Shown here: positions 1 to 64,000 of the stretch, piece by piece
Layout: every line of letters begins with the position of its first letter
Position numbering within the stretch: the stretch's first letter is position 1
Origin: Maribacter arenosus
GTDB lineage: Bacteria; Bacteroidota; Bacteroidia; Flavobacteriales; Flavobacteriaceae
Length of the DNA stretch: 64,000 nucleotides
Direction: 5' to 3'
NCBI RefSeq assembly: GCF_014610845.1
Contig: NZ_JABTCG010000005.1
Span: 62,001 to 126,000 of the forward strand
The notes under the pieces: generated by a model
Seen by the model: the letters and a program-made list of their open reading frames with translations, nothing else
The model's database searches: none
Told to the model about the DNA's origin: nothing
Made by a program: the position numbers and the translations under genes

Positions 1-312
1 GGCATTTTCCAAGGTAACCGAACCTTGATGGGTACTTATAGGATTGAGTCCAAGTTGCTTGACATAGGTTTTGAACTCAGCCGGAGTCATATTATAAAAT
101 TTGCCATCAGAATATCCGGCCGCTTCTATATTTTTGTAGCCGGCATCGGCAACGGCCTTTAAGGTTGCCCGTGCGTCTTCACCCATAGCATCACGTACGG
201 TATACAAGGCCAATCCTCCAAATTTTTCCTGTGCATGCGTCGTTAAAACGCCCATAAGAATAAAGGAAAGCACAAATCCCTTCACTAAATCGTTGAATTT
301 TAATTTTCTCAT
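1..312 (-). CDS. Exported TIM-barrel sugar phosphate isomerase/epimerase-like protein (partial, 3' end outside window)
   Basis: Only the first 104 codons are inside the window. The ATG at 310-312 begins a signal peptide ending near THAQ, followed by FGGLALYTVRDAMGEDA, which is also found exactly in the complete homologue at 40250-41161; the alignment continues through the STHQGSVTL segment. The family is the AP-endonuclease-2-like TIM barrel (xylose isomerase-like). Because the protein appears to be exported, a phosphorylated substrate is unlikely; the real substrate is unknown. It lies 58 bp downstream of the Nudix regulator on the same strand, the same arrangement as in the second locus, so the two are probably co-transcribed. 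The gene is cut by the window edge and is not necessarily broken. Confidence 0.9.
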   Translation of the reverse strand, partial: MRKLKFNDLVKGFVLSFILMGVLTTHAQEKFGGLALYTVRDAMGEDARATLKAVADAGYKNIEAAGYSDGKFYNMTPAEFKTYVKQLGLNPISTHQGSVTLENA

Positions 313-370
313 TTTATCTAATTGTTTTAGTATTTATTAGTATTCTATTTTCTTTTAAGGTGGTCATCCT

Positions 371-1093
371 TTATTTAAAGCTATAGAGATATGGAGCTTT
401 GTGGGCCTTACCCTGATATAGCTTTTCATGTCTTTCCAAGATGTTCATACCTAAAATACGACGTTGAAAGGTTGTTCTGCGTAAGTTTTCCCCTAAGATG
501 GCCTCATACACCTGCTGCAGTTGTTTCATGGTAAATTTGGATGGTAACAGGTTCATACCCACCAACTTCTTCTCAATATTGTTCCGTAGTACATTCAAGG
601 CTTTATCCACCATTTTTTCATGGTCCATCATCAATGGGGGCAATTCATCAATAGCATACCAATTAATACTATCTGACAACAAATCCGGTTTGAGAGTAAC
701 TTTGTCGTAATTGATCAATGCATAGTAGGCAACGGAGATAAACCGATCTAACATCCATTTATTGGTATCCAAATCAAAGCTATTCCCTAACAAGATACGT
801 TTCATGACATCGGAATCTGAACGCGTTAAACTTCCAAACGTATGGAACTGTTCAAAATATATTTTATCCAAGCCCGTACGTTCCAACACCCCCCTTTTAA
901 CCGCATCATCCAAACTTTCATGCCGTTTCACAAATCCGCCTGGCAATGCGAACAATCCCGTATTATGATATTCTAAGATCAATATTTTCAATTGTTCGCC
1001 GTTGAAACCAAAAATGACGGAATCATAGGATAGATTGGGGATATAATCCTCATCTTCAATATTTCTTATAGCCTTTTTTGAATTCGAATCCAT
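371..1093 (-). CDS. Nudix-domain transcriptional regulator (NrtR/AraR-like) with C-terminal winged helix
   Basis: 240 aa. Residues about 15-160 form a Nudix fold (YDSVIFGFNGEQLKILILEY, then GGFVKRHESLDDAVKRG), and residues about 165-240 resemble the winged helix-turn-helix of NrtR-type regulators (KFTMKQLQQVYEAILGE, then RRTTFQRRIL). The Nudix box is degenerate: the catalytic RExxEE becomes RGVLER, so a ligand-sensing rather than hydrolytic role is expected. Bacteroidota use such proteins as sugar-responsive repressors, for example AraR for arabinose. It is a close paralogue of 39437-40183. It is divergent from the GH2 gene, and a 25-bp palindrome lies 42 bp upstream. The effector is probably a sugar or sugar phosphate, but which one cannot be read from sequence. 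Confidence 0.9.
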   Translation of the reverse strand: MDSNSKKAIRNIEDEDYIPNLSYDSVIFGFNGEQLKILILEYHNTGLFALPGGFVKRHESLDDAVKRGVLERTGLDKIYFEQFHTFGSLTRSDSDVMKRILLGNSFDLDTNKWMLDRFISVAYYALINYDKVTLKPDLLSDSINWYAIDELPPLMMDHEKMVDKALNVLRNNIEKKLVGMNLLPSKFTMKQLQQVYEAILGENLRRTTFQRRILGMNILERHEKLYQGKAHKAPYLYSFK

Positions 1094-1135
1094 ACTGACA
1101 TCAAATAAAAGACAAACCTGTGAGATAACAAAGTT

Positions 1136-1160
1136 TTATTGTAACAAAATGAGACAATAA
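1136..1160. promoter_or_regulatory. 25-bp palindromic operator, copy 1 (TTATTGT-N11-ACAATAA)
   Basis: A perfect 7-bp inverted repeat separated by 11 bp lies between the Nudix regulator and GH2. Read toward the regulator, it sits between a TTG in the left half-site and an AAACTTTG -7-like element at 1129-1136, with an 18-bp spacer, which fits autorepression. An operator differing at only one of 25 positions lies at the same place upstream of the paralogous regulator (39363-39387). Identity with the second site is seen directly; binding by the Nudix regulator is inferred. Confidence 0.75.
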
Positions 1161-1323
1161 GATACTCAAGGTAAAAATCAAAAGCTATATTAACCGGGTT
1201 TCGATGCAAAAATGCCTACGTGAAATATACTGGAAATTTAATGTTTAGTAGTACCTTAGACTTCTTTAATTACGAATTTCCAAGGTTGAAGTTTTATCTT
1301 CATCCCTGCTAAAATGACCGAAC

Positions 1324-4300
1324 ATGCATCGCTTTACCTTGTTTTTACTTTGTACTATTATTTTTCCCATGACTTTTTTTTCGCAAGAGGTCGAATTTTA
1401 CCCGAGCGATTGGCAAAACCCCGCAATTTTTGAAAAGGGCCAAACCGCACCTCATGCCTTTCATATTCCCTTTGATTCTGAAACGTCAGCGCTGCGCAAT
1501 GACCCGGCAGAAAGTACTAATTATCAATTGCTGAATGGACAATGGGATTTTAAATGGGTATCAAAAGTGGATGAAGTTCCTGAAGGATTCTGGCAGCCAC
1601 AATTCAACACCAAAAGTTGGGACAAGATAAAAGTGCCCAGCAATTGGCAAATGGAAGGCTTTGGTCATCCAAAATTCAGGAATATCAGTCTGACTTTTGA
1701 GAGTGATCCGCCTCATATTCCGGAGTATTACAATCCAGTAGGATGCTACCGGCGTAACTTTACCGTCCCTCCATCTTGGGAAAACAAACAAATTAAATTA
1801 CGCTTCGAGGGCGTTAAATCGGCTACGTATGTATGGGTAAATGGCAAGCGTGTGGGTTATAACCAAGGCGGATTTGAACCTGCGGAATTCGACCTTACCC
1901 CGTTCGTTACAACTGGGGAAAATTCGTTGGCGGTCCAAGTGATTCGATTTAGTGATGGTTCCTATTTGGAGAATCAGGATATGTGGCGTTTATCCGGTAT
2001 TTACAGGGATGTAAAACTTTATGCCCAACCCAAGACCCAAATCAAAGACCATTATGTGGTCACCGATCTAGCTGCGGACTATGAGGACGCCGACCTAAAC
2101 CTTTCAGCCATCATAGGCAATGTGGGTAATAGGGAAAATAAGGTGCAATTGGAAATGGATCTACTTGACGCGAACAACAACTCTTTATTGGGTCGTAAGG
2201 CTTCTTCCGGCATTCTGGATGTTCCCTCCCAAGCTTCCCAAAAAGTCGAGCTATCCGTATCAGTTGTCAAACCAAAAAAATGGTCGGCAGAACTCCCGAA
2301 CCGGTATACCCTATTAGTCACTTTAAAGGATGAAAATGGCGGTGTATTGGAATCCTTTACCGAAAAAATAGGATTTCGTGAGGTGGAATATACCAACAAA
2401 ATTTTGACCGTAAACGGAGTCCCTGTTAAATTAAATGGAATCAATAGTCATATGCACCACCCCGAAAAAGGACAGGCCGTTCCACTTGCCACGCTTCGAA
2501 AAGATCTTGAAATCATGAAACAGTTCAATATGAACTGCGTACGCACGAGCCACTACCCTCCTACTTCCGAATATTTGGATCTTGCCGACGAGCTGGGCAT
2601 TTATGTAGTTGACGAAGTTGGTGATGAGGCCCATGCCAATATTCAGCTCTCCGAAGATCCTGCATGGAGGGAAATGTATAAGGATCGTTCTCGGAAAATG
2701 GTATATCGGGATAGAAACCATCCTTCGGTTATTATGTGGAGTGCGGGCAATGAATCCGGAAGTGGCGAAAATATTAAGGCGGTCATTGAAACCGGTAAGG
2801 AAATAGATCCGAGCCGACCTGCTTGGATGTATGGCGGGAATACCTTTTACATCCCCTTTGAGGATATTGTGGGGCCACGGTATTTTATTCCACTTTGGTT
2901 ACGAAGCATCGTCAATGGCGATGTGCTTCCCGAAGGGGATAACCGTTCCTCGTTTATGGATGAATATTTGGCCGCTACAGGCAATAGTCTAGGTGGATTG
3001 GATGAATACTGGGAAATTATTAGACGCTCTCCCCGTTCTATGGGTGGTGCCATTTGGGATTTTGTGAGCCCAGGTATCAACACCCCACGTTGGATTATCC
3101 CGGACCGGTCCCCAAAAAAGAACGATGGCCAAATTATGGGGAGACCCACTTTTGTGGAAGGTAATTCAGGCAGGGGTCTTGCGTTCTCTGGGCATGATGA
3201 TTGGGTGGAGTTTTATCGCGACTCCTCATTGGATATTACCGGTAGTGGCTTATCCATCGGGTTTTGGGTAAAACCATCAAAAATCCCTCAACCCAATGTC
3301 TTTCTGAGCAAAGGGTTGAACGACTATGGCATTCAAATGAAAGACCGGGATACTTTGGAGTTTTATGTCAATACCAAGGCCGATCACAAACGAATTTCTG
3401 TTAGAACGAAGGTCGGTGAGGATTTCTATGAAGCATGGCACCATGTCGCAGGTATTTATAACGGGCAAAAATTGATGTTGTATGTAGATGAAAAAATGGT
3501 GGAAGAAACCGAATTCACTGGAAATCTCAAGACAACACCATTCCCGTTGTGTTTGGGCCGTGAGGCCGAAAAACAAGACCAAGGGGAGTTTAGCGGGCGT
3601 ATGTCAAGTATGGTACTCGATGATGTACGGGTTTTTGACCACGCTGTTTCCATTTCCGAATTGAAAACCCAAGTAGCCGACGCCGTGTTGGCCCTTGATT
3701 TTGAAAATGATACCCTAGGTGAGGATTTTTATGCCATAGGTTTGGGAGGAAGAACCTATGGGGTCATATGGCCCGATCGTACGGTACAGCCCGAAATACA
3801 TCAAATAAAAAAATCAGGACAACCCATTGGTTTCGAATTGCTTAATCCAGCAAAGGGAATTTTGAAAATCAGCAATCACCATCATTTTAAAGACCTGAAC
3901 ATGTTGAATGGGTACTGGTCGCTTATGGAAGATGGAAAAGAATTGGAAAAAGGGTCACTTTCATTGGATTTGCCAGCACAACAATCGAAAGAAATAACCA
4001 TTCCTTTTAAAAAGAGCAGTATGAATGGGGAACTGATCCTTACGATTGGATTTTCCCTAAAGGAAAAACAGAGCTGGGCCATGGAAGGTCATGAGGTTGC
4101 TTGGGAACAGTTTATCCTGAAAACGGCATCGGTTCCTGTTGCCATAGCCCATGATGAGAAAAGAATACGTGCTGAGGAGAGCACAGCTGAGCTCAAGATT
4201 TCAGGAGATAGCTTTACCTATGTTTTTAATAAGGATGATGGTAAATGGACCTCCTTGCGCTATAATGGAACAGAATATTTGGAAGGGGGTCCGGATTTCA

Positions 4301-5097
4301 TGGTATGGCGTGCCCCACTGGCCAATGATGTAGATCCCTGGGGTTCTTATAAATTTTACAGCAACAAGATGACCCCGGGCTTTGGCCGTTCTATAGATAA
4401 TCAGCTACGAACTTTGGGCTTACGTGACCTGCAGACTAGCGTTGATGAGGTTAGCTTTGTTAACAGTAAAAATCAGGTGAAAGTCAAGCTTAAAATTTGG
4501 TCAACATGCTCCTTAGACCCAGAATTGATCATGTACCCAGACGTTGACTATTCAGCTTTTGAACGTGATGAAGTTTGGACAATACATTCCGATGGTACCT
4601 TGGAATTGGATCAGGAGGTAACCCCACATGGGGCTATGCCCGAAATGCTACCCAAGGAAGGGCTACAGTTTCAATTACCCAAAACGTTCAATCAGGTTAC
4701 CTGGTATGGGCGCGGACCTTTTGAAACCTATCCGGATCGAAAGACCGGGGCCAAATTCGGGGTTTACAATTCGGATGCCGATGCCATGTACGAACCCTAT
4801 ATCCTACCGCAGGATTATGGCAATAGAACCGATGTACGATGGGTTCGGATTTTAAATGCGCAAGGAAAAGGGCTTCTGATCTCAGGAGATCAACCTATAA
4901 ATTTCAGTCTTCATAAATACGACACGGATAACCTTTCAAGAGCGGTTTATACCTATCAATTGAAGGAGGCCCCTTTTACAGTTTTAAATATTGACCATAA
5001 GGTATCAGGTGTAGGAGGCACCGCTTTACGGCAATTAGAGACCTACCGGGAAAAGGCTACAAGCGGTCGATACCATCTAAGGATAAAACCATTTTAA
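1324..5097 (+). CDS. GH2 beta-galactosidase (LacZ-type) with inserted LamG/concanavalin-like domain
   Basis: 1257 aa with a signal peptide (cleavage near FFSQ, residue 21). Domains in order: GH2 jelly-roll (about 50-235), Ig-like (about 240-350), TIM barrel (about 350-600 plus its end near 810-830), and C-terminal beta-sandwich domains typical of LacZ (about 950-1257). Predicted acid/base is Glu477 in SAGNESGSG; predicted nucleophile is Glu547 in FMDEYLAATGN. After WDFVSPG (Trp578) about 220 residues interrupt the barrel; they hold a LamG-like sandwich (SIGFWVKPSK, WHHVAGIYNG, MVLDDVRVFD), and the LacZ pattern resumes at IWPDRTVQPEIHQIKK. That makes the protein longer than the usual 1000-1050 aa. 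It is probably secreted or periplasmic and acts on beta-galactosides of algal or plant polymers. It is divergent from the Nudix regulator. Confidence 0.93.
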   Translation: MHRFTLFLLCTIIFPMTFFSQEVEFYPSDWQNPAIFEKGQTAPHAFHIPFDSETSALRNDPAESTNYQLLNGQWDFKWVSKVDEVPEGFWQPQFNTKSWDKIKVPSNWQMEGFGHPKFRNISLTFESDPPHIPEYYNPVGCYRRNFTVPPSWENKQIKLRFEGVKSATYVWVNGKRVGYNQGGFEPAEFDLTPFVTTGENSLAVQVIRFSDGSYLENQDMWRLSGIYRDVKLYAQPKTQIKDHYVVTDLAADYEDADLNLSAIIGNVGNRENKVQLEMDLLDANNNSLLGRKASSGILDVPSQASQKVELSVSVVKPKKWSAELPNRYTLLVTLKDENGGVLESFTEKIGFREVEYTNKILTVNGVPVKLNGINSHMHHPEKGQAVPLATLRKDLEIMKQFNMNCVRTSHYPPTSEYLDLADELGIYVVDEVGDEAHANIQLSEDPAWREMYKDRSRKMVYRDRNHPSVIMWSAGNESGSGENIKAVIETGKEIDPSRPAWMYGGNTFYIPFEDIVGPRYFIPLWLRSIVNGDVLPEGDNRSSFMDEYLAATGNSLGGLDEYWEIIRRSPRSMGGAIWDFVSPGINTPRWIIPDRSPKKNDGQIMGRPTFVEGNSGRGLAFSGHDDWVEFYRDSSLDITGSGLSIGFWVKPSKIPQPNVFLSKGLNDYGIQMKDRDTLEFYVNTKADHKRISVRTKVGEDFYEAWHHVAGIYNGQKLMLYVDEKMVEETEFTGNLKTTPFPLCLGREAEKQDQGEFSGRMSSMVLDDVRVFDHAVSISELKTQVADAVLALDFENDTLGEDFYAIGLGGRTYGVIWPDRTVQPEIHQIKKSGQPIGFELLNPAKGILKISNHHHFKDLNMLNGYWSLMEDGKELEKGSLSLDLPAQQSKEITIPFKKSSMNGELILTIGFSLKEKQSWAMEGHEVAWEQFILKTASVPVAIAHDEKRIRAEESTAELKISGDSFTYVFNKDDGKWTSLRYNGTEYLEGGPDFMVWRAPLANDVDPWGSYKFYSNKMTPGFGRSIDNQLRTLGLRDLQTSVDEVSFVNSKNQVKVKLKIWSTCSLDPELIMYPDVDYSAFERDEVWTIHSDGTLELDQEVTPHGAMPEMLPKEGLQFQLPKTFNQVTWYGRGPFETYPDRKTGAKFGVYNSDADAMYEPYILPQDYGNRTDVRWVRILNAQGKGLLISGDQPINFSLHKYDTDNLSRAVYTYQLKEAPFTVLNIDHKVSGVGGTALRQLETYREKATSGRYHLRIKPF

Positions 5098-5293
5098 AAA
5101 TACCACCCAAAAGAATGGTCTTCTGAAGAAAATTATTCCGAACAGGCAAATACGAGGGCTTGGGGGTATCCTAGGTTAACTTACCCTAAATTATTAAAGA
5201 GTATGGTAGATAGGTCCATACTTAAACAATTTTACCTTTACAAAGATACAACTAGGTCAATGCACTATGAAACGCCAATATCCTTTATGACCA

Positions 5294-6124
5294 TTATTTC
5301 TTACTGACCCAAACATTGGCCACAAGAGCACCAACGATCATAAGTATACCTAAAACACTCCATAGGCTGTACACATCACCAAACCATAATATACCTACGG
5401 AAACCGTAAAAATCACTTCGATATATTTTAATGGGGCAATTACATTGGTTTTGGCGATTTGAAAAGCCTTCGTCATAAATACCTGTCCGAAAAATCCAAA
5501 AATACCTAAACTCAGAAATAACCACCACTCATTGCCTATGGGCGTTTTCCAATCGAAAATACTCAGAAGACCACCGACGACAGTGCCCACAAACATGAAA
5601 TAATTCACGATGACAATGGGATGGTCACTACTTCCTATCCTCCGAATGGCGACATAGACCAATCCGCTAAAAACAGAAGCGGTCAATATCAGGATCAATC
5701 CAATATTATTTATAGCACCATCAAATCCCTTTAGGACGAGCACCCCTGAAAATGCAATAAAGAATAACGGCCATTGCATGGCACGAAGCTTTTCTCCCAA
5801 TAACACTACGGCAAACAGGGTGGCGAATATGGGGGATAAATATCTAAGGGAGACAGCGGTACCCACAGGTAAATATTTTAACGACATAAAGAAAAGACTC
5901 ATGGCGGTCAATCCTAAAAACGACCTTAGTATCAATAATCCTTTCCTATTCCCTAAGATATTGATTCCTTTAATCGAAATATATGAAGTCGCCAAAACCA
6001 AAGAACCCAGAGATCTAAAAAAAACTACTTCAAAAGTCGGAAAATGGGAGAGGTATTTTACAACAGCATTCATCAAGGTGAACGAGAAGGTACTGATAAT
6101 CATAAAAAGGATAGCTTTCTTCAA
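5294..6124 (-). CDS. EamA/RhaT-family DMT transporter
   Basis: 276 aa with about ten hydrophobic segments arranged as two EamA halves (about 1-135 and 140-276), the drug/metabolite transporter layout. The first half contains VVFFRSLGSLV, and the second contains KYIEVIFTVSVGILWFGD, as is typical of the family. The start is a TTG; an in-frame stop lies only four codons upstream, and an ATG seven codons downstream (FMI) is the alternative. The substrate cannot be told from sequence. It is convergent with the GH2 gene (196-bp gap) and stands alone on its strand, about 300 bp from the reductase gene behind it. Confidence 0.87.
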   Translation of the reverse strand: MKKAILFMIISTFSFTLMNAVVKYLSHFPTFEVVFFRSLGSLVLATSYISIKGINILGNRKGLLILRSFLGLTAMSLFFMSLKYLPVGTAVSLRYLSPIFATLFAVVLLGEKLRAMQWPLFFIAFSGVLVLKGFDGAINNIGLILILTASVFSGLVYVAIRRIGSSDHPIVIVNYFMFVGTVVGGLLSIFDWKTPIGNEWWLFLSLGIFGFFGQVFMTKAFQIAKTNVIAPLKYIEVIFTVSVGILWFGDVYSLWSVLGILMIVGALVANVWVSKK

Positions 6125-6428
6125 GAGTTCACTTTAAACCGTATTCAGCCAAAAAAGCCGATGGACATTTGTGGTTGGATAATTTGATCATTTGAAAGTT
6201 CGAGCAAACAGCATATATATACTAGACTTACCTATTCAATCAATTCCCCAGGGCAATCATAACATATATGCCAAGCTATTACCGAGGATTCTTGCGATAG
6301 ACGGGCCTAAAATACATTTAAGGTATTGTGCCAAAACTTTCAAGTTTCAAAATTACAGTAAATAATACGTTTGGATGTTCTTGGCAATGTTTAAAATCAG
6401 GAAATGATTTAGTTCTCGTTTTAAATGT
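6125..6428. other. Gene-free spacer (304 bp)
   Basis: AT-rich spacer between the EamA gene and the RmlD-like gene. I see no reading frame, tRNA or strong hairpin. It must hold the promoter of the EamA gene, but I could not pick out a convincing one. Confidence 0.5.
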
Positions 6429-7286
6429 TTACTTAAGTGCTTTGGATGCTTTGATCAAACTATCCCTCCAATAGGGAATCTCAATTTGGAGCGCTTTTTT
6501 AATTTTTGATTTATCAAGCACACTAAAACTTGGCCTTTTGGCAGGAAGTGGATAGGCATCACTTCGTATGGGCTGTAGGTGAACAGAAATTCCATTGATT
6601 TCGAAAATAGCCTTGGCAAAATCGTACCAACTCGCTACCCCTTCATTACTGTAGTGATATATGCCATAATCAACCTTATTCGGCTTTAAGAACAATACTA
6701 AGACCTCAGCCAAGTCCATAGCATAAGTAGGGGTGCCTATCTGATCAAAGACTACGGATAGCTCATTTCTTTCCCGACCATATTTCAACATGGACTTCAA
6801 GAAATTGGAACCAAATTCGGAATACAACCATGAAGTGCGGATGATGAAATACTTTTGGCAAATCAATGAAATTGCCTGTTCTCCCTTTAACTTAGAACTG
6901 CCATAGCTTCCTAAGGCATTCGTAGGGTCCTTTTCGGTATAGGGTACACTTTGGGCACCATCGAAAACAAAATCCGTGGAGATATGTACCAATACGACGT
7001 TATATATATTAGAGGCCTCGGCCAGGTTCTTTGCGCCTTGGCGGTTCACCAGATCGGCAAGATCTTTATCCTTTTCAGCGCCATCAACATTGGTGAATGC
7101 TGCCGTATTTATACAATAATCATACGCTCCCGATTCAAATTCCCGAAGTACCGCTGCTTTATTGGTAATATTGAGTTCAGCTGACGATTTATAACTAAAT
7201 GTATGGGTATCGAGGTATTTTGAGGAAATCACTTTTATACATCTCGCCAATTGTCCATTACCGCCAGTGACCAATATCTTAAGCAT
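6429..7286 (-). CDS. rfbD: dTDP-4-dehydrorhamnose reductase (RmlD/RfbD family)
   Basis: 285 aa, the usual length. It has the Rossmann motif TGGNGQLA at residues 7-14, the RmlD-type segment NTAAFTNVDGAE, the HISTDFVFDG strand and the catalytic tyrosine-lysine pair in YGSSKLKGE. The family reduces dTDP-4-keto-L-rhamnose to dTDP-L-rhamnose with NAD(P)H in the cytoplasm. The other rml genes (rfbA, rfbB, rfbC) are not adjacent, so it either works with enzymes encoded elsewhere or makes a related nucleotide sugar. It lies 67 bp downstream of GH32 on the same strand and could be read through from there, although no fructan role is evident. Confidence 0.85.
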   Translation of the reverse strand: MLKILVTGGNGQLARCIKVISSKYLDTHTFSYKSSAELNITNKAAVLREFESGAYDYCINTAAFTNVDGAEKDKDLADLVNRQGAKNLAEASNIYNVVLVHISTDFVFDGAQSVPYTEKDPTNALGSYGSSKLKGEQAISLICQKYFIIRTSWLYSEFGSNFLKSMLKYGRERNELSVVFDQIGTPTYAMDLAEVLVLFLKPNKVDYGIYHYSNEGVASWYDFAKAIFEINGISVHLQPIRSDAYPLPAKRPSFSVLDKSKIKKALQIEIPYWRDSLIKASKALK

Positions 7287-7353
7287 AATGCATTTTGGGA
7301 TTTAACTTCTATTTTTCGATAATTTATACTTTGTAAAGATCATAAAAATAGAA

Positions 7354-8886
7354 TCAGTAATTTATCTTGTTAAGATTAAAATTATTTACATCTACTTCGG
7401 CAGGCTGTTCAATTCGGAATCTTGTGAAATCAGTCTGGGGAAATACCTGAGTGGTCATGACATATTCCCCATCATTCACGAAAATCTCGACGGATGAGGC
7501 ATCTAAAATGATGTTCAGGGATAGCTTATCCCAACTACCGATATTCATGGTCTGAAACGACGATTTTTTATAATTCGCATTGAAATCCACAAGACCGGAT
7601 TGCCCTCTGTCTATATAGAATTCACCACTATCTTTTTTGTACCCAAAAGTATATTTATCATCAAGAGAGTTTGACAATACTACTTTCAATTCATCCTTGA
7701 TCATCACGTCAAAGGAGATAGCACTATATTGTAAATCCGCATATTCAAAATTCGAAGGGTACGATCCTGATACTTTTTCGGCAGATACCGTTGAATACCT
7801 GGTTTCAAAACCATCGATCATGATGCTTTGTACCAAATAGTTATCTCCATTTTTTATGAGTTTTAGTTCCCTAGGCAATGTCATTGCGCTACGCCAGGTT
7901 TCTGTTGGTGTGGTGGTAGCATACTCCCAATTACTCATCCATCCGATAAATATGCGCTTCCCATCCGGAGTATTGTTATAGGTTACCCCGGCATAATTAT
8001 CCGTGCCGTAATCGATCCACAGACTTTCTTTTTGTTGGGTCGTAAAGGTGGTGCCATCATAATCCCCAACAAAATACCTTGTGCCAGAGCCACTGTTGGG
8101 TGCCCCAGTTCCATGGCTTATGATCATTACCCATTTTTCTTCTTCGCTGCCCTCCACCTTAATCTTGAAAAGGTCAGGGCATTCCCAAACACCTAGAGGC
8201 GGATTGTCCGCAAATCTGAATTCACTGATTTTTGCCCACTCTTTTAAATTATCGGAATCATAAATTTGAACATGGTCCTTGGCTACCAAGACCATTTGCC
8301 ATATTGACCGGTCCTCGTTCCAAAATACCTTTGGATCCCTAAAATCCCTTATCCCGGGATTTTCAATCACTGGGTTATCAGCATATTTCGTCCAAGTTTC
8401 ACCGTCATCAGTGCTGTATGCAATACCTTGGGTTTGAAATAATTCACTTCCTTCTTTTTCTTTTACGGGGTCGTGATAGGTATATATGGCGACCATGGCA
8501 TCCTTACCAAAACCCGCAGTGTTGTCTTTATCGATGATAGCACTTCCGGAAAATATATAGCCTAAACTATCGGGGAATAAAGCCACCGGTAGGTGCTCCC
8601 ATTGCACTAAATCCTTACTTTTCGCATGTCCCCAATGCATAGGGCCCCAGACGGTACTATCGGGATAATATTGGTAAAACAAATGATAGTATTCGTTGTG
8701 GTACACCAATCCGTTGGGATCGTTCATCCAGTTGGCTTTCGGGGTAAAATGGAATCGCGGACGGTATTTTTCAAAAGTGTCCATCTTATCAAGGTTAGAA
8801 GTCGACATTTGATCGGTTGTTTTGGTCGTCTCTTTACAACCGAGAACCAATAAGGCCAGAAGTAGTTGGTATCCGATATTTTTCAT
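7354..8886 (-). CDS. GH32 fructan hydrolase (levanase/inulinase type), lipoprotein
   Basis: 510 aa with a lipoprotein signal peptide and lipobox cysteine at Cys17 (LLVLGC). The five-blade propeller carries the GH32 signatures: WMNDPNG with nucleophile Asp56, FRDPKVF (transition-state Asp) and WECPDLF (acid/base Glu). The C-terminal sandwich (about 370-510) includes VEIFVNDGE, typical of GH32. It should release fructose from levan, inulin or sucrose-type ends at the cell surface or in the periplasm. It starts 6 bp after the MFS sugar porter stops, so the two form a fructan or sucrose uptake operon without an outer-membrane SusC/SusD pair. Confidence 0.93.
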   Translation of the reverse strand: MKNIGYQLLLALLVLGCKETTKTTDQMSTSNLDKMDTFEKYRPRFHFTPKANWMNDPNGLVYHNEYYHLFYQYYPDSTVWGPMHWGHAKSKDLVQWEHLPVALFPDSLGYIFSGSAIIDKDNTAGFGKDAMVAIYTYHDPVKEKEGSELFQTQGIAYSTDDGETWTKYADNPVIENPGIRDFRDPKVFWNEDRSIWQMVLVAKDHVQIYDSDNLKEWAKISEFRFADNPPLGVWECPDLFKIKVEGSEEEKWVMIISHGTGAPNSGSGTRYFVGDYDGTTFTTQQKESLWIDYGTDNYAGVTYNNTPDGKRIFIGWMSNWEYATTTPTETWRSAMTLPRELKLIKNGDNYLVQSIMIDGFETRYSTVSAEKVSGSYPSNFEYADLQYSAISFDVMIKDELKVVLSNSLDDKYTFGYKKDSGEFYIDRGQSGLVDFNANYKKSSFQTMNIGSWDKLSLNIILDASSVEIFVNDGEYVMTTQVFPQTDFTRFRIEQPAEVDVNNFNLNKINY

Positions 8887-8892
8887 AATTCC

Positions 8893-10212
8893 CTAGTGTT
8901 CTTTAAGTAGTTTTTTACTCAATTTTTCCAAGGAGACCCCTTTGGTCTCCGGCATAATAAATATTACAAATAGCAACTGCAGGAACATCATAAAGGCAAA
9001 AAAGGCAAATACGGTGCCTGCACCAATGGTAGTGAACAATATGGGTATAAGTGATGGGATGATCGCCGCTAGAATCCAATGTACCGAACTCCCGAAAGAT
9101 TGTCCAGCACCTCGAAGATGATTCGGAAAAATCTCGGAAATGAACACCCATATTACTGTACCCTGGCCAACGGCATGGGCGGCAATAAAAAGGAACAGAA
9201 AAATAGGAACTGTCAACCCTCCCCAATCAAAGAAAAAAGCACATGCCACCAAGGATAATGAAATGATATACCCAGCGGAACCGTAGTACATCAATTGTTT
9301 ACGGCCCAACCGATCGATGAGGAATACCCCAACTAGGGTAAATACCATGTTCGTGACCCCTATACCGATACTGCTTAAAAGTGCCGTACTTTCCCCTAGT
9401 CCGGCCTCTTCGAAAATGCGGGGCGCATAGTATAGAAATGCGTTGATGCCCGATAATTGGTTAAAAAAGGCAATCAAGAATGCCAGGATCAAGGGATAAC
9501 GGTATTTTTTTATAAAGATATTCTCTCCCTTCACAATGCCCTCATTGTCGGTATTGATTTCCAACATCAATTGTTCAACATCGGAGCCGGGATAGATTAC
9601 ACCTAATACTTTTTTTGCTTCATCGAATCTCGACTTTGATATCAACCATCTAGGGCTCTTGGGTATGGATAATGCGAAAATGGTATAAATGACAGCGGGA
9701 ATGGCTTCTACTCCAATCATCCAACGCCAATCGTTATCCCCGATGCCGTTTAAAAGATAGTTAGAGAAAAAGGCGATTAAAATACCGAAGACGATATTGA
9801 ACTGATATAGTCCCACCAATTTGCCACGGTCTTTGGCCGGTGCGATTTCAGAGATATACGCTGGGGCCGCAATGGTCGACGCCCCTACCCCAAGACCTCC
9901 GATAAATCGAAACACTGCAAAGGTAATAGGGTCATTTGCAAGTGCAGATCCCAAAGCCGAAACAGTATAAAAAACACCGATCCATAAGAGTGTATTCTTA
10001 CGTCCTAATTTGTTGGTGGGTATTCCGCCGAGTATAGCTCCGATGACCGTTCCCCATAAAGCCATGGCCATTACGACCGTTCCATGAAACACGTCGGAGG
10101 AATCCCATAATAATTGCAGCTTTTTATCGGCCCCTGAAATGACCACAGTATCAAAACCAAAAAGAAACCCTGCCAAAGCCGCTGTAATCGACCAAATCCA
10201 TATTTTTTTCAT
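8893..10212 (-). CDS. MFS sugar porter (fructose/glucose type symporter)
   Basis: 439 aa from the ATG at 10210-10212; two in-frame TTG codons just upstream could extend it by two residues. Twelve membrane segments. Sugar-porter signatures are present: GRKNTLL between helices 2 and 3, PKSPRWLISKSR near residue 195, DRLGRKQLM, and the final PETKG. It is probably a proton-coupled hexose importer of the inner membrane. The 6-bp spacing to GH32 implies that it imports the fructose that enzyme releases. The 373-bp gap upstream should hold the operon promoter. Confidence 0.9.
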   Translation of the reverse strand: MKKIWIWSITAALAGFLFGFDTVVISGADKKLQLLWDSSDVFHGTVVMAMALWGTVIGAILGGIPTNKLGRKNTLLWIGVFYTVSALGSALANDPITFAVFRFIGGLGVGASTIAAPAYISEIAPAKDRGKLVGLYQFNIVFGILIAFFSNYLLNGIGDNDWRWMIGVEAIPAVIYTIFALSIPKSPRWLISKSRFDEAKKVLGVIYPGSDVEQLMLEINTDNEGIVKGENIFIKKYRYPLILAFLIAFFNQLSGINAFLYYAPRIFEEAGLGESTALLSSIGIGVTNMVFTLVGVFLIDRLGRKQLMYYGSAGYIISLSLVACAFFFDWGGLTVPIFLFLFIAAHAVGQGTVIWVFISEIFPNHLRGAGQSFGSSVHWILAAIIPSLIPILFTTIGAGTVFAFFAFMMFLQLLFVIFIMPETKGVSLEKLSKKLLKEH

Positions 10213-10585
10213 CAACAAACTTTTAGGTATTTGTAATCTAGAGGAGTCGGTTCGAGTAAGTATAACAAATCAAGCGACCTGAATCGATTCCATTGCGGTT
10301 AAAAATAGTATTTATTTTTTGTTTTACCTCATTGCTTTGCTTATGACACCTTTTCTTAGTGCTGTATGGGGAGACAATATGCAATAGTTGCTATTATACC
10401 CTGTTTAATATGCTATCGTGCCCCTAAATTAGGGACTTAAAATCGATGCACGCGTAGAACATTAATTATGAAAACCCAATTTAAATACCGATGAGAAGCG
10501 TGTAGTGCCTGGATAAATTCGGAACAATTTCAATCATATTTTTATGTGACCATATTTCTTATCCAAGGCGTTATGAAATGTTATG
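10213..10585. other. Gene-free spacer upstream of the fructan operon (373 bp)
   Basis: AT-rich spacer between uxuA (reads into it) and the sugar porter (reads away from it), both on the minus strand. No gene, tRNA or strong terminator hairpin is visible. It should contain the promoter of the porter-GH32 pair; I found no clear -7 element. Confidence 0.5.
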
Positions 10586-11770
10586 TTAGTGCATTGACCT
10601 AACAATTCCCAATTCCAGACCCCTTAACTCGGCCAAACCCCGTAGCCGACCTATAGCCGAATAGCCTGGATTGGTCTTTTTTGTAAGGTCATCGAGCATT
10701 TGATGTCCATGATCCGGACGCATGGGTATGGCAGCATCTGCCCTTCCTTCGTCCGCTCTTCTTCGTTGTTCGACCAATACTTCTTTTACGATACTGAACA
10801 TATCCACATCGCCTTCCAAATGATTGGCCTCATAGAAATTTCCCTGTGCATCGCGCTGTGTACTTCTTAGGTGCAAAAAATGTACACGGTCTGCGAATCG
10901 TCTAAAGATCCGTACCAAATCATTGTCCGGCCTAACCCCCAAAGAACCGGTACAAAAGGTAATCCCGTTCGCGATATTCGGAACTTGTTCGAAAAGATGG
11001 GCATAATCCTTTTCCGTACTCACCACACGGGGTAATCCTAAAATGGGATAAGGTGGATCATCTGGATGAATGCACATCAACACTTCATTTTCTGCTGCCA
11101 CCGGAATAATTTCCTTTAGAAACAAGATTAAGTGCTCGCGTAACTTTCGGGCATCAATCTGGGCGTATGTATCCAAGGCCTGTTGAAATTGGTCTAGGGT
11201 ATAGCCTTCCTCGGCCCCAGGCAATCCGGCAATGATGTTATTCACCAATAAGGTCCTCTCCTTTTTTGAAAGTGATTCAAAATAGGCCTTGGCTTGCTGC
11301 TGTTGTGCCTCTGTATAGGTGTTTTTTGCACCAGGCCTTTGCAAGAGGTAGAGTTCAAAAGCGGCAAATGCAGTGACATCAAAGCGCAATGCCCTGGACC
11401 CATCCTCAACCTCAAAATCCAGCGATGTTCTGGTCCAATCCAAAACGGGCATAAAATTATAGCAAACGATATGGATACCACACGTGGCCAAATTTCGGAT
11501 ACTGGTTTTATAATTTTCCAAGTACGGTTGAAAATCCCCCGTACGTGTCTTTATGTTTTCATGTACCGGAATGCTCTCCACTACAGTCCATCTAAGGCCG
11601 GCAGCTTCAATCAGTCGTTTACGTTCCTCAATAGCGGCAATGGTCCAAACTTCCCCATTGGGGATTTGATGTAATGCCGTGACGATTCCCGTTGCCCCTG
11701 CCTGTTTAATATCGTTTAAAGTGACGGGGTCCTTGGGACCATACCATCTCCATGTTTGTTGCATTTTCAT
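10586..11770 (-). CDS. uxuA: Mannonate dehydratase
   Basis: 394 aa, the family's normal length, starting [16 protein letters not shown] (a second ATG lies two codons in). It has the UxuA landmarks: the [13 protein letters not shown] segment, [16 protein letters not shown], and the C-terminal MRPDHGHQM that carries metal-binding residues. The enzyme dehydrates D-mannonate to 2-keto-3-deoxy-D-gluconate in the cytoplasm, the last step before KDG kinase in glucuronate breakdown. It is third in an operon behind the Gfo/Idh and SDR genes (24-bp gap to the SDR). A GH67 glucuronidase at 54.8 kb is a plausible source of the uronate. Confidence 0.95.
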
Positions 11771-11794
11771 TTTAAGATCGGAATTATATAGGTT

Positions 11795-12616
11795 TCACAC
11801 ACCACTAAAGGCACTGAAACCACCATCTATCGGAACGATCGTCCCCGTTACAAAAGAGGCAGCATCACTTATAAGCCAATGTATGGCCCCGTTGAGTTCG
11901 TTGGCTTCCCCAAATCGTTTCATCGGGGTGTTTTCTATGATCGTATTTCCCCTATCGGTATAACTGCCATCTGGTTTAGTTAAGAGCGCACGGTTTTGAT
12001 TCCCTATAAAAAATCCAGGAGCTATTGCATTTACACGTACACTACCCTCAAATTTAAGGGCCATTTCCGTGGCCATCCATTTGGTGAAAATATCAATGGC
12101 AGCCTTGGATGCTGAATATCCAACGACCCTTGTGACCGCTTGGGTTGCCGTCATCGATGAGATATTGATGATACTACCGGCACGTTGCTTGGCCATCACT
12201 TCCCCAAAAACTATGGACGGTAAAACCGAACCATTGAGGTTCAATTCGGACACTTTCTTGAAATCCTCCATATTAAGATCAAAAATAGTCTGGTCTTCAC
12301 CTATAGTGGCCCCTGGCATATTGCCCCCAGCCGCATTGATCAATACATCGATCTTACCCCATTTAGCGATAATCTTTGATTTGGCTTTTTCAAGATGGTC
12401 TTTATCCAAAACACTTCCTGGAATCCCTAGGACCTCAGGATTTATTTTTTTAAGTTCAATCACCCGGTTTTCTACGCTTTCAGGAAATAGGTCTAGTATT
12501 GCGATCTTGGCACCTTGTGTAAGCAAATATGCGGCCATACTGCCTCCCAATGCGCCAGCACCACCGGTGATGACGATTATTTTTTCAGTAATATCAAATA
12601 ATTCACCCTTTCCCAT
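11795..12616 (-). CDS. Short-chain dehydrogenase, probable D-mannonate oxidoreductase (fructuronate reductase)
   Basis: 273 aa classical SDR: TGGAGALGG nucleotide-binding motif (residues 18-26), NAAGGNMPG, the catalytic serine in INISSMTA, YSASKAA with catalytic Tyr and Lys, and a GG-rich C-terminus (PIDGGFSAFSG). Fructuronate reductase is usually the unrelated UxuB family; many Bacteroidota instead have an SDR next to uxuA. The context (54 bp after Gfo/Idh, 24 bp before uxuA) supports reduction of D-fructuronate to D-mannonate. The fold is certain; the substrate is inferred from neighbours. Confidence 0.85.
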   Translation of the reverse strand: MGKGELFDITEKIIVITGGAGALGGSMAAYLLTQGAKIAILDLFPESVENRVIELKKINPEVLGIPGSVLDKDHLEKAKSKIIAKWGKIDVLINAAGGNMPGATIGEDQTIFDLNMEDFKKVSELNLNGSVLPSIVFGEVMAKQRAGSIINISSMTATQAVTRVVGYSASKAAIDIFTKWMATEMALKFEGSVRVNAIAPGFFIGNQNRALLTKPDGSYTDRGNTIIENTPMKRFGEANELNGAIHWLISDAASFVTGTIVPIDGGFSAFSGV

Positions 12617-12670
12617 TCCTAGTACAATCCGTTATATTTTTTTCCTGAATTTCCAAACTGATAGTCTTTC

Positions 12671-14014
12671 TTATAGAGTAGGTTCCCAACCTGGTTCATA
12701 GGTACGGGACCATAATTTCATCGCTTCCCGGTCAAATATTCTACCGGTGGTTGCGTCGACCTCAAACGATTTACCGATCCGCGAAGCAATATTCGCATAA
12801 TGGGTCATGGCTTGACTTGTTGCTCCTTGATCTATGGGCGATGTCAAGGTTTCCTTACCACGAATGGTCTCAAAGAAATTCACTGCATGTCGGGTCGTTA
12901 AATCCCCGCCGCCGCCAAGGGCAAGTCCACCTTCTGAACCATCGGACTTACTGTTCTTAATCGAATTACCCTTAAGATCGAACAATTCATAGCCTCCCCT
13001 ATCGACATAAACAGACCCTTCGGACCCATAAACTATCGTTCCCCTTCCTTTTCCATATTTATTGTATCCGTTTCTACTTTGACCATCCCATTCGATAACC
13101 TGACCATCGGCGAAGGTAAAACGGGCTTCCATAGAATCGTACATTTCCCAACCGTCATCCAAATATTGGTTCTTTCCGGCTCTTACATCAACGTGTTCTG
13201 GTAATTCAACACCCAAAGCCCAACGCGCTATATCCAATTCATGGGTTGCATTGTTACCCATTTCGGCCGTACCAAAATCCCACCCATACCAATGCCAATT
13301 ATAATCAAAGGTATCGTGGGTGTATTCCCTTCTTGGTGATGGCCCTTGAAATAGTTCCCAGTCCAATCCTTCCGGTACGGCCGCTTTTGTCTGAACTGGC
13401 ACCGCACCTCGGGTATTGATGTAAAAAGCAGTGGCCTTATAGGTCTTCCCGATGATGCCGTTATGGATATCCTTGACAATTTGTGCGGTTTCAGTAGAGG
13501 ACCGTTGCTGATTCCCCATTTGCACCACTTTATTGTATTTTTTTTGGGCAGCTACAACCAATTCGTTTTCATGCATGTTATGACTGCATGGCTTTTCCAA
13601 ATAAACGTGCTTACCTACTTGCATGGCCATAATGGCTCCTGGAGTATGCCAATGATCTGGTGTAGACATAAAAATGGCATCAACTTCCTTATCCTCCAAG
13701 ACCTTTCGAATATCATTTTCCAAGGCGGGTTTATAATTCAGATCCTTACCGAAATTTTCTGCCGCTTTATCCCGTTGACTTTTCATCACATCACATAGAT
13801 AAAGCAACTTAATGTTGTTTTCCTTGGCTATAATCGGGGGTTTAAACCCTGGATATCTTCTTCCCAATCCCTGAATGGCCACATTGATACGATCGTTGGC
13901 CCCGATAATATTGGAATAACTTATGGCGGACATGGCATTAATGCTACTACTAAAACCTAAACCTACAGCACCAACAGTTGCCTTTTTGATAAACCCTCTC
14001 CGATTTGAATCCAT
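12671..14014 (-). CDS. Tat-exported Gfo/Idh/MocA-family oxidoreductase
   Basis: 447 aa. The N-terminus NRRGFIKKATVGAVGLGFS is a twin-arginine signal, so the protein should be exported folded with its NAD(P). The Rossmann domain (about 40-165) contains GLGRRYPG and the family's EKP motif in HVYLEKPCSHN; the C-terminal domain (about 165-430) has the open beta-sheet with GNNATHELDIARWALGV. Members oxidise or reduce sugars; some act as NAD-dependent glycosidases, but the GH109 assignment cannot be made from sequence alone. It leads the operon with the SDR and uxuA, suggesting work on an uronate-containing substrate before uptake. It could also supply a periplasmic keto-sugar route with the exported epimerases. 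Confidence 0.88.
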   Translation of the reverse strand: MDSNRRGFIKKATVGAVGLGFSSSINAMSAISYSNIIGANDRINVAIQGLGRRYPGFKPPIIAKENNIKLLYLCDVMKSQRDKAAENFGKDLNYKPALENDIRKVLEDKEVDAIFMSTPDHWHTPGAIMAMQVGKHVYLEKPCSHNMHENELVVAAQKKYNKVVQMGNQQRSSTETAQIVKDIHNGIIGKTYKATAFYINTRGAVPVQTKAAVPEGLDWELFQGPSPRREYTHDTFDYNWHWYGWDFGTAEMGNNATHELDIARWALGVELPEHVDVRAGKNQYLDDGWEMYDSMEARFTFADGQVIEWDGQSRNGYNKYGKGRGTIVYGSEGSVYVDRGGYELFDLKGNSIKNSKSDGSEGGLALGGGGDLTTRHAVNFFETIRGKETLTSPIDQGATSQAMTHYANIASRIGKSFEVDATTGRIFDREAMKLWSRTYEPGWEPTL

Positions 14015-14367
14015 ATTCTTAGTTTTTATTTTGTGATTCCCTTAATTTTTATAGGTAACGACATTGATGCAATTTAAAACTATTAATTAGAAACATTAAG
14101 GTTGACGAAGTACTTTTTATGTTTGTTGCCTCGTGGAAAGCAACATTAACCCGGTTTTAATACAACTATTCGATTTTACAGTTCCGGCGGTAGGGAAAAA
14201 ATCAAACTGGTCGATTCACGTGTATTTGAAAATAGGGAATAAAGCCAAAAGGCCTTGTCTTTTTTAAATGAATTGGAAGCGATTTCCATATTCCACGATT
14301 GATTGCTGAAGGATTTCCTAAAAAGGAAGCCAAACAATCATTTGATCATCCTAATTTTAGGGCCACG
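14015..14367. other. Gene-free spacer upstream of the uronate operon (353 bp)
   Basis: Contains no reading frame. A short inverted repeat, GTTGC-N11-GCAAC (14124-14144), lies about 110 bp upstream of the Gfo/Idh start and might be an operator; five matching pairs are weak evidence. No terminator for the DUF6090 gene region or tRNA is seen. Confidence 0.4.
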
Positions 14368-15153
14368 TTATTTTATTTCCGCCTCGATTAATTGCAAAAT
14401 GTAATTTAGATGGTGCATTAAAGGATTATAGTGGTTTTTTTCCGTTGAGTAGCTAGTAAGGATAAAAATCAGCATATTATTTTCAAATTCCGTCGACTCT
14501 AAGAGCTTTAGATTACTCATTTTGACATTTGCCATGGGTAATCCTAATTCTTGACTTACACCTGAAAGGTCCATTATAGTTCTTATGCTGTTTTCATTTA
14601 TCCTGATTATATCGACAACCTTTTCCCTGTGAACCCCAAGTTCATTTTCTTGTCGGGCAATATCTTCTAGGGTTGAAATCCAATTAGTCAACTGTTTTCT
14701 TAACTCGGTATTTGAAATATCTTTTAAACTTCCGGAGTTGATCATTTCATTTAGAAGCGAGTTGTTCGGATTGAAAGCAATGTCCGAGGCAAACGAACCG
14801 AAGAGCAATTTTGAAAACTGTACTTCGGTAATAGAAACGGTATCCATGAACATGTGACCCATTATTTCTTTCGCTCCTTCATAGTTTTGCCTATTGACTT
14901 CAATCAACTGTATTAGTTTCAATCTACTGGTTTCAAATTCATTTTTTAATCCAGCCAAATAAATTTGCTCCTTTTCTTTGGTCACCCGATTTTGATTGCT
15001 ATTGTTGATGGCCAAGGCAATCAAAATTCCTATGACGACTAGTATGATTTCTCCAATAGCATAAATAAGATACTTGCTGAACCTGCCTGCCGGCAAGGCA
15101 GGTTTGTTTTCGGTCAACAATTGTTGTCTAATTCGCCTAAAAAATTTAATCAT
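14368..15153 (-). CDS. DUF6090 family membrane-anchored protein
   Basis: 261 aa. The N-terminus MIKFFRRIRQQLL plus the hydrophobic segment YAIGEIILVVIGILIALAIN (about 29-48) is the hallmark of the DUF6090 family, common and multicopy in Flavobacteriia and of unknown function. The rest is a predicted alpha-helical, partly coiled region outside the membrane. Residues about 18-24 (PALPAGR) are encoded by a palindrome at 15080-15104 that looks inserted in frame between NK and FSKY; family members normally run from LLSENK straight into FSKY. No operon partner is visible. Confidence 0.85.
   Translation of the reverse strand: MIKFFRRIRQQLLTENKPALPAGRFSKYLIYAIGEIILVVIGILIALAINNSNQNRVTKEKEQIYLAGLKNEFETSRLKLIQLIEVNRQNYEGAKEIMGHMFMDTVSITEVQFSKLLFGSFASDIAFNPNNSLLNEMINSGSLKDISNTELRKQLTNWISTLEDIARQENELGVHREKVVDIIRINENSIRTIMDLSGVSQELGLPMANVKMSNLKLLESTEFENNMLIFILTSYSTEKNHYNPLMHHLNYILQLIEAEIK
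15080..15104. repeat. Palindromic repeat element inside the DUF6090 gene
   Basis: AACCTGCC (15080-15087) and GGCAGGTT (15097-15104) are perfect inverted arms around TGCCGGCA, itself a palindrome. It is much more GC-rich than its surroundings and resembles short mobile palindromes scattered in flavobacterial genomes. It adds about seven codons without breaking the frame. Confidence 0.75.
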
Positions 15154-15489
15154 GGTCTTCTATTTTGATGCAATAACATTAACAGCCCCCAACCAGTACA
15201 TGCCGTAAGGTATCTAACGAATACGATAATGGGTAATAAGGTGTTGGTTTACTACAGACTAATACCTGAATGGTGTTCATAGGCTACATTTTTCTTGAAT
15301 CGCTTTACCTTCTATTTTTCAAAATCGTATTTCCTAATGATTATTTGTTATATGACACTTTAAATTTAGGAAATTGGAACGTAATTTCTAAGCATTCCCT
15401 ACAAGGGCAATTCCATATATCTTGTATGGTTATTTTTTCTTAATCCCAGATTATCTTATCTTAATCTGGGTTTTTTAACTTAAGCACAA
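15154..15489. other. Divergent intergenic region with structured leader (336 bp)
   Basis: Separates the DUF6090 gene (leftward) from the small membrane protein (rightward). The right third carries three successive hairpins on the plus strand: CCCT-ACA-AGGG (15397-15407), CCATA-N7-TATGG (15413-15429) and the terminator-like stem at 15445-15470. The left part shows nothing recognisable. Confidence 0.5.
15445..15476 (+). terminator. Rho-independent terminator-like hairpin just upstream of a same-strand gene
   Basis: CCCAGATTA (15445-15453), an 8-nt loop, TAATCTGGG (15462-15470), then six T. The T-run is on the plus strand, so it would stop rightward transcripts. No gene upstream reads rightward, and the next gene starts 13 bp after the T-run. 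It is therefore a candidate attenuator, or the 3' end of a short leader RNA. Confidence 0.7.
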
Positions 15490-15927
15490 ATGAAAAACAG
15501 AAAGACTATTGCTACAATTTTTATTGCACTATCATTGGTCCTTGGGGTTATCTTCTTTCTGCAAGTCGATTTTCCCGAGACCCTTGAAGGCTATTTCAAA
15601 AAATCGTACTATGGACAGTTTGGGTCTTTGGCCATATGTATTGAGTTGTTGATTGCCGCCTATTACCTGTTCGTGGGAAACGTAAAGTCCAATTTTGCCT
15701 TGGCCTTATTTGCCTTTACCGCGTTATTGGATATTTTTTTCAATCTGACAGGGATGTTTTCAAGTGGCGTTCCCTATTATGCCATGGTACTTTTTTTCAT
15801 TTGCGCCCTAATCTCTTTATGGATAGCCTTTTCGAATGCCTTTAATTTGGGAAGGATCACACTCTTAGGTGCCATAGCAAGCTTTATTATGGGAAATGCC
15901 ATTGAGTTTTACTTCAACTATTTTTAA
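15490..15927 (+). CDS. Small four-helix membrane protein of unknown function
   Basis: 145 aa with four hydrophobic segments (about 7-25, 45-62, 68-92, 96-115, the last running into a further hydrophobic stretch to about 140). I do not recognise the family; the size and helix pattern are reminiscent of DoxX-like or other small four-TM proteins, but no motif supports that. The ATG follows a terminator-like hairpin at 15445-15476, so expression may depend on read-through. It is convergent with the NmrA-type gene (63 bp apart). Confidence 0.75.
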   Translation: MKNRKTIATIFIALSLVLGVIFFLQVDFPETLEGYFKKSYYGQFGSLAICIELLIAAYYLFVGNVKSNFALALFAFTALLDIFFNLTGMFSSGVPYYAMVLFFICALISLWIAFSNAFNLGRITLLGAIASFIMGNAIEFYFNYF

Positions 15928-15990
15928 AGAGAATCTAGGCTTTATATAGCCCTTTCTTAAAAATATTAAAGTTTAAAATCCATCGCCACT

Positions 15991-16716
15991 TTACTCTGCT
16001 TTACTGTAAATGACGGGCATTTGTCCTTTCCATTTTTGCCATAGGTCATCATTATTGATCAAGGTAGCCATGAAATGAGCAACATTGATCCTACTGACCT
16101 TTCCTGCATCAAAAATCGCGCTTCTTATTGGTGAAGGATATACTTCATATTCCGTTACCATCGGTTCATCGATTAAACCATCGGGGCGGACTGCAACCCA
16201 TTCGACCATAGTATCATTTTGACCGATATTGGTCCGTAAATAGTCTGCGGCCTTTTCATTATCAACATGCGGGGGCAATAATAATCGAAGTAATGCGATA
16301 ACACATTTTTGACCGAAAGAAATGGGTTCGTCCAAATCGCGATTTCTGTTCCCTGAAGTGTTCATCAGTACATATTTTATGGGTTTTTTCGGTGTATTCG
16401 CATTGATAGCGTTACATAATCTACGGGTCGCATCGGTTACCAATCTTCTCGGTTTACCATAAATACCCTTCAAGGTCAGGTTGTGGCCCAAACAAGAGGC
16501 CACCGCATCACAACCGGCTATATGTTCGGCCATTTCCGCATCGCTAAGTTCCAATATACTGGCTTTGATAACTGTCAAACGGCTTTCGTTTTTTATGGCT
16601 TCCGGTAGTTTTTCGGCGGAACGTACAATGGCTTTTACATGTTGACCTTGATTGAGAAGTTGTGCAACCAATAGCCGCCCTGTTGCTCCACTTGCTCCTA
16701 CTACTAGTGTTGTCAT
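15991..16716 (-). CDS. NAD(P)H-binding atypical SDR (NmrA/YwnB-like)
   Basis: 241 aa. The N-terminal VVGASGATGRLLVAQLL (GxxGxxG) is the nucleotide-binding motif of atypical SDRs, followed by VKAIVRSAEKLPE, typical of NAD(P)-binding domain 10 proteins. Later landmarks are CDAVASCLGHN, VLMNTSGNRN and WVAVRPDGLID. Such proteins act as quinone or flavin reductases or as redox-sensing regulators; the substrate here is unknown. It lies 64 bp downstream of the cyclase gene on the same strand and may be co-transcribed. Confidence 0.85.
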   Translation of the reverse strand: MTTLVVGASGATGRLLVAQLLNQGQHVKAIVRSAEKLPEAIKNESRLTVIKASILELSDAEMAEHIAGCDAVASCLGHNLTLKGIYGKPRRLVTDATRRLCNAINANTPKKPIKYVLMNTSGNRNRDLDEPISFGQKCVIALLRLLLPPHVDNEKAADYLRTNIGQNDTMVEWVAVRPDGLIDEPMVTEYEVYPSPIRSAIFDAGKVSRINVAHFMATLINNDDLWQKWKGQMPVIYSKAE

Positions 16717-16780
16717 ATTTTTGGATTTTTGATGTAATTATAATTTAGAAAAAAGGGTCAATGTTTTGTTCGCTATAAGA

Positions 16781-17893
16781 CTAACCTTTCCCAAGTACTG
16801 AAACTCGTTTCTGAATCGTCAACAACTCCATTCTTCCTTCTTTTCCTTTCAATGCGGTTGTTCCCAAAGATTCGATTTGAAGCTCATTTCCCAATTGTAG
16901 TGCTGTTATTAAATCCTCCGAAACCAGGATGTCCACGTTATATTTATTACAAAGACCTTGAATTCTTGCAGTAGTGTTGAGCACATCCCCAGTAAAAATG
17001 ATTTCCTTTTTGAGGGCGCCTATTTCTCCCGTGGTCACTTTTCCTACATGAAGACCTGCCTTGAACGTGGGTACTACGCCAAAAATTGCCGAATACCAGT
17101 CTCCTCTTTTTTGTAAGTCCGCTTTCATGGCGAAAAAGCATTCGATACAATTATTGGCTTTTATACCGTCTTCGTATTTCCATGAAATAACGATTTCATC
17201 CCCAACATATTGATAGACTTCACCGGCATGCCGTATGATGGGATCCGAAAAGTCCGAATAGTATTCCCGCAACAATTCAAAATACTTAATGTGCCCCAAT
17301 TGCTCTGCAATCGTGGTCGAGGACTTCATATCGGAGAAAAGGAAGATTCGTTTTTCCTCGGTGGGTTTGTGGTATTTTCCGGTAAAGAAATTCATTAACA
17401 CCCCATGACCCACATTATCGCTAATTTCTGAATAAAAAAGACTAAGAAAAAGACTGAGTGAAATAGAGACCGAAGTGCTTACAAACTCGATACTCATTAA
17501 AAAGTTTGAAAATTTTTCCCTAACCTGGGTATCAAAAGGGGATACATCCAATTCGACCCCGGCCGCAAGCGGGTAGGTTATAAGTATGACCAATAACAGA
17601 AAAAAAGTATAAAATCCCACCTTATACAGCAGCTTTTGCGTAAAACTCTTTTTGCTAAACAGATGGCCCATCCATAGGACTTCAACCGCTCCTACGATTA
17701 ATCCTACGACCGTAACTGCAATACTGGCAAAAATGAAAACCTCGGTAGTCAAGGTTATCGCAGAAGAAGGATTCAAATTTTGGTGCTGGGTGGCCGCCCC
17801 TTCAACGAAGAGGATAAACCATCCTAAACCAAGCCAGATCACCCCAAAAGGAATGATTCGTGAAATGTTTCTTTTTGATTTTGGGGATAACAT
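16781..17893 (-). CDS. Membrane-bound class III adenylate/guanylate cyclase
   Basis: 370 aa. Residues about 1-165 carry four predicted membrane helices; residues about 185-360 are a class III cyclase domain. FLFSDMKSST and YVGDEIVISW supply the two metal-binding aspartates, and TGDVLNTTARIQ carries the Asn and Arg used in catalysis, so the enzyme should be active. The product (cAMP or cGMP) cannot be fixed without a structural comparison. It probably makes a second messenger in response to a membrane signal. It is followed at 64 bp by the NmrA-type gene; the AraC gene behind it is 101 bp away. Confidence 0.9.
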   Translation of the reverse strand: MLSPKSKRNISRIIPFGVIWLGLGWFILFVEGAATQHQNLNPSSAITLTTEVFIFASIAVTVVGLIVGAVEVLWMGHLFSKKSFTQKLLYKVGFYTFFLLLVILITYPLAAGVELDVSPFDTQVREKFSNFLMSIEFVSTSVSISLSLFLSLFYSEISDNVGHGVLMNFFTGKYHKPTEEKRIFLFSDMKSSTTIAEQLGHIKYFELLREYYSDFSDPIIRHAGEVYQYVGDEIVISWKYEDGIKANNCIECFFAMKADLQKRGDWYSAIFGVVPTFKAGLHVGKVTTGEIGALKKEIIFTGDVLNTTARIQGLCNKYNVDILVSEDLITALQLGNELQIESLGTTALKGKEGRMELLTIQKRVSVLGKG

Positions 17894-17994
17894 TGCGATG
17901 GATTTCTTTAGTTAGGATTGAAAATAATATATAATCCTAAATATTTATCCCATTAGGTCCGAAAATCAATGCTTATCGTTACATGCTAGAAGTT

Positions 17995-18906
17995 TTAATT
18001 CAAATTCCTAAACTCACTTGGTGAATGCCCGACACGCTGTTTAAAAAGCCTTGAGAAATGCTGTGGATACTTAAAACCTAATTCATAGGCAATTTCACTG
18101 ACCGATTTGTTCGGGTCAAAAACTTTTTCCTTGGCAATATCTATGAGCTTGTTCTGAATATATTCCTGGGCTGAGTTTCCCGTTTCCTTTTTGACCAAAT
18201 CCCCAAAATAATTGGATGATAGATGTAACCGGTCGGCAAAATAACCCACCGAAGGCGTACCATGTTTTAGGGGTTTCTCAGATCCGAAATATTCGTTCAA
18301 CAAATTGTCGAACTTCTCTAAAGAACCTTGATTTTCCATTTCACGGGTCAAGAATTGTCGGTCATAGAAACGTGTGCAATAATCCAGGAAAAGTTCAATA
18401 TTGGCCACAATCAGTTTTTTACTGTGCTTATCAAGATTCTGCTCCAACTCGAATTGGATTTTTTCCAACAAACTCAGAATCACTTTACGTTCTTTTGCCG
18501 AAAGGTGCAACGCCTCGTTGGAGGAATACGAGAAAAAATTATAGGCACTCATTTTTTTGCCCAAATCGGTACCCAATAACAAATCTGGATGAAATAACAT
18601 GGCATAGCCCTTAGGTACGTAATCAGGGTCGAAACCACCAAGTTCAATGGTCTGGTTTGGCGCCATAAAAACAAGTGTTCCCTCATCATAATCGTATGGT
18701 TTGCCTCCGTAATGCATTTTGCATCCCTTGGCATCTTTCAGAAAAATAGCATAACACTTATAATGGAAAGCATCGTAATCTTTGTTTGAATAATTCTCCT
18801 CACCCAACTTATCAAAATCAACAATTCCCACCAATGGATGTAAGACCTCCTGATTTCGGAGTCTCAGGTAATCACCAACAGTATTGATTTTCAAAACATT
18901 TTTCAT
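17995..18906 (-). CDS. AraC-family transcriptional regulator
   Basis: 303 aa. An N-terminal cupin-like sensing domain (about 1-170) is followed by a C-terminal AraC double helix-turn-helix (about 200-300): SSNYFGDLVKKETGNSAQEY, then VSEIAYELGFKYPQHFSRLF and the closing VGHSPSEFRN. This type is common in Bacteroidota beside detoxification or small-molecule enzyme genes. It is divergent from the exported-enzyme operon that starts at 19083, with 176 bp between them, and is the obvious candidate to control it. The inducer is unknown. Confidence 0.92.
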   Translation of the reverse strand: MKNVLKINTVGDYLRLRNQEVLHPLVGIVDFDKLGEENYSNKDYDAFHYKCYAIFLKDAKGCKMHYGGKPYDYDEGTLVFMAPNQTIELGGFDPDYVPKGYAMLFHPDLLLGTDLGKKMSAYNFFSYSSNEALHLSAKERKVILSLLEKIQFELEQNLDKHSKKLIVANIELFLDYCTRFYDRQFLTREMENQGSLEKFDNLLNEYFGSEKPLKHGTPSVGYFADRLHLSSNYFGDLVKKETGNSAQEYIQNKLIDIAKEKVFDPNKSVSEIAYELGFKYPQHFSRLFKQRVGHSPSEFRNLN

Positions 18907-19012
18907 GGTAAATACTAAATTTTTATTAAAGATAAGGCATTGATCTCCAGTGATTCAAGTAGTTCGGACAAAATCCGTAAAAATGGTAGGCAATTCCGTA
19001 ATCCGGGTATGA

Positions 19013-19040
19013 TTTGGCGGGTATTTACCTCGTACTTTTG
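19013..19040 (+). promoter_or_regulatory. Candidate Bacteroidota-type promoter of the exported-enzyme operon
   Basis: A TTTG (-33-like, 19013-19016) is followed after 16 bp by TACTTTTG (19033-19040), an exact match to the TAnnTTTG -7 consensus. Transcription would begin near 19047, giving a leader of about 35 nt before the ATG at 19083. The spacer is slightly shorter than typical. Confidence 0.5.
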
Positions 19041-19082
19041 AGCTATAGCAATTATCAAGGTCGTTTTAAATCAACGTTGTAT

Positions 19083-21275
19083 ATGAAAAACGTGGCATTA
19101 TTCGGATTCCTATTCGCATTAGGTGGTTTTGTATTAGGGCAAAATACCCCCAAAAGTATCACGGCCAAATACATCACGGACGAAATTGCCCTAGACGGAA
19201 CCATGGATGAAGCTATTTGGGAAACTGCGGAAGTAGCCCGTGATTTCCAACAGTTTTTTCCTTCGGATCAGGTAACCGCCGAATATAAGACCGAAGTGAA
19301 GGTTTTGTATTCGGACTCCCATCTGTATGTAGGTATATTTTCTGAAAAGGCCGCTGGTAATTATGTCGTATCTACCTTAAAAAGAGACTTCGGGGCCCTG
19401 ACCAATGACAATATCTCCCTATTGTTCGATACCTTCAGTGATGGGACCACGGCCTATTTTTTTGGAGTCACCCCATACGGGGTACTTCGCGAAGGTTTGG
19501 TCTCCGATGGTGGAACCTCCTTTAACAACACCTGGGACGTTAAATGGCAAGCCGAAGCGACCCGTTATGACGACCATTATGTCGTTGAGGTCGCCATTCC
19601 CTTTACCTCCTTGAAATTTCCCGAGGGCAGTACTTCATGGCGATTCCGGCCTTACCGCTGGAACAACCAAAGCAACCAGCAGGATACCTGGGTCAGGGTA
19701 CCACAGAACCAGATGCTCTCTAGCTTGGCCGATATGGGTGAATTGGTTTTTGAAAAACCCTTGGGGAAATCACGTACACCCATAGCGCTTATCCCTTATG
19801 TCAATGCTTTAGCCGATAAAGATTACACCTCTGATGAATCGAATACACAGTTTAAAGCCGGGGGTGATGCCAAAGTTTCAATCGGGAACGGAATGAATTT
19901 GGACCTGACCATAAACCCCGATTTTTCAAATGTTGAAATCGATGATATTTTCACCAACCTTACCCGTTTTGAGGTTCGGCTTCCCGAAAAACGCCAGTTT
20001 TTTATCGATAATAGCGACCTGTTCGAGAATTTTGGGAATACGTTCAATGAGGCAAAACCCTTTTTCTCCCGACGTATCGGTTTGGCCAGGGACGCCGATG
20101 GCAACCTGATCCAAAATGATATTATCGGTGGGGTACGGCTTAGTGGCAAACTCAATAAAGATTGGCGATTGGGTGTACTCAATATTCAGACGGCCAAAGA
20201 TGAGGCCAATGAAATTGCCTCCAATAACAACTTGATGTTGGCCCTACAACGTAAAGTAGGCAGCCGGTCGAATGTCGGGGTTTTTTGGGTGAACCGCCAG
20301 GCCATGGGGAATGAAGCCTATATAACGCCTGATGAAAACTACAATCGGGTCATCGGGGCCGACTATAACCTGGCATCGGCAAATAACATTTGGAATGGTA
20401 AATTCTATGTGCACAAATCCTTTCAACCGGGTGACCATAATGGAAATCTTTCTACACAGGCCACAGTCACTTATGGTCCACGAAGATGGCGCATAATCGA
20501 AGATTTAGTATATATCGATGAAGATTTTAGGGCTGATTTGGGATTTGTCCCAAGAAATGATATCCTAAAGTGGGGAAATGGTTTACAACGGATCCTCTAC
20601 CCCAAGAAGGGTATTATCAATACTCATGCGATTCAATTCTTGTCGCTGATGTATTGGAGACCTACTTTGGATTACAAAAAAACAGATCATGAATACAATC
20701 TTAGTTGGGAAGTGGCTTTTAAAGATCAGGCCACTGCCGAGGCAACATTTACGAACAACTTTATATTCCTGACCGCTCCATTTGACCCCACAAGATCCGA
20801 AGGGGCAATACCTATCCCCGGAAATCAAGGCTATCATTTTAATCAATTTGAATTTGAATACGAATCAAACAATACCAATTTGCTTACCTACGGGGCAAAT
20901 GCCAAGTTTGGCCAATTTTTCAATGGTAACATCACCGCTGTTGGGGCACTGCTGGGAATGCGTATACAACCCAAGGCACAATTCAGTTTGGCACTCGACT
21001 ACAACGGAATACGGTTACCTGACCCTTATGCCGATGCCGATATTTTCTTCGCCACTTTTCGGTCGGATATCACCTTTAGCAAAAGCCTCTTTTGGAATAC
21101 CCTTGTACAATACAGTAACCAACAAGAAAATTTGGGAATCAACTCACGATTGCAATGGCGGTTTGCCCCACTGTCGGATTTGTACCTCGTATATAACGAC
21201 AACTATTTTACCGATACTTTTGGGCCACGGTTTAGATCAATTAACTTGAAGCTCACTTATTGGCTTAACCTTTAA
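19083..21275 (+). CDS. DUF5916 outer-membrane protein with N-terminal CBM9-like domain
   Basis: 730 aa from the ATG at 19083, which begins a clear signal peptide (MKNVALFGFLFALGGF, cleavage near LGQ). A further upstream TTG start would bury it. Residues about 25-210 form a CBM9-like/DOMON-type sandwich (DGTMDEAIWETAE is its typical opening), and the remainder is the DUF5916 beta-rich region ending in a barrel-like C-terminus (LKLTYWLNL). Location is probably the outer membrane. The family's function is not known. It leads the eight-gene operon; the next gene starts 60 bp later. Confidence 0.88.
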   Translation: MKNVALFGFLFALGGFVLGQNTPKSITAKYITDEIALDGTMDEAIWETAEVARDFQQFFPSDQVTAEYKTEVKVLYSDSHLYVGIFSEKAAGNYVVSTLKRDFGALTNDNISLLFDTFSDGTTAYFFGVTPYGVLREGLVSDGGTSFNNTWDVKWQAEATRYDDHYVVEVAIPFTSLKFPEGSTSWRFRPYRWNNQSNQQDTWVRVPQNQMLSSLADMGELVFEKPLGKSRTPIALIPYVNALADKDYTSDESNTQFKAGGDAKVSIGNGMNLDLTINPDFSNVEIDDIFTNLTRFEVRLPEKRQFFIDNSDLFENFGNTFNEAKPFFSRRIGLARDADGNLIQNDIIGGVRLSGKLNKDWRLGVLNIQTAKDEANEIASNNNLMLALQRKVGSRSNVGVFWVNRQAMGNEAYITPDENYNRVIGADYNLASANNIWNGKFYVHKSFQPGDHNGNLSTQATVTYGPRRWRIIEDLVYIDEDFRADLGFVPRNDILKWGNGLQRILYPKKGIINTHAIQFLSLMYWRPTLDYKKTDHEYNLSWEVAFKDQATAEATFTNNFIFLTAPFDPTRSEGAIPIPGNQGYHFNQFEFEYESNNTNLLTYGANAKFGQFFNGNITAVGALLGMRIQPKAQFSLALDYNGIRLPDPYADADIFFATFRSDITFSKSLFWNTLVQYSNQQENLGINSRLQWRFAPLSDLYLVYNDNYFTDTFGPRFRSINLKLTYWLNL

Positions 21276-21335
21276 GAAAAATATCAAGACATGATAGATA
21301 ACTTGAGAACAATCCATATCATAAAAATTTCAAGA

Positions 21336-22235
21336 ATGAAAAATCAAAAGATTTGGCTCTGTATAGTAATGTTTTTTACACTAATTCTATCAATAAAGGC
21401 ACAGACAACCACTGAAAGTACAGAAACCAAAAAGTACCAAGCAAAGGCGCCCTCGACCCAACCTTTTGGAGTGGAGGCCTTTGATTCATCCGACAAGACC
21501 ACCTTGCGATGGCTTGGTATGGGGGGCTTTTTCATCAACAGTAGGGGCACTACCATGATGATCGACCCACTTTTAAAAGGATTTGATATGCCCGTAATGA
21601 TTACGTATCCCATCACAACTGAAGACGTGCCCAGTTTGGATGCCGTATTGGTCACCCATGCCGATAACGATCATTATAGTGTACCAACAACCAACGATTT
21701 GGCAGAAGTTACAAAGTCGTACCACAGCACCCAATTTGTCGGCTCGCTGTTAAAAAACGAAGGATTGCCGGGTATGGGCCATGACATTGGCGATGTTTTT
21801 AAGGTTGGTCCCGTAAAGATAACCGTAACCCCTGTAGACCACGCTTGGCAAAATGCCTATCCTGGTACAAGCCCAAGAAAGTTTAAAGACGAGGATTCCT
21901 GCGGGTTTTGGATAGAAACCCCTGATGGCACCATTTGGGCAACGGGAGATTCCAAGTTGATGCCCGAACACCTTACCATGCCCACACCCGATGCGATTCT
22001 CTTCGATTGGTCGGATAGCGAATGGCATTTTACCTTTGAAGGTGCCGTAAAATTGGCAAATACCTACCCAAATACCATCTTGCTACTCAATCATTGGGGG
22101 TCGGTTGACGCTCCCGATTTTCCGCCTTTTAATGCGGACCCAAAGGACCTGAACGACGTGGTGGTCAATCCGGAAAGGATTGTGGTATTAGCTCCAGGAG
22201 AACCCTATACACTTGAACGTTTGAAAACCAATTAA
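21336..22235 (+). CDS. Exported MBL-fold (UlaG-like) metal-dependent hydrolase
   Basis: 299 aa from the ATG at 21336, which gives a normal signal peptide ending at IKAQ. It has a beta-lactamase fold of the UlaG/RomA group: MIDPLL, THADNDHY, VDHAW, ATGDSKLM and LLNHWGS. The usual HxHxDH metal motif reads His108-Ala-Asp110-Asn-Asp112-His113, so the second histidine is aspartate. UlaG-like enzymes open lactones or cleave phospholipids; nothing here fixes the substrate. The stop is 1 bp before the next start, so translation is probably coupled. Confidence 0.85.
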   Translation: MKNQKIWLCIVMFFTLILSIKAQTTTESTETKKYQAKAPSTQPFGVEAFDSSDKTTLRWLGMGGFFINSRGTTMMIDPLLKGFDMPVMITYPITTEDVPSLDAVLVTHADNDHYSVPTTNDLAEVTKSYHSTQFVGSLLKNEGLPGMGHDIGDVFKVGPVKITVTPVDHAWQNAYPGTSPRKFKDEDSCGFWIETPDGTIWATGDSKLMPEHLTMPTPDAILFDWSDSEWHFTFEGAVKLANTYPNTILLLNHWGSVDAPDFPPFNADPKDLNDVVVNPERIVVLAPGEPYTLERLKTN

Positions 22236-22236
22236 A

Positions 22237-22998
22237 ATGAAAAACCAATACACCGTGTTTCAAGTTTTTGCAGTTGGTGTAATACTTTCTTTTTCATTTT
22301 TTGGTCAATCTCAAGAAGAAAATGAGCCCTTTCTGGACGATTTTCGCGGTACGGCCAGCGTAACCCATAACGGGATTTCATTGGTGCCCTCTTTCTCGTT
22401 GGGCGATCCTGCCGCGATCATTGATTTGAAGTTTACCAAAGGTAAGCTGAGCTTTGAACCCGATATGCGCTTTGCTTTGGAAGGAAAACCTTGGTCATTC
22501 CTGTTTTGGTTTCGCTACAAGGCCATTGAAAAGGAACGATTTTCGCTGCGTATCGGGGCGCACCCCGCATTGAACTTTAGAACTGTGAGCATTATTAGGG
22601 ATGGGCAAACTGAAAATCTGTTAGAATCGCGACGCTATCTGGCTGCTGAAATCGCTCCGAACTATAAAATATCCGAAAAGGCAAGTATGGGCATGTATTA
22701 CCTGCGAGGCCAAGGTTTTGACGAGGGAGTAAAAACAACCAATTTTTTGGTATTGAATGCATCGTTCACTAATTTATTCATTTCAGAACAGCTCTATTTC
22801 AATATATCACCACAGGCCTACTATTTGACCACAGACGATGATGTAGGTTATTATGTTGTAAGCTTTATAACCTTTGCCAAAAAAGACTTTCCATGGTCCA
22901 TTTCGGCTATTTTGAATAAAGCCATCGATACAGAAATTGTGCCCGAAGATGATTTTACCTGGAACGTTTCATTGGTATATAGTTTTGGAGGGCCATAA
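22237..22998 (+). CDS. Exported beta-barrel-like protein of unknown function
   Basis: 253 aa with a signal peptide (cleavage near FGQSQ, residue 26). The mature part alternates polar and hydrophobic residues in short strands and ends in NVSLVYSFGGP, compatible with a small outer-membrane beta-barrel. I do not recognise a named family. It follows the MBL gene by 1 bp and precedes the carboxymuconolactone decarboxylase-like gene by 57 bp, so it is part of the operon. It could be the outer-membrane pore for the pathway's substrate; that is inference. Confidence 0.75.
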   Translation: MKNQYTVFQVFAVGVILSFSFFGQSQEENEPFLDDFRGTASVTHNGISLVPSFSLGDPAAIIDLKFTKGKLSFEPDMRFALEGKPWSFLFWFRYKAIEKERFSLRIGAHPALNFRTVSIIRDGQTENLLESRRYLAAEIAPNYKISEKASMGMYYLRGQGFDEGVKTTNFLVLNASFTNLFISEQLYFNISPQAYYLTTDDDVGYYVVSFITFAKKDFPWSISAILNKAIDTEIVPEDDFTWNVSLVYSFGGP

Positions 22999-23055
22999 AT
23001 AGATAAAAAGCCTAAATTGTAATTAGAAAATAATTTGATATAAAACATAGCCATC

Positions 23056-23781
23056 ATGATAAATAAACCATTTTTAAAATCACTTTTTTGCCTGTTTTTG
23101 TTGCTAAACTTTACCCTTGTTTCGGCTGCAATTGAACCCTACGGATTATCGGCAAAAGAAAAATCGATAGTGACCATTTCGGCACTGACCGCAAAAGGCG
23201 ATCTGGTAAATTTGGAAACGGCCTTGGTCGAAGGTTTGGAGGCAGGACTGACCGTTAACGAGATCAAGGAGGTCATGGTACATCTCTATGCCTACTGCGG
23301 ATTTCCACGTAGCCTACGAGGTTTACGAAGTTTTATCAACGTATTGGATGAACGCAAGGAACAAGGAATTGAAGATACTATGGGAAAAGAGGCCACTCCT
23401 ATTGAAGATATGCGTCCAAAATACGACAGGGGAAAATCGATATTAGAAGACTTGGTGCAAAAGAAGTTGGATGGTCCAAAAGCCGATTATGCAGAGTTTG
23501 CCCCTGTTATCGAAGTCTTTTTAAAGGAACACTTGTTTGCCGATATTTTTGAACGCGATGTTTTGGACTATCAGCAAAGGGAACTGGTCACGGTTTCCGT
23601 TTTGATAACGATCGGCGATGTTGAACCTATGCTCCGCTCGCATATGAATATCTGCTTAATACAGGGAATTACCCCAGAAAAATTAGTAGAATTGGTCGAT
23701 GTTTTGAAGAATAATGTGGACAATTCAAAAATCGATTCGGCCAAGGAAGTTTTGGGCGAATTGTTAGCATCTAAAGATTAA
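23056..23781 (+). CDS. Exported carboxymuconolactone decarboxylase/AhpD-like protein (two CMD domains)
   Basis: 241 aa with a signal peptide (cleavage near VSAA, residue 24). There are two CMD domains: about 35-100, with MVHLYAYCGFPRSLRGL, and about 150-235, with LVTVSVLITIGDVEPMLRSH. The family covers 4-carboxymuconolactone decarboxylases and AhpD-like peroxidase partners; this two-domain exported form is common in operons with cupins and hydrolases, but its reaction is unknown. The cytoplasmic aromatic-degradation enzyme is not exported, so a beta-ketoadipate role is doubtful. The cupin gene follows after 15 bp. Confidence 0.87.
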   Translation: MINKPFLKSLFCLFLLLNFTLVSAAIEPYGLSAKEKSIVTISALTAKGDLVNLETALVEGLEAGLTVNEIKEVMVHLYAYCGFPRSLRGLRSFINVLDERKEQGIEDTMGKEATPIEDMRPKYDRGKSILEDLVQKKLDGPKADYAEFAPVIEVFLKEHLFADIFERDVLDYQQRELVTVSVLITIGDVEPMLRSHMNICLIQGITPEKLVELVDVLKNNVDNSKIDSAKEVLGELLASKD

Positions 23782-23796
23782 CACAACTTGGAACCT

Positions 23797-24285
23797 ATGA
23801 ACAACAAAAATCTTTTAGTAGTAATCTTGATTGTAACAATCATCTTTTCTTGTAAACCTTCGGAGGAAAAAAATATTACAGTCAATTCAACCGCGGAACA
23901 AGAACTGATTTTTCCCAAGGGGAAAATAATCGCAAATGACAACTTTGTCGGAAATGCCTGGTTGGAAATGCTTGTGTTTGCAGATAGTATCAACCAAAAT
24001 TCCGTTGGCAGCGTTACGTTTGAACCAGGGGCAAGAACCAACTGGCATTCGCATCCAAACGGACAGATTATCTTGGCCTTGGAAGGCGAAGGTTATTACC
24101 AGGAAAAAGGAAGTGAAAAGAAATTACTACGCAAAGGGGATGTTGTAAAATGTCCTTCGAACATCCCGCATTGGCACGGAGCAAGTTCGGATACCGAATT
24201 TATACAAGTGGCGATTACAAGCAGGATAAACGGCTCAACGGAATGGCTTGAAGCGGTTACCGATCAAGAGTACACAAAGCGATAA
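23797..24285 (+). CDS. Cupin-domain lipoprotein
   Basis: 162 aa from the ATG at 23797 (an in-frame TTG lies three codons upstream). It has a lipoprotein signal with lipobox FSC near residue 20. A single cupin covers about 50-150: the first motif is NWHSHPNGQIILALEGEG (two His and a Glu for metal), the second PSNIPHWHGA. It therefore probably binds Fe, Mn or Zn. It resembles small cupins encoded beside CMD proteins. It would sit in a membrane leaflet facing the periplasm. Reaction unknown. Confidence 0.87.
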   Translation: MNNKNLLVVILIVTIIFSCKPSEEKNITVNSTAEQELIFPKGKIIANDNFVGNAWLEMLVFADSINQNSVGSVTFEPGARTNWHSHPNGQIILALEGEGYYQEKGSEKKLLRKGDVVKCPSNIPHWHGASSDTEFIQVAITSRINGSTEWLEAVTDQEYTKR

Positions 24286-24333
24286 ATAAGGGGAATGAAT
24301 CCCAATTCCATTTAAAGAAATAAAATCTTAGCT

Positions 24334-25401
24334 ATGAAATTCGCAGAAACAACATTTATACTATCAATTGGCTTCTTAATATTGATGATGTCGGGCATCA
24401 TTGCCCAAAAAGAACCCATGATGATCCAAGATCAGGGCAGTTTTGTGGTGGGTGGCAGCGTTATTGAAAACCCGGGCAATTTTGACGCTATCAAACGAAC
24501 CCCTGAAGGTCAGACCTTTCATGGCGACCATGCCTATGTATTTTACCAGATTCCCGTGGAGGCCCGTAAATATCCTCTGGTTATGTGGCACGGTTTTGGG
24601 CAGTTTTCAAAAACATGGGAAACCACGCCCGATGGACGGGAAGGTTACCAGAACATTTTTGTAAGACGCGGTTTTAGCACCTATCTCATGGATCAGCCCA
24701 GACGTGGTAGGGCAAGTCGCAGCATGGTCGAAGCAACGATAACCCCAACACCCGATGAACAGTTCTGGTTCAACATCTTTCGTATAGGGGTATGGCCCGA
24801 TTATTTCCGCGGTGTACAATTTGCCCAAGACGAGGAATCGCTGAACCAGTATTTCCGCCAAATGGTCCCCAATATTGGGGGATTTGATACCGAAGTCATT
24901 ACGGATGCCGCATCACAACTTTTTGATAAAATTGGGGAAGGCATTCTAGTGACCCATTCCCATTCTGGCGGCTTTGGTTGGGCAACCGCCATGAAAAACC
25001 AAAACATTAAGGCGATTGTTTCTTATGAACCTGGATCGGGTTTCCCATTTCCAGAGGGTGAAGTGCCCCTACCATTGGAAAGTTCTGCTGGGCCGTTGGA
25101 AGCCGTTGGTGTTTCGAAAGATGAGTTCATGAAACTGACCAAGATTCCCATAGTTATTTACTATGGGGATTTTATCCCTGAAGTGTATGACCCCAACCCG
25201 GGAACGGATGGCTGGCGCGTACGTTTAGAAATGGCAAAAAAGTGGCGCGATGTTGTAAACAAACATGGTGGCGATGTAACGGTCGTTCACTTACCTGAAA
25301 TTGGAATAAAAGGGAATACCCATTTTCCGTTTTCAGATCTAAACAATGTGGAAGTTGCCGACATGATGTCGGCGTGGTTAAAAGAAAAAGAACTGGACTA
25401 A
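24334..25401 (+). CDS. Exported alpha/beta hydrolase (esterase-like)
   Basis: 355 aa with a signal peptide (cleavage near GIIAQ, residue 25). Alpha/beta hydrolase signs are VMWHGFGQFSKTWE (oxyanion region), VTHSHSGGFGW with nucleophile Ser211, and a C-terminal GNTHFPF holding the catalytic His. The nucleophile elbow reads S-H-S-G-G rather than G-x-S-x-G. The resemblance is to the large esterase/hydrolase group encoded with cupins and CMD proteins. An ester or lactone is the likely substrate. It lies 48 bp after the cupin and 12 bp before the next gene. Confidence 0.86.
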   Translation: MKFAETTFILSIGFLILMMSGIIAQKEPMMIQDQGSFVVGGSVIENPGNFDAIKRTPEGQTFHGDHAYVFYQIPVEARKYPLVMWHGFGQFSKTWETTPDGREGYQNIFVRRGFSTYLMDQPRRGRASRSMVEATITPTPDEQFWFNIFRIGVWPDYFRGVQFAQDEESLNQYFRQMVPNIGGFDTEVITDAASQLFDKIGEGILVTHSHSGGFGWATAMKNQNIKAIVSYEPGSGFPFPEGEVPLPLESSAGPLEAVGVSKDEFMKLTKIPIVIYYGDFIPEVYDPNPGTDGWRVRLEMAKKWRDVVNKHGGDVTVVHLPEIGIKGNTHFPFSDLNNVEVADMMSAWLKEKELD

Positions 25402-25413
25402 AACAAGACCTCG

Positions 25414-25842
25414 ATGAAATTTCAAAATATCAGCTTATTTTTTCTTTTCGCTATATCAATAAATTGTTTTGGACAAGATACCAATATGGAAAAAAAAGAT
25501 GTTGCTAAAGGAGAAATGATGGTTCGGATTGCCGAATTGGAAATTGACCCAAATGCTATTAACGAGTACCTTAATATACTAAAAGAGGAAGCAGAAGCAT
25601 CGGTACGGTTGGAGCCTGGGGTCATTTGCATTTATCCTATGTATCAAAAAGAGAATCCGACGCAAATAAGGCTTTTGGAAATCTATGCCAATAAAGCGGC
25701 TTACGAATCACATTTACAAACGTCTCATTTCAAAAAGTACAAAACATCGACCTTAGCTATGGTCAAAGATTTAAAGCTCATTGATATGCAAGCAATTGAC
25801 CCCGAATCTATGGCCATTATTTTTAATAAACTGAAACAATAA
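25414..25842 (+). CDS. Exported antibiotic biosynthesis monooxygenase (ABM)-like protein
   Basis: 142 aa with a signal peptide (cleavage near CFGQD, residue 21). Residues about 40-130 fit the dimeric alpha/beta-barrel ABM/YgiN fold: MVRIAELEIDPNAINEYLNI, VRLEPGVICIYPMY and the HLQTSHFKKYK segment. YgiN-type proteins oxidise quinols and related compounds without a cofactor. An exported form in this operon suggests work on a redox-active aromatic, but no substrate is seen. Spacing is 12 bp from the hydrolase and 14 bp to the NTF2-like gene. Confidence 0.85.
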   Translation: MKFQNISLFFLFAISINCFGQDTNMEKKDVAKGEMMVRIAELEIDPNAINEYLNILKEEAEASVRLEPGVICIYPMYQKENPTQIRLLEIYANKAAYESHLQTSHFKKYKTSTLAMVKDLKLIDMQAIDPESMAIIFNKLKQ

Positions 25843-25856
25843 CTTAAAAAAATAAA

Positions 25857-26303
25857 ATGAGAACACTTGTAATCGGAATCTTTATAATGCTACTCAGCGC
25901 ACCTTCTTTTGCACAAGAAGCGACGGTTGAACAAGAGATCAAGGACCTTTCCAAAGCCAAATGGCAATGGATGGCCGATAAAGATGTAGACAAACTTGCG
26001 GAACTCTTTCATGACAAGGCCAAGTTCGTGCATATGGGCGGTACTTGGGGAAAAGACAGGGAGGTAGACATCATTAGAAATGGATTCATCCATTACAAAA
26101 AGGCGGATGTCCATGAAGTCATGGTGGAAGTCCTTAATGAAAACACCGTTATTCTATGGAACCAAATTACATTGTTGGCGGTCGTTGGTGACAATGAAGT
26201 CACTAACCCTTTTATGGTCACGGAAGTCTATGTAAAAGAAGATAGGAACTGGAAATTGGCCGATTTGACATTCTCCAAAGTACTTGTTCGTGGTGGTGAA
26301 TAG
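25857..26303 (+). CDS. Exported NTF2-like (DUF4440/SnoaL-type) protein
   Basis: 148 aa with a signal peptide (cleavage near SFAQE, residue 20). The cone-shaped NTF2-like fold is shown by the leading helix KAKWQWMADKDVDKLAELF, then HDKAKFVHMGGTWGKDRE, and the closing strand NWKLADLTFSKVL. Members include isomerases, hydrolases and binding proteins. It is the last gene of the operon; the next gene starts 108 bp later behind an AT-rich palindrome. Role unknown. Confidence 0.85.
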   Translation: MRTLVIGIFIMLLSAPSFAQEATVEQEIKDLSKAKWQWMADKDVDKLAELFHDKAKFVHMGGTWGKDREVDIIRNGFIHYKKADVHEVMVEVLNENTVILWNQITLLAVVGDNEVTNPFMVTEVYVKEDRNWKLADLTFSKVLVRGGE

Positions 26304-26343
26304 TTTTACGAGGTCTAATAGATTTGTGAACCACTTAATTACT

Positions 26344-26361
26344 ATATTATCAGTATAATAT
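26344..26361. repeat. AT-rich inverted repeat upstream of the esterase
   Basis: ATATTAT-CAGT-ATAATAT, a perfect 7-bp inverted repeat 50 bp before the ATG at 26412. Its right arm runs into ATTTGTGC, a -7-like sequence. It could be an operator; with only A/T in the arms, chance is possible. Confidence 0.35.
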
Positions 26362-26411
26362 TTGTGCTGAAACAGAATAATTCAATGTCCAGTTAGTTAT
26401 ACATAGAAACC

Positions 26412-27308
26412 ATGAGCAAAATCCATTATCGAATCTTCATTCTATTTTTAATTCTCGTAACCCAAGGTTTTTCACAAACCAACCCTGTAATCGACATTTT
26501 TCCTGAAGGCACCATGTTGCATGGAAACATCAATTATAACAATGACACACTACAAAATCACTTGTTGGACATCTATTTACCCTCAATTGCAAAACGGAAA
26601 ATTCCACTGGTCATTTTTGTGCATGGCGGCGGGTGGTTGGTCAATGATAAGTATGCCGATATTGGCTATATGAAAAAAACGGTGGCAGCTATTCTTGATA
26701 AGGGATATGCCTTGGCATCCATAGATTATCGATTTGCGAACCAGGCGATATTTCCGGCCCAAATACAGGATTGTAATCAGGCAGTTTCTTATTTGTATGA
26801 CCATGCTGATCAATATGGATTTGATACAGATCGTATTGCCGTAATGGGCTTTTCTGCAGGGGGTCATTTGGCTTCGTTGATGGCCTTGTCAATAAATAAT
26901 GATGTCCCAGACTTTTTTATGCCCGAAACGACAAAGTCATTCGATTTCAAGGCAGTGGTCGATTTTTATGGTCCGGCCGAACTGATTTTATTCCCCCGCG
27001 CTGACGACCCCAAATCCCCGGAAGGCTTATTGATAGGGGCTGCCCCACTAACACGTCCCGATTTGGCAAAGGCCGCCAGCCCGGTGACCTATGTAGACAA
27101 AAATGATCCACCTTTTTTGATTATACATGGCGAAAAAGATGAAATGGTTTCCCCTAAAAACTCTCAACTCCTGAGTGCCTGGCTGACTGTGGAAGGGGTC
27201 GAAAATGAATTGGTCATTGTAAAGGACGCACCTCATTATGGGGAGATGTTCGATGTAGACGAGATTAGAACTAAAGTTTTGGATTTTCTTGGCAAACATC
27301 TGAATTGA
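26412..27308 (+). CDS. Exported alpha/beta hydrolase, BD-FAE-like esterase
   Basis: 298 aa with a signal peptide (cleavage near GFSQT, residue 22). It is of the hormone-sensitive-lipase/feruloyl or acetylxylan esterase kind: VHGGGWLV forms the oxyanion hole, MGFSAGGHLASL has nucleophile Ser148, IHGEKDEMVSP bears the Asp and APHYGEMF the His. It probably removes acyl groups from polysaccharides. It follows the exported operon after 108 bp and may have its own promoter. It is convergent with GH20. Confidence 0.88.
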   Translation: MSKIHYRIFILFLILVTQGFSQTNPVIDIFPEGTMLHGNINYNNDTLQNHLLDIYLPSIAKRKIPLVIFVHGGGWLVNDKYADIGYMKKTVAAILDKGYALASIDYRFANQAIFPAQIQDCNQAVSYLYDHADQYGFDTDRIAVMGFSAGGHLASLMALSINNDVPDFFMPETTKSFDFKAVVDFYGPAELILFPRADDPKSPEGLLIGAAPLTRPDLAKAASPVTYVDKNDPPFLIIHGEKDEMVSPKNSQLLSAWLTVEGVENELVIVKDAPHYGEMFDVDEIRTKVLDFLGKHLN

Positions 27309-27471
27309 GTATTCATAGGATTAAGAATATACACTAATTTAAAAGAGCCATGAACGGATAGTACAGCTTAAAAATACGTCGCGTAGTATGAATATATGAA
27401 CTTACTTCTTTAAAGATATGGTTGCACATGGGTTCTTTTAAAGGAACCAAGACCCTTGAACCTGCCCGATT

Positions 27472-29658
27472 TTACTTTTCCAGATACCAGTTCGCCCCTC
27501 CAGAAATAAGCTTTTCTTTCATGCGTTCCATTTGCTTCCCAAATTCCCCTCCATGTTCGATTTTCAAGAGATTGTTTATCTGATTTTCGAGATTTTGAAA
27601 GGGTTTCATACTTCTATCCAGTCCTCCCTCTTTGTTCCTTAGTAGCCATAACCTGCGATGTTCTTTTTGAATCAAGGCCAAGCGTTCTTGCATTTCGGTC
27701 AAATGGAAAATTCGTTCCTCACTGGTCCGGTTTTCCTTTTGTTGTCCATAATTTCTAATTTCAGCACCCAAACGAACCATTTCAATGCCATTTCTAAGTT
27801 CGTTCCGTATCTCATTGTTAGTTCCATTCGTTGAAGTTATACTTCCCTCATCAATATGCCCATTCAATTCGGTTTCCAAATTATCAAGATGCTTGTTCAA
27901 AGCCTCAATTTCAAACATCTTTTTGTTCTCGAACCGTCCTTTTATCTTCTCAATAAAAGCTTCCCCTACGAATTCCGGTAGTTTTTTCTCAATGGCGCTG
28001 TAAATAGTATTTTCCAAGACGGGGTCGGCAATACCAAATTGATACGCCATGAAGTTATGGCTCATGTTGGGCAAATGGCTTTCTTCAAAATGGTAAGATC
28101 TTCCCATTTCCATAACAACATTTGCAAGTTCTTGATTTTTGTCCTCAAAGATATAGGTGTTCAAATACCTTTTCAAGGGAAGGTTTCTCGAAGTACGACT
28201 GTTCCAGCTTATGGCACCGGCGTAAGCAAATCCCGGATAGCTGATAGGTTGGTATTGCCAATGCCCCATATCGCCCCAATCAGTCAACAGCATGCCCCTG
28301 GCCCCATTCTTGAGACCACTCAATACGGCATTTTCAATATTTCCCAGCATATTATCCGTCCTGCCTGTTAGGGTCATCCAACTGCTGGTTCCAGGACATA
28401 CCATAAAATCCAGTCCCTGTTCTTTTATTCCCTTCGTGTTTAGGTCAAAAGGATGCTCCGCTTCATAACCCCATTCCAAAACAGTGATATCCTTAGGGAG
28501 CATATCCAAAAGTTCGGGATGTTTTCCTATGATATCGCCCCACATCCAGAATTCTTTACCCTCTGCTTTGGCCAAGTCATAAACTTTCATCACATAATCG
28601 AGATAAAGCTGGCCGATTCCTATTTCTTCCGCCAGTGTTGCGTTTTTACATTTGCCCAATTCAAAAGGTTCATCGAGATTGGCATTGAATTTATTGGAGC
28701 TGAAATTGGGTAGTAGGTCGTGCATCATTCGTTCGATCAATTCAATGCTTTCCGCATTGGTAGGATCTAAAGTGGTTTTCATTTTTCGCATGGGCATAAT
28801 GTCATATCCTTCCGGACATTCTGCGAGATGTGCATATTGTTCAGTTTCCAACCAGGGCTGCATATGGCCAAGAGAGTTTTGATTGGGAACAAGCTCAATA
28901 AAACGCTCCTTACAATAGGCATCCAATTCCCTAATTTCTTCTGGGGTGATAGGGGTTTCTTTGCCTTCCCATAACTCCTTAAAACTCGGATATCCGAACG
29001 AGAAACCTTCAACATAAAGTTGTATATGATTGTATTTTAATAATGAAATGATATCCACAATTTCCTTTAAGGTGTTCATCTTTGGGACTTTATCCCTGCT
29101 AATATCAAGCATTACCCCTCTTATGGAGAGATCTGGTTCGTCTTGCACTGTGACGCATTCCATTATTTCCGGAAATTGAATTTTAAGATGATGTAGGGTC
29201 ACTAAAGCGTAATAAGCCCCCGCTGAACTTGAATACATAATTTCTATCCCAGCTGGCAAAATTCGCAAGGTATAGCCTTCGGTGGCCAAATATTCATTCT
29301 TGATAAATTTGATCGGTGCTTCGGATCTGTCTTCATTATTCCCGTTCCCGAGTAACCGGGACACCCAATCCTTTGCTTCGGGTTCATTCGATATGACTTG
29401 CCAACGTTGTGGCCATCTAAATTGTCCTTTTTCCGGAATGACTTTTTTGGGTCTGGGAAGCATGGACCATTCACTGATGGAGTCATTTTCAAACTCGAAA
29501 TGATAAAAGGATGCGTTGCTATCCGACAGGCTCGTTTCTTCTTTTATCAATTCTTCGTTGGCTTTATTATAGCGTGCATTTAAATAGACACCAATTCCGA
29601 CGATTAAAACGATCAGTCCCAATAGAATATATCCCGTGATTTTGAGTATTCTTTTCAT
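27472..29658 (-). CDS. GH20-type beta-N-acetylhexosaminidase
   Basis: 728 aa, anchored by an N-terminal hydrophobic helix (about 8-28) with little before it. A GH20b-like domain (about 75-170) is followed by the TIM barrel (about 175-500), with RGVMLDISRDKVPKMNTL and the catalytic pair Asp329-Glu330 in ANLDEPFELG. Residues about 560-728 are helical and charged, perhaps coiled. In GH20, the Asp-Glu pair supports substrate-assisted cleavage of terminal HexNAc. It starts 12 bp after the TetR gene ends, so the two form an operon. Its exact specificity is not certain; this subgroup is distant from typical chitobiases. Confidence 0.85.
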   Translation of the reverse strand: MKRILKITGYILLGLIVLIVGIGVYLNARYNKANEELIKEETSLSDSNASFYHFEFENDSISEWSMLPRPKKVIPEKGQFRWPQRWQVISNEPEAKDWVSRLLGNGNNEDRSEAPIKFIKNEYLATEGYTLRILPAGIEIMYSSSAGAYYALVTLHHLKIQFPEIMECVTVQDEPDLSIRGVMLDISRDKVPKMNTLKEIVDIISLLKYNHIQLYVEGFSFGYPSFKELWEGKETPITPEEIRELDAYCKERFIELVPNQNSLGHMQPWLETEQYAHLAECPEGYDIMPMRKMKTTLDPTNAESIELIERMMHDLLPNFSSNKFNANLDEPFELGKCKNATLAEEIGIGQLYLDYVMKVYDLAKAEGKEFWMWGDIIGKHPELLDMLPKDITVLEWGYEAEHPFDLNTKGIKEQGLDFMVCPGTSSWMTLTGRTDNMLGNIENAVLSGLKNGARGMLLTDWGDMGHWQYQPISYPGFAYAGAISWNSRTSRNLPLKRYLNTYIFEDKNQELANVVMEMGRSYHFEESHLPNMSHNFMAYQFGIADPVLENTIYSAIEKKLPEFVGEAFIEKIKGRFENKKMFEIEALNKHLDNLETELNGHIDEGSITSTNGTNNEIRNELRNGIEMVRLGAEIRNYGQQKENRTSEERIFHLTEMQERLALIQKEHRRLWLLRNKEGGLDRSMKPFQNLENQINNLLKIEHGGEFGKQMERMKEKLISGGANWYLEK

Positions 29659-29670
29659 TGGTATTTGTTG

Positions 29671-30294
29671 TTAGGTTATTGATTTTGTAAACTGTTCATA
29701 TTTGGCCATTAGTGCCAATCCCTTGGAAGTACACATTCCACGTATAAAAACTATTACCGTGTTGTTCAAAAGGGTATCTTCTGAATATTTGGTATCATAA
29801 ATAGAATCCCTAGTAAGGCCACTATATAACCGTTGCAGACTTATCCAGATCAATTCTGATTGTATTTCCGGTAAAAACAAGTCTTCCCTGATTCCCCGAT
29901 CAATTACATCAGTAAAAAATGATAATTCGTTTGCGCCAGATTTAATGATTTCATCTTGCATATCAGGATAATACTTGTTCAGGTCTTGGTAAAACCTGTG
30001 GTTTATACCAAACTCCATCTCCAGTACATGGTGTATAAGTTTTAGCAGAGTCTCGAGGGCATCTTTAGATTCAGTACCCAGTTGAACCAAATGATCGAAA
30101 AAACGGGAATAATGCAACTGGAGACTTAATCTCAAAAGCTCACTTTTATTACCAATTAACTTGTAGACCGTTTTGGACGAAATGCCGGAAAACGAGGTTA
30201 TTTCATGAATCGTTGTGGACTGAATACCATTAAGCAGGAATTTTTGCAATGCGAATTCTACTATTTCAGCTTTCGTAATTTCAGTTGTGGGCAT
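29671..30294 (-). CDS. TetR/AcrR-family transcriptional regulator
   Basis: 207 aa. The N-terminal helix-turn-helix (about 8-55: ITKAEIVEFALQKFLLNGIQ, STIHEITSFSGISSKTVY, then KLIGNKSELL) is TetR-type; the C-terminal ligand domain is not recognisable at family level. It is immediately upstream of GH20 (12 bp). It may control itself and GH20, although TetR proteins rarely sense sugars. Confidence 0.9.
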   Translation of the reverse strand: MPTTEITKAEIVEFALQKFLLNGIQSTTIHEITSFSGISSKTVYKLIGNKSELLRLSLQLHYSRFFDHLVQLGTESKDALETLLKLIHHVLEMEFGINHRFYQDLNKYYPDMQDEIIKSGANELSFFTDVIDRGIREDLFLPEIQSELIWISLQRLYSGLTRDSIYDTKYSEDTLLNNTVIVFIRGMCTSKGLALMAKYEQFTKSIT

Positions 30295-30520
30295 GGAAAA
30301 TATATAAAGAGTTATATTTTCTTTAAATGTAATGGAAAATATACTTCATTCCAAATTTTCCTAATAGATAGAATAATAACAAAAAAGCAAAACCTCTACG
30401 TGCCCTTGAGAACCAATGCCTCCTTATTTTCTCAGCTGTAGCCAATGCCACGTATAAGGCAACTGGCAAGCGGCAATATCATCAACCTTTCCTTTCTGAT
30501 AAGGCTGTGATGCATCTGAT

Positions 30521-30877
30521 TTATAACATCTTCAACAATAGGAATTTGGTTTCAAAATGTTCAATAAGGATTGGTTTGGTCAATTCTTTTATTTCTTCCC
30601 CCAGTACATTTGTCTCAACGGCCTTTACCGCCCCAGTTTGCTCAAGTAATCTTGGAACATCAAGAATAGCATGATCCCCTTCTGTTTCCCGAAGATGAAG
30701 AAGCACCCCCTTATCACCAGACAAAGGCCTAGCACTAACAAGGATTAAATTCGGTAAATCAAAATCCAATAACGAGCTGGAAACAATATCTTGGGTTTTG
30801 TTCGAATCATCCGGTGGAATAACCCGAGAAAGCATTGGAACCCTACTTTCCCATCCAAAACGGGATTCCGAATAGAT
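30521..30877 (-). pseudogene. Remnant of a GH38-type alpha-mannosidase (C-terminal end only)
   Basis: A frame of about 118 codons, with no start of its own until codon 15 (ATG at 30833-30835), opens straight after an in-frame TAA at 30878-30880. The segment SARPLSGDKGVLLHLRETEG followed by AVETNVLGEE and FETKFLLLKM looks like the last sandwich of GH38 alpha-mannosidases (the RxxEtxG and tnLxE landmarks). The rest of the roughly 800-1000 aa enzyme is missing: a saccharopine dehydrogenase-like gene occupies the next 1.1 kb. Best read as a deletion remnant. A free-standing small protein is possible but has no support. Confidence 0.6.
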
Positions 30878-30932
30878 TTATAAGAGCATCAGTTTTAATC
30901 AAAAGTCCTATTCTATAATTCATTACTACATA

Positions 30933-32075
30933 CTACACTTTTCCATAAACCGGTTCAATGAAATTCCCCTTTAAAAACCGCTTGGGATCTATTTGGCTTT
31001 GAAGTAGAACCCCACTATTAGCTGATTCGAGCAATAGTTGGGCAGACTGAAGCAATGGGACTGCCGTGGCCATTTGTATAGCCCGCAATTGGTGTTTTCC
31101 GACGGTTTGTGGTTGTATTCGTTTGGCAATCTCTCGTCTGTGTAAAATGCCTTTTGTATCCTTACCTTCCACAGCTGCATACAAAATGATCTTATCATCT
31201 TCGACGTGTGGAATAGAGGCTTCCATTTTTTGCTGCAAGGTGGAGATATCTTCAAGTGTATTTCCCAAACCGACAAGTTGTTCTTCTACCCATGCATAAT
31301 GACCGGGATACCGCAAGGTCTTGTAGTCGAGGAAACCCACCTTTTTAGCTAAGGCATCCGGCAGGTCGGCTGCCCCTCCGGAAGTAAGGTCCTCTTCATA
31401 GGCAATGCCATCGATAATTATCAGGGCTCTTTCTGACAATGAAGGAAGTCTTGTTTTTTTAAAATTCCGAAGCACTAAGGTATCTTTTAGGTATTCGGTA
31501 GCTACCCCGACCGGACTCCAGGTGAATCCATAATAATGTGGGGCAACGGCGTGGTCTGTCAAGGCACCTACCTTAAACTCCAACTTATCCACTTTGTCCA
31601 CTTCAAAATCGCTACAGAACTGTTGGAAAAGTTGGTTGGCGAGGATATTGATGTAGCCGGGTGCGAGACCCGTTTGAAGCACAAAACCAGTTGAGGCATC
31701 CTTTGCCAATGCTATAATTTCATTGGTTTCTGCGACATACTCGGTCAGGTTTGCATAGTGCAGGTGAAAGTCTTTGGCAAGCTTCGCTATTTTTGGGGCC
31801 AAGCTACCAGGGAGACAATCTAGGAGTATATCACCCTGTTCCAGGGTTTCTTTCATTTCTGCCGTGATTCCTTTTTCAGGAAGATGAAATGCGGTGATGG
31901 AACAGGGTTTGGTCGTACCCTCCTCGATCCATCTGGCCACCTTTAGTGCTTTTGAAAGTGTTCGGTTTCCGATAAAAATGGTAGGCGGAACTCTACTCCA
32001 TTCCATAAGGAGCAGACCAGCTGCTTCGGCAATACCCCCAGCCCCGGCAATTATGATATTAACGTGCTTATCCAT
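30933..32075 (-). CDS. Saccharopine dehydrogenase-like NAD(P)-binding protein
   Basis: 380 aa. The N-terminal Rossmann domain (IIIAGAGGIAEAAGLLL, residues about 7-23) and a following catalytic-type domain (LQTGLAPGYINILANQ; KVGALTDHAVAPHYYG) match the saccharopine dehydrogenase/carboxynorspermidine family. Those enzymes act on amino-acid conjugates in lysine catabolism or polyamine synthesis; which applies here is not clear. The CoA-transferase gene on the same strand lies 142 bp upstream, so linkage is loose. Confidence 0.85.
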   Translation of the reverse strand: MDKHVNIIIAGAGGIAEAAGLLLMEWSRVPPTIFIGNRTLSKALKVARWIEEGTTKPCSITAFHLPEKGITAEMKETLEQGDILLDCLPGSLAPKIAKLAKDFHLHYANLTEYVAETNEIIALAKDASTGFVLQTGLAPGYINILANQLFQQFCSDFEVDKVDKLEFKVGALTDHAVAPHYYGFTWSPVGVATEYLKDTLVLRNFKKTRLPSLSERALIIIDGIAYEEDLTSGGAADLPDALAKKVGFLDYKTLRYPGHYAWVEEQLVGLGNTLEDISTLQQKMEASIPHVEDDKIILYAAVEGKDTKGILHRREIAKRIQPQTVGKHQLRAIQMATAVPLLQSAQLLLESANSGVLLQSQIDPKRFLKGNFIEPVYGKV

Positions 32076-32217
32076 TCCAAAAATATTTAATTATAATCGC
32101 GTTTGTCATTGGGAACTCCAACGGTTTTCTTCCTCACTGCTTAAAACGGCTATTATAGAATTATGGATATGGCCAAAAAAACAATTTTAAGGTTCGAAGT
32201 GTTACTATGTTTCATTC

Positions 32218-33270
32218 TTAAATTAAAGCGGTTTTTACTTTTATGGCTTCCAATCCTTCAATATTTTCGCTTACAAGCATATTTTTTGATTTTTCATCTT
32301 GAAATACTTCTTTCATATTCTTGACAACTCCATAAGGTATATTACTTCTCTCCAACTTAGCGCTCCAATATTTAGCTGTTTCCGTTTTAAAACAATCCCC
32401 GATCATGCTGTTTAATATCTTTCTTTGCATGAGGCGTTGTTCGTTGGTTTCAAAACCAGCAATAGGCAACTGCAAAAGACTACATAGTTTTATAAATTGT
32501 TTATCTGTGCCTACAGCTAATACAATAAATGTATTGTCTTTGGTTAGATATAGGTCTCCGTATGGAGCAATATTAGGGTGCTGTGACCCCATAGCTTCAG
32601 GGATATGCCCAGCCATTAACCAATTAGTAGCTTGATTTGCTAGGGAAGCCAAAGCACTATTGTACAGTGAAATTTCAATATGTTTTCCTTTTCCCGTTTT
32701 TAACTTATTGATTATTGCGCAAAGAATAGCCTCTTTCATATGATGGCTTGCAAGAATATCAATTAAAGCGACAGGCATTTTTACCGGATTACCATTAGGC
32801 TCGCCATTCATATACATAAAACCGGTTTCAGCTTGTAAAACTACATCGAAAGCGGGTCTTGAATCCATCGATCCAAAGCCCGTAAGTTCTGCATATATGA
32901 TGGTTTCATTGTATTCTTTTAAATGGTCATAATCCAATCTTAATTTTTTTGCCGAGTCCGGTTTAAAATTTGAAATAACGATATCGGCTTCTTTTAGGTG
33001 CAAGATTAAGGTTTGGTAATCAGATGCATTTGTAAGATCCAGTAGTAGTACTTTTTTTGAATAATTAGCAGCACTATAATATGCCGAAGCAGTTGCATTT
33101 TTATCCTCCGAAGGAAGTTTCCATGTTCGGGTTATATCGCCATTGGTGCGTTTATTTTCAATCTTAATGACTTCAGCACCTAATTCCGAGAAAAAAGAAC
33201 CTGTAAGCGGCCCGGCCAACACGCTTGCTAATTCTACTATTTTAAGGTCTTTAAACATTTTACCTGCCAT
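32218..33270 (-). CDS. CaiB/BaiF family (class III) CoA-transferase
   Basis: 350 aa, slightly shorter than the typical 380-400. The family start DLKIVELASVLAGPLTGSFF, GAEVIKIENKRTNGD, and the region ALIDILASH, which aligns with the catalytic Asp of formyl-CoA transferase, are present, as is the late NIAPYGDLYLTKD. It moves CoA between carboxylic acids, for example in carnitine, bile acid, or dicarboxylate metabolism. Substrate unknown. A gap of about 880 bp follows upstream. Confidence 0.88.
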   Translation of the reverse strand: MAGKMFKDLKIVELASVLAGPLTGSFFSELGAEVIKIENKRTNGDITRTWKLPSEDKNATASAYYSAANYSKKVLLLDLTNASDYQTLILHLKEADIVISNFKPDSAKKLRLDYDHLKEYNETIIYAELTGFGSMDSRPAFDVVLQAETGFMYMNGEPNGNPVKMPVALIDILASHHMKEAILCAIINKLKTGKGKHIEISLYNSALASLANQATNWLMAGHIPEAMGSQHPNIAPYGDLYLTKDNTFIVLAVGTDKQFIKLCSLLQLPIAGFETNEQRLMQRKILNSMIGDCFKTETAKYWSAKLERSNIPYGVVKNMKEVFQDEKSKNMLVSENIEGLEAIKVKTALI

Positions 33271-33650
33271 CTTATTTAATCTTAAACATCCGCGATTTTA
33301 TATCTGTCTGATAACTTTTAATGTAGGTTCATAAGGTATTTCAATCAAAGGATGCACCTAGAACGCATATGATCTTACCAAGCCTATTTCAATAAGAAAT
33401 ATATCATAGCGAGATTCTATTTCCTTACAAACCAATACTCAACTTTCCCCCTATATCTTCTTTTAAATCCGTAGTAGGATACTAAAAGTGTTTGTCGTTT
33501 TCATCACTTATAAAGATACATTTATTTGGCCGTCATTCCGTCATTTTTACAAATCGGTCAACACTTCTGCAGTTTTAAATTTGTTATCCGAATTGTTGAC
33601 GTTTTTATCTGGAATAAATGATTTGCTTTGATATCCTTAAAAACGCGAAA

Positions 33651-33676
33651 ACCTGTTAATCGCACGATTAACAGGT
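33651..33676. terminator. Perfect 12-bp hairpin (terminator-like)
   Basis: ACCTGTTAATCG, two bases (CA), then the exact reverse complement CGATTAACAGGT. Read leftward it is followed by TTTTCGCG. It lies about 30 bp downstream of the tRNA 3'-end fragment when read on the minus strand, where a tRNA gene's terminator would be expected. Confidence 0.6.
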
Positions 33677-33703
33677 CATTGGTATAGAATGATACTATAA
33701 TTT

Positions 33704-33723
33704 GTCGGGGTGGCAGGATCTGA
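33704..33723 (-). other. tRNA 3'-end-like fragment (putative att remnant)
   Basis: On the minus strand the sequence ATCCTGCCACCCCGAC looks like the 3' half of a T-arm and the acceptor strand of a flavobacterial tRNA. The remaining tRNA parts (anticodon and D arms) are not present upstream. This is the pattern left when an element integrates at a tRNA 3' end, or when its att copy is left behind. Confidence 0.4.
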
Positions 33724-33776
33724 AATCCTACCCTATTCCCTTATAAATCAATATTTTACAATTCGATTTTCTAAAT

Positions 33777-33798
33777 AGGACACCTAAAAGGACACCTA
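33777..33798. repeat. Tandem decamer AGGACACCTA x2
   Basis: AGGACACCTA occurs at 33777-33786 and again at 33789-33798, a 12-bp period, next to the small inverted repeat at 33802-33817. Short tandem sites beside a tRNA 3' end are typical of tyrosine-recombinase arm sites; that link is inferred. Confidence 0.5.
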
Positions 33799-34147
33799 TA
33801 TAAGCGTTTTGACGCTTTCGTACTTCAAAGATAAAAAAGTTGTATTAGACGAGTACAAATCAGTTCAAATTTAATTGGAAATAAAAATATACTTGATGAG
33901 TCTCAGATTAGTGAATTATCAAAACCATGAAGAAGACTCATGAATCGGAAAAATTTTTAAGGATGCTGCGTTTTCAAAAGTTATACATTAAAACCGATAT
34001 TTTAAGAGAAACCTAAACGCTTTGCAAAAAGCCACGATTTATAAGACATTGATTTTTTGCCGTATATTCTTTTGAGCATTAGAAATAGGGTGTGAACTTT
34101 CTTAGCAAATTATTATTGAAATAATCTTCAAAATTAAAGCCTACTCG

Positions 34148-36142
34148 CTACTCCATTTTGGCCTTAATAATCATAAACGTGTAAGCAGGTAGAACTACCT
34201 TCGTCTTGTTTTTACGCAATGCTACTTCACTGGGTTGTGGGCTTATTTTTTTAGGGAATTCAAAGGAATTTACTTCCTCTAAATTGTTGGCGCGTAAAAC
34301 AAGACCTCTTCCGGAATCCGCTAATTTTTGTCCCTTAAAATCGATGTTCAGTGTTTGATCTTTATCCGAAGTATTGACCAATTTGATCAATACTTCCCTT
34401 GAATCGGTATCCTTTGTGGCAGAGGCATATAAATCGTGTTGTCCGGTTAACGGCTTCCCGTTCTCCTGTATGGACAATACGTCCGTACCTCTATGCGTTC
34501 CGAACATTTTTTGAACATAGTAATTTGGAGTGCCGTAGGATTCGAGATTGTCGAACCAAATCATATCAGGAGTCCATTGCCAACCTTCCGAGTGCGCCAT
34601 GAGCGGTGCGTAGGATGTCAGATGAACTACATCGGCGTTCCGTTCCAATCCGGTCATAAAGGCCGCTTCCGATAGGGCACACTCCCAATTATTCTTATTG
34701 TCCGGACTTGTTATGGCTACACTTTGAGCTGCGTATTCGCCCGCAAATACTTTTGGTCCGTTACGGTCATAGGTATCGTATCTAGCAGCATTTTCCCTAA
34801 ACCATTCGGGACTGCTGTAAAAATGCTCATCGACTATTTCTGCATTCAATTTCTTTAATTCCTTCCAGCCATATTCAAAATAATCCCCCTCGGCCGCGGG
34901 TCCGCTGCCGGAGACGATAATCATGTTTGGATACTTTGCCTTGATCGCTTTTTCAAAAACCTTATAACGCTCTATGTACACTGAACCCCATTGTTCATTA
35001 CCGATACCGATATATTTCATATTGAAAGGTTCTGGATGGCCCATTTCATTTCTGACCTGCCCCCAAGGGGTATCGATATCACCATTTGCAAACTCGATTA
35101 AATCCAAAGCATCTTGCACATAGGGATCTAAGTCTTCCAAAGGAACCAATTCACCTGTATTGAATTGACAAGCTATTCCGCAACCTAAAATGGGTAATGG
35201 CTCGGCCTCCATATCTTCGGCCAACTGAAAATATTCGAAGAATCCTAATCCAAAACTTTGAAAATAATCGGGTGCAGGTCTGTGGGCAAACTCCGTATTC
35301 CACCGATTTATCAATAACTCCCTATCGGCAAGTGGCCCTACGGTTTTTTTCCATTGATACCTTTGTGCCAAGGTGCGGCCCTCTACGATACAACCCCCAG
35401 GAAAGCGTAAAAACCCGGGATCCAAATCATCCAAAAGCTTAACAAGATCTTTACGCATTCCATATTTTCTTCCCTTCCAAGTATCCTCTGGAAATAAGGA
35501 AACCATATCCAGATTGACAGTTCCCGTACCTTGGAACGTAATGGACAATTTGGCTTTTGCCTCGGTTATAGTTGGAGTCAACACCGTATCGTACTTTTTC
35601 CAATTACTTCCTCGAATAGATATACTTGTATTTCCCAAATCCTTGCCATCGGCATCAATGAAGGCTATTTTTATTTTTGAAATATTACCTTCACCGATAG
35701 CAGCATAAAGAGACATGTTATAGTGCGCACCTTTTTTGATACCCATTCCACGAAATCCTTCGTTTATTAATGAATACCCCTGCTCATCTTCCACTTTTAT
35801 GCTCACATAATTACGGTTGGTGTTTACCCCGGAATACCTGGTAACATGTGCAAATCCGGATTTTGTATTCATATAGTACTTTTCGCTATTGGGTTCTGTC
35901 CAACCCATTTTGGGGTCCTCGAACTCAAAAGAACGGTTTTTTATCATTTCGGCATACAATCCGCCATCGGCTGCAAAGTTGATATCCTCGAAGAAAATTC
36001 CGTACATAGTAGGTTGTATTTTGGCAATGGAATTTTTCATATCTACATTTAGAGTTATTTCTTGAGCGGTCGTCGTGCTGATGCAAATAAGTAGCGTTGT
36101 GAAACGAAATGCCTTGGATAGTTTAATTTTCATCTGGTTCAT
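34148..36142 (-). CDS. GH51 alpha-L-arabinofuranosidase
   Basis: 664 aa with a signal peptide (cleavage near TTAQE, residue 27; a second ATG at codon 4 is possible). The N-terminal part (about 70-220) is a CBM4-like sandwich; the TIM barrel (about 225-520) has acid/base Glu383 in IGIGNEQWG and nucleophile Glu469 in VFAGEYAAQS; a C-terminal beta-sandwich completes GH51. It removes L-arabinofuranosyl side chains from arabinoxylan, arabinan or similar polymers outside the cytoplasm. It is the third gene of the leftward arm behind the second Nudix-site operator: esterase, DUF1593, then GH51 after 17 bp. Confidence 0.94.
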   Translation of the reverse strand: MNQMKIKLSKAFRFTTLLICISTTTAQEITLNVDMKNSIAKIQPTMYGIFFEDINFAADGGLYAEMIKNRSFEFEDPKMGWTEPNSEKYYMNTKSGFAHVTRYSGVNTNRNYVSIKVEDEQGYSLINEGFRGMGIKKGAHYNMSLYAAIGEGNISKIKIAFIDADGKDLGNTSISIRGSNWKKYDTVLTPTITEAKAKLSITFQGTGTVNLDMVSLFPEDTWKGRKYGMRKDLVKLLDDLDPGFLRFPGGCIVEGRTLAQRYQWKKTVGPLADRELLINRWNTEFAHRPAPDYFQSFGLGFFEYFQLAEDMEAEPLPILGCGIACQFNTGELVPLEDLDPYVQDALDLIEFANGDIDTPWGQVRNEMGHPEPFNMKYIGIGNEQWGSVYIERYKVFEKAIKAKYPNMIIVSGSGPAAEGDYFEYGWKELKKLNAEIVDEHFYSSPEWFRENAARYDTYDRNGPKVFAGEYAAQSVAITSPDNKNNWECALSEAAFMTGLERNADVVHLTSYAPLMAHSEGWQWTPDMIWFDNLESYGTPNYYVQKMFGTHRGTDVLSIQENGKPLTGQHDLYASATKDTDSREVLIKLVNTSDKDQTLNIDFKGQKLADSGRGLVLRANNLEEVNSFEFPKKISPQPSEVALRKNKTKVVLPAYTFMIIKAKME

Positions 36143-36159
36143 CGTAATATATTTAAGCT

Positions 36160-37671
36160 TTATTCTGCCGTTAGTACCACCCTTTGATATCTAGTCAAGG
36201 CAGGAAAACCGGTATCCGTACCTTCCACGATAATATGGAATTGGTCTCCTGTTTTAGCCGTTTCGGGAATTTGTACGGTAGCTATGTTTTCCTTGGATGT
36301 CACCTCGGCCTTTCCGCTGCCCGCTTCATCATAGCACCAAGCATTTAGGGCCACAGGATGATTATCGGGGTCTTTGGCGGATAGGGTTAGCGTCAATGTA
36401 TCTCCAGGTCTGGCACTGATCGACATTCCCCCTTCTACTAAGATTGAAGGGGCATGGTTCGCGTCTTCAAATGACGCTATGCACCAATCGGCACGGGCGG
36501 CAAAATCCAATTGCATAGCCCTTATCCATCGGGTCTGTGGATAGCTTTTGTCCATTTCCCCGGTTTCCGGATTTAGGTCCGCTGCCTTGTCCCCATCCTC
36601 ATAGCGATATGGATTTTCATCGGAAAGGACAAAACGACCGCTCCATCCGCCCCGCGAAGGGTCTTCATAATTGTCGAGCCCGACATCTACGAGATGTAAA
36701 AAAGCGGGACTATCACCTTCGGAAATAAAATCATATTTTGAAAAACTACCGCGCTCCGTATTTACAATCTTTAAGATGTCGCCCTCAAAATGATTAGGGT
36801 CCCCCGCCTGTTTCTGCCCGTCACCGTAAGAATAGTATTTTTTTAAGAGCGGACCGTGATCGTTGATGATATTCGGCCCCATAAAACTGCCTTCCAAATA
36901 GGGTTGCTGACTTTTAGGAACTACACGTTTCCACGGATATGCAAAACACCAAAATTGGTTGGCATTGTAGAATACACGGATATTAGGCCAGTTGGGGCCG
37001 ATATATTTTTTATAGGTGGCATCTTGATCCATAATGGTATAGATGATCGCTTTTTTTGAAACCTTCTCCTTTATTGCCTCCCAATCCCGGCTTTTTGAAT
37101 AATCTTCCTCAATCGATTTTAGGGCACGCGCAATGGTATTGGTGCCGCCCCAGGCTTGCAAAAAGATTTCCCGTTCGTCATCATCCAATAATTTTTCGGC
37201 GATCAGCTTCGATCCTTCGGTACGTTTCGCCATCTCGCCTTCAAAGTCGATGTTGCCGATACGAACCAAGCTCAATAGTTTATCGGGCGTTGGATAGTTT
37301 TCATCATGAAGGATAAGGTTCGGATATACCTTGGCATATTCTGTCAAAAGTTCCTCTATCCATTGCGTACCCGGCCATCTTAAATCCGTCAAATTTTCGC
37401 CATAGATATTTCGGGTCATCTCCATTTCGGAGGTGAACTTGGTACCCTTGCCATCCCCTTTCCAATGCCACATGGAGCTGGAATATATCAAACCTTCCGT
37501 TTCAAACTCATTGGTATATAAAAGGAATCTAATAAAAGTGTCGACATCATCGATTTCGCCATCGGTGGTCACTATGGTACGAGGTTTTTCGAGCTGTTCC
37601 TGGGCTTTTGCGATTCCTATGGAAAATAGGAAGCCGAAAATTAAACTCAATTGTATCGCTCTCTGTTTCAT
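36160..37671 (-). CDS. DUF1593 protein, nucleoside-hydrolase-like with C-terminal sandwich domain
   Basis: 503 aa from the ATG at 37669-37671, which starts a proper signal peptide (cleavage near AKAQE). A longer frame opens inside the esterase gene and is unlikely to be used. Residues about 30-370 have the nucleoside hydrolase fold, with TTDGEIDDVDTFIRFL matching the DxDxxxDD-type calcium site of that superfamily; residues about 400-503 form an Ig-like or cellulose-binding-like domain. DUF1593 proteins occur with plant-polysaccharide enzymes and probably hydrolyse a glycosidic bond. It is sandwiched between the esterase (40 bp) and GH51 (17 bp). Confidence 0.88.
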   Translation of the reverse strand: MKQRAIQLSLIFGFLFSIGIAKAQEQLEKPRTIVTTDGEIDDVDTFIRFLLYTNEFETEGLIYSSSMWHWKGDGKGTKFTSEMEMTRNIYGENLTDLRWPGTQWIEELLTEYAKVYPNLILHDENYPTPDKLLSLVRIGNIDFEGEMAKRTEGSKLIAEKLLDDDEREIFLQAWGGTNTIARALKSIEEDYSKSRDWEAIKEKVSKKAIIYTIMDQDATYKKYIGPNWPNIRVFYNANQFWCFAYPWKRVVPKSQQPYLEGSFMGPNIINDHGPLLKKYYSYGDGQKQAGDPNHFEGDILKIVNTERGSFSKYDFISEGDSPAFLHLVDVGLDNYEDPSRGGWSGRFVLSDENPYRYEDGDKAADLNPETGEMDKSYPQTRWIRAMQLDFAARADWCIASFEDANHAPSILVEGGMSISARPGDTLTLTLSAKDPDNHPVALNAWCYDEAGSGKAEVTSKENIATVQIPETAKTGDQFHIIVEGTDTGFPALTRYQRVVLTAE

Positions 37672-37711
37672 AGGAATGTATAGTGATTTCGTTTGCACTT
37701 GCTCCGGTAAA

Positions 37712-39340
37712 TTAATTGGTGTATGTCTTGTCCAAAAACAAATATCGTGCATCGTTCTCGGCTTTTTGCATCTTGCTTTCAGTATCAAGAATCATCACGG
37801 GAGGTCGCGGATCATTGGAATCGGATTTGGGCCATTCGGGTAGGTTATCGTCGTTGGGGTTTCCTGTCTTTATAAAATTGGCAAAGTAATCTTGCATGGT
37901 TTTCGAAGCTTTATAATCGTCGGCCGTCCATGCGTAATCATCCACCAAATGAAGGTTGCCCATGGCATATTCGATTTCGGCGGCGTGGGGAGCACCAATA
38001 GGTTTGGGTGCTTCCGGAGCGTCGGAACTTTTTTCGACAGTACCGCCTGCAAGTCCGGAAGTTAGGCTTTTGTCTCTTAACTCCGGGCGCAACTTGCTGT
38101 ACAGATACCGATATACGGGTTGATCGCTGTTTTTTCTATGCAGGTCGAACCACTTCCAAGTGCTATAAACGATAAACCGGTCGGAAGCCAGATTAGTGGC
38201 CGCCCATTGGAGTTCCTCCTGTGTGCTATGAGGATACAATTCTAGTACTTCTTCGTATTTTTTGGGATAGGCTTCCTGCACTTTTGCGATGAAAACTTCC
38301 TTGGTAACTGGTCCCTGGGTAAAGGCCATGCCCGGAATCTCGGCGGAGTTCCATCCGACCAACAACGGAACCTGCGCCTGTTCTTCGGCTTCAAAGATAC
38401 CCGGAAGGGACTTCGGCAAAAAATACCCATCGATTACCATGGGAAAACCGAAGCGTTTCGACTCATTGTAAATCTCATAGATTTCTCGTGTACTTAATTT
38501 CCGAAAATCGGACATACTGGAATACCCCGCATTTTTCAGGAATTCCTCACCTTGTTTTTCGGCCTCAGCCAAAGGAACGGGTGCCATTGTAGGATGGATG
38601 GCGGCCCCGCTCTCGCCAATAGCTCCCGCGATCAAATTTTTAGAAAGTGGCGATGCCATTTGTGCGCTCACACCAATGGAACCTGCCGATTCTCCAGCAA
38701 TGGTCACTTTTTTGGGGTCTCCCCCAAATGCGGCGATATTCTTCTGCACCCATTGCAGGGCCATGTTCTGGTCCAATTGGCCATAATTGCCCGAAGCTTT
38801 GTATGGGGCCTCGGCACTGAGTTCGGGGTGGGCCAGATTGCCGAAAACGTTCAATCGGTAATTGGTCGTCACGACGACCATTCCTTTTTTTGCCATACTC
38901 TCCCCGTCATAACGCGGTTCGGAGGCATCGCCCGCTACGTTGCCACCGCCATAAAAATAGACCAATACGGGAAGGTCTTTGGTACTGCGTTTAGCGGGAG
39001 TCCAGACATTCAGATACAGGCAATCTTCACTGACCCCATTGGAGCGCGACTTCATATCGCCAAATACAAGTGTCTGCATGGGGCGAGGGCCAAAGACCTT
39101 GGTCTCCTTTACGCCTTCCCAATTATCCAATGGTTGGGGCGCCTTCCATCGCAGTTCTCCAATGGGCGGTTTCGCAAAGGGAACACCAAAATAGGTCTGA
39201 ATGCCCGTATGGGTATTGTAATTGCCTTCGATAGTCCCATTTTCGATTTTTACCTGAACGGGAAAGGAGTTTCCGTTCTGGGATATAATCTCTTGATGGA
39301 TTATCAACATGAACAGGCTTAGGATTAGGCTTTGTTTCAT
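37712..39340 (-). CDS. Secreted type-B carboxylesterase
   Basis: 542 aa with a signal peptide (cleavage near IISQN, residue 21). Type-B carboxylesterase signs: the GVPFAKPPIGELRW opening, SEDCLYLNVWTP, YFYGGGNVAGD (oxyanion hole) and nucleophile Ser218 in AGESAGSIG; the late GAPHAAEIEYAMG carries the His. It presumably removes acyl esters from plant or algal polysaccharides. It is first in the leftward arm and starts 22 bp from the 25-bp palindrome at 39363-39387. A second type-B esterase, at 41320, is in the other arm. Confidence 0.92.
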   Translation of the reverse strand: MKQSLILSLFMLIIHQEIISQNGNSFPVQVKIENGTIEGNYNTHTGIQTYFGVPFAKPPIGELRWKAPQPLDNWEGVKETKVFGPRPMQTLVFGDMKSRSNGVSEDCLYLNVWTPAKRSTKDLPVLVYFYGGGNVAGDASEPRYDGESMAKKGMVVVTTNYRLNVFGNLAHPELSAEAPYKASGNYGQLDQNMALQWVQKNIAAFGGDPKKVTIAGESAGSIGVSAQMASPLSKNLIAGAIGESGAAIHPTMAPVPLAEAEKQGEEFLKNAGYSSMSDFRKLSTREIYEIYNESKRFGFPMVIDGYFLPKSLPGIFEAEEQAQVPLLVGWNSAEIPGMAFTQGPVTKEVFIAKVQEAYPKKYEEVLELYPHSTQEELQWAATNLASDRFIVYSTWKWFDLHRKNSDQPVYRYLYSKLRPELRDKSLTSGLAGGTVEKSSDAPEAPKPIGAPHAAEIEYAMGNLHLVDDYAWTADDYKASKTMQDYFANFIKTGNPNDDNLPEWPKSDSNDPRPPVMILDTESKMQKAENDARYLFLDKTYTN

Positions 39341-39362
39341 CGGAAAAAGTAAGATTAAATAG

Positions 39363-39387
39363 TTATTGTCTCAATTTGTTACAATAA
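39363..39387. promoter_or_regulatory. 25-bp palindromic operator, copy 2 (TTATTGT-N11-ACAATAA)
   Basis: Same half-sites and spacing as 1136-1160; the 11-bp core differs at one position. It lies in the 96-bp region between the esterase (starts at 39340, leftward) and the Nudix regulator (starts at 39437, rightward). Read rightward, TTG (39366-39368), an 18-bp spacer and ATACTTTG (39387-39394) form a promoter-like frame overlapping the operator. One site could control both arms. Confidence 0.75.
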
Positions 39388-39436
39388 TACTTTGTTTTTA
39401 CCAATTTTTAACCTTCATTTGAAAAAAATTTGATTT

Positions 39437-40183
39437 TTGGAAGAAAAAAATAAAAGGCAACCTCCATCAAATGAAGAATTTATGCCTCACTTGGCGTATG
39501 ATTCGGTCATTTTCGGATTTAATGGAAAACAGCTAAAAATCCTTGTGTTGGAATATCACAATACCGACTTTTTCGCCCTTCCTGGTGGTTTTGTCAAAAG
39601 GGACGAAAGTGTTGACGATGCCGTTAAAAGGGGGCTACGGGAAAGAACCGGTCTAGAGAACATCTATCTGGAACAGTTCCACACTTTCGGGGATGTTTCC
39701 CGTCCGGCGCCGGATGTGATGCGGACCATTCTAATGAACAATGGCTACGAGGTCAAACACGATTACTGGATGTTCGACCGCTTTGTGTCCATTGCCTATT
39801 ATGCGCTTATCAATTATGAGGAGGTAAGTCCACTACCGGACGAACTTTCCGATTCCATCAACTGGTATTCCCTTGACGAACTACCTTCATTAATGATGGA
39901 TCATCAGCAGATTGTTGACAAGGCCTTGGAAACCTTACGCGAAAATCTAGATAAGAAGTTGGTAGGCATGAACTTACTTCCCCAAAAGTTCACGATGAAA
40001 AATTTACAAAAAGTATATGAGGCCGTGCTAGGGGAAAAATTGCGCCGTACCAGTTTTCAGCGTAAAATGTTGTCCAAAGACATTCTGGTACGCCATGAAA
40101 AATTATTTAACGGTGGGGCCCACAAAGCACCTTATTTATATAGTTTCAAATCTAAAATAGTCAAAGAGCCAGAAAAGGTATGA
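39437..40183 (+). CDS. Nudix-domain transcriptional regulator (NrtR/AraR-like), second copy
   Basis: 248 aa starting at a TTG; a stop lies two codons upstream and the first ATG is 15 codons in, at 39482. The TTG start gives an N-terminus of the same length as the paralogue at 371-1093, so it is preferred. The Nudix fold (YDSVIFGFNGKQLKILVLEY) has a degenerate box (GGFVKRDESVDDAVKRG then LRERTGL, so RExxEE is RGLRER); the winged helix follows at about 175-240. It probably binds the palindrome at 39363-39387 and the one at 1136-1160, and senses a sugar. Confidence 0.9.
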   Translation: MEEKNKRQPPSNEEFMPHLAYDSVIFGFNGKQLKILVLEYHNTDFFALPGGFVKRDESVDDAVKRGLRERTGLENIYLEQFHTFGDVSRPAPDVMRTILMNNGYEVKHDYWMFDRFVSIAYYALINYEEVSPLPDELSDSINWYSLDELPSLMMDHQQIVDKALETLRENLDKKLVGMNLLPQKFTMKNLQKVYEAVLGEKLRRTSFQRKMLSKDILVRHEKLFNGGAHKAPYLYSFKSKIVKEPEKV

Positions 40184-40249
40184 GTTCGCTGACAGGGCAT
40201 TTTCGATAAAAATCAGTATGAACTTTCTAAAAAATTAAATCAAATAAAC

Positions 40250-41161
40250 ATGAAAAAATCAATTTCAATTTTAGCACTTGTTTTGAGTGTATTCTATTCC
40301 TGCAAAGAAGAAAGCAAAAAAACACAACAGACCCTGGAAACTCCCGAAAGCATGAGCGAGGAAGTTTCAAATTTCGGTGGCTTGGCCCTCTATACGGTCC
40401 GTGATGCCATGGGCGAAGATGCAAAGGCCACCCTAGAAAAAGTGGCCGAGGCGGGCTACAAAAACATAGAGGCAGCGAGTTATGCCGATGGAAAATTCTA
40501 TAATATGTCCCCTACGGATTTTAAAAGCTATGTGAACGAATTGGGGCTAACCCCCATCAGTACCCATCAAGGCAGCGTGACCCTTGACCATGCCGATACC
40601 ATGATGGCCGATGTGAAGGCGGCCGGTTTTGAATATTTTGTTATTCCCGTTCCACCGATGGGCATGTTCGAGTTCAATATGGAGGAACGCACCATGAACA
40701 TGAAAGGTACCGCAGCAGAATTGGCGGATATATTGGATACCTTAAGAGAAAAGGCCAACGCAGCCGGACTCAAATTACTCTATCACAACCATGACTTCGA
40801 GTTTAAGACGGATAAGGACGGTGTGGTCATCATCGATCACCTATTGGAAAACTGCAATCCCGAATTCGTCAACTTTCAAATGGACCTGTATTGGGTTACC
40901 AAGGCAGGGGCCGACCCCGTGGCCTATTTTGAAAAATATCCGGGACGCTTTAAGATATGGCATGTGAAGGATATGGACGACCAAGGCAGGTTTGCCCCTG
41001 TTGGAAAAGGAACCATCGACTTTTCCCGAATCCTTGCGGAAAAAGAATTATCGGGCATGGAATACTATATGGTGGAACAGGACATGACCTACGAAGGATT
41101 GGAACCATTGGAAGCCATTAAGATAAGCCATGAGGGATTGAGGGAAATCGGGTTTGAATAG
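40250..41161 (+). CDS. Lipoprotein TIM-barrel sugar phosphate isomerase/epimerase-like protein
   Basis: 303 aa with lipobox FYSC (Cys17), so exported and lipid-anchored. The AP-endonuclease-2-like TIM barrel spans about 45-300: GLALYTVRDAMGEDAKATLE, NIEAASYADGKFYNMSP, the metal-site regions LLYHNHDFEF, NFQMDLYWVTKAGADP, KIWHVKDMDDQG and YYMVEQDMTYEG (Glu, Asp, His and Glu ligands). It lies 66 bp behind the regulator. As in the homologue at 1-312, export suggests an unphosphorylated sugar or keto-sugar substrate. Exact reaction unknown. Confidence 0.9.
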   Translation: MKKSISILALVLSVFYSCKEESKKTQQTLETPESMSEEVSNFGGLALYTVRDAMGEDAKATLEKVAEAGYKNIEAASYADGKFYNMSPTDFKSYVNELGLTPISTHQGSVTLDHADTMMADVKAAGFEYFVIPVPPMGMFEFNMEERTMNMKGTAAELADILDTLREKANAAGLKLLYHNHDFEFKTDKDGVVIIDHLLENCNPEFVNFQMDLYWVTKAGADPVAYFEKYPGRFKIWHVKDMDDQGRFAPVGKGTIDFSRILAEKELSGMEYYMVEQDMTYEGLEPLEAIKISHEGLREIGFE

Positions 41162-41319
41162 TTCTTTCTCGTTTTAATTCGATCGATTTACCTGTTGTTC
41201 ACTCAACAAAAAATGTCGTTGACGGATTTATTAGAATCGTTCTATTGACTAAAAGATAAATTTATTGGCAGAAATAATAGGAGCAAAACATTGCTGAAAA
41301 ACCATTAAACTATATAATC

Positions 41320-42939
41320 ATGAAAAAATATATCGTTGTCTTACTGATATTTACCTGTTTGTTTTCAGGCCCAAATCTACTTGCCCAGACCCAAGTCATG
41401 ACAGGGGAAAATATCGCCGTAGCCAATACCGAATCCGGGAAAGTCCGTGGATATATCCACAACGGTGTTTATACCTACAAAGGCATCCCCTACGCGCAGG
41501 CGGAAAGGTTTATGCCCCCGCTAAAGGCCAAGCCTTGGGAGGGGATTCGAAGTTCTACGACCTATGGCCCGGTCGCGCCTTTGATGACGCCTACAACGGA
41601 GGTACAGGACGAACCCGAATTCGTTTTCGATCACGATTGGGGTTACACCAACGAGGACTGCCTTCGTATCAATATCTGGACACCCAGCATTGACGACGGT
41701 AAAAAAAGACCCGTGCTTTTTTGGATACATGGTGGTGGCTTTACTGCAGGATCCAGTCAAGAACTACCTTCGTATGATGGCGAAAACCTCAGCAAGAAAG
41801 GAGATGTGGTCGTGGTCTCCATCAATCATCGATTGAATATTTTAGGATTTCTGGATCTATCCGCCTACGGAGAAAAATACGAGCATTCGGCCAACAATAG
41901 TATTTTGGATATGGTCGCGGCCCTCGAATGGGTCAAGACCAACATTTCCAACTTTGGAGGCGACCCGAACAATGTGATGATTTTTGGGCAATCGGGCGGG
42001 GGTGCCAAAGTGAATACCTTAATGGCGATGCCTAAAGCCAAAGGGCTTTTTCATAAAGCGGTCAACCAAAGCGGCTCCTTTCGTACCGGCATTCTTGAAA
42101 AAGAGGATACCCAAGCTATCGGCGCCGAGGTACTTGCGGAATTGGGTCTATCTACCGATCAGGTGGATAGCCTTCAGACCGTCCCTTTTGAAAAATTGAG
42201 CGCAGCTGGCACCAAGGCCCTTAAAAAGGTAGAGGAAAAAATGAAAGCGGAAGGCAAGCCCCTTTCGGGCTTCGGATTGGGTTGGGGACCAAGCGTGGAT
42301 GGGAAGGACCTTCCCTATCAGCTGTTTTCCGAGGAGGCATTTGCACTGTCGAAAAACATCCCCTTGTTGATCGGCACGGTCAAAAATGAGTTTGCGCCTT
42401 TTGCCAACATGCGTTTTGTCGGGGCTTCCGAAGAAACGATTATGAACCATATCAAGGAAACTTATAAAGAGAAATCCGATGCCTACATTCAGGCGGTTAA
42501 AAAGGCGTATCCCACTGATACTGCTCCTAAAGACTTGTTGGACGTAGATACCATGTTCAGGCCTGGGGCAGTTGTTCAGGCCAACGAGAAGTCCTCCCTA
42601 AAGGATGGTGCTCCAGTATATATGTATCTGTTTACTTGGCAATCCCCAGTTTTTGATGGCAAGTACAAATCCCTACACTGTATGGAACTTCCCTTCGTAT
42701 TCGACAATATTGAACGCGCCAAAAATATGACCGGGGGCGGACAGGAAGCACACAAACTTGCCGATAAGGTAAGCCAGGCCTGGATCAATTTTGCCAAGAC
42801 CGGAAACCCGAATCATAGCGGATTGCCCAATTGGCCTGCCTATACTACTAGCGGTACGGACACCATGCACTTCGATACTAGCTGTGCGGTCAAGCCGCAG
42901 CTGGACAAGGAATTGTTCGATTTGGTCAACAACCAATAA
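41320..42939 (+). CDS. Secreted type-B carboxylesterase, second copy
   Basis: 539 aa with a signal peptide (cleavage near LLAQT, residue 23). Type-B pattern: GKVRGYIHNGVYTYKGIPYA, TNEDCLRINIWTP, WIHGGGFTAGS, and nucleophile Ser225 in FGQSGGGAK (GxSxG with Gln). The C-terminal SLHCMELPFVF has the catalytic His. It differs clearly from the esterase at 37712 (whose elbow is GESAG), so this is not a recent duplicate. It lies 158 bp after the epimerase, so it may have its own promoter. Likely removes acyl groups from polysaccharides. Confidence 0.92.
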   Translation: MKKYIVVLLIFTCLFSGPNLLAQTQVMTGENIAVANTESGKVRGYIHNGVYTYKGIPYAQAERFMPPLKAKPWEGIRSSTTYGPVAPLMTPTTEVQDEPEFVFDHDWGYTNEDCLRINIWTPSIDDGKKRPVLFWIHGGGFTAGSSQELPSYDGENLSKKGDVVVVSINHRLNILGFLDLSAYGEKYEHSANNSILDMVAALEWVKTNISNFGGDPNNVMIFGQSGGGAKVNTLMAMPKAKGLFHKAVNQSGSFRTGILEKEDTQAIGAEVLAELGLSTDQVDSLQTVPFEKLSAAGTKALKKVEEKMKAEGKPLSGFGLGWGPSVDGKDLPYQLFSEEAFALSKNIPLLIGTVKNEFAPFANMRFVGASEETIMNHIKETYKEKSDAYIQAVKKAYPTDTAPKDLLDVDTMFRPGAVVQANEKSSLKDGAPVYMYLFTWQSPVFDGKYKSLHCMELPFVFDNIERAKNMTGGGQEAHKLADKVSQAWINFAKTGNPNHSGLPNWPAYTTSGTDTMHFDTSCAVKPQLDKELFDLVNNQ

Positions 42940-42962
42940 TAGAAAACACAAACTAACTCAAA

Positions 42963-43238
42963 ATGGAATCTATAAAAAATTCAATACAACTAATGTGTTT
43001 GGCCCTACTTGTTCTGGTAACGGCCTGTAGCCCGAAATTCTCCGAAGAGGCCAAAACTGATTTTAACCTTGTAAAAAATGAGGGTGGAAGTACCCTGGGT
43101 TACAACCCCAATTCCGGGATAAAATTGTTAACGTTAGATCAATACGCTTTTAAGGACCTGAATAAAAACGGAACCTTGGACGCCTATGAAGATTGGCGAT
43201 TATCGGCAGATGAACGGGTCAAGAAGTATCGAGAATAA
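42963..43238 (+). CDS. Short lipoprotein resembling the N-terminus of a GH3 enzyme (probable remnant)
   Basis: 91 aa with lipobox VTAC (residue about 22). The end FKDLNKNGTLDAYEDWRLSA is the EF-hand-like stretch found just before the catalytic domain of many Bacteroidota GH3 beta-glucosidases; the intact GH3 in this window has the matching FRDLNKNGKLDSYEDPKAAL. The reading frame stops shortly after, at VKKYRE, with no GH3 barrel following. It starts 23 bp after the esterase. It is either the stub of a deleted GH3 gene or a small calcium-binding lipoprotein. Confidence 0.65.
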   Translation: MESIKNSIQLMCLALLVLVTACSPKFSEEAKTDFNLVKNEGGSTLGYNPNSGIKLLTLDQYAFKDLNKNGTLDAYEDWRLSADERVKKYRE

Positions 43239-43288
43239 TATTTTGCTAAATAATTTAGGCTATTTTGAAACAAACTGGACATAAACAT

Positions 43289-44485
43289 ATGAAAACAACA
43301 AGACCGATTACTGTAATTCTACTTTTCTTTATAATATGCATGCACACCCATATCATAAAGGCGCAACCCAATTTGGCCGATTTCAAGAAAAGGTTTGCCC
43401 AAATGGAAAAAGAAAACCTAGACAAAACCTATGAAGGCATTCTTACCTCGGATGGATTGCAAAAAGGGCTCTTCCCCATCGCTTCGACGCGAGTATCGAC
43501 AGAACCCATCAAAAATGCCGCCGAAACCTTTTTTAAGTCGTTGAGCAATGAACAATTGGCAAAGACCCAATTTGAAGTTCAGGACAAGGAATGGCAAAAA
43601 TGGGCGAATGTGGACAATGGACTGTACAAACGGCAAGGAGTCAGCATCAAGGAAATGTCGCAAGAACAACGAAAATTGGCCTTTAAATTAATGCAGGAGG
43701 CACTAAGTGCAAAAGGTCTGCAACTGAGCAAAGACATCATGAAAACCGACCAAACCCTGCGGGAGCTCAATAACGACGACCCCATTTATGATGAGGAACT
43801 GTACTTTTTTACGCTTATGGGGAAGCCCTCGATGACCGAGCCTTGGGGCTGGCAGATCGATGGGCATCATTTGGTCATCAATTATTTTATTTTGGGCGAC
43901 CAAGTTGTGATGACCCCGACCTTCATGGGTGGCGAACCCATCATTACCATTTCCGGAAAATATAAGGGTAACACCATCTTTCAGGATGAACAGAACATAG
44001 GCTTGAAGTTCATGCAATCCCTTTCCCCCGAACAGCAAAAGGAAGCTACTTTACCGGAGGGGAAAAGAGGAAACAATATTGCTGCAGAAGCCTTTTCGGA
44101 TAATAAAACGGTAGACCACCAAGGGTTACTGGCCAGTAAAATGACCAAAACACAAAAAGAGCAATTGTTAGGTCTTGCCCATCAATACATTTCAAATATG
44201 GAAGAAGGTCATGCCAAGGTTAAAATGGAAGACATCAAAAAACAACTCGATAACACTTGGTTCGCTTGGATCGGTAAAACTGATGAGGATGCGGTATTCT
44301 ATTATCGGATCCACAGTCCGGTCGTCTTAATCGAATTCGACCACCAAGGGCCGATCGGAATTCAAGGCCAGGGTCGTGAGCCCACAAGAAACCATATCCA
44401 TACCATGGTTCGAACTCCTAATGGAAATGACTATGGAAAGGATTTATTAAAGCAACATTTGAAGGCGCATCATGGTCATGAATAA
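43289..44485 (+). CDS. DUF3500 domain protein, exported
   Basis: 398 aa from the ATG at 43289, which starts a signal peptide (cleavage near IKAQP); a TTG 24 bp further upstream is in frame but would place charged residues before it. DUF3500 signs: NEQLAKTQFEVQDKEWQKW, TEPWGWQIDGHHLVINYF, GREPTRNHIHTMVRTPNG, with several conserved His. The family has no known function. It lies 50 bp after the GH3-like remnant, on the same strand. Confidence 0.87.
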   Translation: MKTTRPITVILLFFIICMHTHIIKAQPNLADFKKRFAQMEKENLDKTYEGILTSDGLQKGLFPIASTRVSTEPIKNAAETFFKSLSNEQLAKTQFEVQDKEWQKWANVDNGLYKRQGVSIKEMSQEQRKLAFKLMQEALSAKGLQLSKDIMKTDQTLRELNNDDPIYDEELYFFTLMGKPSMTEPWGWQIDGHHLVINYFILGDQVVMTPTFMGGEPIITISGKYKGNTIFQDEQNIGLKFMQSLSPEQQKEATLPEGKRGNNIAAEAFSDNKTVDHQGLLASKMTKTQKEQLLGLAHQYISNMEEGHAKVKMEDIKKQLDNTWFAWIGKTDEDAVFYYRIHSPVVLIEFDHQGPIGIQGQGREPTRNHIHTMVRTPNGNDYGKDLLKQHLKAHHGHE

Positions 44486-44611
44486 AAATGCGAAACCTGA
44501 AGTTCTAACCGTTCAAAAAAAAGAGGGCGGTTTTGCAATAAAGAAAGTTATGGCTTCAATATCATGTTGCAGCTAATGGGTAACAACAGTTTAACGAACA
44601 CATAATTTATC

Positions 44612-45124
44612 ATGCTAAAAAAAATCCTAATCGGGTTAGGAATTGTACTGATCGCTATTCAGTTTATACGCACTGACAAAAACGAATCGAACGATCTCAC
44701 TTATGATATTTCCACAAAATACATGATACCCAACGATGTAAACCATCTGTTACAGGTTTCCTGCAACGATTGCCATTCCAACAAAACTGAATATCCTTGG
44801 TATTCGAATGTGCAACCTGTTGCGTGGTGGCTCGATCATCATGTCGATGACGGCAAAAAGCATTTAAATTTTTCTGAGTTTACCAAAATACCGCTCTTCG
44901 TTCAAAACCATAAGTTTGAAGAAATCATCGAAATGGTAGACGATAAGGAAATGCCATTGCCTTCGTACACTAATTTTGGGCTTCATTCAGAGGCGAATTT
45001 GTCCGATGAACAACGTAAGATGATTACGGATTGGGCAAAGATACAAATGGATTATTTGAAGAATAACTATCCAGCAGATAGTTTGGTCTTTCCAAAAAGA
45101 GATGCGGCACCGCCGAAAGGTTGA
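44612..45124 (+). CDS. Haem-binding domain protein with one CxxCH
   Basis: 170 aa. A single N-terminal membrane anchor (about 4-20) is followed by a HaemBD-type domain: CNDCHSN with Cys51, Cys54 and His55 for covalent haem, then YPWYSNVQPVAWWLDHHVDD. Family members are encoded beside cytochrome peroxidases or DUF proteins. It is presumably periplasmic and redox-related. It starts 126 bp after DUF3500, so whether it shares a transcript is unclear. It is convergent with the frameshifted gene at 45152. Confidence 0.88.
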   Translation: MLKKILIGLGIVLIAIQFIRTDKNESNDLTYDISTKYMIPNDVNHLLQVSCNDCHSNKTEYPWYSNVQPVAWWLDHHVDDGKKHLNFSEFTKIPLFVQNHKFEEIIEMVDDKEMPLPSYTNFGLHSEANLSDEQRKMITDWAKIQMDYLKNNYPADSLVFPKRDAAPPKG

Positions 45125-45151
45125 TTAAATCCAATAAGTATTCGATTAGAA

Positions 45152-47475
45152 CTATTTCAAAAACCATTTTCGGACCGTCTCCTCCGCCATTTTATTGTTT
45201 GGGGTAAAGGCATTGTTCTCACGCCCGCGATATTCGAGATAACTCGGGAATTTCCACCAAAGAATTCCTTGGCACCAAAGTTGGTTTTCAATGCCTTCGA
45301 ATATTATTTCATAACAGCGTTTCTGATGGTCTTCGTTAAAACTGTCATCGCCATCAGCATGTGGATTTTTCCAGGGCATATTGATACTCCGGAAACCGAT
45401 TTCGGTAAATACGATTGGTTTTTTATACTCTTCATAAACGGTCTTGATCTTTGTTTTGACGGTATCGAATTTCGCTTTCAGCTCCTCGACCGTGGGATCG
45501 TCTTTTTTGCTTAGTGGGTAGTAGCAGTTGAGGCCGATAAAATCAAGTTCGTCCCAAAAGTCGATATTTTCGAACTCCGTACCCCAATTGGCGGCGTAGG
45601 TAATTTTTCCATTATACAAACCTCTGGTCTTTCGTATGATTTCCCGCCAAGCATCCCCGTGACCAAGCGTTGCTTTGGTAAATTCAACACCAAGGCTGAG
45701 GGCATCCATATCATGGATTTCCGCTAAAAAAGCATAGTGGCGTATCCACCGATAATACTGGTCAAAAAATAGCTTCCAATCGGATTCGTTCGACATCTCG
45801 ATATCGCCGGGCCAACTGCCTCCGCCTACCCAGACTTGAGGTTTCAATACCGTAAACATGCCCAAAATTTTGGCTTCATAGGCCGAATGCACCAAACTTT
45901 CGTCATTTTCATCATTGGCACTATCACTAAATCGGAATGGTTCGGGTTTTTTACTGTCACGCATAAAGGTATAGGGCACCAAGGCCAAGGCATTGCTGCC
46001 CATTTGAATTTGTTTTTTGATGGACTCCGTTGCTTTTTTGGAAACATACCCGTTATAGATACCGTGGCCTTCGTGGGCAAAATTGAATCCTTTGAGATAG
46101 GGTATTGAGGTATCGTCTTTTTTTCCGAGTTCAACGTTTTTGGCATTCTTGAAGAGAAACTGCTGCCATCCGGTTTCCAAATCTCGGATTTCTTTTTTGG
46201 AAGGAATCCAATCGGGATACTTTTTCAAAAAAATTTCCTTGCCCCAGGTTTCCAATAGAAAACCCGTTAGGGAGGCCGACAAACAATCAACGACCAAGGG
46301 AGATTCAATCCCCACTATTTCGTTATCCAAAAGTTCGGTCAAGGTTAGAGCGTTACCGGATTTGTACAAACGAGCCGTCCAATATCGATACCCTTTCCGT
46401 TGCCATTGTTCGGTAAAATAGATAGGCAATCCGCGCAACAAAGCCTTTGTTTTTCAGCACCTATTAAATGATACACCGCAAGTGCGTTTTCCTTTTCGAT
46501 AAAGTTTTCGGTGTACTTTTCGTTGATTACGGTATGTACCGAATTGTCGATAGGGTCAAAATGAGCTTGCATTGTATTGCCGGTCATCAATCCTTTTTCC
46601 TCGGCACTTTTATACGTATGATAGGTCATTGTCGGAAGCTGACGGTTATTCCCAAAGAAGTCTAAAATAGAATTTGTCGTTTCTTCAATTTTGGTCGCAA
46701 GTGAAAGAACAGCTTCAGGACTAAGGGCATTCTGATGGTCTATAAAATCGAAATGCGTAGAATTATGTATCAAATCGTTTCCTGAAGAAAAATCAAATAA
46801 GGTCGATTCGTCCAATTTCCAATCTGAACCAAAATCGCCCATCACGATTCTTGTATTGTTGCGGTAGATTTCATAATCCATGTTTTGTCGAAAAAAGGAA
46901 CGGCCTCCTTCCTTGACCTTGTTCTCAAAAAAATCATAGATTTTGGATTCTTCCATACCGGTTAGAACATTAATGGGCAAGGTATCGTTTTCCATATTCG
47001 GATACGAGCCTATGGATAGCACGGTATTATCCGAGGTATATTCCTTTTGATTGAATCGGATTTTATCCACCTCTAATTGAAATGGGATATTGTTGGTCAT
47101 CCGTTTTAGTATTGGGTTGCCTTTGGGGGTGCCTACTAGATAGATGATGTTTTTTTCAATATCGGAATCGATTGTTTGGGAAGCTTCTTTAAATCGGACG
47201 GCAACACTTCTCCAGGAATCATCTTGTGGGATTTTGGACAATGAATCCAGTATAGTCTGGTATTTTTCCGTTAGTTTTTTGTTTTCCGCACCATAAACGA
47301 CCAAGATTTCCCTCTTTTGAAAAAAGCTCCGCCGCAGTTGTCGACGGGTGGGGATGGAATCATTTTCCGAAACATCGGTTCCTGTGTCAGTATTATCCTG
47401 TAATACGGAAAACGCACCAAAAATGAAAAGGCATGGGGCGATAATCCAAAAAAGATATTTCATTTTAAATTTCAT
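45152..47475 (-). pseudogene. Frameshifted gene: gluzincin-peptidase-like N-terminal part fused to a GH113-like TIM barrel
   Basis: Two frames overlap on the minus strand. The first (47475 to about 46450) has an N-terminal membrane anchor and a peptidase-like region that breaks at GAEKQ. The second, from about 46447, continues ALLRGLPIYFTEQW, as expected for the same protein, and then gives KGFNFAHEGHGIYNGYVS and a TIM barrel resembling GH113 endo-mannanases (WVGGGSWPGDIEMSNESDW; YAANWGTEFENIDFWDELDF; FTEIGFRS). One missing base in the A-rich AAAAACAAAGG stretch would explain it. The joined product would be about 775 aa. No HExxH is visible in the first part. It lies 63 bp downstream of GH3, on the same strand. 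A sequencing error cannot be excluded. Confidence 0.75.
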
Positions 47476-47538
47476 ACTCAGCAGTAGCTACCAGGTGTTC
47501 CTATCATTTTTTTTGATGAACAAATTGCAAATTCATAC

Positions 47539-49413
47539 TTATTCAAAATTCGAATATTCTTCATAACTCAATCCATGTCCAAATGGATACAAGGGATTTT
47601 CCGAATCATGCGGGACATCCTCCTTTTGATTCTCTACTGCTTCCACACTCGACGGAAGTTCAATAGGCAGATTCCCTGTCGGATTAAATTCTCCAAAAAT
47701 CATCTCTACTAGAATTTCGTCCTCACAATCAAAATCTACAATAAGCGATTTACTGGCGGTATTGATTTCCGGAATGACAGCTGGCCGATTCATCGTCAAT
47801 ATAGAAACGGTTGGTTTTGTATGGATCAAATCCAACAGTTTCCTTTTCTCGGCATCCGGAAAGTCCAATCTTCCCTGATGGAATATTCGCTCCAGAAAAT
47901 AGTTAGTATCGGTTACAGGGGTATAAGGTGTTGTTAATTTTAAGAGAATAATATCGGCCTCTTGAGGGGTTTTCACAACGGTCGCATACCCGGTCAAGGC
48001 TTCAGGATCTAATCCTTCTGAAAACACTTTGATATTTTTTGAAAGGGGCAGTATATTTTTTTCATTTTTCAATAAGACCAATGATTTTCGTTGTGCTTCT
48101 TTCCCTTTTTCCTTAAAACTTTCATTTTCAAAAACCTTGAGATTCTCTTCTTTCAAATAAGGGTCATCAAAAAGCCCAAGGACAAACTTGTCGTGCAAAA
48201 TTCGTCGAATCGAAGCATCGATACGCGCTTCGCTAATACTGCCTTCCTTTACCAACTCCACTACAAGGTCGGCACAAGATTCCCCTCCGAACATATCGAC
48301 CCCGGCATCCAGTATTTTCTTTACCCGTTCTTTTTGTGAAAGATCTTCGACACCCCAAGCCGATGCTTTTTTCGCGGGGTTATCGGAAACCAGCGCCCAA
48401 TCGGTACAAACAACACCTTGATAGCCTAATGAATCCCTTAGCAGATCTGTAACGATTTCTCTATTAAAACCGAAGGCCACTTGTTCTTCAGTAATACCAA
48501 CGGGAACGCCATAATACAACATTATTTGAGCAGTTTTGGCGGGTAAAGCTCCGTCAACAAAAGGTTTCAAATGGTAATCGAACATACCTCCCGGATAAAC
48601 CTGTTCTTTTCCGGTTTCAAAATGTGCGTCCATACCATCTTTTTGAGGGCCGCCACCAGGAAAGTGTTTGGTCATGGTCAATACGCTTGAATTGTTCAAG
48701 GTATCTCCTTGGAAACCCAAAATATAGGCTTTTGTCAGTTTCGCACTCAATTCGGCATCTTCCCCAAAAGTAGTATAGGTTCTGAACCAACGAGGTTCGG
48801 TCGCGAGATCAGCCATGGGGTGTAAGGCCAAACGAATACCGAGTGCAGTATACTCCTGACGTGAAATATCGCCGAACGTTCGTATCAAATCAGGATCACC
48901 AATGGCCCCGAAACCCAATTCAGAGGGCCACCGTGAATGATACCTATCTTTCCCGGCGGCTTCACTGAAACGAAGACTATGTCTAGGGTCTGAATAGAAG
49001 GTAACCGGAATTCCCAGTCTAGTACCTTCAGCAATTTTTTGGACTGTATTGTTTAGTTCCAAAAGTTCTTTTGCAGTCGCAGCGCCAGGCATGTCCAAAT
49101 GGTTGATCATTACCTTGGTAATCAAAGAATCGACTCGCCCCATATCCTCGCCCATATCGATTCCCGAAATGGCATTGAACAGCAATCCGGCCTTTTCTTC
49201 CGTATTCATCTGGGACAGCAGGTCTTCGATTCTATCTTCCAATGCAGCTTTCGGGTCTTCATAGCTATCGAGCTTGCCATTCTTATTAAGGTCTCTAAAC
49301 GACTCGGTCGCGGGATTTTCCTTTTTAGAATTACAGCCCAATAGAAAGATGGCAAGGAATAGACTAAGCGCCAGTTTTCCGTTTTTTCGCCAAGAACTAT
49401 TTATTTTTTTCAT
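47539..49413 (-). CDS. GH3 lipoprotein (beta-glucosidase/beta-hexosaminidase type)
   Basis: 624 aa with lipobox LLGC near residue 27. After the EF-hand-like FRDLNKNGKLDSYED (about 38-52) comes the GH3 barrel (about 75-370) with TMTKHFPGGGPQ and nucleophile Asp338 in VVCTDWALVS; the second alpha/beta domain (about 400-560) includes LLKNEKNILPLS, which completes GH3. The C-terminal fibronectin-like domain is absent or very short: it ends NPLYPFGHGLSYEEY. Terminal beta-sugar removal at the cell surface is likely; sugar specificity is not certain. Tandem repeats lie upstream at 49524-49594. Confidence 0.92.
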   Translation of the reverse strand: MKKINSSWRKNGKLALSLFLAIFLLGCNSKKENPATESFRDLNKNGKLDSYEDPKAALEDRIEDLLSQMNTEEKAGLLFNAISGIDMGEDMGRVDSLITKVMINHLDMPGAATAKELLELNNTVQKIAEGTRLGIPVTFYSDPRHSLRFSEAAGKDRYHSRWPSELGFGAIGDPDLIRTFGDISRQEYTALGIRLALHPMADLATEPRWFRTYTTFGEDAELSAKLTKAYILGFQGDTLNNSSVLTMTKHFPGGGPQKDGMDAHFETGKEQVYPGGMFDYHLKPFVDGALPAKTAQIMLYYGVPVGITEEQVAFGFNREIVTDLLRDSLGYQGVVCTDWALVSDNPAKKASAWGVEDLSQKERVKKILDAGVDMFGGESCADLVVELVKEGSISEARIDASIRRILHDKFVLGLFDDPYLKEENLKVFENESFKEKGKEAQRKSLVLLKNEKNILPLSKNIKVFSEGLDPEALTGYATVVKTPQEADIILLKLTTPYTPVTDTNYFLERIFHQGRLDFPDAEKRKLLDLIHTKPTVSILTMNRPAVIPEINTASKSLIVDFDCEDEILVEMIFGEFNPTGNLPIELPSSVEAVENQKEDVPHDSENPLYPFGHGLSYEEYSNFE

Positions 49414-49840
49414 CTAAGAATTTGAGTTGGTTTTTGCTTTTTTACATGCTTCAAAGATCCATCGTTGAACGTACGGACAATTGATTCTATTGATTGATAA
49501 TGCCGTAGGCTAAAAATAAGGTTTTTAGTCCAACACTTATTGCAAAACCTGTCATCGACAGATTTTGTCCAACAAATGACAATTTTATCCGACAATGTTG
49601 TTTGAGGAACAGTTTCTGTCGTTTACAGAAAATAAAAATGGTATTTAGAACAAAAGCCCAAATTTTAAACAGTCAATTTTATCCAGCGGATATCATTAAT
49701 AATATTTGTGCCATTCTTCTCCCCCGGGATTTTGAATTTAACAAATGTAGATACCCTATAAACATTCATTGTCAATTCATAATATTATCAACGTAAACCC
49801 TTAATTAATTATTCATAACTAGTATTTAAATTTTGACACT
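49414..49840. other. Divergent intergenic region between GH3 and YceI (427 bp)
   Basis: Contains the three-copy direct repeat at 49524-49594. The right half (49620-49840) is AT-rich, with TAATATTTGTGCC near 49697-49709, a -7-like sequence. No gene or tRNA is seen. Confidence 0.5.
49524..49594. repeat. Three direct copies of TTT(T/A)(G/A)TCC(A/G)ACA upstream of GH3
   Basis: Copies at 49524-49535, 49563-49574 and 49583-49594 start 39 and 20 bp apart, close to four and two helical turns. The last two belong to 20-bp blocks starting ATTTT. Their position 110-180 bp upstream of GH3 suggests activator binding sites. Confidence 0.5.
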
Positions 49841-50401
49841 ATGAAAAAAGTTGCTTTTAGTTTTCTGTTAATTGCTTGTGCCACGCTAACCGCACAATCG
49901 ACTTGGAAGTCCGATAACGCACACTCCAAGGTAGGTTTTGCCATAACCCACCTGATGATTTCGGAGGTCGAAGGGCATTTCGGGGAATTTGATATTACAG
50001 CTACCGCTGATGATACTTTCAGCGAGCCCGATTTTACCGTTGATATCAAAACGGCCAGTATCGACACCGATAACGATCGGAGGGACGAGCATTTACGCAG
50101 TGCCGATTTTTTTGATGCGGAGACGCATCCTTCCCTGTCCTTTGCCACCACAGGATTTGAAAAAACCGGGGACAAAACCTTCAAACTAACCGGCGACCTG
50201 ACCCTACACGGTGTGACCAAACCCGTAACCTTGGAAGGCAAGCTTAACGGAATCATTACCGATCAGCGCAGTAAAAAATTGAAAGCCGGGTTAAAATTGA
50301 CCGGTACCGTAAACCGATTGGAATTTGGAGTTGGCGGCGATACCCCGACATTGGGCGACGATGTTGAAATGACCATTAATCTCGAAATGGCGCAACAATA
50401 A
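49841..50401 (+). CDS. YceI-family lipocalin-like protein, periplasmic
   Basis: 186 aa with a signal peptide (cleavage near LTAQS, residue 19). YceI signs: WKSDNAHSKVGFAITHLMIS, VDIKTASIDTDNDRRDEHLR, and DLTLHGVTKPVTLEGKL at about 125-142. The fold binds polyisoprenoids or quinone-like lipids. It opens a short rightward series: a 32-aa membrane peptide, a PepSY-type protein, and an exported O-methyltransferase. Confidence 0.93.
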   Translation: MKKVAFSFLLIACATLTAQSTWKSDNAHSKVGFAITHLMISEVEGHFGEFDITATADDTFSEPDFTVDIKTASIDTDNDRRDEHLRSADFFDAETHPSLSFATTGFEKTGDKTFKLTGDLTLHGVTKPVTLEGKLNGIITDQRSKKLKAGLKLTGTVNRLEFGVGGDTPTLGDDVEMTINLEMAQQ

Positions 50402-50494
50402 AGCATAGTTGATGTTTGTTAGTTGAAATGGTCTTGGGGCTTGCACCTTGGGCCGTTTCCAACAAACGCGAATTTTAAGAAAAATAATAGTACA

Positions 50495-50593
50495 ATGGCC
50501 AGTCCAGTTCAAAATGGAAAAAAATATTTCAAGTTCATCATTTGGTATATGATCTATGTCGGCATATTGATCTGGATCGTCACTACCAACTAG
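50495..50593 (+). CDS. 32-aa single-helix membrane peptide
   Basis: ATG at 50495, stop TAG at 50591. The sequence has a polar start (MASPVQNGKKYFK) and one hydrophobic helix (FIIWYMIYVGILIWIV). It ends 14 bp before the PepSY-type gene begins, so it is probably translated with it. I recognise no family; it could be a small partner subunit. A chance frame is possible. Confidence 0.5.
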   Translation: MASPVQNGKKYFKFIIWYMIYVGILIWIVTTN

Positions 50594-50607
50594 CGGAAAA
50601 TTAAATT

Positions 50608-51117
50608 ATGGGAAGAAAAACAGAACAGGCCTTTAGGGTCGTCCATCGGTATTTGGGCTTCTTTCTGGCCGGAATCATGATCGTTTATGCTATCAGCGGT
50701 ATCGTGCTCACTTTTAGGAATACGGATTATCTGAAAAAGGAAATCCATATTGAAAAGACCTTGGAGCCGAACATTGCCGCCGAGGACTTAGGCCGCGCCC
50801 TGGGCATGGGACGGTTTCAAGTGGATAAGGTAGAAGGCGACCTCATGTACTTCAGAGGCGGAACCTATAATAAAAAAACAGGAGTTGCAGATTATACCGA
50901 GAAGAAACTGCCGCTGCTGTTGGAGAACATGAACAAGATCCATAAGATGCATTCTGGCCATCCCCTGTTTTGGTTGGGTATTTTCTTCGGGGTCTCGCTT
51001 TTGTTCTTTGCCGTTTCCGCCTTTTGGATGTTCAGGCCCACCACCTCGGTATTTAAAAAGGGAATGTACTTTACCATTGGCGGGATTGCGTTGACGATTA
51101 TTTTGCTCTATGTTTAA
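50608..51117 (+). CDS. PepSY-associated transmembrane protein
   Basis: 169 aa with an N-terminal helix (about 15-35: FFLAGIMIVYAISGIVLTF) preceded by RVVHRYLG, a PepSY-domain-like stretch (about 50-110), MNKIHKMHSGHPLFW and two closing helices (about 120-145 and 152-169). These match PepSY_TM proteins, which carry His residues thought to bind haem and belong to metal- or haem-reductase-like inner membrane proteins. It is shorter than full PepSY_TM proteins (about 380 aa). It starts 14 bp after the small peptide and 38 bp before the methyltransferase. Confidence 0.85.
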   Translation: MGRKTEQAFRVVHRYLGFFLAGIMIVYAISGIVLTFRNTDYLKKEIHIEKTLEPNIAAEDLGRALGMGRFQVDKVEGDLMYFRGGTYNKKTGVADYTEKKLPLLLENMNKIHKMHSGHPLFWLGIFFGVSLLFFAVSAFWMFRPTTSVFKKGMYFTIGGIALTIILLYV

Positions 51118-51155
51118 TGGGTCATAAAAAATTCTATTCTTAAAAATATGTTGAT

Positions 51156-51827
51156 ATGAAACAGTCCGTATTTTCTTATAGACCTCTTTTCGCCCTGCTC
51201 ATTCTTTCAAGTTTTTTTCTTGTGAATTTTGCTCATGGGCAAAAAACAGCCAAAGATATAGACTTGGATTCCAAAGTAAAAACATTTCTCAAGGAGAATA
51301 ATAACAGTTGGCGCGATATGAATGTCCCAGCCTCTGACGGGCAGTTGCTCTACGATATCATCGTGGAGAAGGGATATACCAAAGCCCTTGAGATCGGTAC
51401 TTCTACGGGGCATTCCTCCATTTGGATCGCTTGGGCGCTTAGTAAGACCGGAGGTAAATTGACCACAATCGAAATCGATGAATCACGCCATAAAGAGGCA
51501 CTTGCCAATTTTAGGGAAGCCGGATTGTCGGAATATATCGATGCCCGTTTAGCCGATGCCCATGAACTGGTAAACGAACTTAAAGGTCCCTTTGATTTCG
51601 TTTTCAGCGATGCCGATAAGGATTGGTACACCAATTATTTTATAGCGGTCGACCCAAAATTGGAATCGGGAGGCTGCTTTACCGCCCACAATGTCCGTCC
51701 GTTGGAAAGCAGTCGCAGGGGAATGGCGGGAGCGCAGGAGTATCTGAAATACGTACAAGGTCTTGATAATTACACCACTACGGTCGACGGTTCTGGGAGC
51801 GGTCTGGCCATCAGCTACAAAAATTGA
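51156..51827 (+). CDS. Class I SAM-dependent O-methyltransferase with N-terminal signal peptide
   Basis: 223 aa. A clear signal-like segment (LFALLILSSFFLVNFAHGQ) is followed by the catechol-O-methyltransferase fold: LEIGTSTGHSSIWIAWAL (motif I), TTIEIDESRHKEALANF, FDFVFSDADKDWYTNYF (metal-binding Asp region), GGCFTAHNV. The domain begins shortly after residue 30, so no shorter start would remove the hydrophobic part without losing helices. SAM is made in the cytoplasm, so an exported methyltransferase is odd; the segment may be an anchor. Substrate unknown. Confidence 0.87.
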   Translation: MKQSVFSYRPLFALLILSSFFLVNFAHGQKTAKDIDLDSKVKTFLKENNNSWRDMNVPASDGQLLYDIIVEKGYTKALEIGTSTGHSSIWIAWALSKTGGKLTTIEIDESRHKEALANFREAGLSEYIDARLADAHELVNELKGPFDFVFSDADKDWYTNYFIAVDPKLESGGCFTAHNVRPLESSRRGMAGAQEYLKYVQGLDNYTTTVDGSGSGLAISYKN

Positions 51828-51851
51828 TCTCAAGTGCATAGTTAAGGGAAG

Positions 51852-52022
51852 ATGGGCCTATCAAGAAAGCTAAGGCTTTTCCTCCTGATCACCAGAGTGC
51901 TGGCCAATCTGATCAGGACCAGTATTTTTCCCATTCTGGGTGTAATCGACGCATTCAAATTGCGAAGGTCTAGCCGGTCGGTCCTGAAGCTTCCCGATTA
52001 TCATTGGGTACAGCTCTTATAG
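51852..52022 (+). CDS. Possible 56-aa small protein (uncertain)
   Basis: An ATG at 51852 opens a 56-codon frame ending TAG at 52020-52022, with a hydrophobic first half (LRLFLLITRVLANLIR) and a basic stretch later. It is the only frame that fills the 343-bp space between the methyltransferase and the receptor. No homology is recognised and no clear ribosome site is seen. Chance is quite possible. Confidence 0.25.
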   Translation: MGLSRKLRLFLLITRVLANLIRTSIFPILGVIDAFKLRRSSRSVLKLPDYHWVQLL

Positions 52023-52170
52023 CTGTCGGTAAACTTTTTTATTTTGACAATGGCCTTTTTTGAACGTCCGGCCGAATCCTCGGTCGAATTGCTGACCGTA
52101 CAGATCGGAATATCCTTTTTGCTTATTTTAAAAAAAACTACCGACCTTGAACCGGTTAAACAGATTACTT

Positions 52171-54585
52171 ATGAAATACGTAATTACAATTTTTTTACTA
52201 TTGATCTGCAGTTGTGGTTTTGCGCAGGAAAATATTACTATTTCAGGACAGCTCTATGATGGGGAAACCGAAGAAACCATGCCCTTTGCAAATGTAGCCT
52301 TACACGGTTTTGACGACAATATATTGTTAACGGGAGCCATTACCGATGATAATGGCAGGTTTGAAATATTGGAGATTCCCCTTGGTAAATACCGGCTTTA
52401 TTTTTCGTTTTTAGGATATACGACTACTGAACGAACTCTAGTGGCAGATGGCTTGAACACTATTTTTGATTTGGGAAAAATCGAACTCGCCCCCAGTGCG
52501 GAAGCCCTGACCGAAGTAGAGGTCGTCGGAAAACAGGAAACCACCAATTCAGACCTCAACAAAAAGACCTTAAATCTCAATAATACGATTGCGCAGTCGG
52601 GGGGTTCGGTCTTAGATGCCATGAAAACCATGCCGGGGGTAGCCTTTGACCAAGATGGCAAAGTAATTCTACGGGGCAGTGATAAAGTAGTGGTCCTTAT
52701 AGACGGAAAGCAAAGTAGCCTAACGGGTTTTGGCAATCAAAAGGGATTGGCGAATATTCCCGCCTCCAATATTGAAAAAATCGAGATCATCAATAATCCA
52801 TCTGCAAAATATGATGCAAACGGTTTTGCGGGGATTGTCAATATCATTTATAAAAAAGAAAAACAAACAGGCTTCAATGGCGATGTCGGACTTTCATTTG
52901 GATTGGGCGCCCTCGGCAAACGAAAAGAAGATACACAAACCGATCTGGGCTCTTTTTCGGTAAATCCGAAATTGATTCCAAGTTTGAACCTGAACTATAA
53001 GACCGGGAAGTTGAACTATTTTATGCAATCGGAATTTATTGTCCAGGAAGCCCTTCCGAACAACGAGTTCACGACCCGAAATTATGATGATGGGAGAACT
53101 ATTATATCACAAGTTCCTGAAAACAGGAAGCAATTTCGTACTATAGTCAACGGTGGCATCGATTGGGAAATTGACGGGAACAATAGCCTCACGATTTCAG
53201 GTCTTTACGACCGTGAAAAACATATTGATACGGCCCAGGTCGCCTTTATCGATTTAAATTCCGATAGCAGAAACCGATTCTATACTTGGGAGGAAAGCGA
53301 GGTAACCCGTTACATCAATGTGGCCGCGAACTACAAACACAATTTTCCGCAAGTCGGACATACACTAACAACCAATGTCCAATATACACAGGGGCTCGAA
53401 GATGAAACCTATTCCCTGAACGATAGCTCTGCGGTTCGTATAGGTAGGGATAAAACGAATATCCTTGCCATTGAAAACACCACGAGTTTTTCCTCCGATT
53501 ATGTAAGGCCCTTGAAAAACGGAAGGATGGAACTGGGTGCTAAAGCTCGAATCCGCCGCCTCCCCGTTGATTATACCATTACGCCCGGGCAGAATTCCAT
53601 CATCTATCCTAATTTGGGAATTTTTTCCGATTGGGGCGAAAATCTCTATGCGGGCTATGTCAATTACGTGCTGGAGAAAGAAAAATACGATGTTGAAGCT
53701 GGTCTACGTGCAGAACAAACGAACGTTTTTTACGATTTGGATCCAATCAATATTTATTATCCAAATAACGATGCATACGATTATTTCGAATTGTTTCCCA
53801 GCATGCGTTTTAGCTATAAATTAAACGGAAACAATAAGCTATCTGCATTTTACAACCGACGCATCGATCGCCCGGGCGAGCCTGAACTACGGGTTTTTCC
53901 GAAATATGACGATCCCGAGCTGTTGAAGGTCGGTAATCCGTATTTAAGGCCACAATTTACGGATGCCTTCGAAATTGCCCATAAATATTCCTGGGACAGC
54001 GGTTCTCTCTTTTCGGCGGTATATCACAGGATTATCAAAGATCAGTATATGCGTATATTCAGTATCGATGATTCTAATCCCGATTATCAAATTGTGAACC
54101 GTATCTACCAGAATACGGGCCGTGCCACAAATTCGGGCATCGAACTACTATTTAGCCAGGATTTTGGGAGCAAGGTTCAGTTTTCGACCAGCTTCAACGG
54201 ATATGAAAACACCATTGATCCGTTTTTGGGAACCTTGCTGTTTCCCTTTGAAAGATCTTTTACCATCAAGGAATCCTCCGATACGACATGGGATGCCAAG
54301 CTCTCCGGCGAATTCAAGTTCGGTAGCGACCTAACAGCACAATTGACGGCGGTTTACTTTGCCGATAGAAACATCCCGCAAGGCAAACAGTTGGCAAGGG
54401 CATCTGTGGACCTCGGTTTTAAAAAAACGTTCTTGAAAAACAAAGGGGAACTGACCCTATCGGCGACCGACCTTTTTAACCGATTCGGTATCCGCCAACA
54501 AATCAACGGAGAAGGGTTTACTGCCCGCTATGAAAATCTTTATGAAACCCAAGTCGTTCGTCTGGGAACAAAAATCAGGTTTTGA
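52171..54585 (+). CDS. TonB-dependent outer-membrane receptor
   Basis: 804 aa from the ATG at 52171, which starts a signal peptide (cleavage near CGFAQ; a TTG 24 bp upstream is in frame but spoils it). Domains: CarboxypepD-regulatory-like (about 25-105: GETEETMPFANVALHG), a plug domain (about 120-225: MKTMPGVAFDQDGKVILRG; IEKIEIINNPSAKYDANG) and a C-terminal barrel (about 250-804) of the OMP_b-brl_3 kind. This size and domain set match a receptor for siderophores, metals or peptides rather than a SusC. No SusD gene is adjacent. Substrate unknown. Confidence 0.9.
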   Translation: MKYVITIFLLLICSCGFAQENITISGQLYDGETEETMPFANVALHGFDDNILLTGAITDDNGRFEILEIPLGKYRLYFSFLGYTTTERTLVADGLNTIFDLGKIELAPSAEALTEVEVVGKQETTNSDLNKKTLNLNNTIAQSGGSVLDAMKTMPGVAFDQDGKVILRGSDKVVVLIDGKQSSLTGFGNQKGLANIPASNIEKIEIINNPSAKYDANGFAGIVNIIYKKEKQTGFNGDVGLSFGLGALGKRKEDTQTDLGSFSVNPKLIPSLNLNYKTGKLNYFMQSEFIVQEALPNNEFTTRNYDDGRTIISQVPENRKQFRTIVNGGIDWEIDGNNSLTISGLYDREKHIDTAQVAFIDLNSDSRNRFYTWEESEVTRYINVAANYKHNFPQVGHTLTTNVQYTQGLEDETYSLNDSSAVRIGRDKTNILAIENTTSFSSDYVRPLKNGRMELGAKARIRRLPVDYTITPGQNSIIYPNLGIFSDWGENLYAGYVNYVLEKEKYDVEAGLRAEQTNVFYDLDPINIYYPNNDAYDYFELFPSMRFSYKLNGNNKLSAFYNRRIDRPGEPELRVFPKYDDPELLKVGNPYLRPQFTDAFEIAHKYSWDSGSLFSAVYHRIIKDQYMRIFSIDDSNPDYQIVNRIYQNTGRATNSGIELLFSQDFGSKVQFSTSFNGYENTIDPFLGTLLFPFERSFTIKESSDTTWDAKLSGEFKFGSDLTAQLTAVYFADRNIPQGKQLARASVDLGFKKTFLKNKGELTLSATDLFNRFGIRQQINGEGFTARYENLYETQVVRLGTKIRF

Positions 54586-54725
54586 AGCAGTTCAAAACGG
54601 GCCCTAAAACCTCAGGCAGCGCGTAGGCCTAACCAAATGTGGAAAAAAGTAAATAATCAAAATAAGGTTAGCCTCAAGTAGATTTTTTCGAACAAGGCCT
54701 TTGGAACTAAACTTCCAGGTCGACA

Positions 54726-54750
54726 CCTAATCATCCACAAAATCATTAGG
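54726..54750. repeat. Inverted repeat CCTAAT-N13-ATTAGG upstream of GH67
   Basis: Two exact 6-bp arms separated by 13 bp, 81 bp before the GH67 start. Could be an operator. Six bases per arm is limited evidence. Confidence 0.3.
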
Positions 54751-54831
54751 ATAGCGCTTATTTCGTATCTTCCAAAACAATGTCGCGCTCTCCGGCCTAT
54801 TTGAAACACCAAAATCCACCACTACTAGCAA

Positions 54832-57045
54832 ATGATCGACATGCCAACGGTAAGAAACCTGAAGTCGAAGCTCACTTCCCTGATGACGATAGGGGTAATG
54901 ATCCTGTGCTGTACCTCACAAACATTTGGTCAGGTTCCATCTGGCTATGACTTATGGTTGGGTTATGGCAAGATTGAAAATGTAGAATTACTGCGCCAAT
55001 ATGAACAGGCCGCAACTTCGATTTATTTCCAAAATAACAGCGAGATTTTGGAAGCCGCCCAAAAGGAGCTCAAGAGGGGTCTAGGTTCGATGCTAGATCG
55101 AGCGGTCGATTTTACCGATTCTTTTAGTACTGCGAATTCCATGGTAATCGCTAAAAAAGCCGGACTTGACAAAGCTATTATGAAATCGGTCGCGGCCGAT
55201 CTTGACCGAATCGGCAAGGAAGGCTTTGTTATCAAGTCGGTGCAGCTAAAAGACAAAGACATATTGGTTATTTCCGCAAATGAAGATATAGGCATTCTCT
55301 ACGGGGTTTTCCGGTTATTGCGGTTTATGCAAGGCCACAAAACACTAAGTTCAATTAGCCTTGTAGATGCCCCGAAAATAGCCATTCGTATGCTCAACCA
55401 TTGGGACAACCTTGACCGGACCGTAGAACACGGCTATGCCGGTTTTTCACTATGGAACTGGCAAAAATTACCGGAATATATCGACCGGCGCTACATCGAT
55501 TATGCTCGTGCCAATGCTTCCATCGGCATCAATGCCGTTTCCCTAACGAATGTGAACGCCAATGCCTTAATTTTGACTCCTATGTATTTGGAGAAGGTAC
55601 GGGCACTGGCCGAGGCCTTCCGACCCTATGGCATAAAGGTATATTTGACCGCACGGTTTTCCGCACCTATTGAAATTGGAGGTTTACGCTCAGCTGACCC
55701 GCTAAACGCAGAAGTGCAGCAATGGTGGAACGACAAGGCGGAAGAAATCTATGCCCAAATTCCCGATTTTGGGGGCTTTTTGGTAAAGGCGAATTCCGAA
55801 GGTCAACCCGGGCCACAAAACTACGGCCGTAACCATGTAGACGGAGCGAACATGATGGCAAGGGCATTACAGCCTTTCGACGGCAAGGTTATTTGGAGGG
55901 CATTTGTATATTCCGAGCATGATGCCGACGACCGGGCGAAACAGGCCTATAGTGAATTTGTTCCCTATGATGGCCAGTTTATGGAAAATGTCCTGGTACA
56001 GACCAAAAACGGGGCCATCGATTTTCAGCCGCGGGAACCCTTTCATCCCATGTTCGGGGCCATGCCCAATACTCCCCTGATGATGGAATTCCAGATTACC
56101 CAGGAATATTTGGGATTCAGCACCCATTTGGTTTTTTTGCCCAAACTTTTTGAGGAGGTACTTGATGCGGATACTTACCTAAAGGGAAAGGGTTCGACGG
56201 TGGCAAAAGTGATCGATGGTTCCCTTCACGATAAAAAGATGACCGGAATGGCTGGAGTTGCCAATATCGGAACTGACCTCAATTGGACAGGCCATCCCTT
56301 CGCCCAGGCCAACTGGTACGGATTTGGACGCTTGGCCTGGGACCCCTATTTGAGTTCCGAAACCATAGCCGATGAATGGATACGTGCCACCTTTTCCAAC
56401 GACCCGAAATTTGTGGGGCCTGTTAGAAAGATGCTATTGACATCAAGGGAAGCGGTGGTCAATTATATGAATCCGTTAGGGCTTCATCATATCTTTGATA
56501 CCGGCCACCATTATGGGCCAGGGCCTTGGGTAAGTGAACTCAGCAGGCCCGAATGGAACCCTACCTATTACCATAAAGCCGATGAATATGGAATAGGATT
56601 TGACCGTACCCCAACCGGGAGTAACGCTACCGAGCAATATGCCGAACCCTTGAGGTCCATGTTGAACGATCCCAAAACCTGTCCGGAAGAATACCTACTT
56701 TGGTTTCATCATCTTCCGTGGGACTATACCTTAAGGAACGGCCATACCCTTTGGGATGGTATCGCCCTGAAATATCAAGAAGGAGTAGATCAAGTCCAAG
56801 ATATGCGCACTACATGGAAAAACATGGAACCTTATATTTCCAAAGCGCAGCACGAAGAAGTATGGATGCTTTTGGAAATACAGTTGAAGGAAGCCAGATG
56901 GTGGCGCGATGCCTGTTTGCTCTATTTCCAGACCTATTCAAAAAAAGAACTGCCCGAGGGGGTAGAAAAACCGACACGAACATTGGAATATTTCAAATCC
57001 TTAAAATTCCTATTTGCACCGGGGATTAGGCCCCGTTGGGATTAG
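54832..57045 (+). CDS. GH67 alpha-glucuronidase
   Basis: 737 aa with a signal peptide (cleavage near QTFGQV, residue 34). Domains: N-terminal sandwich (about 40-160), TIM barrel (about 165-500), C-terminal helices (about 500-737). Catalytic residues fit the family: acid Glu323 in VKANSEGQPGP, and bases Asp397 (GAIDFQPREP) and Glu425 (EFQITQEYLG), 28 residues apart as in the Cellvibrio enzyme. It removes (4-O-methyl-)glucuronic acid from the non-reducing end of glucuronoxylan oligomers. Its product could feed the uxuA operon at 10.6-14.0 kb. The PD40 protein gene follows 165 bp later. Confidence 0.96.
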   Translation: MIDMPTVRNLKSKLTSLMTIGVMILCCTSQTFGQVPSGYDLWLGYGKIENVELLRQYEQAATSIYFQNNSEILEAAQKELKRGLGSMLDRAVDFTDSFSTANSMVIAKKAGLDKAIMKSVAADLDRIGKEGFVIKSVQLKDKDILVISANEDIGILYGVFRLLRFMQGHKTLSSISLVDAPKIAIRMLNHWDNLDRTVEHGYAGFSLWNWQKLPEYIDRRYIDYARANASIGINAVSLTNVNANALILTPMYLEKVRALAEAFRPYGIKVYLTARFSAPIEIGGLRSADPLNAEVQQWWNDKAEEIYAQIPDFGGFLVKANSEGQPGPQNYGRNHVDGANMMARALQPFDGKVIWRAFVYSEHDADDRAKQAYSEFVPYDGQFMENVLVQTKNGAIDFQPREPFHPMFGAMPNTPLMMEFQITQEYLGFSTHLVFLPKLFEEVLDADTYLKGKGSTVAKVIDGSLHDKKMTGMAGVANIGTDLNWTGHPFAQANWYGFGRLAWDPYLSSETIADEWIRATFSNDPKFVGPVRKMLLTSREAVVNYMNPLGLHHIFDTGHHYGPGPWVSELSRPEWNPTYYHKADEYGIGFDRTPTGSNATEQYAEPLRSMLNDPKTCPEEYLLWFHHLPWDYTLRNGHTLWDGIALKYQEGVDQVQDMRTTWKNMEPYISKAQHEEVWMLLEIQLKEARWWRDACLLYFQTYSKKELPEGVEKPTRTLEYFKSLKFLFAPGIRPRWD

Positions 57046-57101
57046 CGGGCGACCGGAATATCGGCTCCAATGAAGCTTTGTGAATTTAATGGTCTTGCTC
57101 T

Positions 57102-57132
57102 CTCGCGATGTCGCCTTTAGCGAGCATAGCGA
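57102..57132. repeat. Imperfect inverted repeat, REP-like
   Basis: TCGC-GATG-TCGC, then CTTTA, then GCGA-GCATA-GCGA. Arms are GC-rich in an AT-rich gap and resemble intergenic palindromes seen in many bacteria. It lies between GH67 and the PD40 gene, 70-100 bp before the latter. Confidence 0.4.
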
Positions 57133-57210
57133 AGGACATACCATGGTACCGAACTGACCCACATTTATCGAATTCGCAAAAAAAATAAGTTGACTAAATC
57201 TATGGCATAA

Positions 57211-58731
57211 ATGAAAAATCCAAAACGAATTTTAATGGGATGCCTGGTCGTTTTTCTGGGAACATTGATAGGAAACGCCCAGAACCAAATAGGTATTTTT
57301 GAGAACAACTTAGACATTGGTAGCTGCAAGCTAACAGGTTCTGCGAAATATTCCGAGGCTGACCAAACCTACATTCTGAACGGTTCAGGGACCAATATGT
57401 GGTTCGGGAAGGATGACTTCCAATATCTGTGGACGACCATCCAGGGAGATTTTATCCTACGGGCGGAGGTTTCCTTCATAGGGGAAGGTGTAGACCCACA
57501 TCGCAAGGTAGGATGGATCGTGAAGAACAGCCTGGATACGAATTCAAAGCACGTAAATGCCTCCACCCATGGCGACGGCCTGACGTCCCTACAATACCGG
57601 AAAGAGGTCGGGGCGGACACCGAAGAAGTTGTTTCGTCCAATACCTCCCCCGATGTCATTCAGCTTGAACGTCGGGGCGACACCTACATCATGTCCACAG
57701 CGAAATTCGGGGAAGAATTTACGAGCGTTGAGCTACCTTCGGTACAATTGGATAACGAGGTGTACGTGGGGATCTACATTTGCTCCCATAATCCGGATGT
57801 CCTGGAAAGAGCGACGTATAGAAATGTTCGGATCATCCGACCCGTAGATTCCGACTATGTGCCGTATCGTGATTACCTTGGCAGTAACCTTGAAATTATG
57901 GATGTCGCCACAGGGAACCGGGAAATTATTTATCGATCGGCACATTCGATTCAGGCGCCCAACTGGACCGTGGACGGAAAAAAGTTGATCTATAATTCCA
58001 AGGGCCACCTGTACAACTACGAATTGGCGTCCCATAAAATAACACCCTTGAACACCGGTTTTGCGGTAAACAATAACAACGACCATGTATTGACCTTGGA
58101 TGGAAAACTATTGGGGATAAGCAATCACAACCAAGAGAACGATGGAACCTCAGCCATTTACTATATGCCTACGGAAGGGGATTCCTTGCCTAAAATGGTC
58201 ACCAAACCCGGAGTAGGTGCCTCCTATTTTCACGGATGGTCCCCCGACAGTAAAAAGATGGTCTTTACCGGAAACAGGGACGGCGCCTATAACATCGTTA
58301 CCATCGATACTGCTTCCGGAAAGGAACAGAAGCTGACCGACCTGGATACCTTGGACGATGGGCCGGAATACAGCCCGGACGGCAACTATATCTTTTTCAA
58401 TTCCGCCCGTACCGGAACCATGCAGCTTTGGAGGATGGATCCGGACGGCAAAAATCAAATACAGTTAACGTTCGATGAGCACAATGATTGGTTCCCGCAC
58501 ATCAGTCCGGATGAAAAGTGGATCGTATTTATTTCCTTTCCGAAGGAGGTTGACCCGAGCGACCACCCTTTCTACAAACATTGTCTGTTGCGGATAATGC
58601 CATACGAAGGTGGAACGCCCAAGGTGATTGCCTACATTTATGGAGGGCAGGGCACAATTAACGTTCCCTCATGGTCGCCCGATAGCAAGAAAATTGCGTT
58701 CGTTACCAATACTAATATGGGTTATCACTAG
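57211..58731 (+). CDS. Exported TolB-like (PD40) beta-propeller protein with N-terminal DUF1349-type sandwich
   Basis: 506 aa with a signal peptide (cleavage near GNAQN, residue 24). The first part (about 30-210) resembles DUF1349/LamG-like sandwiches (GDFILRAEVSFIG; HRKVGWIVKNSLD). The rest (about 225-506) has repeated PD40 blades: SPDSKKMVFTGNRDG, SPDGNYIFFNSARTG, SPDEKWIVFISFPKE and SPDSKKIAFVTNTN. Such proteins bind or process ligands in Bacteroidota polysaccharide loci; catalytic residues are not evident. It follows GH67, suggesting glucuronoxylan-type substrates. Confidence 0.87.
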   Translation: MKNPKRILMGCLVVFLGTLIGNAQNQIGIFENNLDIGSCKLTGSAKYSEADQTYILNGSGTNMWFGKDDFQYLWTTIQGDFILRAEVSFIGEGVDPHRKVGWIVKNSLDTNSKHVNASTHGDGLTSLQYRKEVGADTEEVVSSNTSPDVIQLERRGDTYIMSTAKFGEEFTSVELPSVQLDNEVYVGIYICSHNPDVLERATYRNVRIIRPVDSDYVPYRDYLGSNLEIMDVATGNREIIYRSAHSIQAPNWTVDGKKLIYNSKGHLYNYELASHKITPLNTGFAVNNNNDHVLTLDGKLLGISNHNQENDGTSAIYYMPTEGDSLPKMVTKPGVGASYFHGWSPDSKKMVFTGNRDGAYNIVTIDTASGKEQKLTDLDTLDDGPEYSPDGNYIFFNSARTGTMQLWRMDPDGKNQIQLTFDEHNDWFPHISPDEKWIVFISFPKEVDPSDHPFYKHCLLRIMPYEGGTPKVIAYIYGGQGTINVPSWSPDSKKIAFVTNTNMGYH

Positions 58732-58991
58732 TACATTAAAACAGGGAATTTACTAAATCGACTAGTTTTAGCACCCATTTCGATGAAACTGCCGCTTCAG
58801 GGATTGAAAAAGGAATATCTAAATTCTCACTGTTGTAGTTTACGAGACAATTATAAAAGCAATCTATTAAGGAAAGTGTCGTGTATCAAAACGGTAAGAC
58901 ATGCAATAAAAGTTCAAAATCAAGCAAATGTCCTTCGCAAAAGCCGTTGTTTCTAGAATGAAGCTTATTGAAAAAAGATAGCTTTAATTTT

Positions 58992-60887
58992 TTACTGAAA
59001 AACGACCAAACCAAGAGGCGGAATATCTATGGTAATCGAATTTTCATAACCGTTCCATGGAGTATCCGTGGTGCTCACATCGTTGTTAACTAGACCACTA
59101 CCCCCATACTTAGTGGCATCACTATTCAAAACTTCTACTAGTATCCCGTTTTTTGGAACACCTATTTGGTAGTTTTTTCTAGGAACGGGAGTGAGATTAC
59201 AAGCAATGATGATATCGTTCTTTTTGTCATGCCCTCTTCTGATGTATGTGAGTACGGAGTTTTCGTGATCTCCGTAGTCGATCCATTGAAAACCTTCGGG
59301 ACTGAACTGTTTCTCGTATAAGGCTGGATACGACTTATAAAAATGGTTCAAGTCTTTTATCAATTCTTGAATCCCCGAATGAACGGGGTACTCGGTAAGA
59401 TGCCAATCGAGACTTTTTTGAAAGTTCCATTCCGAGGTCTGTCCGAATTCACCCCCCATAAAAATAAGATTGGTGCCGGGATGGGTAAACATATAACCGA
59501 ACAATAATCTAAGATTGGCAAATCGCTGCCATTCATCGCCCGGCATTCTGTATACCAGCGATTGTTTGCCATAGACTACCTCGTCATGTGAAAATGGCAG
59601 CATAAAATTTTCAGTAAACGCATACGTCATACTGAAAGTGAGGTCGTTCTGGTGGTGTTTTCTATAAATGGGTTCTTTTTTGAAATATTCCAAGGTATCG
59701 TGCATCCAACCCATCATCCATTTCATTCCAAAACCTAATCCTCCGTATTTTACAGGTCTTGAGACCCCTGTAAATGCCGTCGATTCCTCGGCTATGGTCT
59801 GGACATCCGGAAAATTACTATAGACCGTTTCGTTGAATTCCCTTAGGAAGGACATGGCTTCCAGGTTCTCGTTGTTGCCATATATATTGGGCTCCCATTC
59901 CCCGTCATCCCTAGAATAATCCAGATATAGCATTGATGCTACGGCATCGACACGCAATCCATCCACATGGTATTGATCCAACCAAAAAAGCGCATTACTG
60001 ATCAAAAACGCACGTACTTCGTTTCTACCATAGTTGAAAATCAAACTTTTCCAATCGGGGTGATATCCTCTTCTTCTATCGGGATGTTCGTACAGGTGGG
60101 AGCCATCGAAATTTCCAAGTCCGTGAGCATCCTCCGGAAAATGGGAAGGTACCCAGTCCAAGATGACCCCGATATCGTTCTGGTGCAATTTATCTACTAG
60201 GAGTTTAAAGTCTTCCGGCTTCCCGAACCGGGATGTCGGTGCAAAATAGCCCGTCAATTGGTAGCCCCAAGACGGATTATATGGAAACTCCATAATGGGC
60301 ATGAACTCCACATGGGTAAACCCCATCTCTTTTACATATGCTACTAAATCTTCGGCCAGTTCTGCATAGGTCAGGAATTTGTCGTCTTCACCACGCTTCC
60401 ATGAGCCTAGATGCACCTCGTACACCGAATAAGGTCTGTCCAGCCCATTTTTTTTGGCGCGGTAGCCCATCCAATCTTTGTCCTTCCAGTGGTAGTCGGC
60501 ATTCCAAACGACAGAACCAGTATGGGGCGGAACTTGGCACAGACGGGCAAAAGGATCCGCTTTCTCGGTCTTTATATCGTGATTGTTGGAATGGATTTTA
60601 TACTTGTAGAGCGTACCTTTATCGATTCCGGGGATAAAGCCTTCCCAAATACCGCTGGAATCCCAGCGTACGTTCAGCTTGTGGTCACCTTCTAACCAAT
60701 AGTTGAAGTCGCCCACTACGGAAACCGCCTTGGCCGTAGGTGCCCAGACTGCAAAATAAACACCCTTTTCCCCATTGATCTCGATGGGATGAGATCCCAG
60801 TTTTTCATATAATCGAAAGTGCTTTCCAGATTTAAAAAGATCGATATCGAAATCGCTAAATAGACTGTGCGGTACTACTTTTCCCAT
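58992..60887 (-). CDS. glgB: 1,4-alpha-glucan branching enzyme (GH13)
   Basis: 631 aa, the usual GlgB length without a long N-terminal extension. CBM48-like N-terminal domain (about 30-115: KGVYFAVWAPTAKAVSVVGD) precedes the GH13 barrel (about 140-500): nucleophile Asp314 in GLRVDAVASM, acid Glu367 in TIAEESTAF, and LPFSHDEVVYGK. It introduces alpha-1,6 branches into alpha-glucan. It is third in the glgE-maltokinase-glgB operon, starting 3 bp after the kinase stop. Confidence 0.96.
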   Translation of the reverse strand: MGKVVPHSLFSDFDIDLFKSGKHFRLYEKLGSHPIEINGEKGVYFAVWAPTAKAVSVVGDFNYWLEGDHKLNVRWDSSGIWEGFIPGIDKGTLYKYKIHSNNHDIKTEKADPFARLCQVPPHTGSVVWNADYHWKDKDWMGYRAKKNGLDRPYSVYEVHLGSWKRGEDDKFLTYAELAEDLVAYVKEMGFTHVEFMPIMEFPYNPSWGYQLTGYFAPTSRFGKPEDFKLLVDKLHQNDIGVILDWVPSHFPEDAHGLGNFDGSHLYEHPDRRRGYHPDWKSLIFNYGRNEVRAFLISNALFWLDQYHVDGLRVDAVASMLYLDYSRDDGEWEPNIYGNNENLEAMSFLREFNETVYSNFPDVQTIAEESTAFTGVSRPVKYGGLGFGMKWMMGWMHDTLEYFKKEPIYRKHHQNDLTFSMTYAFTENFMLPFSHDEVVYGKQSLVYRMPGDEWQRFANLRLLFGYMFTHPGTNLIFMGGEFGQTSEWNFQKSLDWHLTEYPVHSGIQELIKDLNHFYKSYPALYEKQFSPEGFQWIDYGDHENSVLTYIRRGHDKKNDIIIACNLTPVPRKNYQIGVPKNGILVEVLNSDATKYGGSGLVNNDVSTTDTPWNGYENSITIDIPPLGLVVFQ

Positions 60888-60890
60888 AGT

Positions 60891-62525
60891 TTAGTTGTTT
60901 TCATTGATTATGCCCATGATTCCTTCCAATGGAATAACCGCCCAAAGGGGCCTGGAATTCATTTCATAACCCAGTTCATAGACCGCTTTTTCAAGCATAC
61001 AGTATTTTAATATAAAAATCCGCTCCTGTATGTAGCCGATATTCAGGTTGTTTTCTTGCATAAGACCTACGTAACTGCCCAAAAACAGACCAATGAAATA
61101 CCGATAGAGTACCTCCCCGGCCTTGAACAGTTCTTCTTGGCTTTGTGGATAATTTTCGCCATCATTGAAAATGGTGGCATAAATGGCGTAGTGGAAGGAA
61201 CGGAACATGCCCGCGACATCCTTTAACGGTGGTTGCTTTACCTTTCTGTCCCTTATCGTGCTTTCAGGCTCACCCTCAAAATCCAAAAGGTAAAAGTCAT
61301 CGCCTTGCACCAAGACTTGCCCCAAATGATAATCGCCATGTATGCGAATGCGTTCCCCTTTCAGCTTGGTCCAATCGAAATTGACGAACCGTTGGCGTAT
61401 TTTGTTCTTTCTATCTATAAACTCCTTGGCAAGGCTTAAGGAGAGTCCCTCCAAACGGTGCATATTGTTTTCTACGATATTGAGCCTGTTCTGGAACTGG
61501 TACAACAATCGGTTTTTCAGCCAGACCTCATAATCACCGTTGAAATGGGTGGGGGTAAAAGCGGTATCGCTAAATTCCGATCCTAGGGCGATATGCATTT
61601 CGGCCGTTCGCCTTGCCAAAGTCTGTATCTTAAGAAAAATATTGAGTCCCGCCCAATCGATTATCCGGGGAGGAACATCATTGATTCCCAGACTTGAAAA
61701 TATCTGGGTTTCGGGCAATTGATCAATTCGTATATGTTTTACTTCTAAATTACGGAACACCGTTTTGAGTTCCTTAAGCATATAATCCCAAGCATCCCCT
61801 TGATTGGGAACGAGTTCCTGCATTAAGGCAATGGTAATATTAACATTATCGGCATCGATAACATTGATACTACCTTGGTAGGAAGGCGTATTTTTATAGC
61901 CCTTGTTTTCGGACAGAAACCGGCTCATTTCATAATCGGGGTTTGTATCGGAATAGATACGCCTGAAAAATTTCATCACATACGCATCGTTGATAATGAT
62001 GGATGTGTTGCTCTGCTCCAACCCCATAAACTTCGAAGAACGATACTCGGTCGCGCCGAACGTATGACTTTTATGGTATCTGACCTTGGTAGTGTCGTTG
62101 GGAACTGCGGTCATGATGCGCTCGAATACTAATTTCCGAAAGGCCTCCAAATTCAACGCATCGATAATAAAACCTTCCTGCTCCTTAATGTCCAATGGCA
62201 AGATTCGCTCTTTCTCCGCAAAACTTTCGTCGGATACAAACGCAATGGGCAAGAAATAATGTTGGTAAAAAGCTTCCTCAAAATTTACTTCCAGTAGCAG
62301 GCCATAATATACTTCCTCATTTTGTTGGATCCTGAAATATTCTTGAAGTTCAATATATTTCAGTTTGCTCGATTTACCACCATACCAGCGCTGTTGCAAA
62401 ATGTAATTTTCCAAAACATCAGAAAGAAAGACTTTTACAAAGGTCTTATCCTCCATTAATCGTTCCCAAGGGGTATCGAATGTATAATGAGGCTGTAAAA
62501 CGGATTCTTTTTTCTTCTTTGCCAT
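60891..62525 (-). CDS. Maltokinase (Pep2/Mak-like)
   Basis: 544 aa. Aminoglycoside-phosphotransferase-type kinase fold at about 200-500, with catalytic HGDYHLGQVLVQ and metal-binding LLDFEGEPES (Asp of DFEGEP). The N-terminal part, with ENYILQQRWYGGKSSKL, is the maltokinase cap region. ATP phosphorylates maltose at the reducing end to maltose 1-phosphate, the substrate of GlgE. It lies 2 bp after glgE and 3 bp before glgB, so the three genes are one unit. Some homologues are fused to trehalose synthase; this one is not. Confidence 0.92.
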   Translation of the reverse strand: MAKKKKESVLQPHYTFDTPWERLMEDKTFVKVFLSDVLENYILQQRWYGGKSSKLKYIELQEYFRIQQNEEVYYGLLLEVNFEEAFYQHYFLPIAFVSDESFAEKERILPLDIKEQEGFIIDALNLEAFRKLVFERIMTAVPNDTTKVRYHKSHTFGATEYRSSKFMGLEQSNTSIIINDAYVMKFFRRIYSDTNPDYEMSRFLSENKGYKNTPSYQGSINVIDADNVNITIALMQELVPNQGDAWDYMLKELKTVFRNLEVKHIRIDQLPETQIFSSLGINDVPPRIIDWAGLNIFLKIQTLARRTAEMHIALGSEFSDTAFTPTHFNGDYEVWLKNRLLYQFQNRLNIVENNMHRLEGLSLSLAKEFIDRKNKIRQRFVNFDWTKLKGERIRIHGDYHLGQVLVQGDDFYLLDFEGEPESTIRDRKVKQPPLKDVAGMFRSFHYAIYATIFNDGENYPQSQEELFKAGEVLYRYFIGLFLGSYVGLMQENNLNIGYIQERIFILKYCMLEKAVYELGYEMNSRPLWAVIPLEGIMGIINENN

Positions 62526-62527
62526 GC

Positions 62528-64000
62528 TTATTTATTTATTTGGAACAAATGAAACGGCAATGTCGGACCTAGCTCGATAAAGTTCCATTCCGAATTCCAA
62601 TGATAGGTACTATCCGTAATCACATCGCGCATTTTGAACTCGTGCCCTTCATTTACCCCAAGCTGATGCAAAGGCATTTGAATCAATGCCTGTTGCGTTT
62701 GATGCGCATCTAAACTGATAACGGTAAGGGTCTCATCCGTTCGGTCGTCGTTCCATTTATAGAAGGCGATAAGTGCATCGTTTTCAATAGTGCAAAAATG
62801 AATATTATTGGTCTGCTGCAGCGATGCATGAGTTCTACGTGCGGTGTTGAACTTTTTAATCAAATAGGTAATCTTATTTTCGACCGTCCAATCCCAATGG
62901 CCTATTTCGTACTTTTCACAGTTCAAATATTCCTCCTTGCCCGGTAAGGCTGAAGAAACTCTGTATTCGAATACAGGCCCATAGATTCCCAGATTCCCGC
63001 AAAGTGTCGCTGCAAGGGCGTAGCGGATAAGGTGCATGGCCTCGTTGGCCCCTTGTAAATGGTACGGATTGATGTCGGGTGTGTTCGGCCAGAAATTTGG
63101 ACGGTAATACTCCTTCATTTCAGTCTGGGTAAGCTCCTTCATATATTCGACGAGTTCGTGTTTGTCCACGCGCCAGGTAAAATACGTGTAGGACTGCGAA
63201 AAGCCCTGTTTGGCCAATTGCTGCATTACTTTCGGGCGGGAAAAGGCTTCTGCCAGAAACAGTACGTCCGGTTGTTTTTTCTTGACTTCGGCAATCAACC
63301 AGTTCCAAAAGAAATAAGGTTTCGTATGCGGATTATCAACTCGAAAGATGTTCACCCCACATTCTACCCAATGCAGGGCCACACTCAACAATTCTTCCCA
63401 TAAGGCCTTATACTCTTTATTTTCAAAATAAAAGTTGACGATATCCTGATATTTCTTAGGAGGATTTTCCGCGTATTGGATGGTGCCGTCGGGCCGCTTC
63501 CTGAACCACTCAGGGTGTTCGGTGATGTAAGGATGGTCTGGTGCTGCCTGAAAAGCAAGGTCCATCGCCATTTCAATACCTAGGGCCTTAGCTTTTTTAA
63601 TCAAGGCCTTAAAATCTTTCTCCGTTCCCAATTCGGGATGAATCGATTTGTGTCCGCCCAATTTAGAGCCAATGGCCCATGGAACCCCTGAATCCCCTTC
63701 TCGGGCCTCGGTGGAATTGTTCCTTCCTTTTCGGTTTTTCTCGCCAATAGGATGAATTGGAGGAAAGTAAATGACATCAAACCCCATATCGGCGATTCTG
63801 GGCAAAAGGGCTTCACAGTCCTTAAACGTACCGTGCCTCCCTTTTTCAGGAGATGAAGACCGAGGGAAAAATTCGTACCAAGTACTAAAATTGGCCTTTT
63901 TACGATCCACATATACCTGTAACGGCTTGCTGATATTGGCCAAAAAGCGTTGTGGATGTTTCAAAAACAGCTCGTGCAGATTTTCAGAAGTCGCTAGGGC
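62528..64000 (-). CDS. glgE: Alpha-1,4-glucan:maltose-1-phosphate maltosyltransferase (partial, 5' end outside window)
   Basis: The frame is open to the window edge, so about 490 codons are visible and the N-terminal part is missing (full enzymes are about 650-670 aa). GlgE landmarks: DVIYFPPIHPIGEKNRKGRN, nucleophile Asp in VNIFRVDNPHTKPY, acid Glu in FLAEAFSRPKVM, and a C-terminal sandwich ending in FELGP-like residues. It adds maltosyl units from maltose 1-phosphate to alpha-1,4-glucan. Leading the operon with maltokinase and glgB is typical of the TreS-Mak-GlgE-GlgB pathway; a trehalose synthase (treS) would be expected beyond the edge or elsewhere. Confidence 0.94.
   Translation of the reverse strand, partial: ALATSENLHELFLKHPQRFLANISKPLQVYVDRKKANFSTWYEFFPRSSSPEKGRHGTFKDCEALLPRIADMGFDVIYFPPIHPIGEKNRKGRNNSTEAREGDSGVPWAIGSKLGGHKSIHPELGTEKDFKALIKKAKALGIEMAMDLAFQAAPDHPYITEHPEWFRKRPDGTIQYAENPPKKYQDIVNFYFENKEYKALWEELLSVALHWVECGVNIFRVDNPHTKPYFFWNWLIAEVKKKQPDVLFLAEAFSRPKVMQQLAKQGFSQSYTYFTWRVDKHELVEYMKELTQTEMKEYYRPNFWPNTPDINPYHLQGANEAMHLIRYALAATLCGNLGIYGPVFEYRVSSALPGKEEYLNCEKYEIGHWDWTVENKITYLIKKFNTARRTHASLQQTNNIHFCTIENDALIAFYKWNDDRTDETLTVISLDAHQTQQALIQMPLHQLGVNEGHEFKMRDVITDSTYHWNSEWNFIELGPTLPFHLFQINK

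Follow-up and report, generated by a model that had tools for sequence, protein, structure and literature searches.

A conserved palindrome beside two paralogous AraR-like Nudix regulators of Maribacter arenosus is the predicted operator of a probable new regulon in Bacteroidota

NrtR-type sugar regulators are the subject of PMC4666351 and PMC3878776, of which we drew on excerpts. In these excerpts, BtAraR (BT0354; PDB 5bs6, 5dd4, 5ddg and 5deq) is described as the arabinose regulator of Bacteroides thetaiotaomicron, and its operator comprises GTGT and ACAC half-sites with the outer GT and AC 11 bp apart, beneath a dimer that covers 25 bp (PMC4666351, Table 2). The DNA contacts K179, R180, N181 and K184 are given there as absolutely conserved in AraR, and XylR (BT0791), the xylose regulator of Bacteroides, belongs to the same NrtR family and to the same phylum (PMC4666351). 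The excerpt of PMC12125979 concerns XylR of the E. coli type. An operator motif of the Bacteroides XylR was not found in the literature text, and a literature search for work on Nudix operators or regulators of Flavobacteria or Zobellia gave no report. A further described system is NrtR, the regulator of NAD metabolism, represented by PDB 3gz5 and 3gz6, which we take to be the protein of Shewanella oneidensis.

The window, which is the whole 64-kb stretch of DNA analysed here (C20:62001-126000 of the 4.17 Mb genome of Maribacter arenosus), contains the palindrome pattern TTATTGTCTCA(T/A)TTTGTTACAATAA at two places, each next to a regulator gene of the Nudix type:

371..1093, minus strand: regulator 1, 240 aa, degenerate Nudix domain and NrtR/AraR winged helix
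1136..1160, minus strand: predicted operator 1, TTATTGTCTCATTTTGTTACAATAA when read towards regulator 1, dyad centre 1148, conserved in orthologues
39363..39387, plus strand: predicted operator 2, TTATTGTCTCAATTTGTTACAATAA when read towards regulator 2, dyad centre 39375, conserved in orthologues
39437..40183, plus strand: regulator 2, 248 aa from TTG 39437 (alternative start ATG 39482)

The sequence-only reading had placed both palindromes exactly where they stand in the window, and a recount of their identity, aligned towards the regulator, gave the same 24 of 25 positions that it had claimed. Exact arm pairs occurred in the window at these two places only, compared to an expectation of 0.001 in 64 kb and of 0.06 in the genome under the dinucleotide composition of the window (P of at least two in 64 kb, ~5e-7). 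With up to three mismatches in the arms, 16 places were found in the window, while shuffled sequences yielded a mean of 7.9 and a maximum of 15. Across the whole genome, the spacer-aware pattern, for which three mismatches were tolerated at most, returned the two window sites and one place within a coding frame, and no third close copy between genes was found in the 4.17 Mb. The scan for further copies that had been proposed as a check therefore located close copies beside the two regulators only, apart from the coding-frame match. When the spacer was ignored and two mismatches were allowed in the arms, 76 places were obtained genome-wide, near the background of 67 in the reversed control; two of the 76 (C12:379453 and 379505) adjoin a third Nudix regulator. 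Based on the exact-pair statistics, the shuffles, the genome scan and the reversed control, we rejected a chance origin of the paired sites. The coding-frame match, C18:162529, was rejected as a third full site as it lies inside the frame of a sugar transferase.

By their predicted domains, both proteins are NrtR/AraR-type regulators with a degenerate Nudix domain and a winged helix. NUDIX, NrtR_WHD and AraR_C all scored above the Pfam gathering thresholds in either protein (5.8e-7, 3.1e-19 and 1.2e-5, respectively, for regulator 1). The best PDB relative of both was BtAraR (5bs6/5deq), with E values of 6.8e-38 and 1e-41. The domain architecture, with NrtR_WHD above its cut-off, is also that of NrtR; however, AraR outscored 3gz5, the neighbourhood consists of sugar enzymes, and the NCBIfam equivalog NtrR (NF050029), whose cut-off is 400 bits, reached only 94.7 and 95.1. 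With BtAraR the regulators share the combination of Nudix domain and winged helix, the degenerate Nudix box, and the GT-N11-AC spacing of the operator, which in BtAraR lies beneath a dimer footprint of 25 bp (PMC4666351) and which is also present in the 77 aligned sites described below. In 82 of 82 regulators, the L-arabinose ligands R86 and H131 are kept as R91 and H158, whereas the third ligand, R34, is replaced by Tyr. The Nudix signature GX5EX7REUXEEXGU is impaired in the same 82, the E of RE being Gly and the second E of EE being Arg. The recognition helix differs as well: DKRNFRK of BtAraR reads RRT(T/S)FQR here, Lys179, which contacts the G of GT, is Arg in 82/82, and the intercalating Arg180 is Thr, Ala, Gly or Ser in the 82 proteins. 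As tests of AraR orthology, both sets of residues thus gave a negative answer: the contacts K179, R180, N181 and K184 align with R, T, T/S and R, and R34 is missing from the ligand set R34, R86 and H131. A further difference to BtAraR lies in the neighbouring genes, which encode carboxylesterases, a TIM-barrel isomerase and a GH3 enzyme; no araBAD-like gene occurred among the neighbours scanned. Judged from the pocket residues, the effector is likely sugar-like, and L-arabinose itself is unlikely.

Regulators 1 and 2 are 66% identical. In two trees they fall in different supported clades, each with other genera, indicating that the pair is old, and we regard them as old co-orthologues rather than as a recent pair; the operator has accordingly been kept by selection at each of them. 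In the smaller tree, regulator 1 groups with three GH2-linked Maribacter regulators (81/82 support); this grouping was not recovered in the larger tree, where these proteins share one supported clade whose internal branching is left open. Positions 206, 209, 210 and 211 are invariant in 82/82 regulators, and the DNA-contact positions of the two window regulators are the same save for one Thr/Ser change, so that each regulator is expected to bind both sites.

The genes surrounding the two sites are as follows:

1..312, minus strand: start of a xylose-isomerase-like TIM-barrel protein downstream of regulator 1, running past the window (L098:6434-7312)
1324..5097, plus strand: GH2 beta-galactosidase carrying a laminin-G insert, transcribed divergently from regulator 1
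34148..36142, minus strand: alpha-L-arabinofuranosidase (Pfam Alpha-L-AF_C), 17 bp after the Sde182 gene on the same strand
36160..37671, minus strand: Sde182-type nucleoside-hydrolase-like protein, downstream of COest on the same strand
37712..39340, minus strand: divergent carboxylesterase (COest) with a signal-peptide-like start, PF00135 1.2e-109, a conserved neighbour
40250..41161, plus strand: lipoprotein-like xylose-isomerase-like TIM-barrel protein downstream of regulator 2, PF01261 1.7e-11
41320..42939, plus strand: carboxylesterase 2 (COest2), PF00135, a possible member of the regulator 2 operon

At the regulator 2 locus, COest, the Sde182-like gene and the arabinofuranosidase gene (34148..36142; presumably GH51) lie on one side of the operator, and the regulator, isomerase and COest2 genes on the other; this arrangement with a divergent esterase is the common one among orthologues. 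COest, whose start codon lies 22 bp from operator 2, is the main predicted target of this site. Regulator 1 is followed by its isomerase gene and a GH3 gene and is faced by the GH2 gene, which starts 163 bp from operator 1 and recurs as a neighbour in three Maribacter species (L020, L021, L024). The GH2 gene is a possible target of operator 1, less sure than the COest operon. Within the GH2 protein (1324-5097), a laminin-G/concanavalin-like domain is located between the TIM barrel and the C-terminal domains. The isomerases behind the two regulators are paralogous; the one at 40250..41161 matched PDB 8tcd/8tcs at about 2e-38 to 3e-38, and secretion of the 1..312 product was judged by eye from its N-terminus. 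Both neighbourhoods (39437-51117; L098 2798-8093) include genes for an isomerase, a GH3 enzyme, a PepSY-like protein and a protein with a haem-binding domain (PF14376), so that the loci have more in common than the regulator cassette. The isomerases and esterases may act in a 3-keto-glycoside pathway such as that of BT2157 and its neighbours. BT2156-BT2160 are mentioned in PMC11501099, in a passage that is silent on a regulator.

A scan for relatives found 117 regulators, and locus counts were made on the best 80 of these 117, a site being called when a 25-mer agreed with the arms at 12 or more of the 14 positions and the start of the matched regulator followed within 350 bp. Such a site was present in 75 of these 80 loci, compared to 16 of 2312 blocks of 370 bp outside the upstream zone, about half of the 16 being further copies within the same loci. 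Among the five of the 80 without a site within 350 bp, two have a good site further upstream (L070, L082) and one has a site 1.3 kb upstream (L056), while none was found in the locus DNA examined for L026 and L091. The loci belong to Flavobacteriaceae, Cyclobacteriaceae, Spirosomataceae, Flectobacillaceae, Lewinellaceae and others. An alignment of 77 sites (the 75 from the best 80 of 117 relatives plus the two window sites; L056, L070 and L082 are absent from it and entered the helix-base counts only) revealed G6, T7 and A19 in 77/77 and C20 in 76/77.

We also searched genomes independently of the loci. Of 199 genomes of the family, a sample from a larger group, nine contained the motif when one mismatch was allowed and eight the regulator (E ≤1e-70), all eight being among the nine; the reversed pattern had no match in the 199. 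In the ninth motif genome (G056), the operator is followed by a C-terminal regulator scrap of 31-34 residues and then by isomerase and GH3 genes. This persistence of the operator before a regulator relic (G056:C1:714501-714627; L110, L123) has the appearance of a decayed regulator with a surviving module. In a phylum sample of 395 genomes, searched with an exact but looser pattern, 19 places in 15 genomes were obtained, and the reversed control matched in 7/395 genomes. Thirteen of the 19 places adjoin a regulator of the AraR-like kind (one a 41% identical paralogue), two precede module genes away from the regulator, and four are without explanation. The regulator at E 1e-70 is a minority gene in the phylum, occurring in 14 genomes of this sample, of which 9 carry the exact pattern; three of the other five (G517, G368, G383, G361, G301) have a variant site. 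Six of the 15 pattern genomes are without a regulator at this threshold, two of them having a more distant one beside the site, and the link between motif and regulator is therefore looser in the phylum sample than in the family sample. The proposal that the palindrome is an operator shared by paralogous regulators is nevertheless strongly supported by sequence conservation, with a site at 75/80 loci (best 80 of 117 relatives) versus 16/2312 background blocks, and with the motif in 8/8 family genomes that have the regulator.

The picture of an operator serving two regulators is, however, too narrow, since the site mostly lies between the regulator and a divergent esterase and since copies exist at moved and other genes. 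A divergent carboxylesterase at least 50% identical to the product of 37712-39340 was found in 61 of the 80 loci (best 80 of 117 relatives), and in 55 of these 61 the site is common to esterase and regulator (53 from a scripted count, to which L070 and L082 were added, each having one site at a distance of >350 bp); esterase starts in the orthologous loci are estimates from alignments. In four loci (L019, L030, L032, L034) the esterase now lies 1.7 to 4.4 kb away, and a copy is retained at either gene; the moved esterases of L042 and L046 have no good copy. Distant copies precede a COest2 homologue on another contig (G172), a GH3 gene 43 kb away on the same contig (G271), and a COest paralogue of 37% identity on another contig (G304). 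This module-wide distribution is probably that of a regulon, and the site looks like the operator of a module, not an autoregulatory element alone.

Candidate promoter elements were compared with the -7 consensus TAnnTTTG, as given in the excerpt of PMC9723704:

1129..1136, minus strand: candidate -7 box of regulator 1, AAACTTTG, with the TTG of the -33 element at 1155-1157 inside the operator
39382..39389, minus strand: candidate -7 box of COest, TATTATTG, which departs from TAnnTTTG at one position and overlaps the operator arm
39387..39394, plus strand: weak candidate -7 box of regulator 2, ATACTTTG, with TTG at 39366-39368

The promoter frame that had been proposed over both sites was confirmed in part: regulator 1 has TTG-N18-AAACTTTG, with one mismatch to TAnnTTTG, and the box of regulator 2 has two mismatches. 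A second candidate -7 box lies further downstream, about +26 to +28 after the site, at both window sites and in many orthologues. Of the distances of 42 and 49 bp between site and start codon, the latter is correct if regulator 2 starts at TTG 39437, a codon found at +49 in several orthologues as well, but becomes 94 bp with ATG 39482. On the COest side, a -7-like box occurs at the same place in 67 of 77 aligned promoters (next best place, 5). The match is in part the operator arm itself, but the outer TA is conserved on the regulator side only.

We propose, at a probability of roughly 0.8, that an AraR-like subfamily of the NrtR family has the palindrome as its operator, at which a dimer represses in both directions and is released by a sugar or sugar derivative. 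The homodimer would cover the 25 bp; its two recognition helices would each read TTGT, including the invariant GT pair, and its wings would sit in the minor grooves of the flanking TTA/TAA; the winged helix would thus be the DNA reader and the inactive Nudix domain the sugar sensor. Operator 2 would cover the start region of the divergent COest operon together with the -33/-7 region of the regulator-isomerase-COest2 operon, and because it lies over both promoter regions, one dimer would repress both directions and the regulator itself. This geometry most naturally suggests that a single dimer represses in both directions; we infer this, as we infer binding, repression, induction, effector and operon limits in general. 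A sugar or derivative freed by the module would alter the dimer and lead to induction, as L-arabinose does for BtAraR. At regulator 1, the operator, regulator and isomerase would be kept in the same roles, with the GH2 beta-galactosidase faced instead of the esterase.

An activator would also fit, given that the operator immediately precedes the second candidate promoter. The dimer would then sit upstream of a promoter whose -33 element (TACTTTG/TAATTG) follows right after the palindrome and whose -7 element lies near +26 to +35. In many orthologues, positions +27 to +35 form a conserved block, which is consistent with this arrangement, as are exact TAnnTTTG boxes at +28 in 12/77 sites and boxes with at most one mismatch at +26, +27 and +28 in 13, 24 and 16 of the 77. 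However, regulator 1 would be left with a leader of about 4 bases before its ATG at +43, while leaderless mRNAs account for only 5.5% in F. psychrophilum (excerpt of PMC9723704); BtAraR is released by its sugar (excerpt of PMC4666351), and the esterase-side site ends 8-35 bp from most of the start codons, which are approximate. Activation is therefore unlikely in our view. Even less probable is a purely autoregulatory site that serves the two regulator operons with the divergent genes as bystanders. In most Flavobacteriaceae loci, as at the window sites, the asymmetric centre faces the regulator, both close sites of this genome adjoin a regulator, and the moved esterases of L042 and L046 are without a good copy, all of which such a role would explain; it would not account for the own copies of the separated esterases in L019, L030, L032 and L034 or for the distant copies at COest2, GH3 and the esterase paralogue.

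Binding of the palindrome by another transcription factor, for example a Crp-like one, would turn the Nudix genes into mere neighbours. The araMPRDAB and xylRBAE promoters of Bacteroides do bear a Crp-like palindrome, albeit of different sequence (excerpt of PMC3878776), and four of the 19 phylum places have neither a Nudix regulator nor a module gene alongside, with the reversed control matching in 7/395 genomes. Motif presence nonetheless tracks the regulator in the family sample at one or two copies per genome, the geometry is that of the BtAraR operator, and paralogous Nudix regulators have related sites with a changed position 8, so that we consider another factor very improbable. That the identity of the two sites merely reflects a recent duplication of the cassette has, we believe, next to no likelihood. 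The paralogous isomerases behind both regulators would suit it, as would 33 of 60 matches in the 60 bp after the sites (10/15 in the first 15 and 23/45 in the next 45), but only 14 of 60 positions match in the 60 bp before the sites, and in both trees the regulators, at 66% identity, are placed apart in two supported clades that also hold other genera. Compared with these explanations, the preferred reading remains that of an operator at which an AraR-like dimer represses a sugar-linked module.

A bolder proposal, to which we give somewhat less than an even chance, concerns operator specificity: one rigid scaffold (TTGT-N11-ACAA or AGTGT-N7-ACACT, both GT-N11-AC) would be re-targeted via residue 205 (numbering of regulator 1), which reads operator position 8. 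This residue equals BtAraR Asp178, which contacts C19, the partner of the position-8 base (excerpt of PMC4666351, Table 2). The half-sites of 104 regulators suggest a code in which an acid specifies G (19/22), Arg and His specify C (82/118 and 20/24, respectively), and Asn specifies T (30/38). The 104 comprise the 80 operators, 22 of 49 further regulator rows, and L017 and L124; L145 was counted although its protein is identical to L081. Left out of the 49 rows were L113-L120 and L170 (9 rows, some repeated, all Arg205 with C at position 8), repeats of used places (L144, L150, L152, L153, L154, L173), and 12 rows without an acceptable site (L121, L149, L155, L156, L160, L161, L162, L163, L165, L168, L171, L172), L160 and L155 having weak dyads without a TTGT arm. 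No site was found for L015. A base other than C at position 8 accompanies Asn205 in 15/15 cases, compared to 3/65 without Asn (Fisher, 1e-13), and the Arg-with-C trend also occurs in a separate lineage (L122, L169). Where residue 205 is Asp or Glu and a site was detectable, the half-sites are TTGTGT or AGTGT, as for BtAraR with Asp178; these cases comprise the genome's own paralogues near C12:378541 and C12:48552 and relatives. In a tree-aware test, however, 4 shared-branch changes were observed versus 2.06 expected (P = 0.10). Column 205 ranked third of 225 protein columns for position 8, and second in the enlarged set; the top column lay outside the helix in both sets (178, then 168). Exceptions are Arg without C on the left (L061, L070, L090), Arg with T in one half (L146, L147), Asn with C in one half (L139), and His with T (L151). 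Given the non-significant tree-aware test, the exceptions and the 12/49 siteless rows, the rule is put forward as a bold reading only.

Three related sites were seen alongside. Two imperfect palindromes with TTGTGT/TTGTAT half-sites (G000 C12:379453-379477 and 379505-379529; L014:2413-2489) lie between a divergent gene, GH3-like as judged by eye, and the third Nudix regulator, which shares 40% identity with regulator 1; the palindromes would form a sister operator of altered specificity. Near C12:48552 of the same genome (G000; L017), a Nudix regulator with the BtAraR-type helix DKRNF is preceded by AATAAGTGTCTATTTTACACTTATT, which is close to the BtAraR operator core, and this regulator is likely a flavobacterial AraR orthologue. 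In G318 (C15:10009-10031; L140), the symmetric TATTGTATCAAAATGATACAATA precedes a Nudix regulator of 41% identity in which residue 205 is Val.

To our knowledge, few NrtR/AraR-type regulators outside Bacteroides have been characterised in Bacteroidota. The predicted operator is a real and conserved site and the AraR-like Nudix regulon is probably new, turning the observation of two sites into a candidate regulon with a named regulator, an operator and targets across several orders of Bacteroidota. It also poses the question of which sugar suits an AraR-like pocket in which R34 is replaced by Tyr. The helix-to-base rule for the NrtR/AraR family is testable and, if true, would allow the operator specificity of many sugar regulators to be read from the protein sequence.
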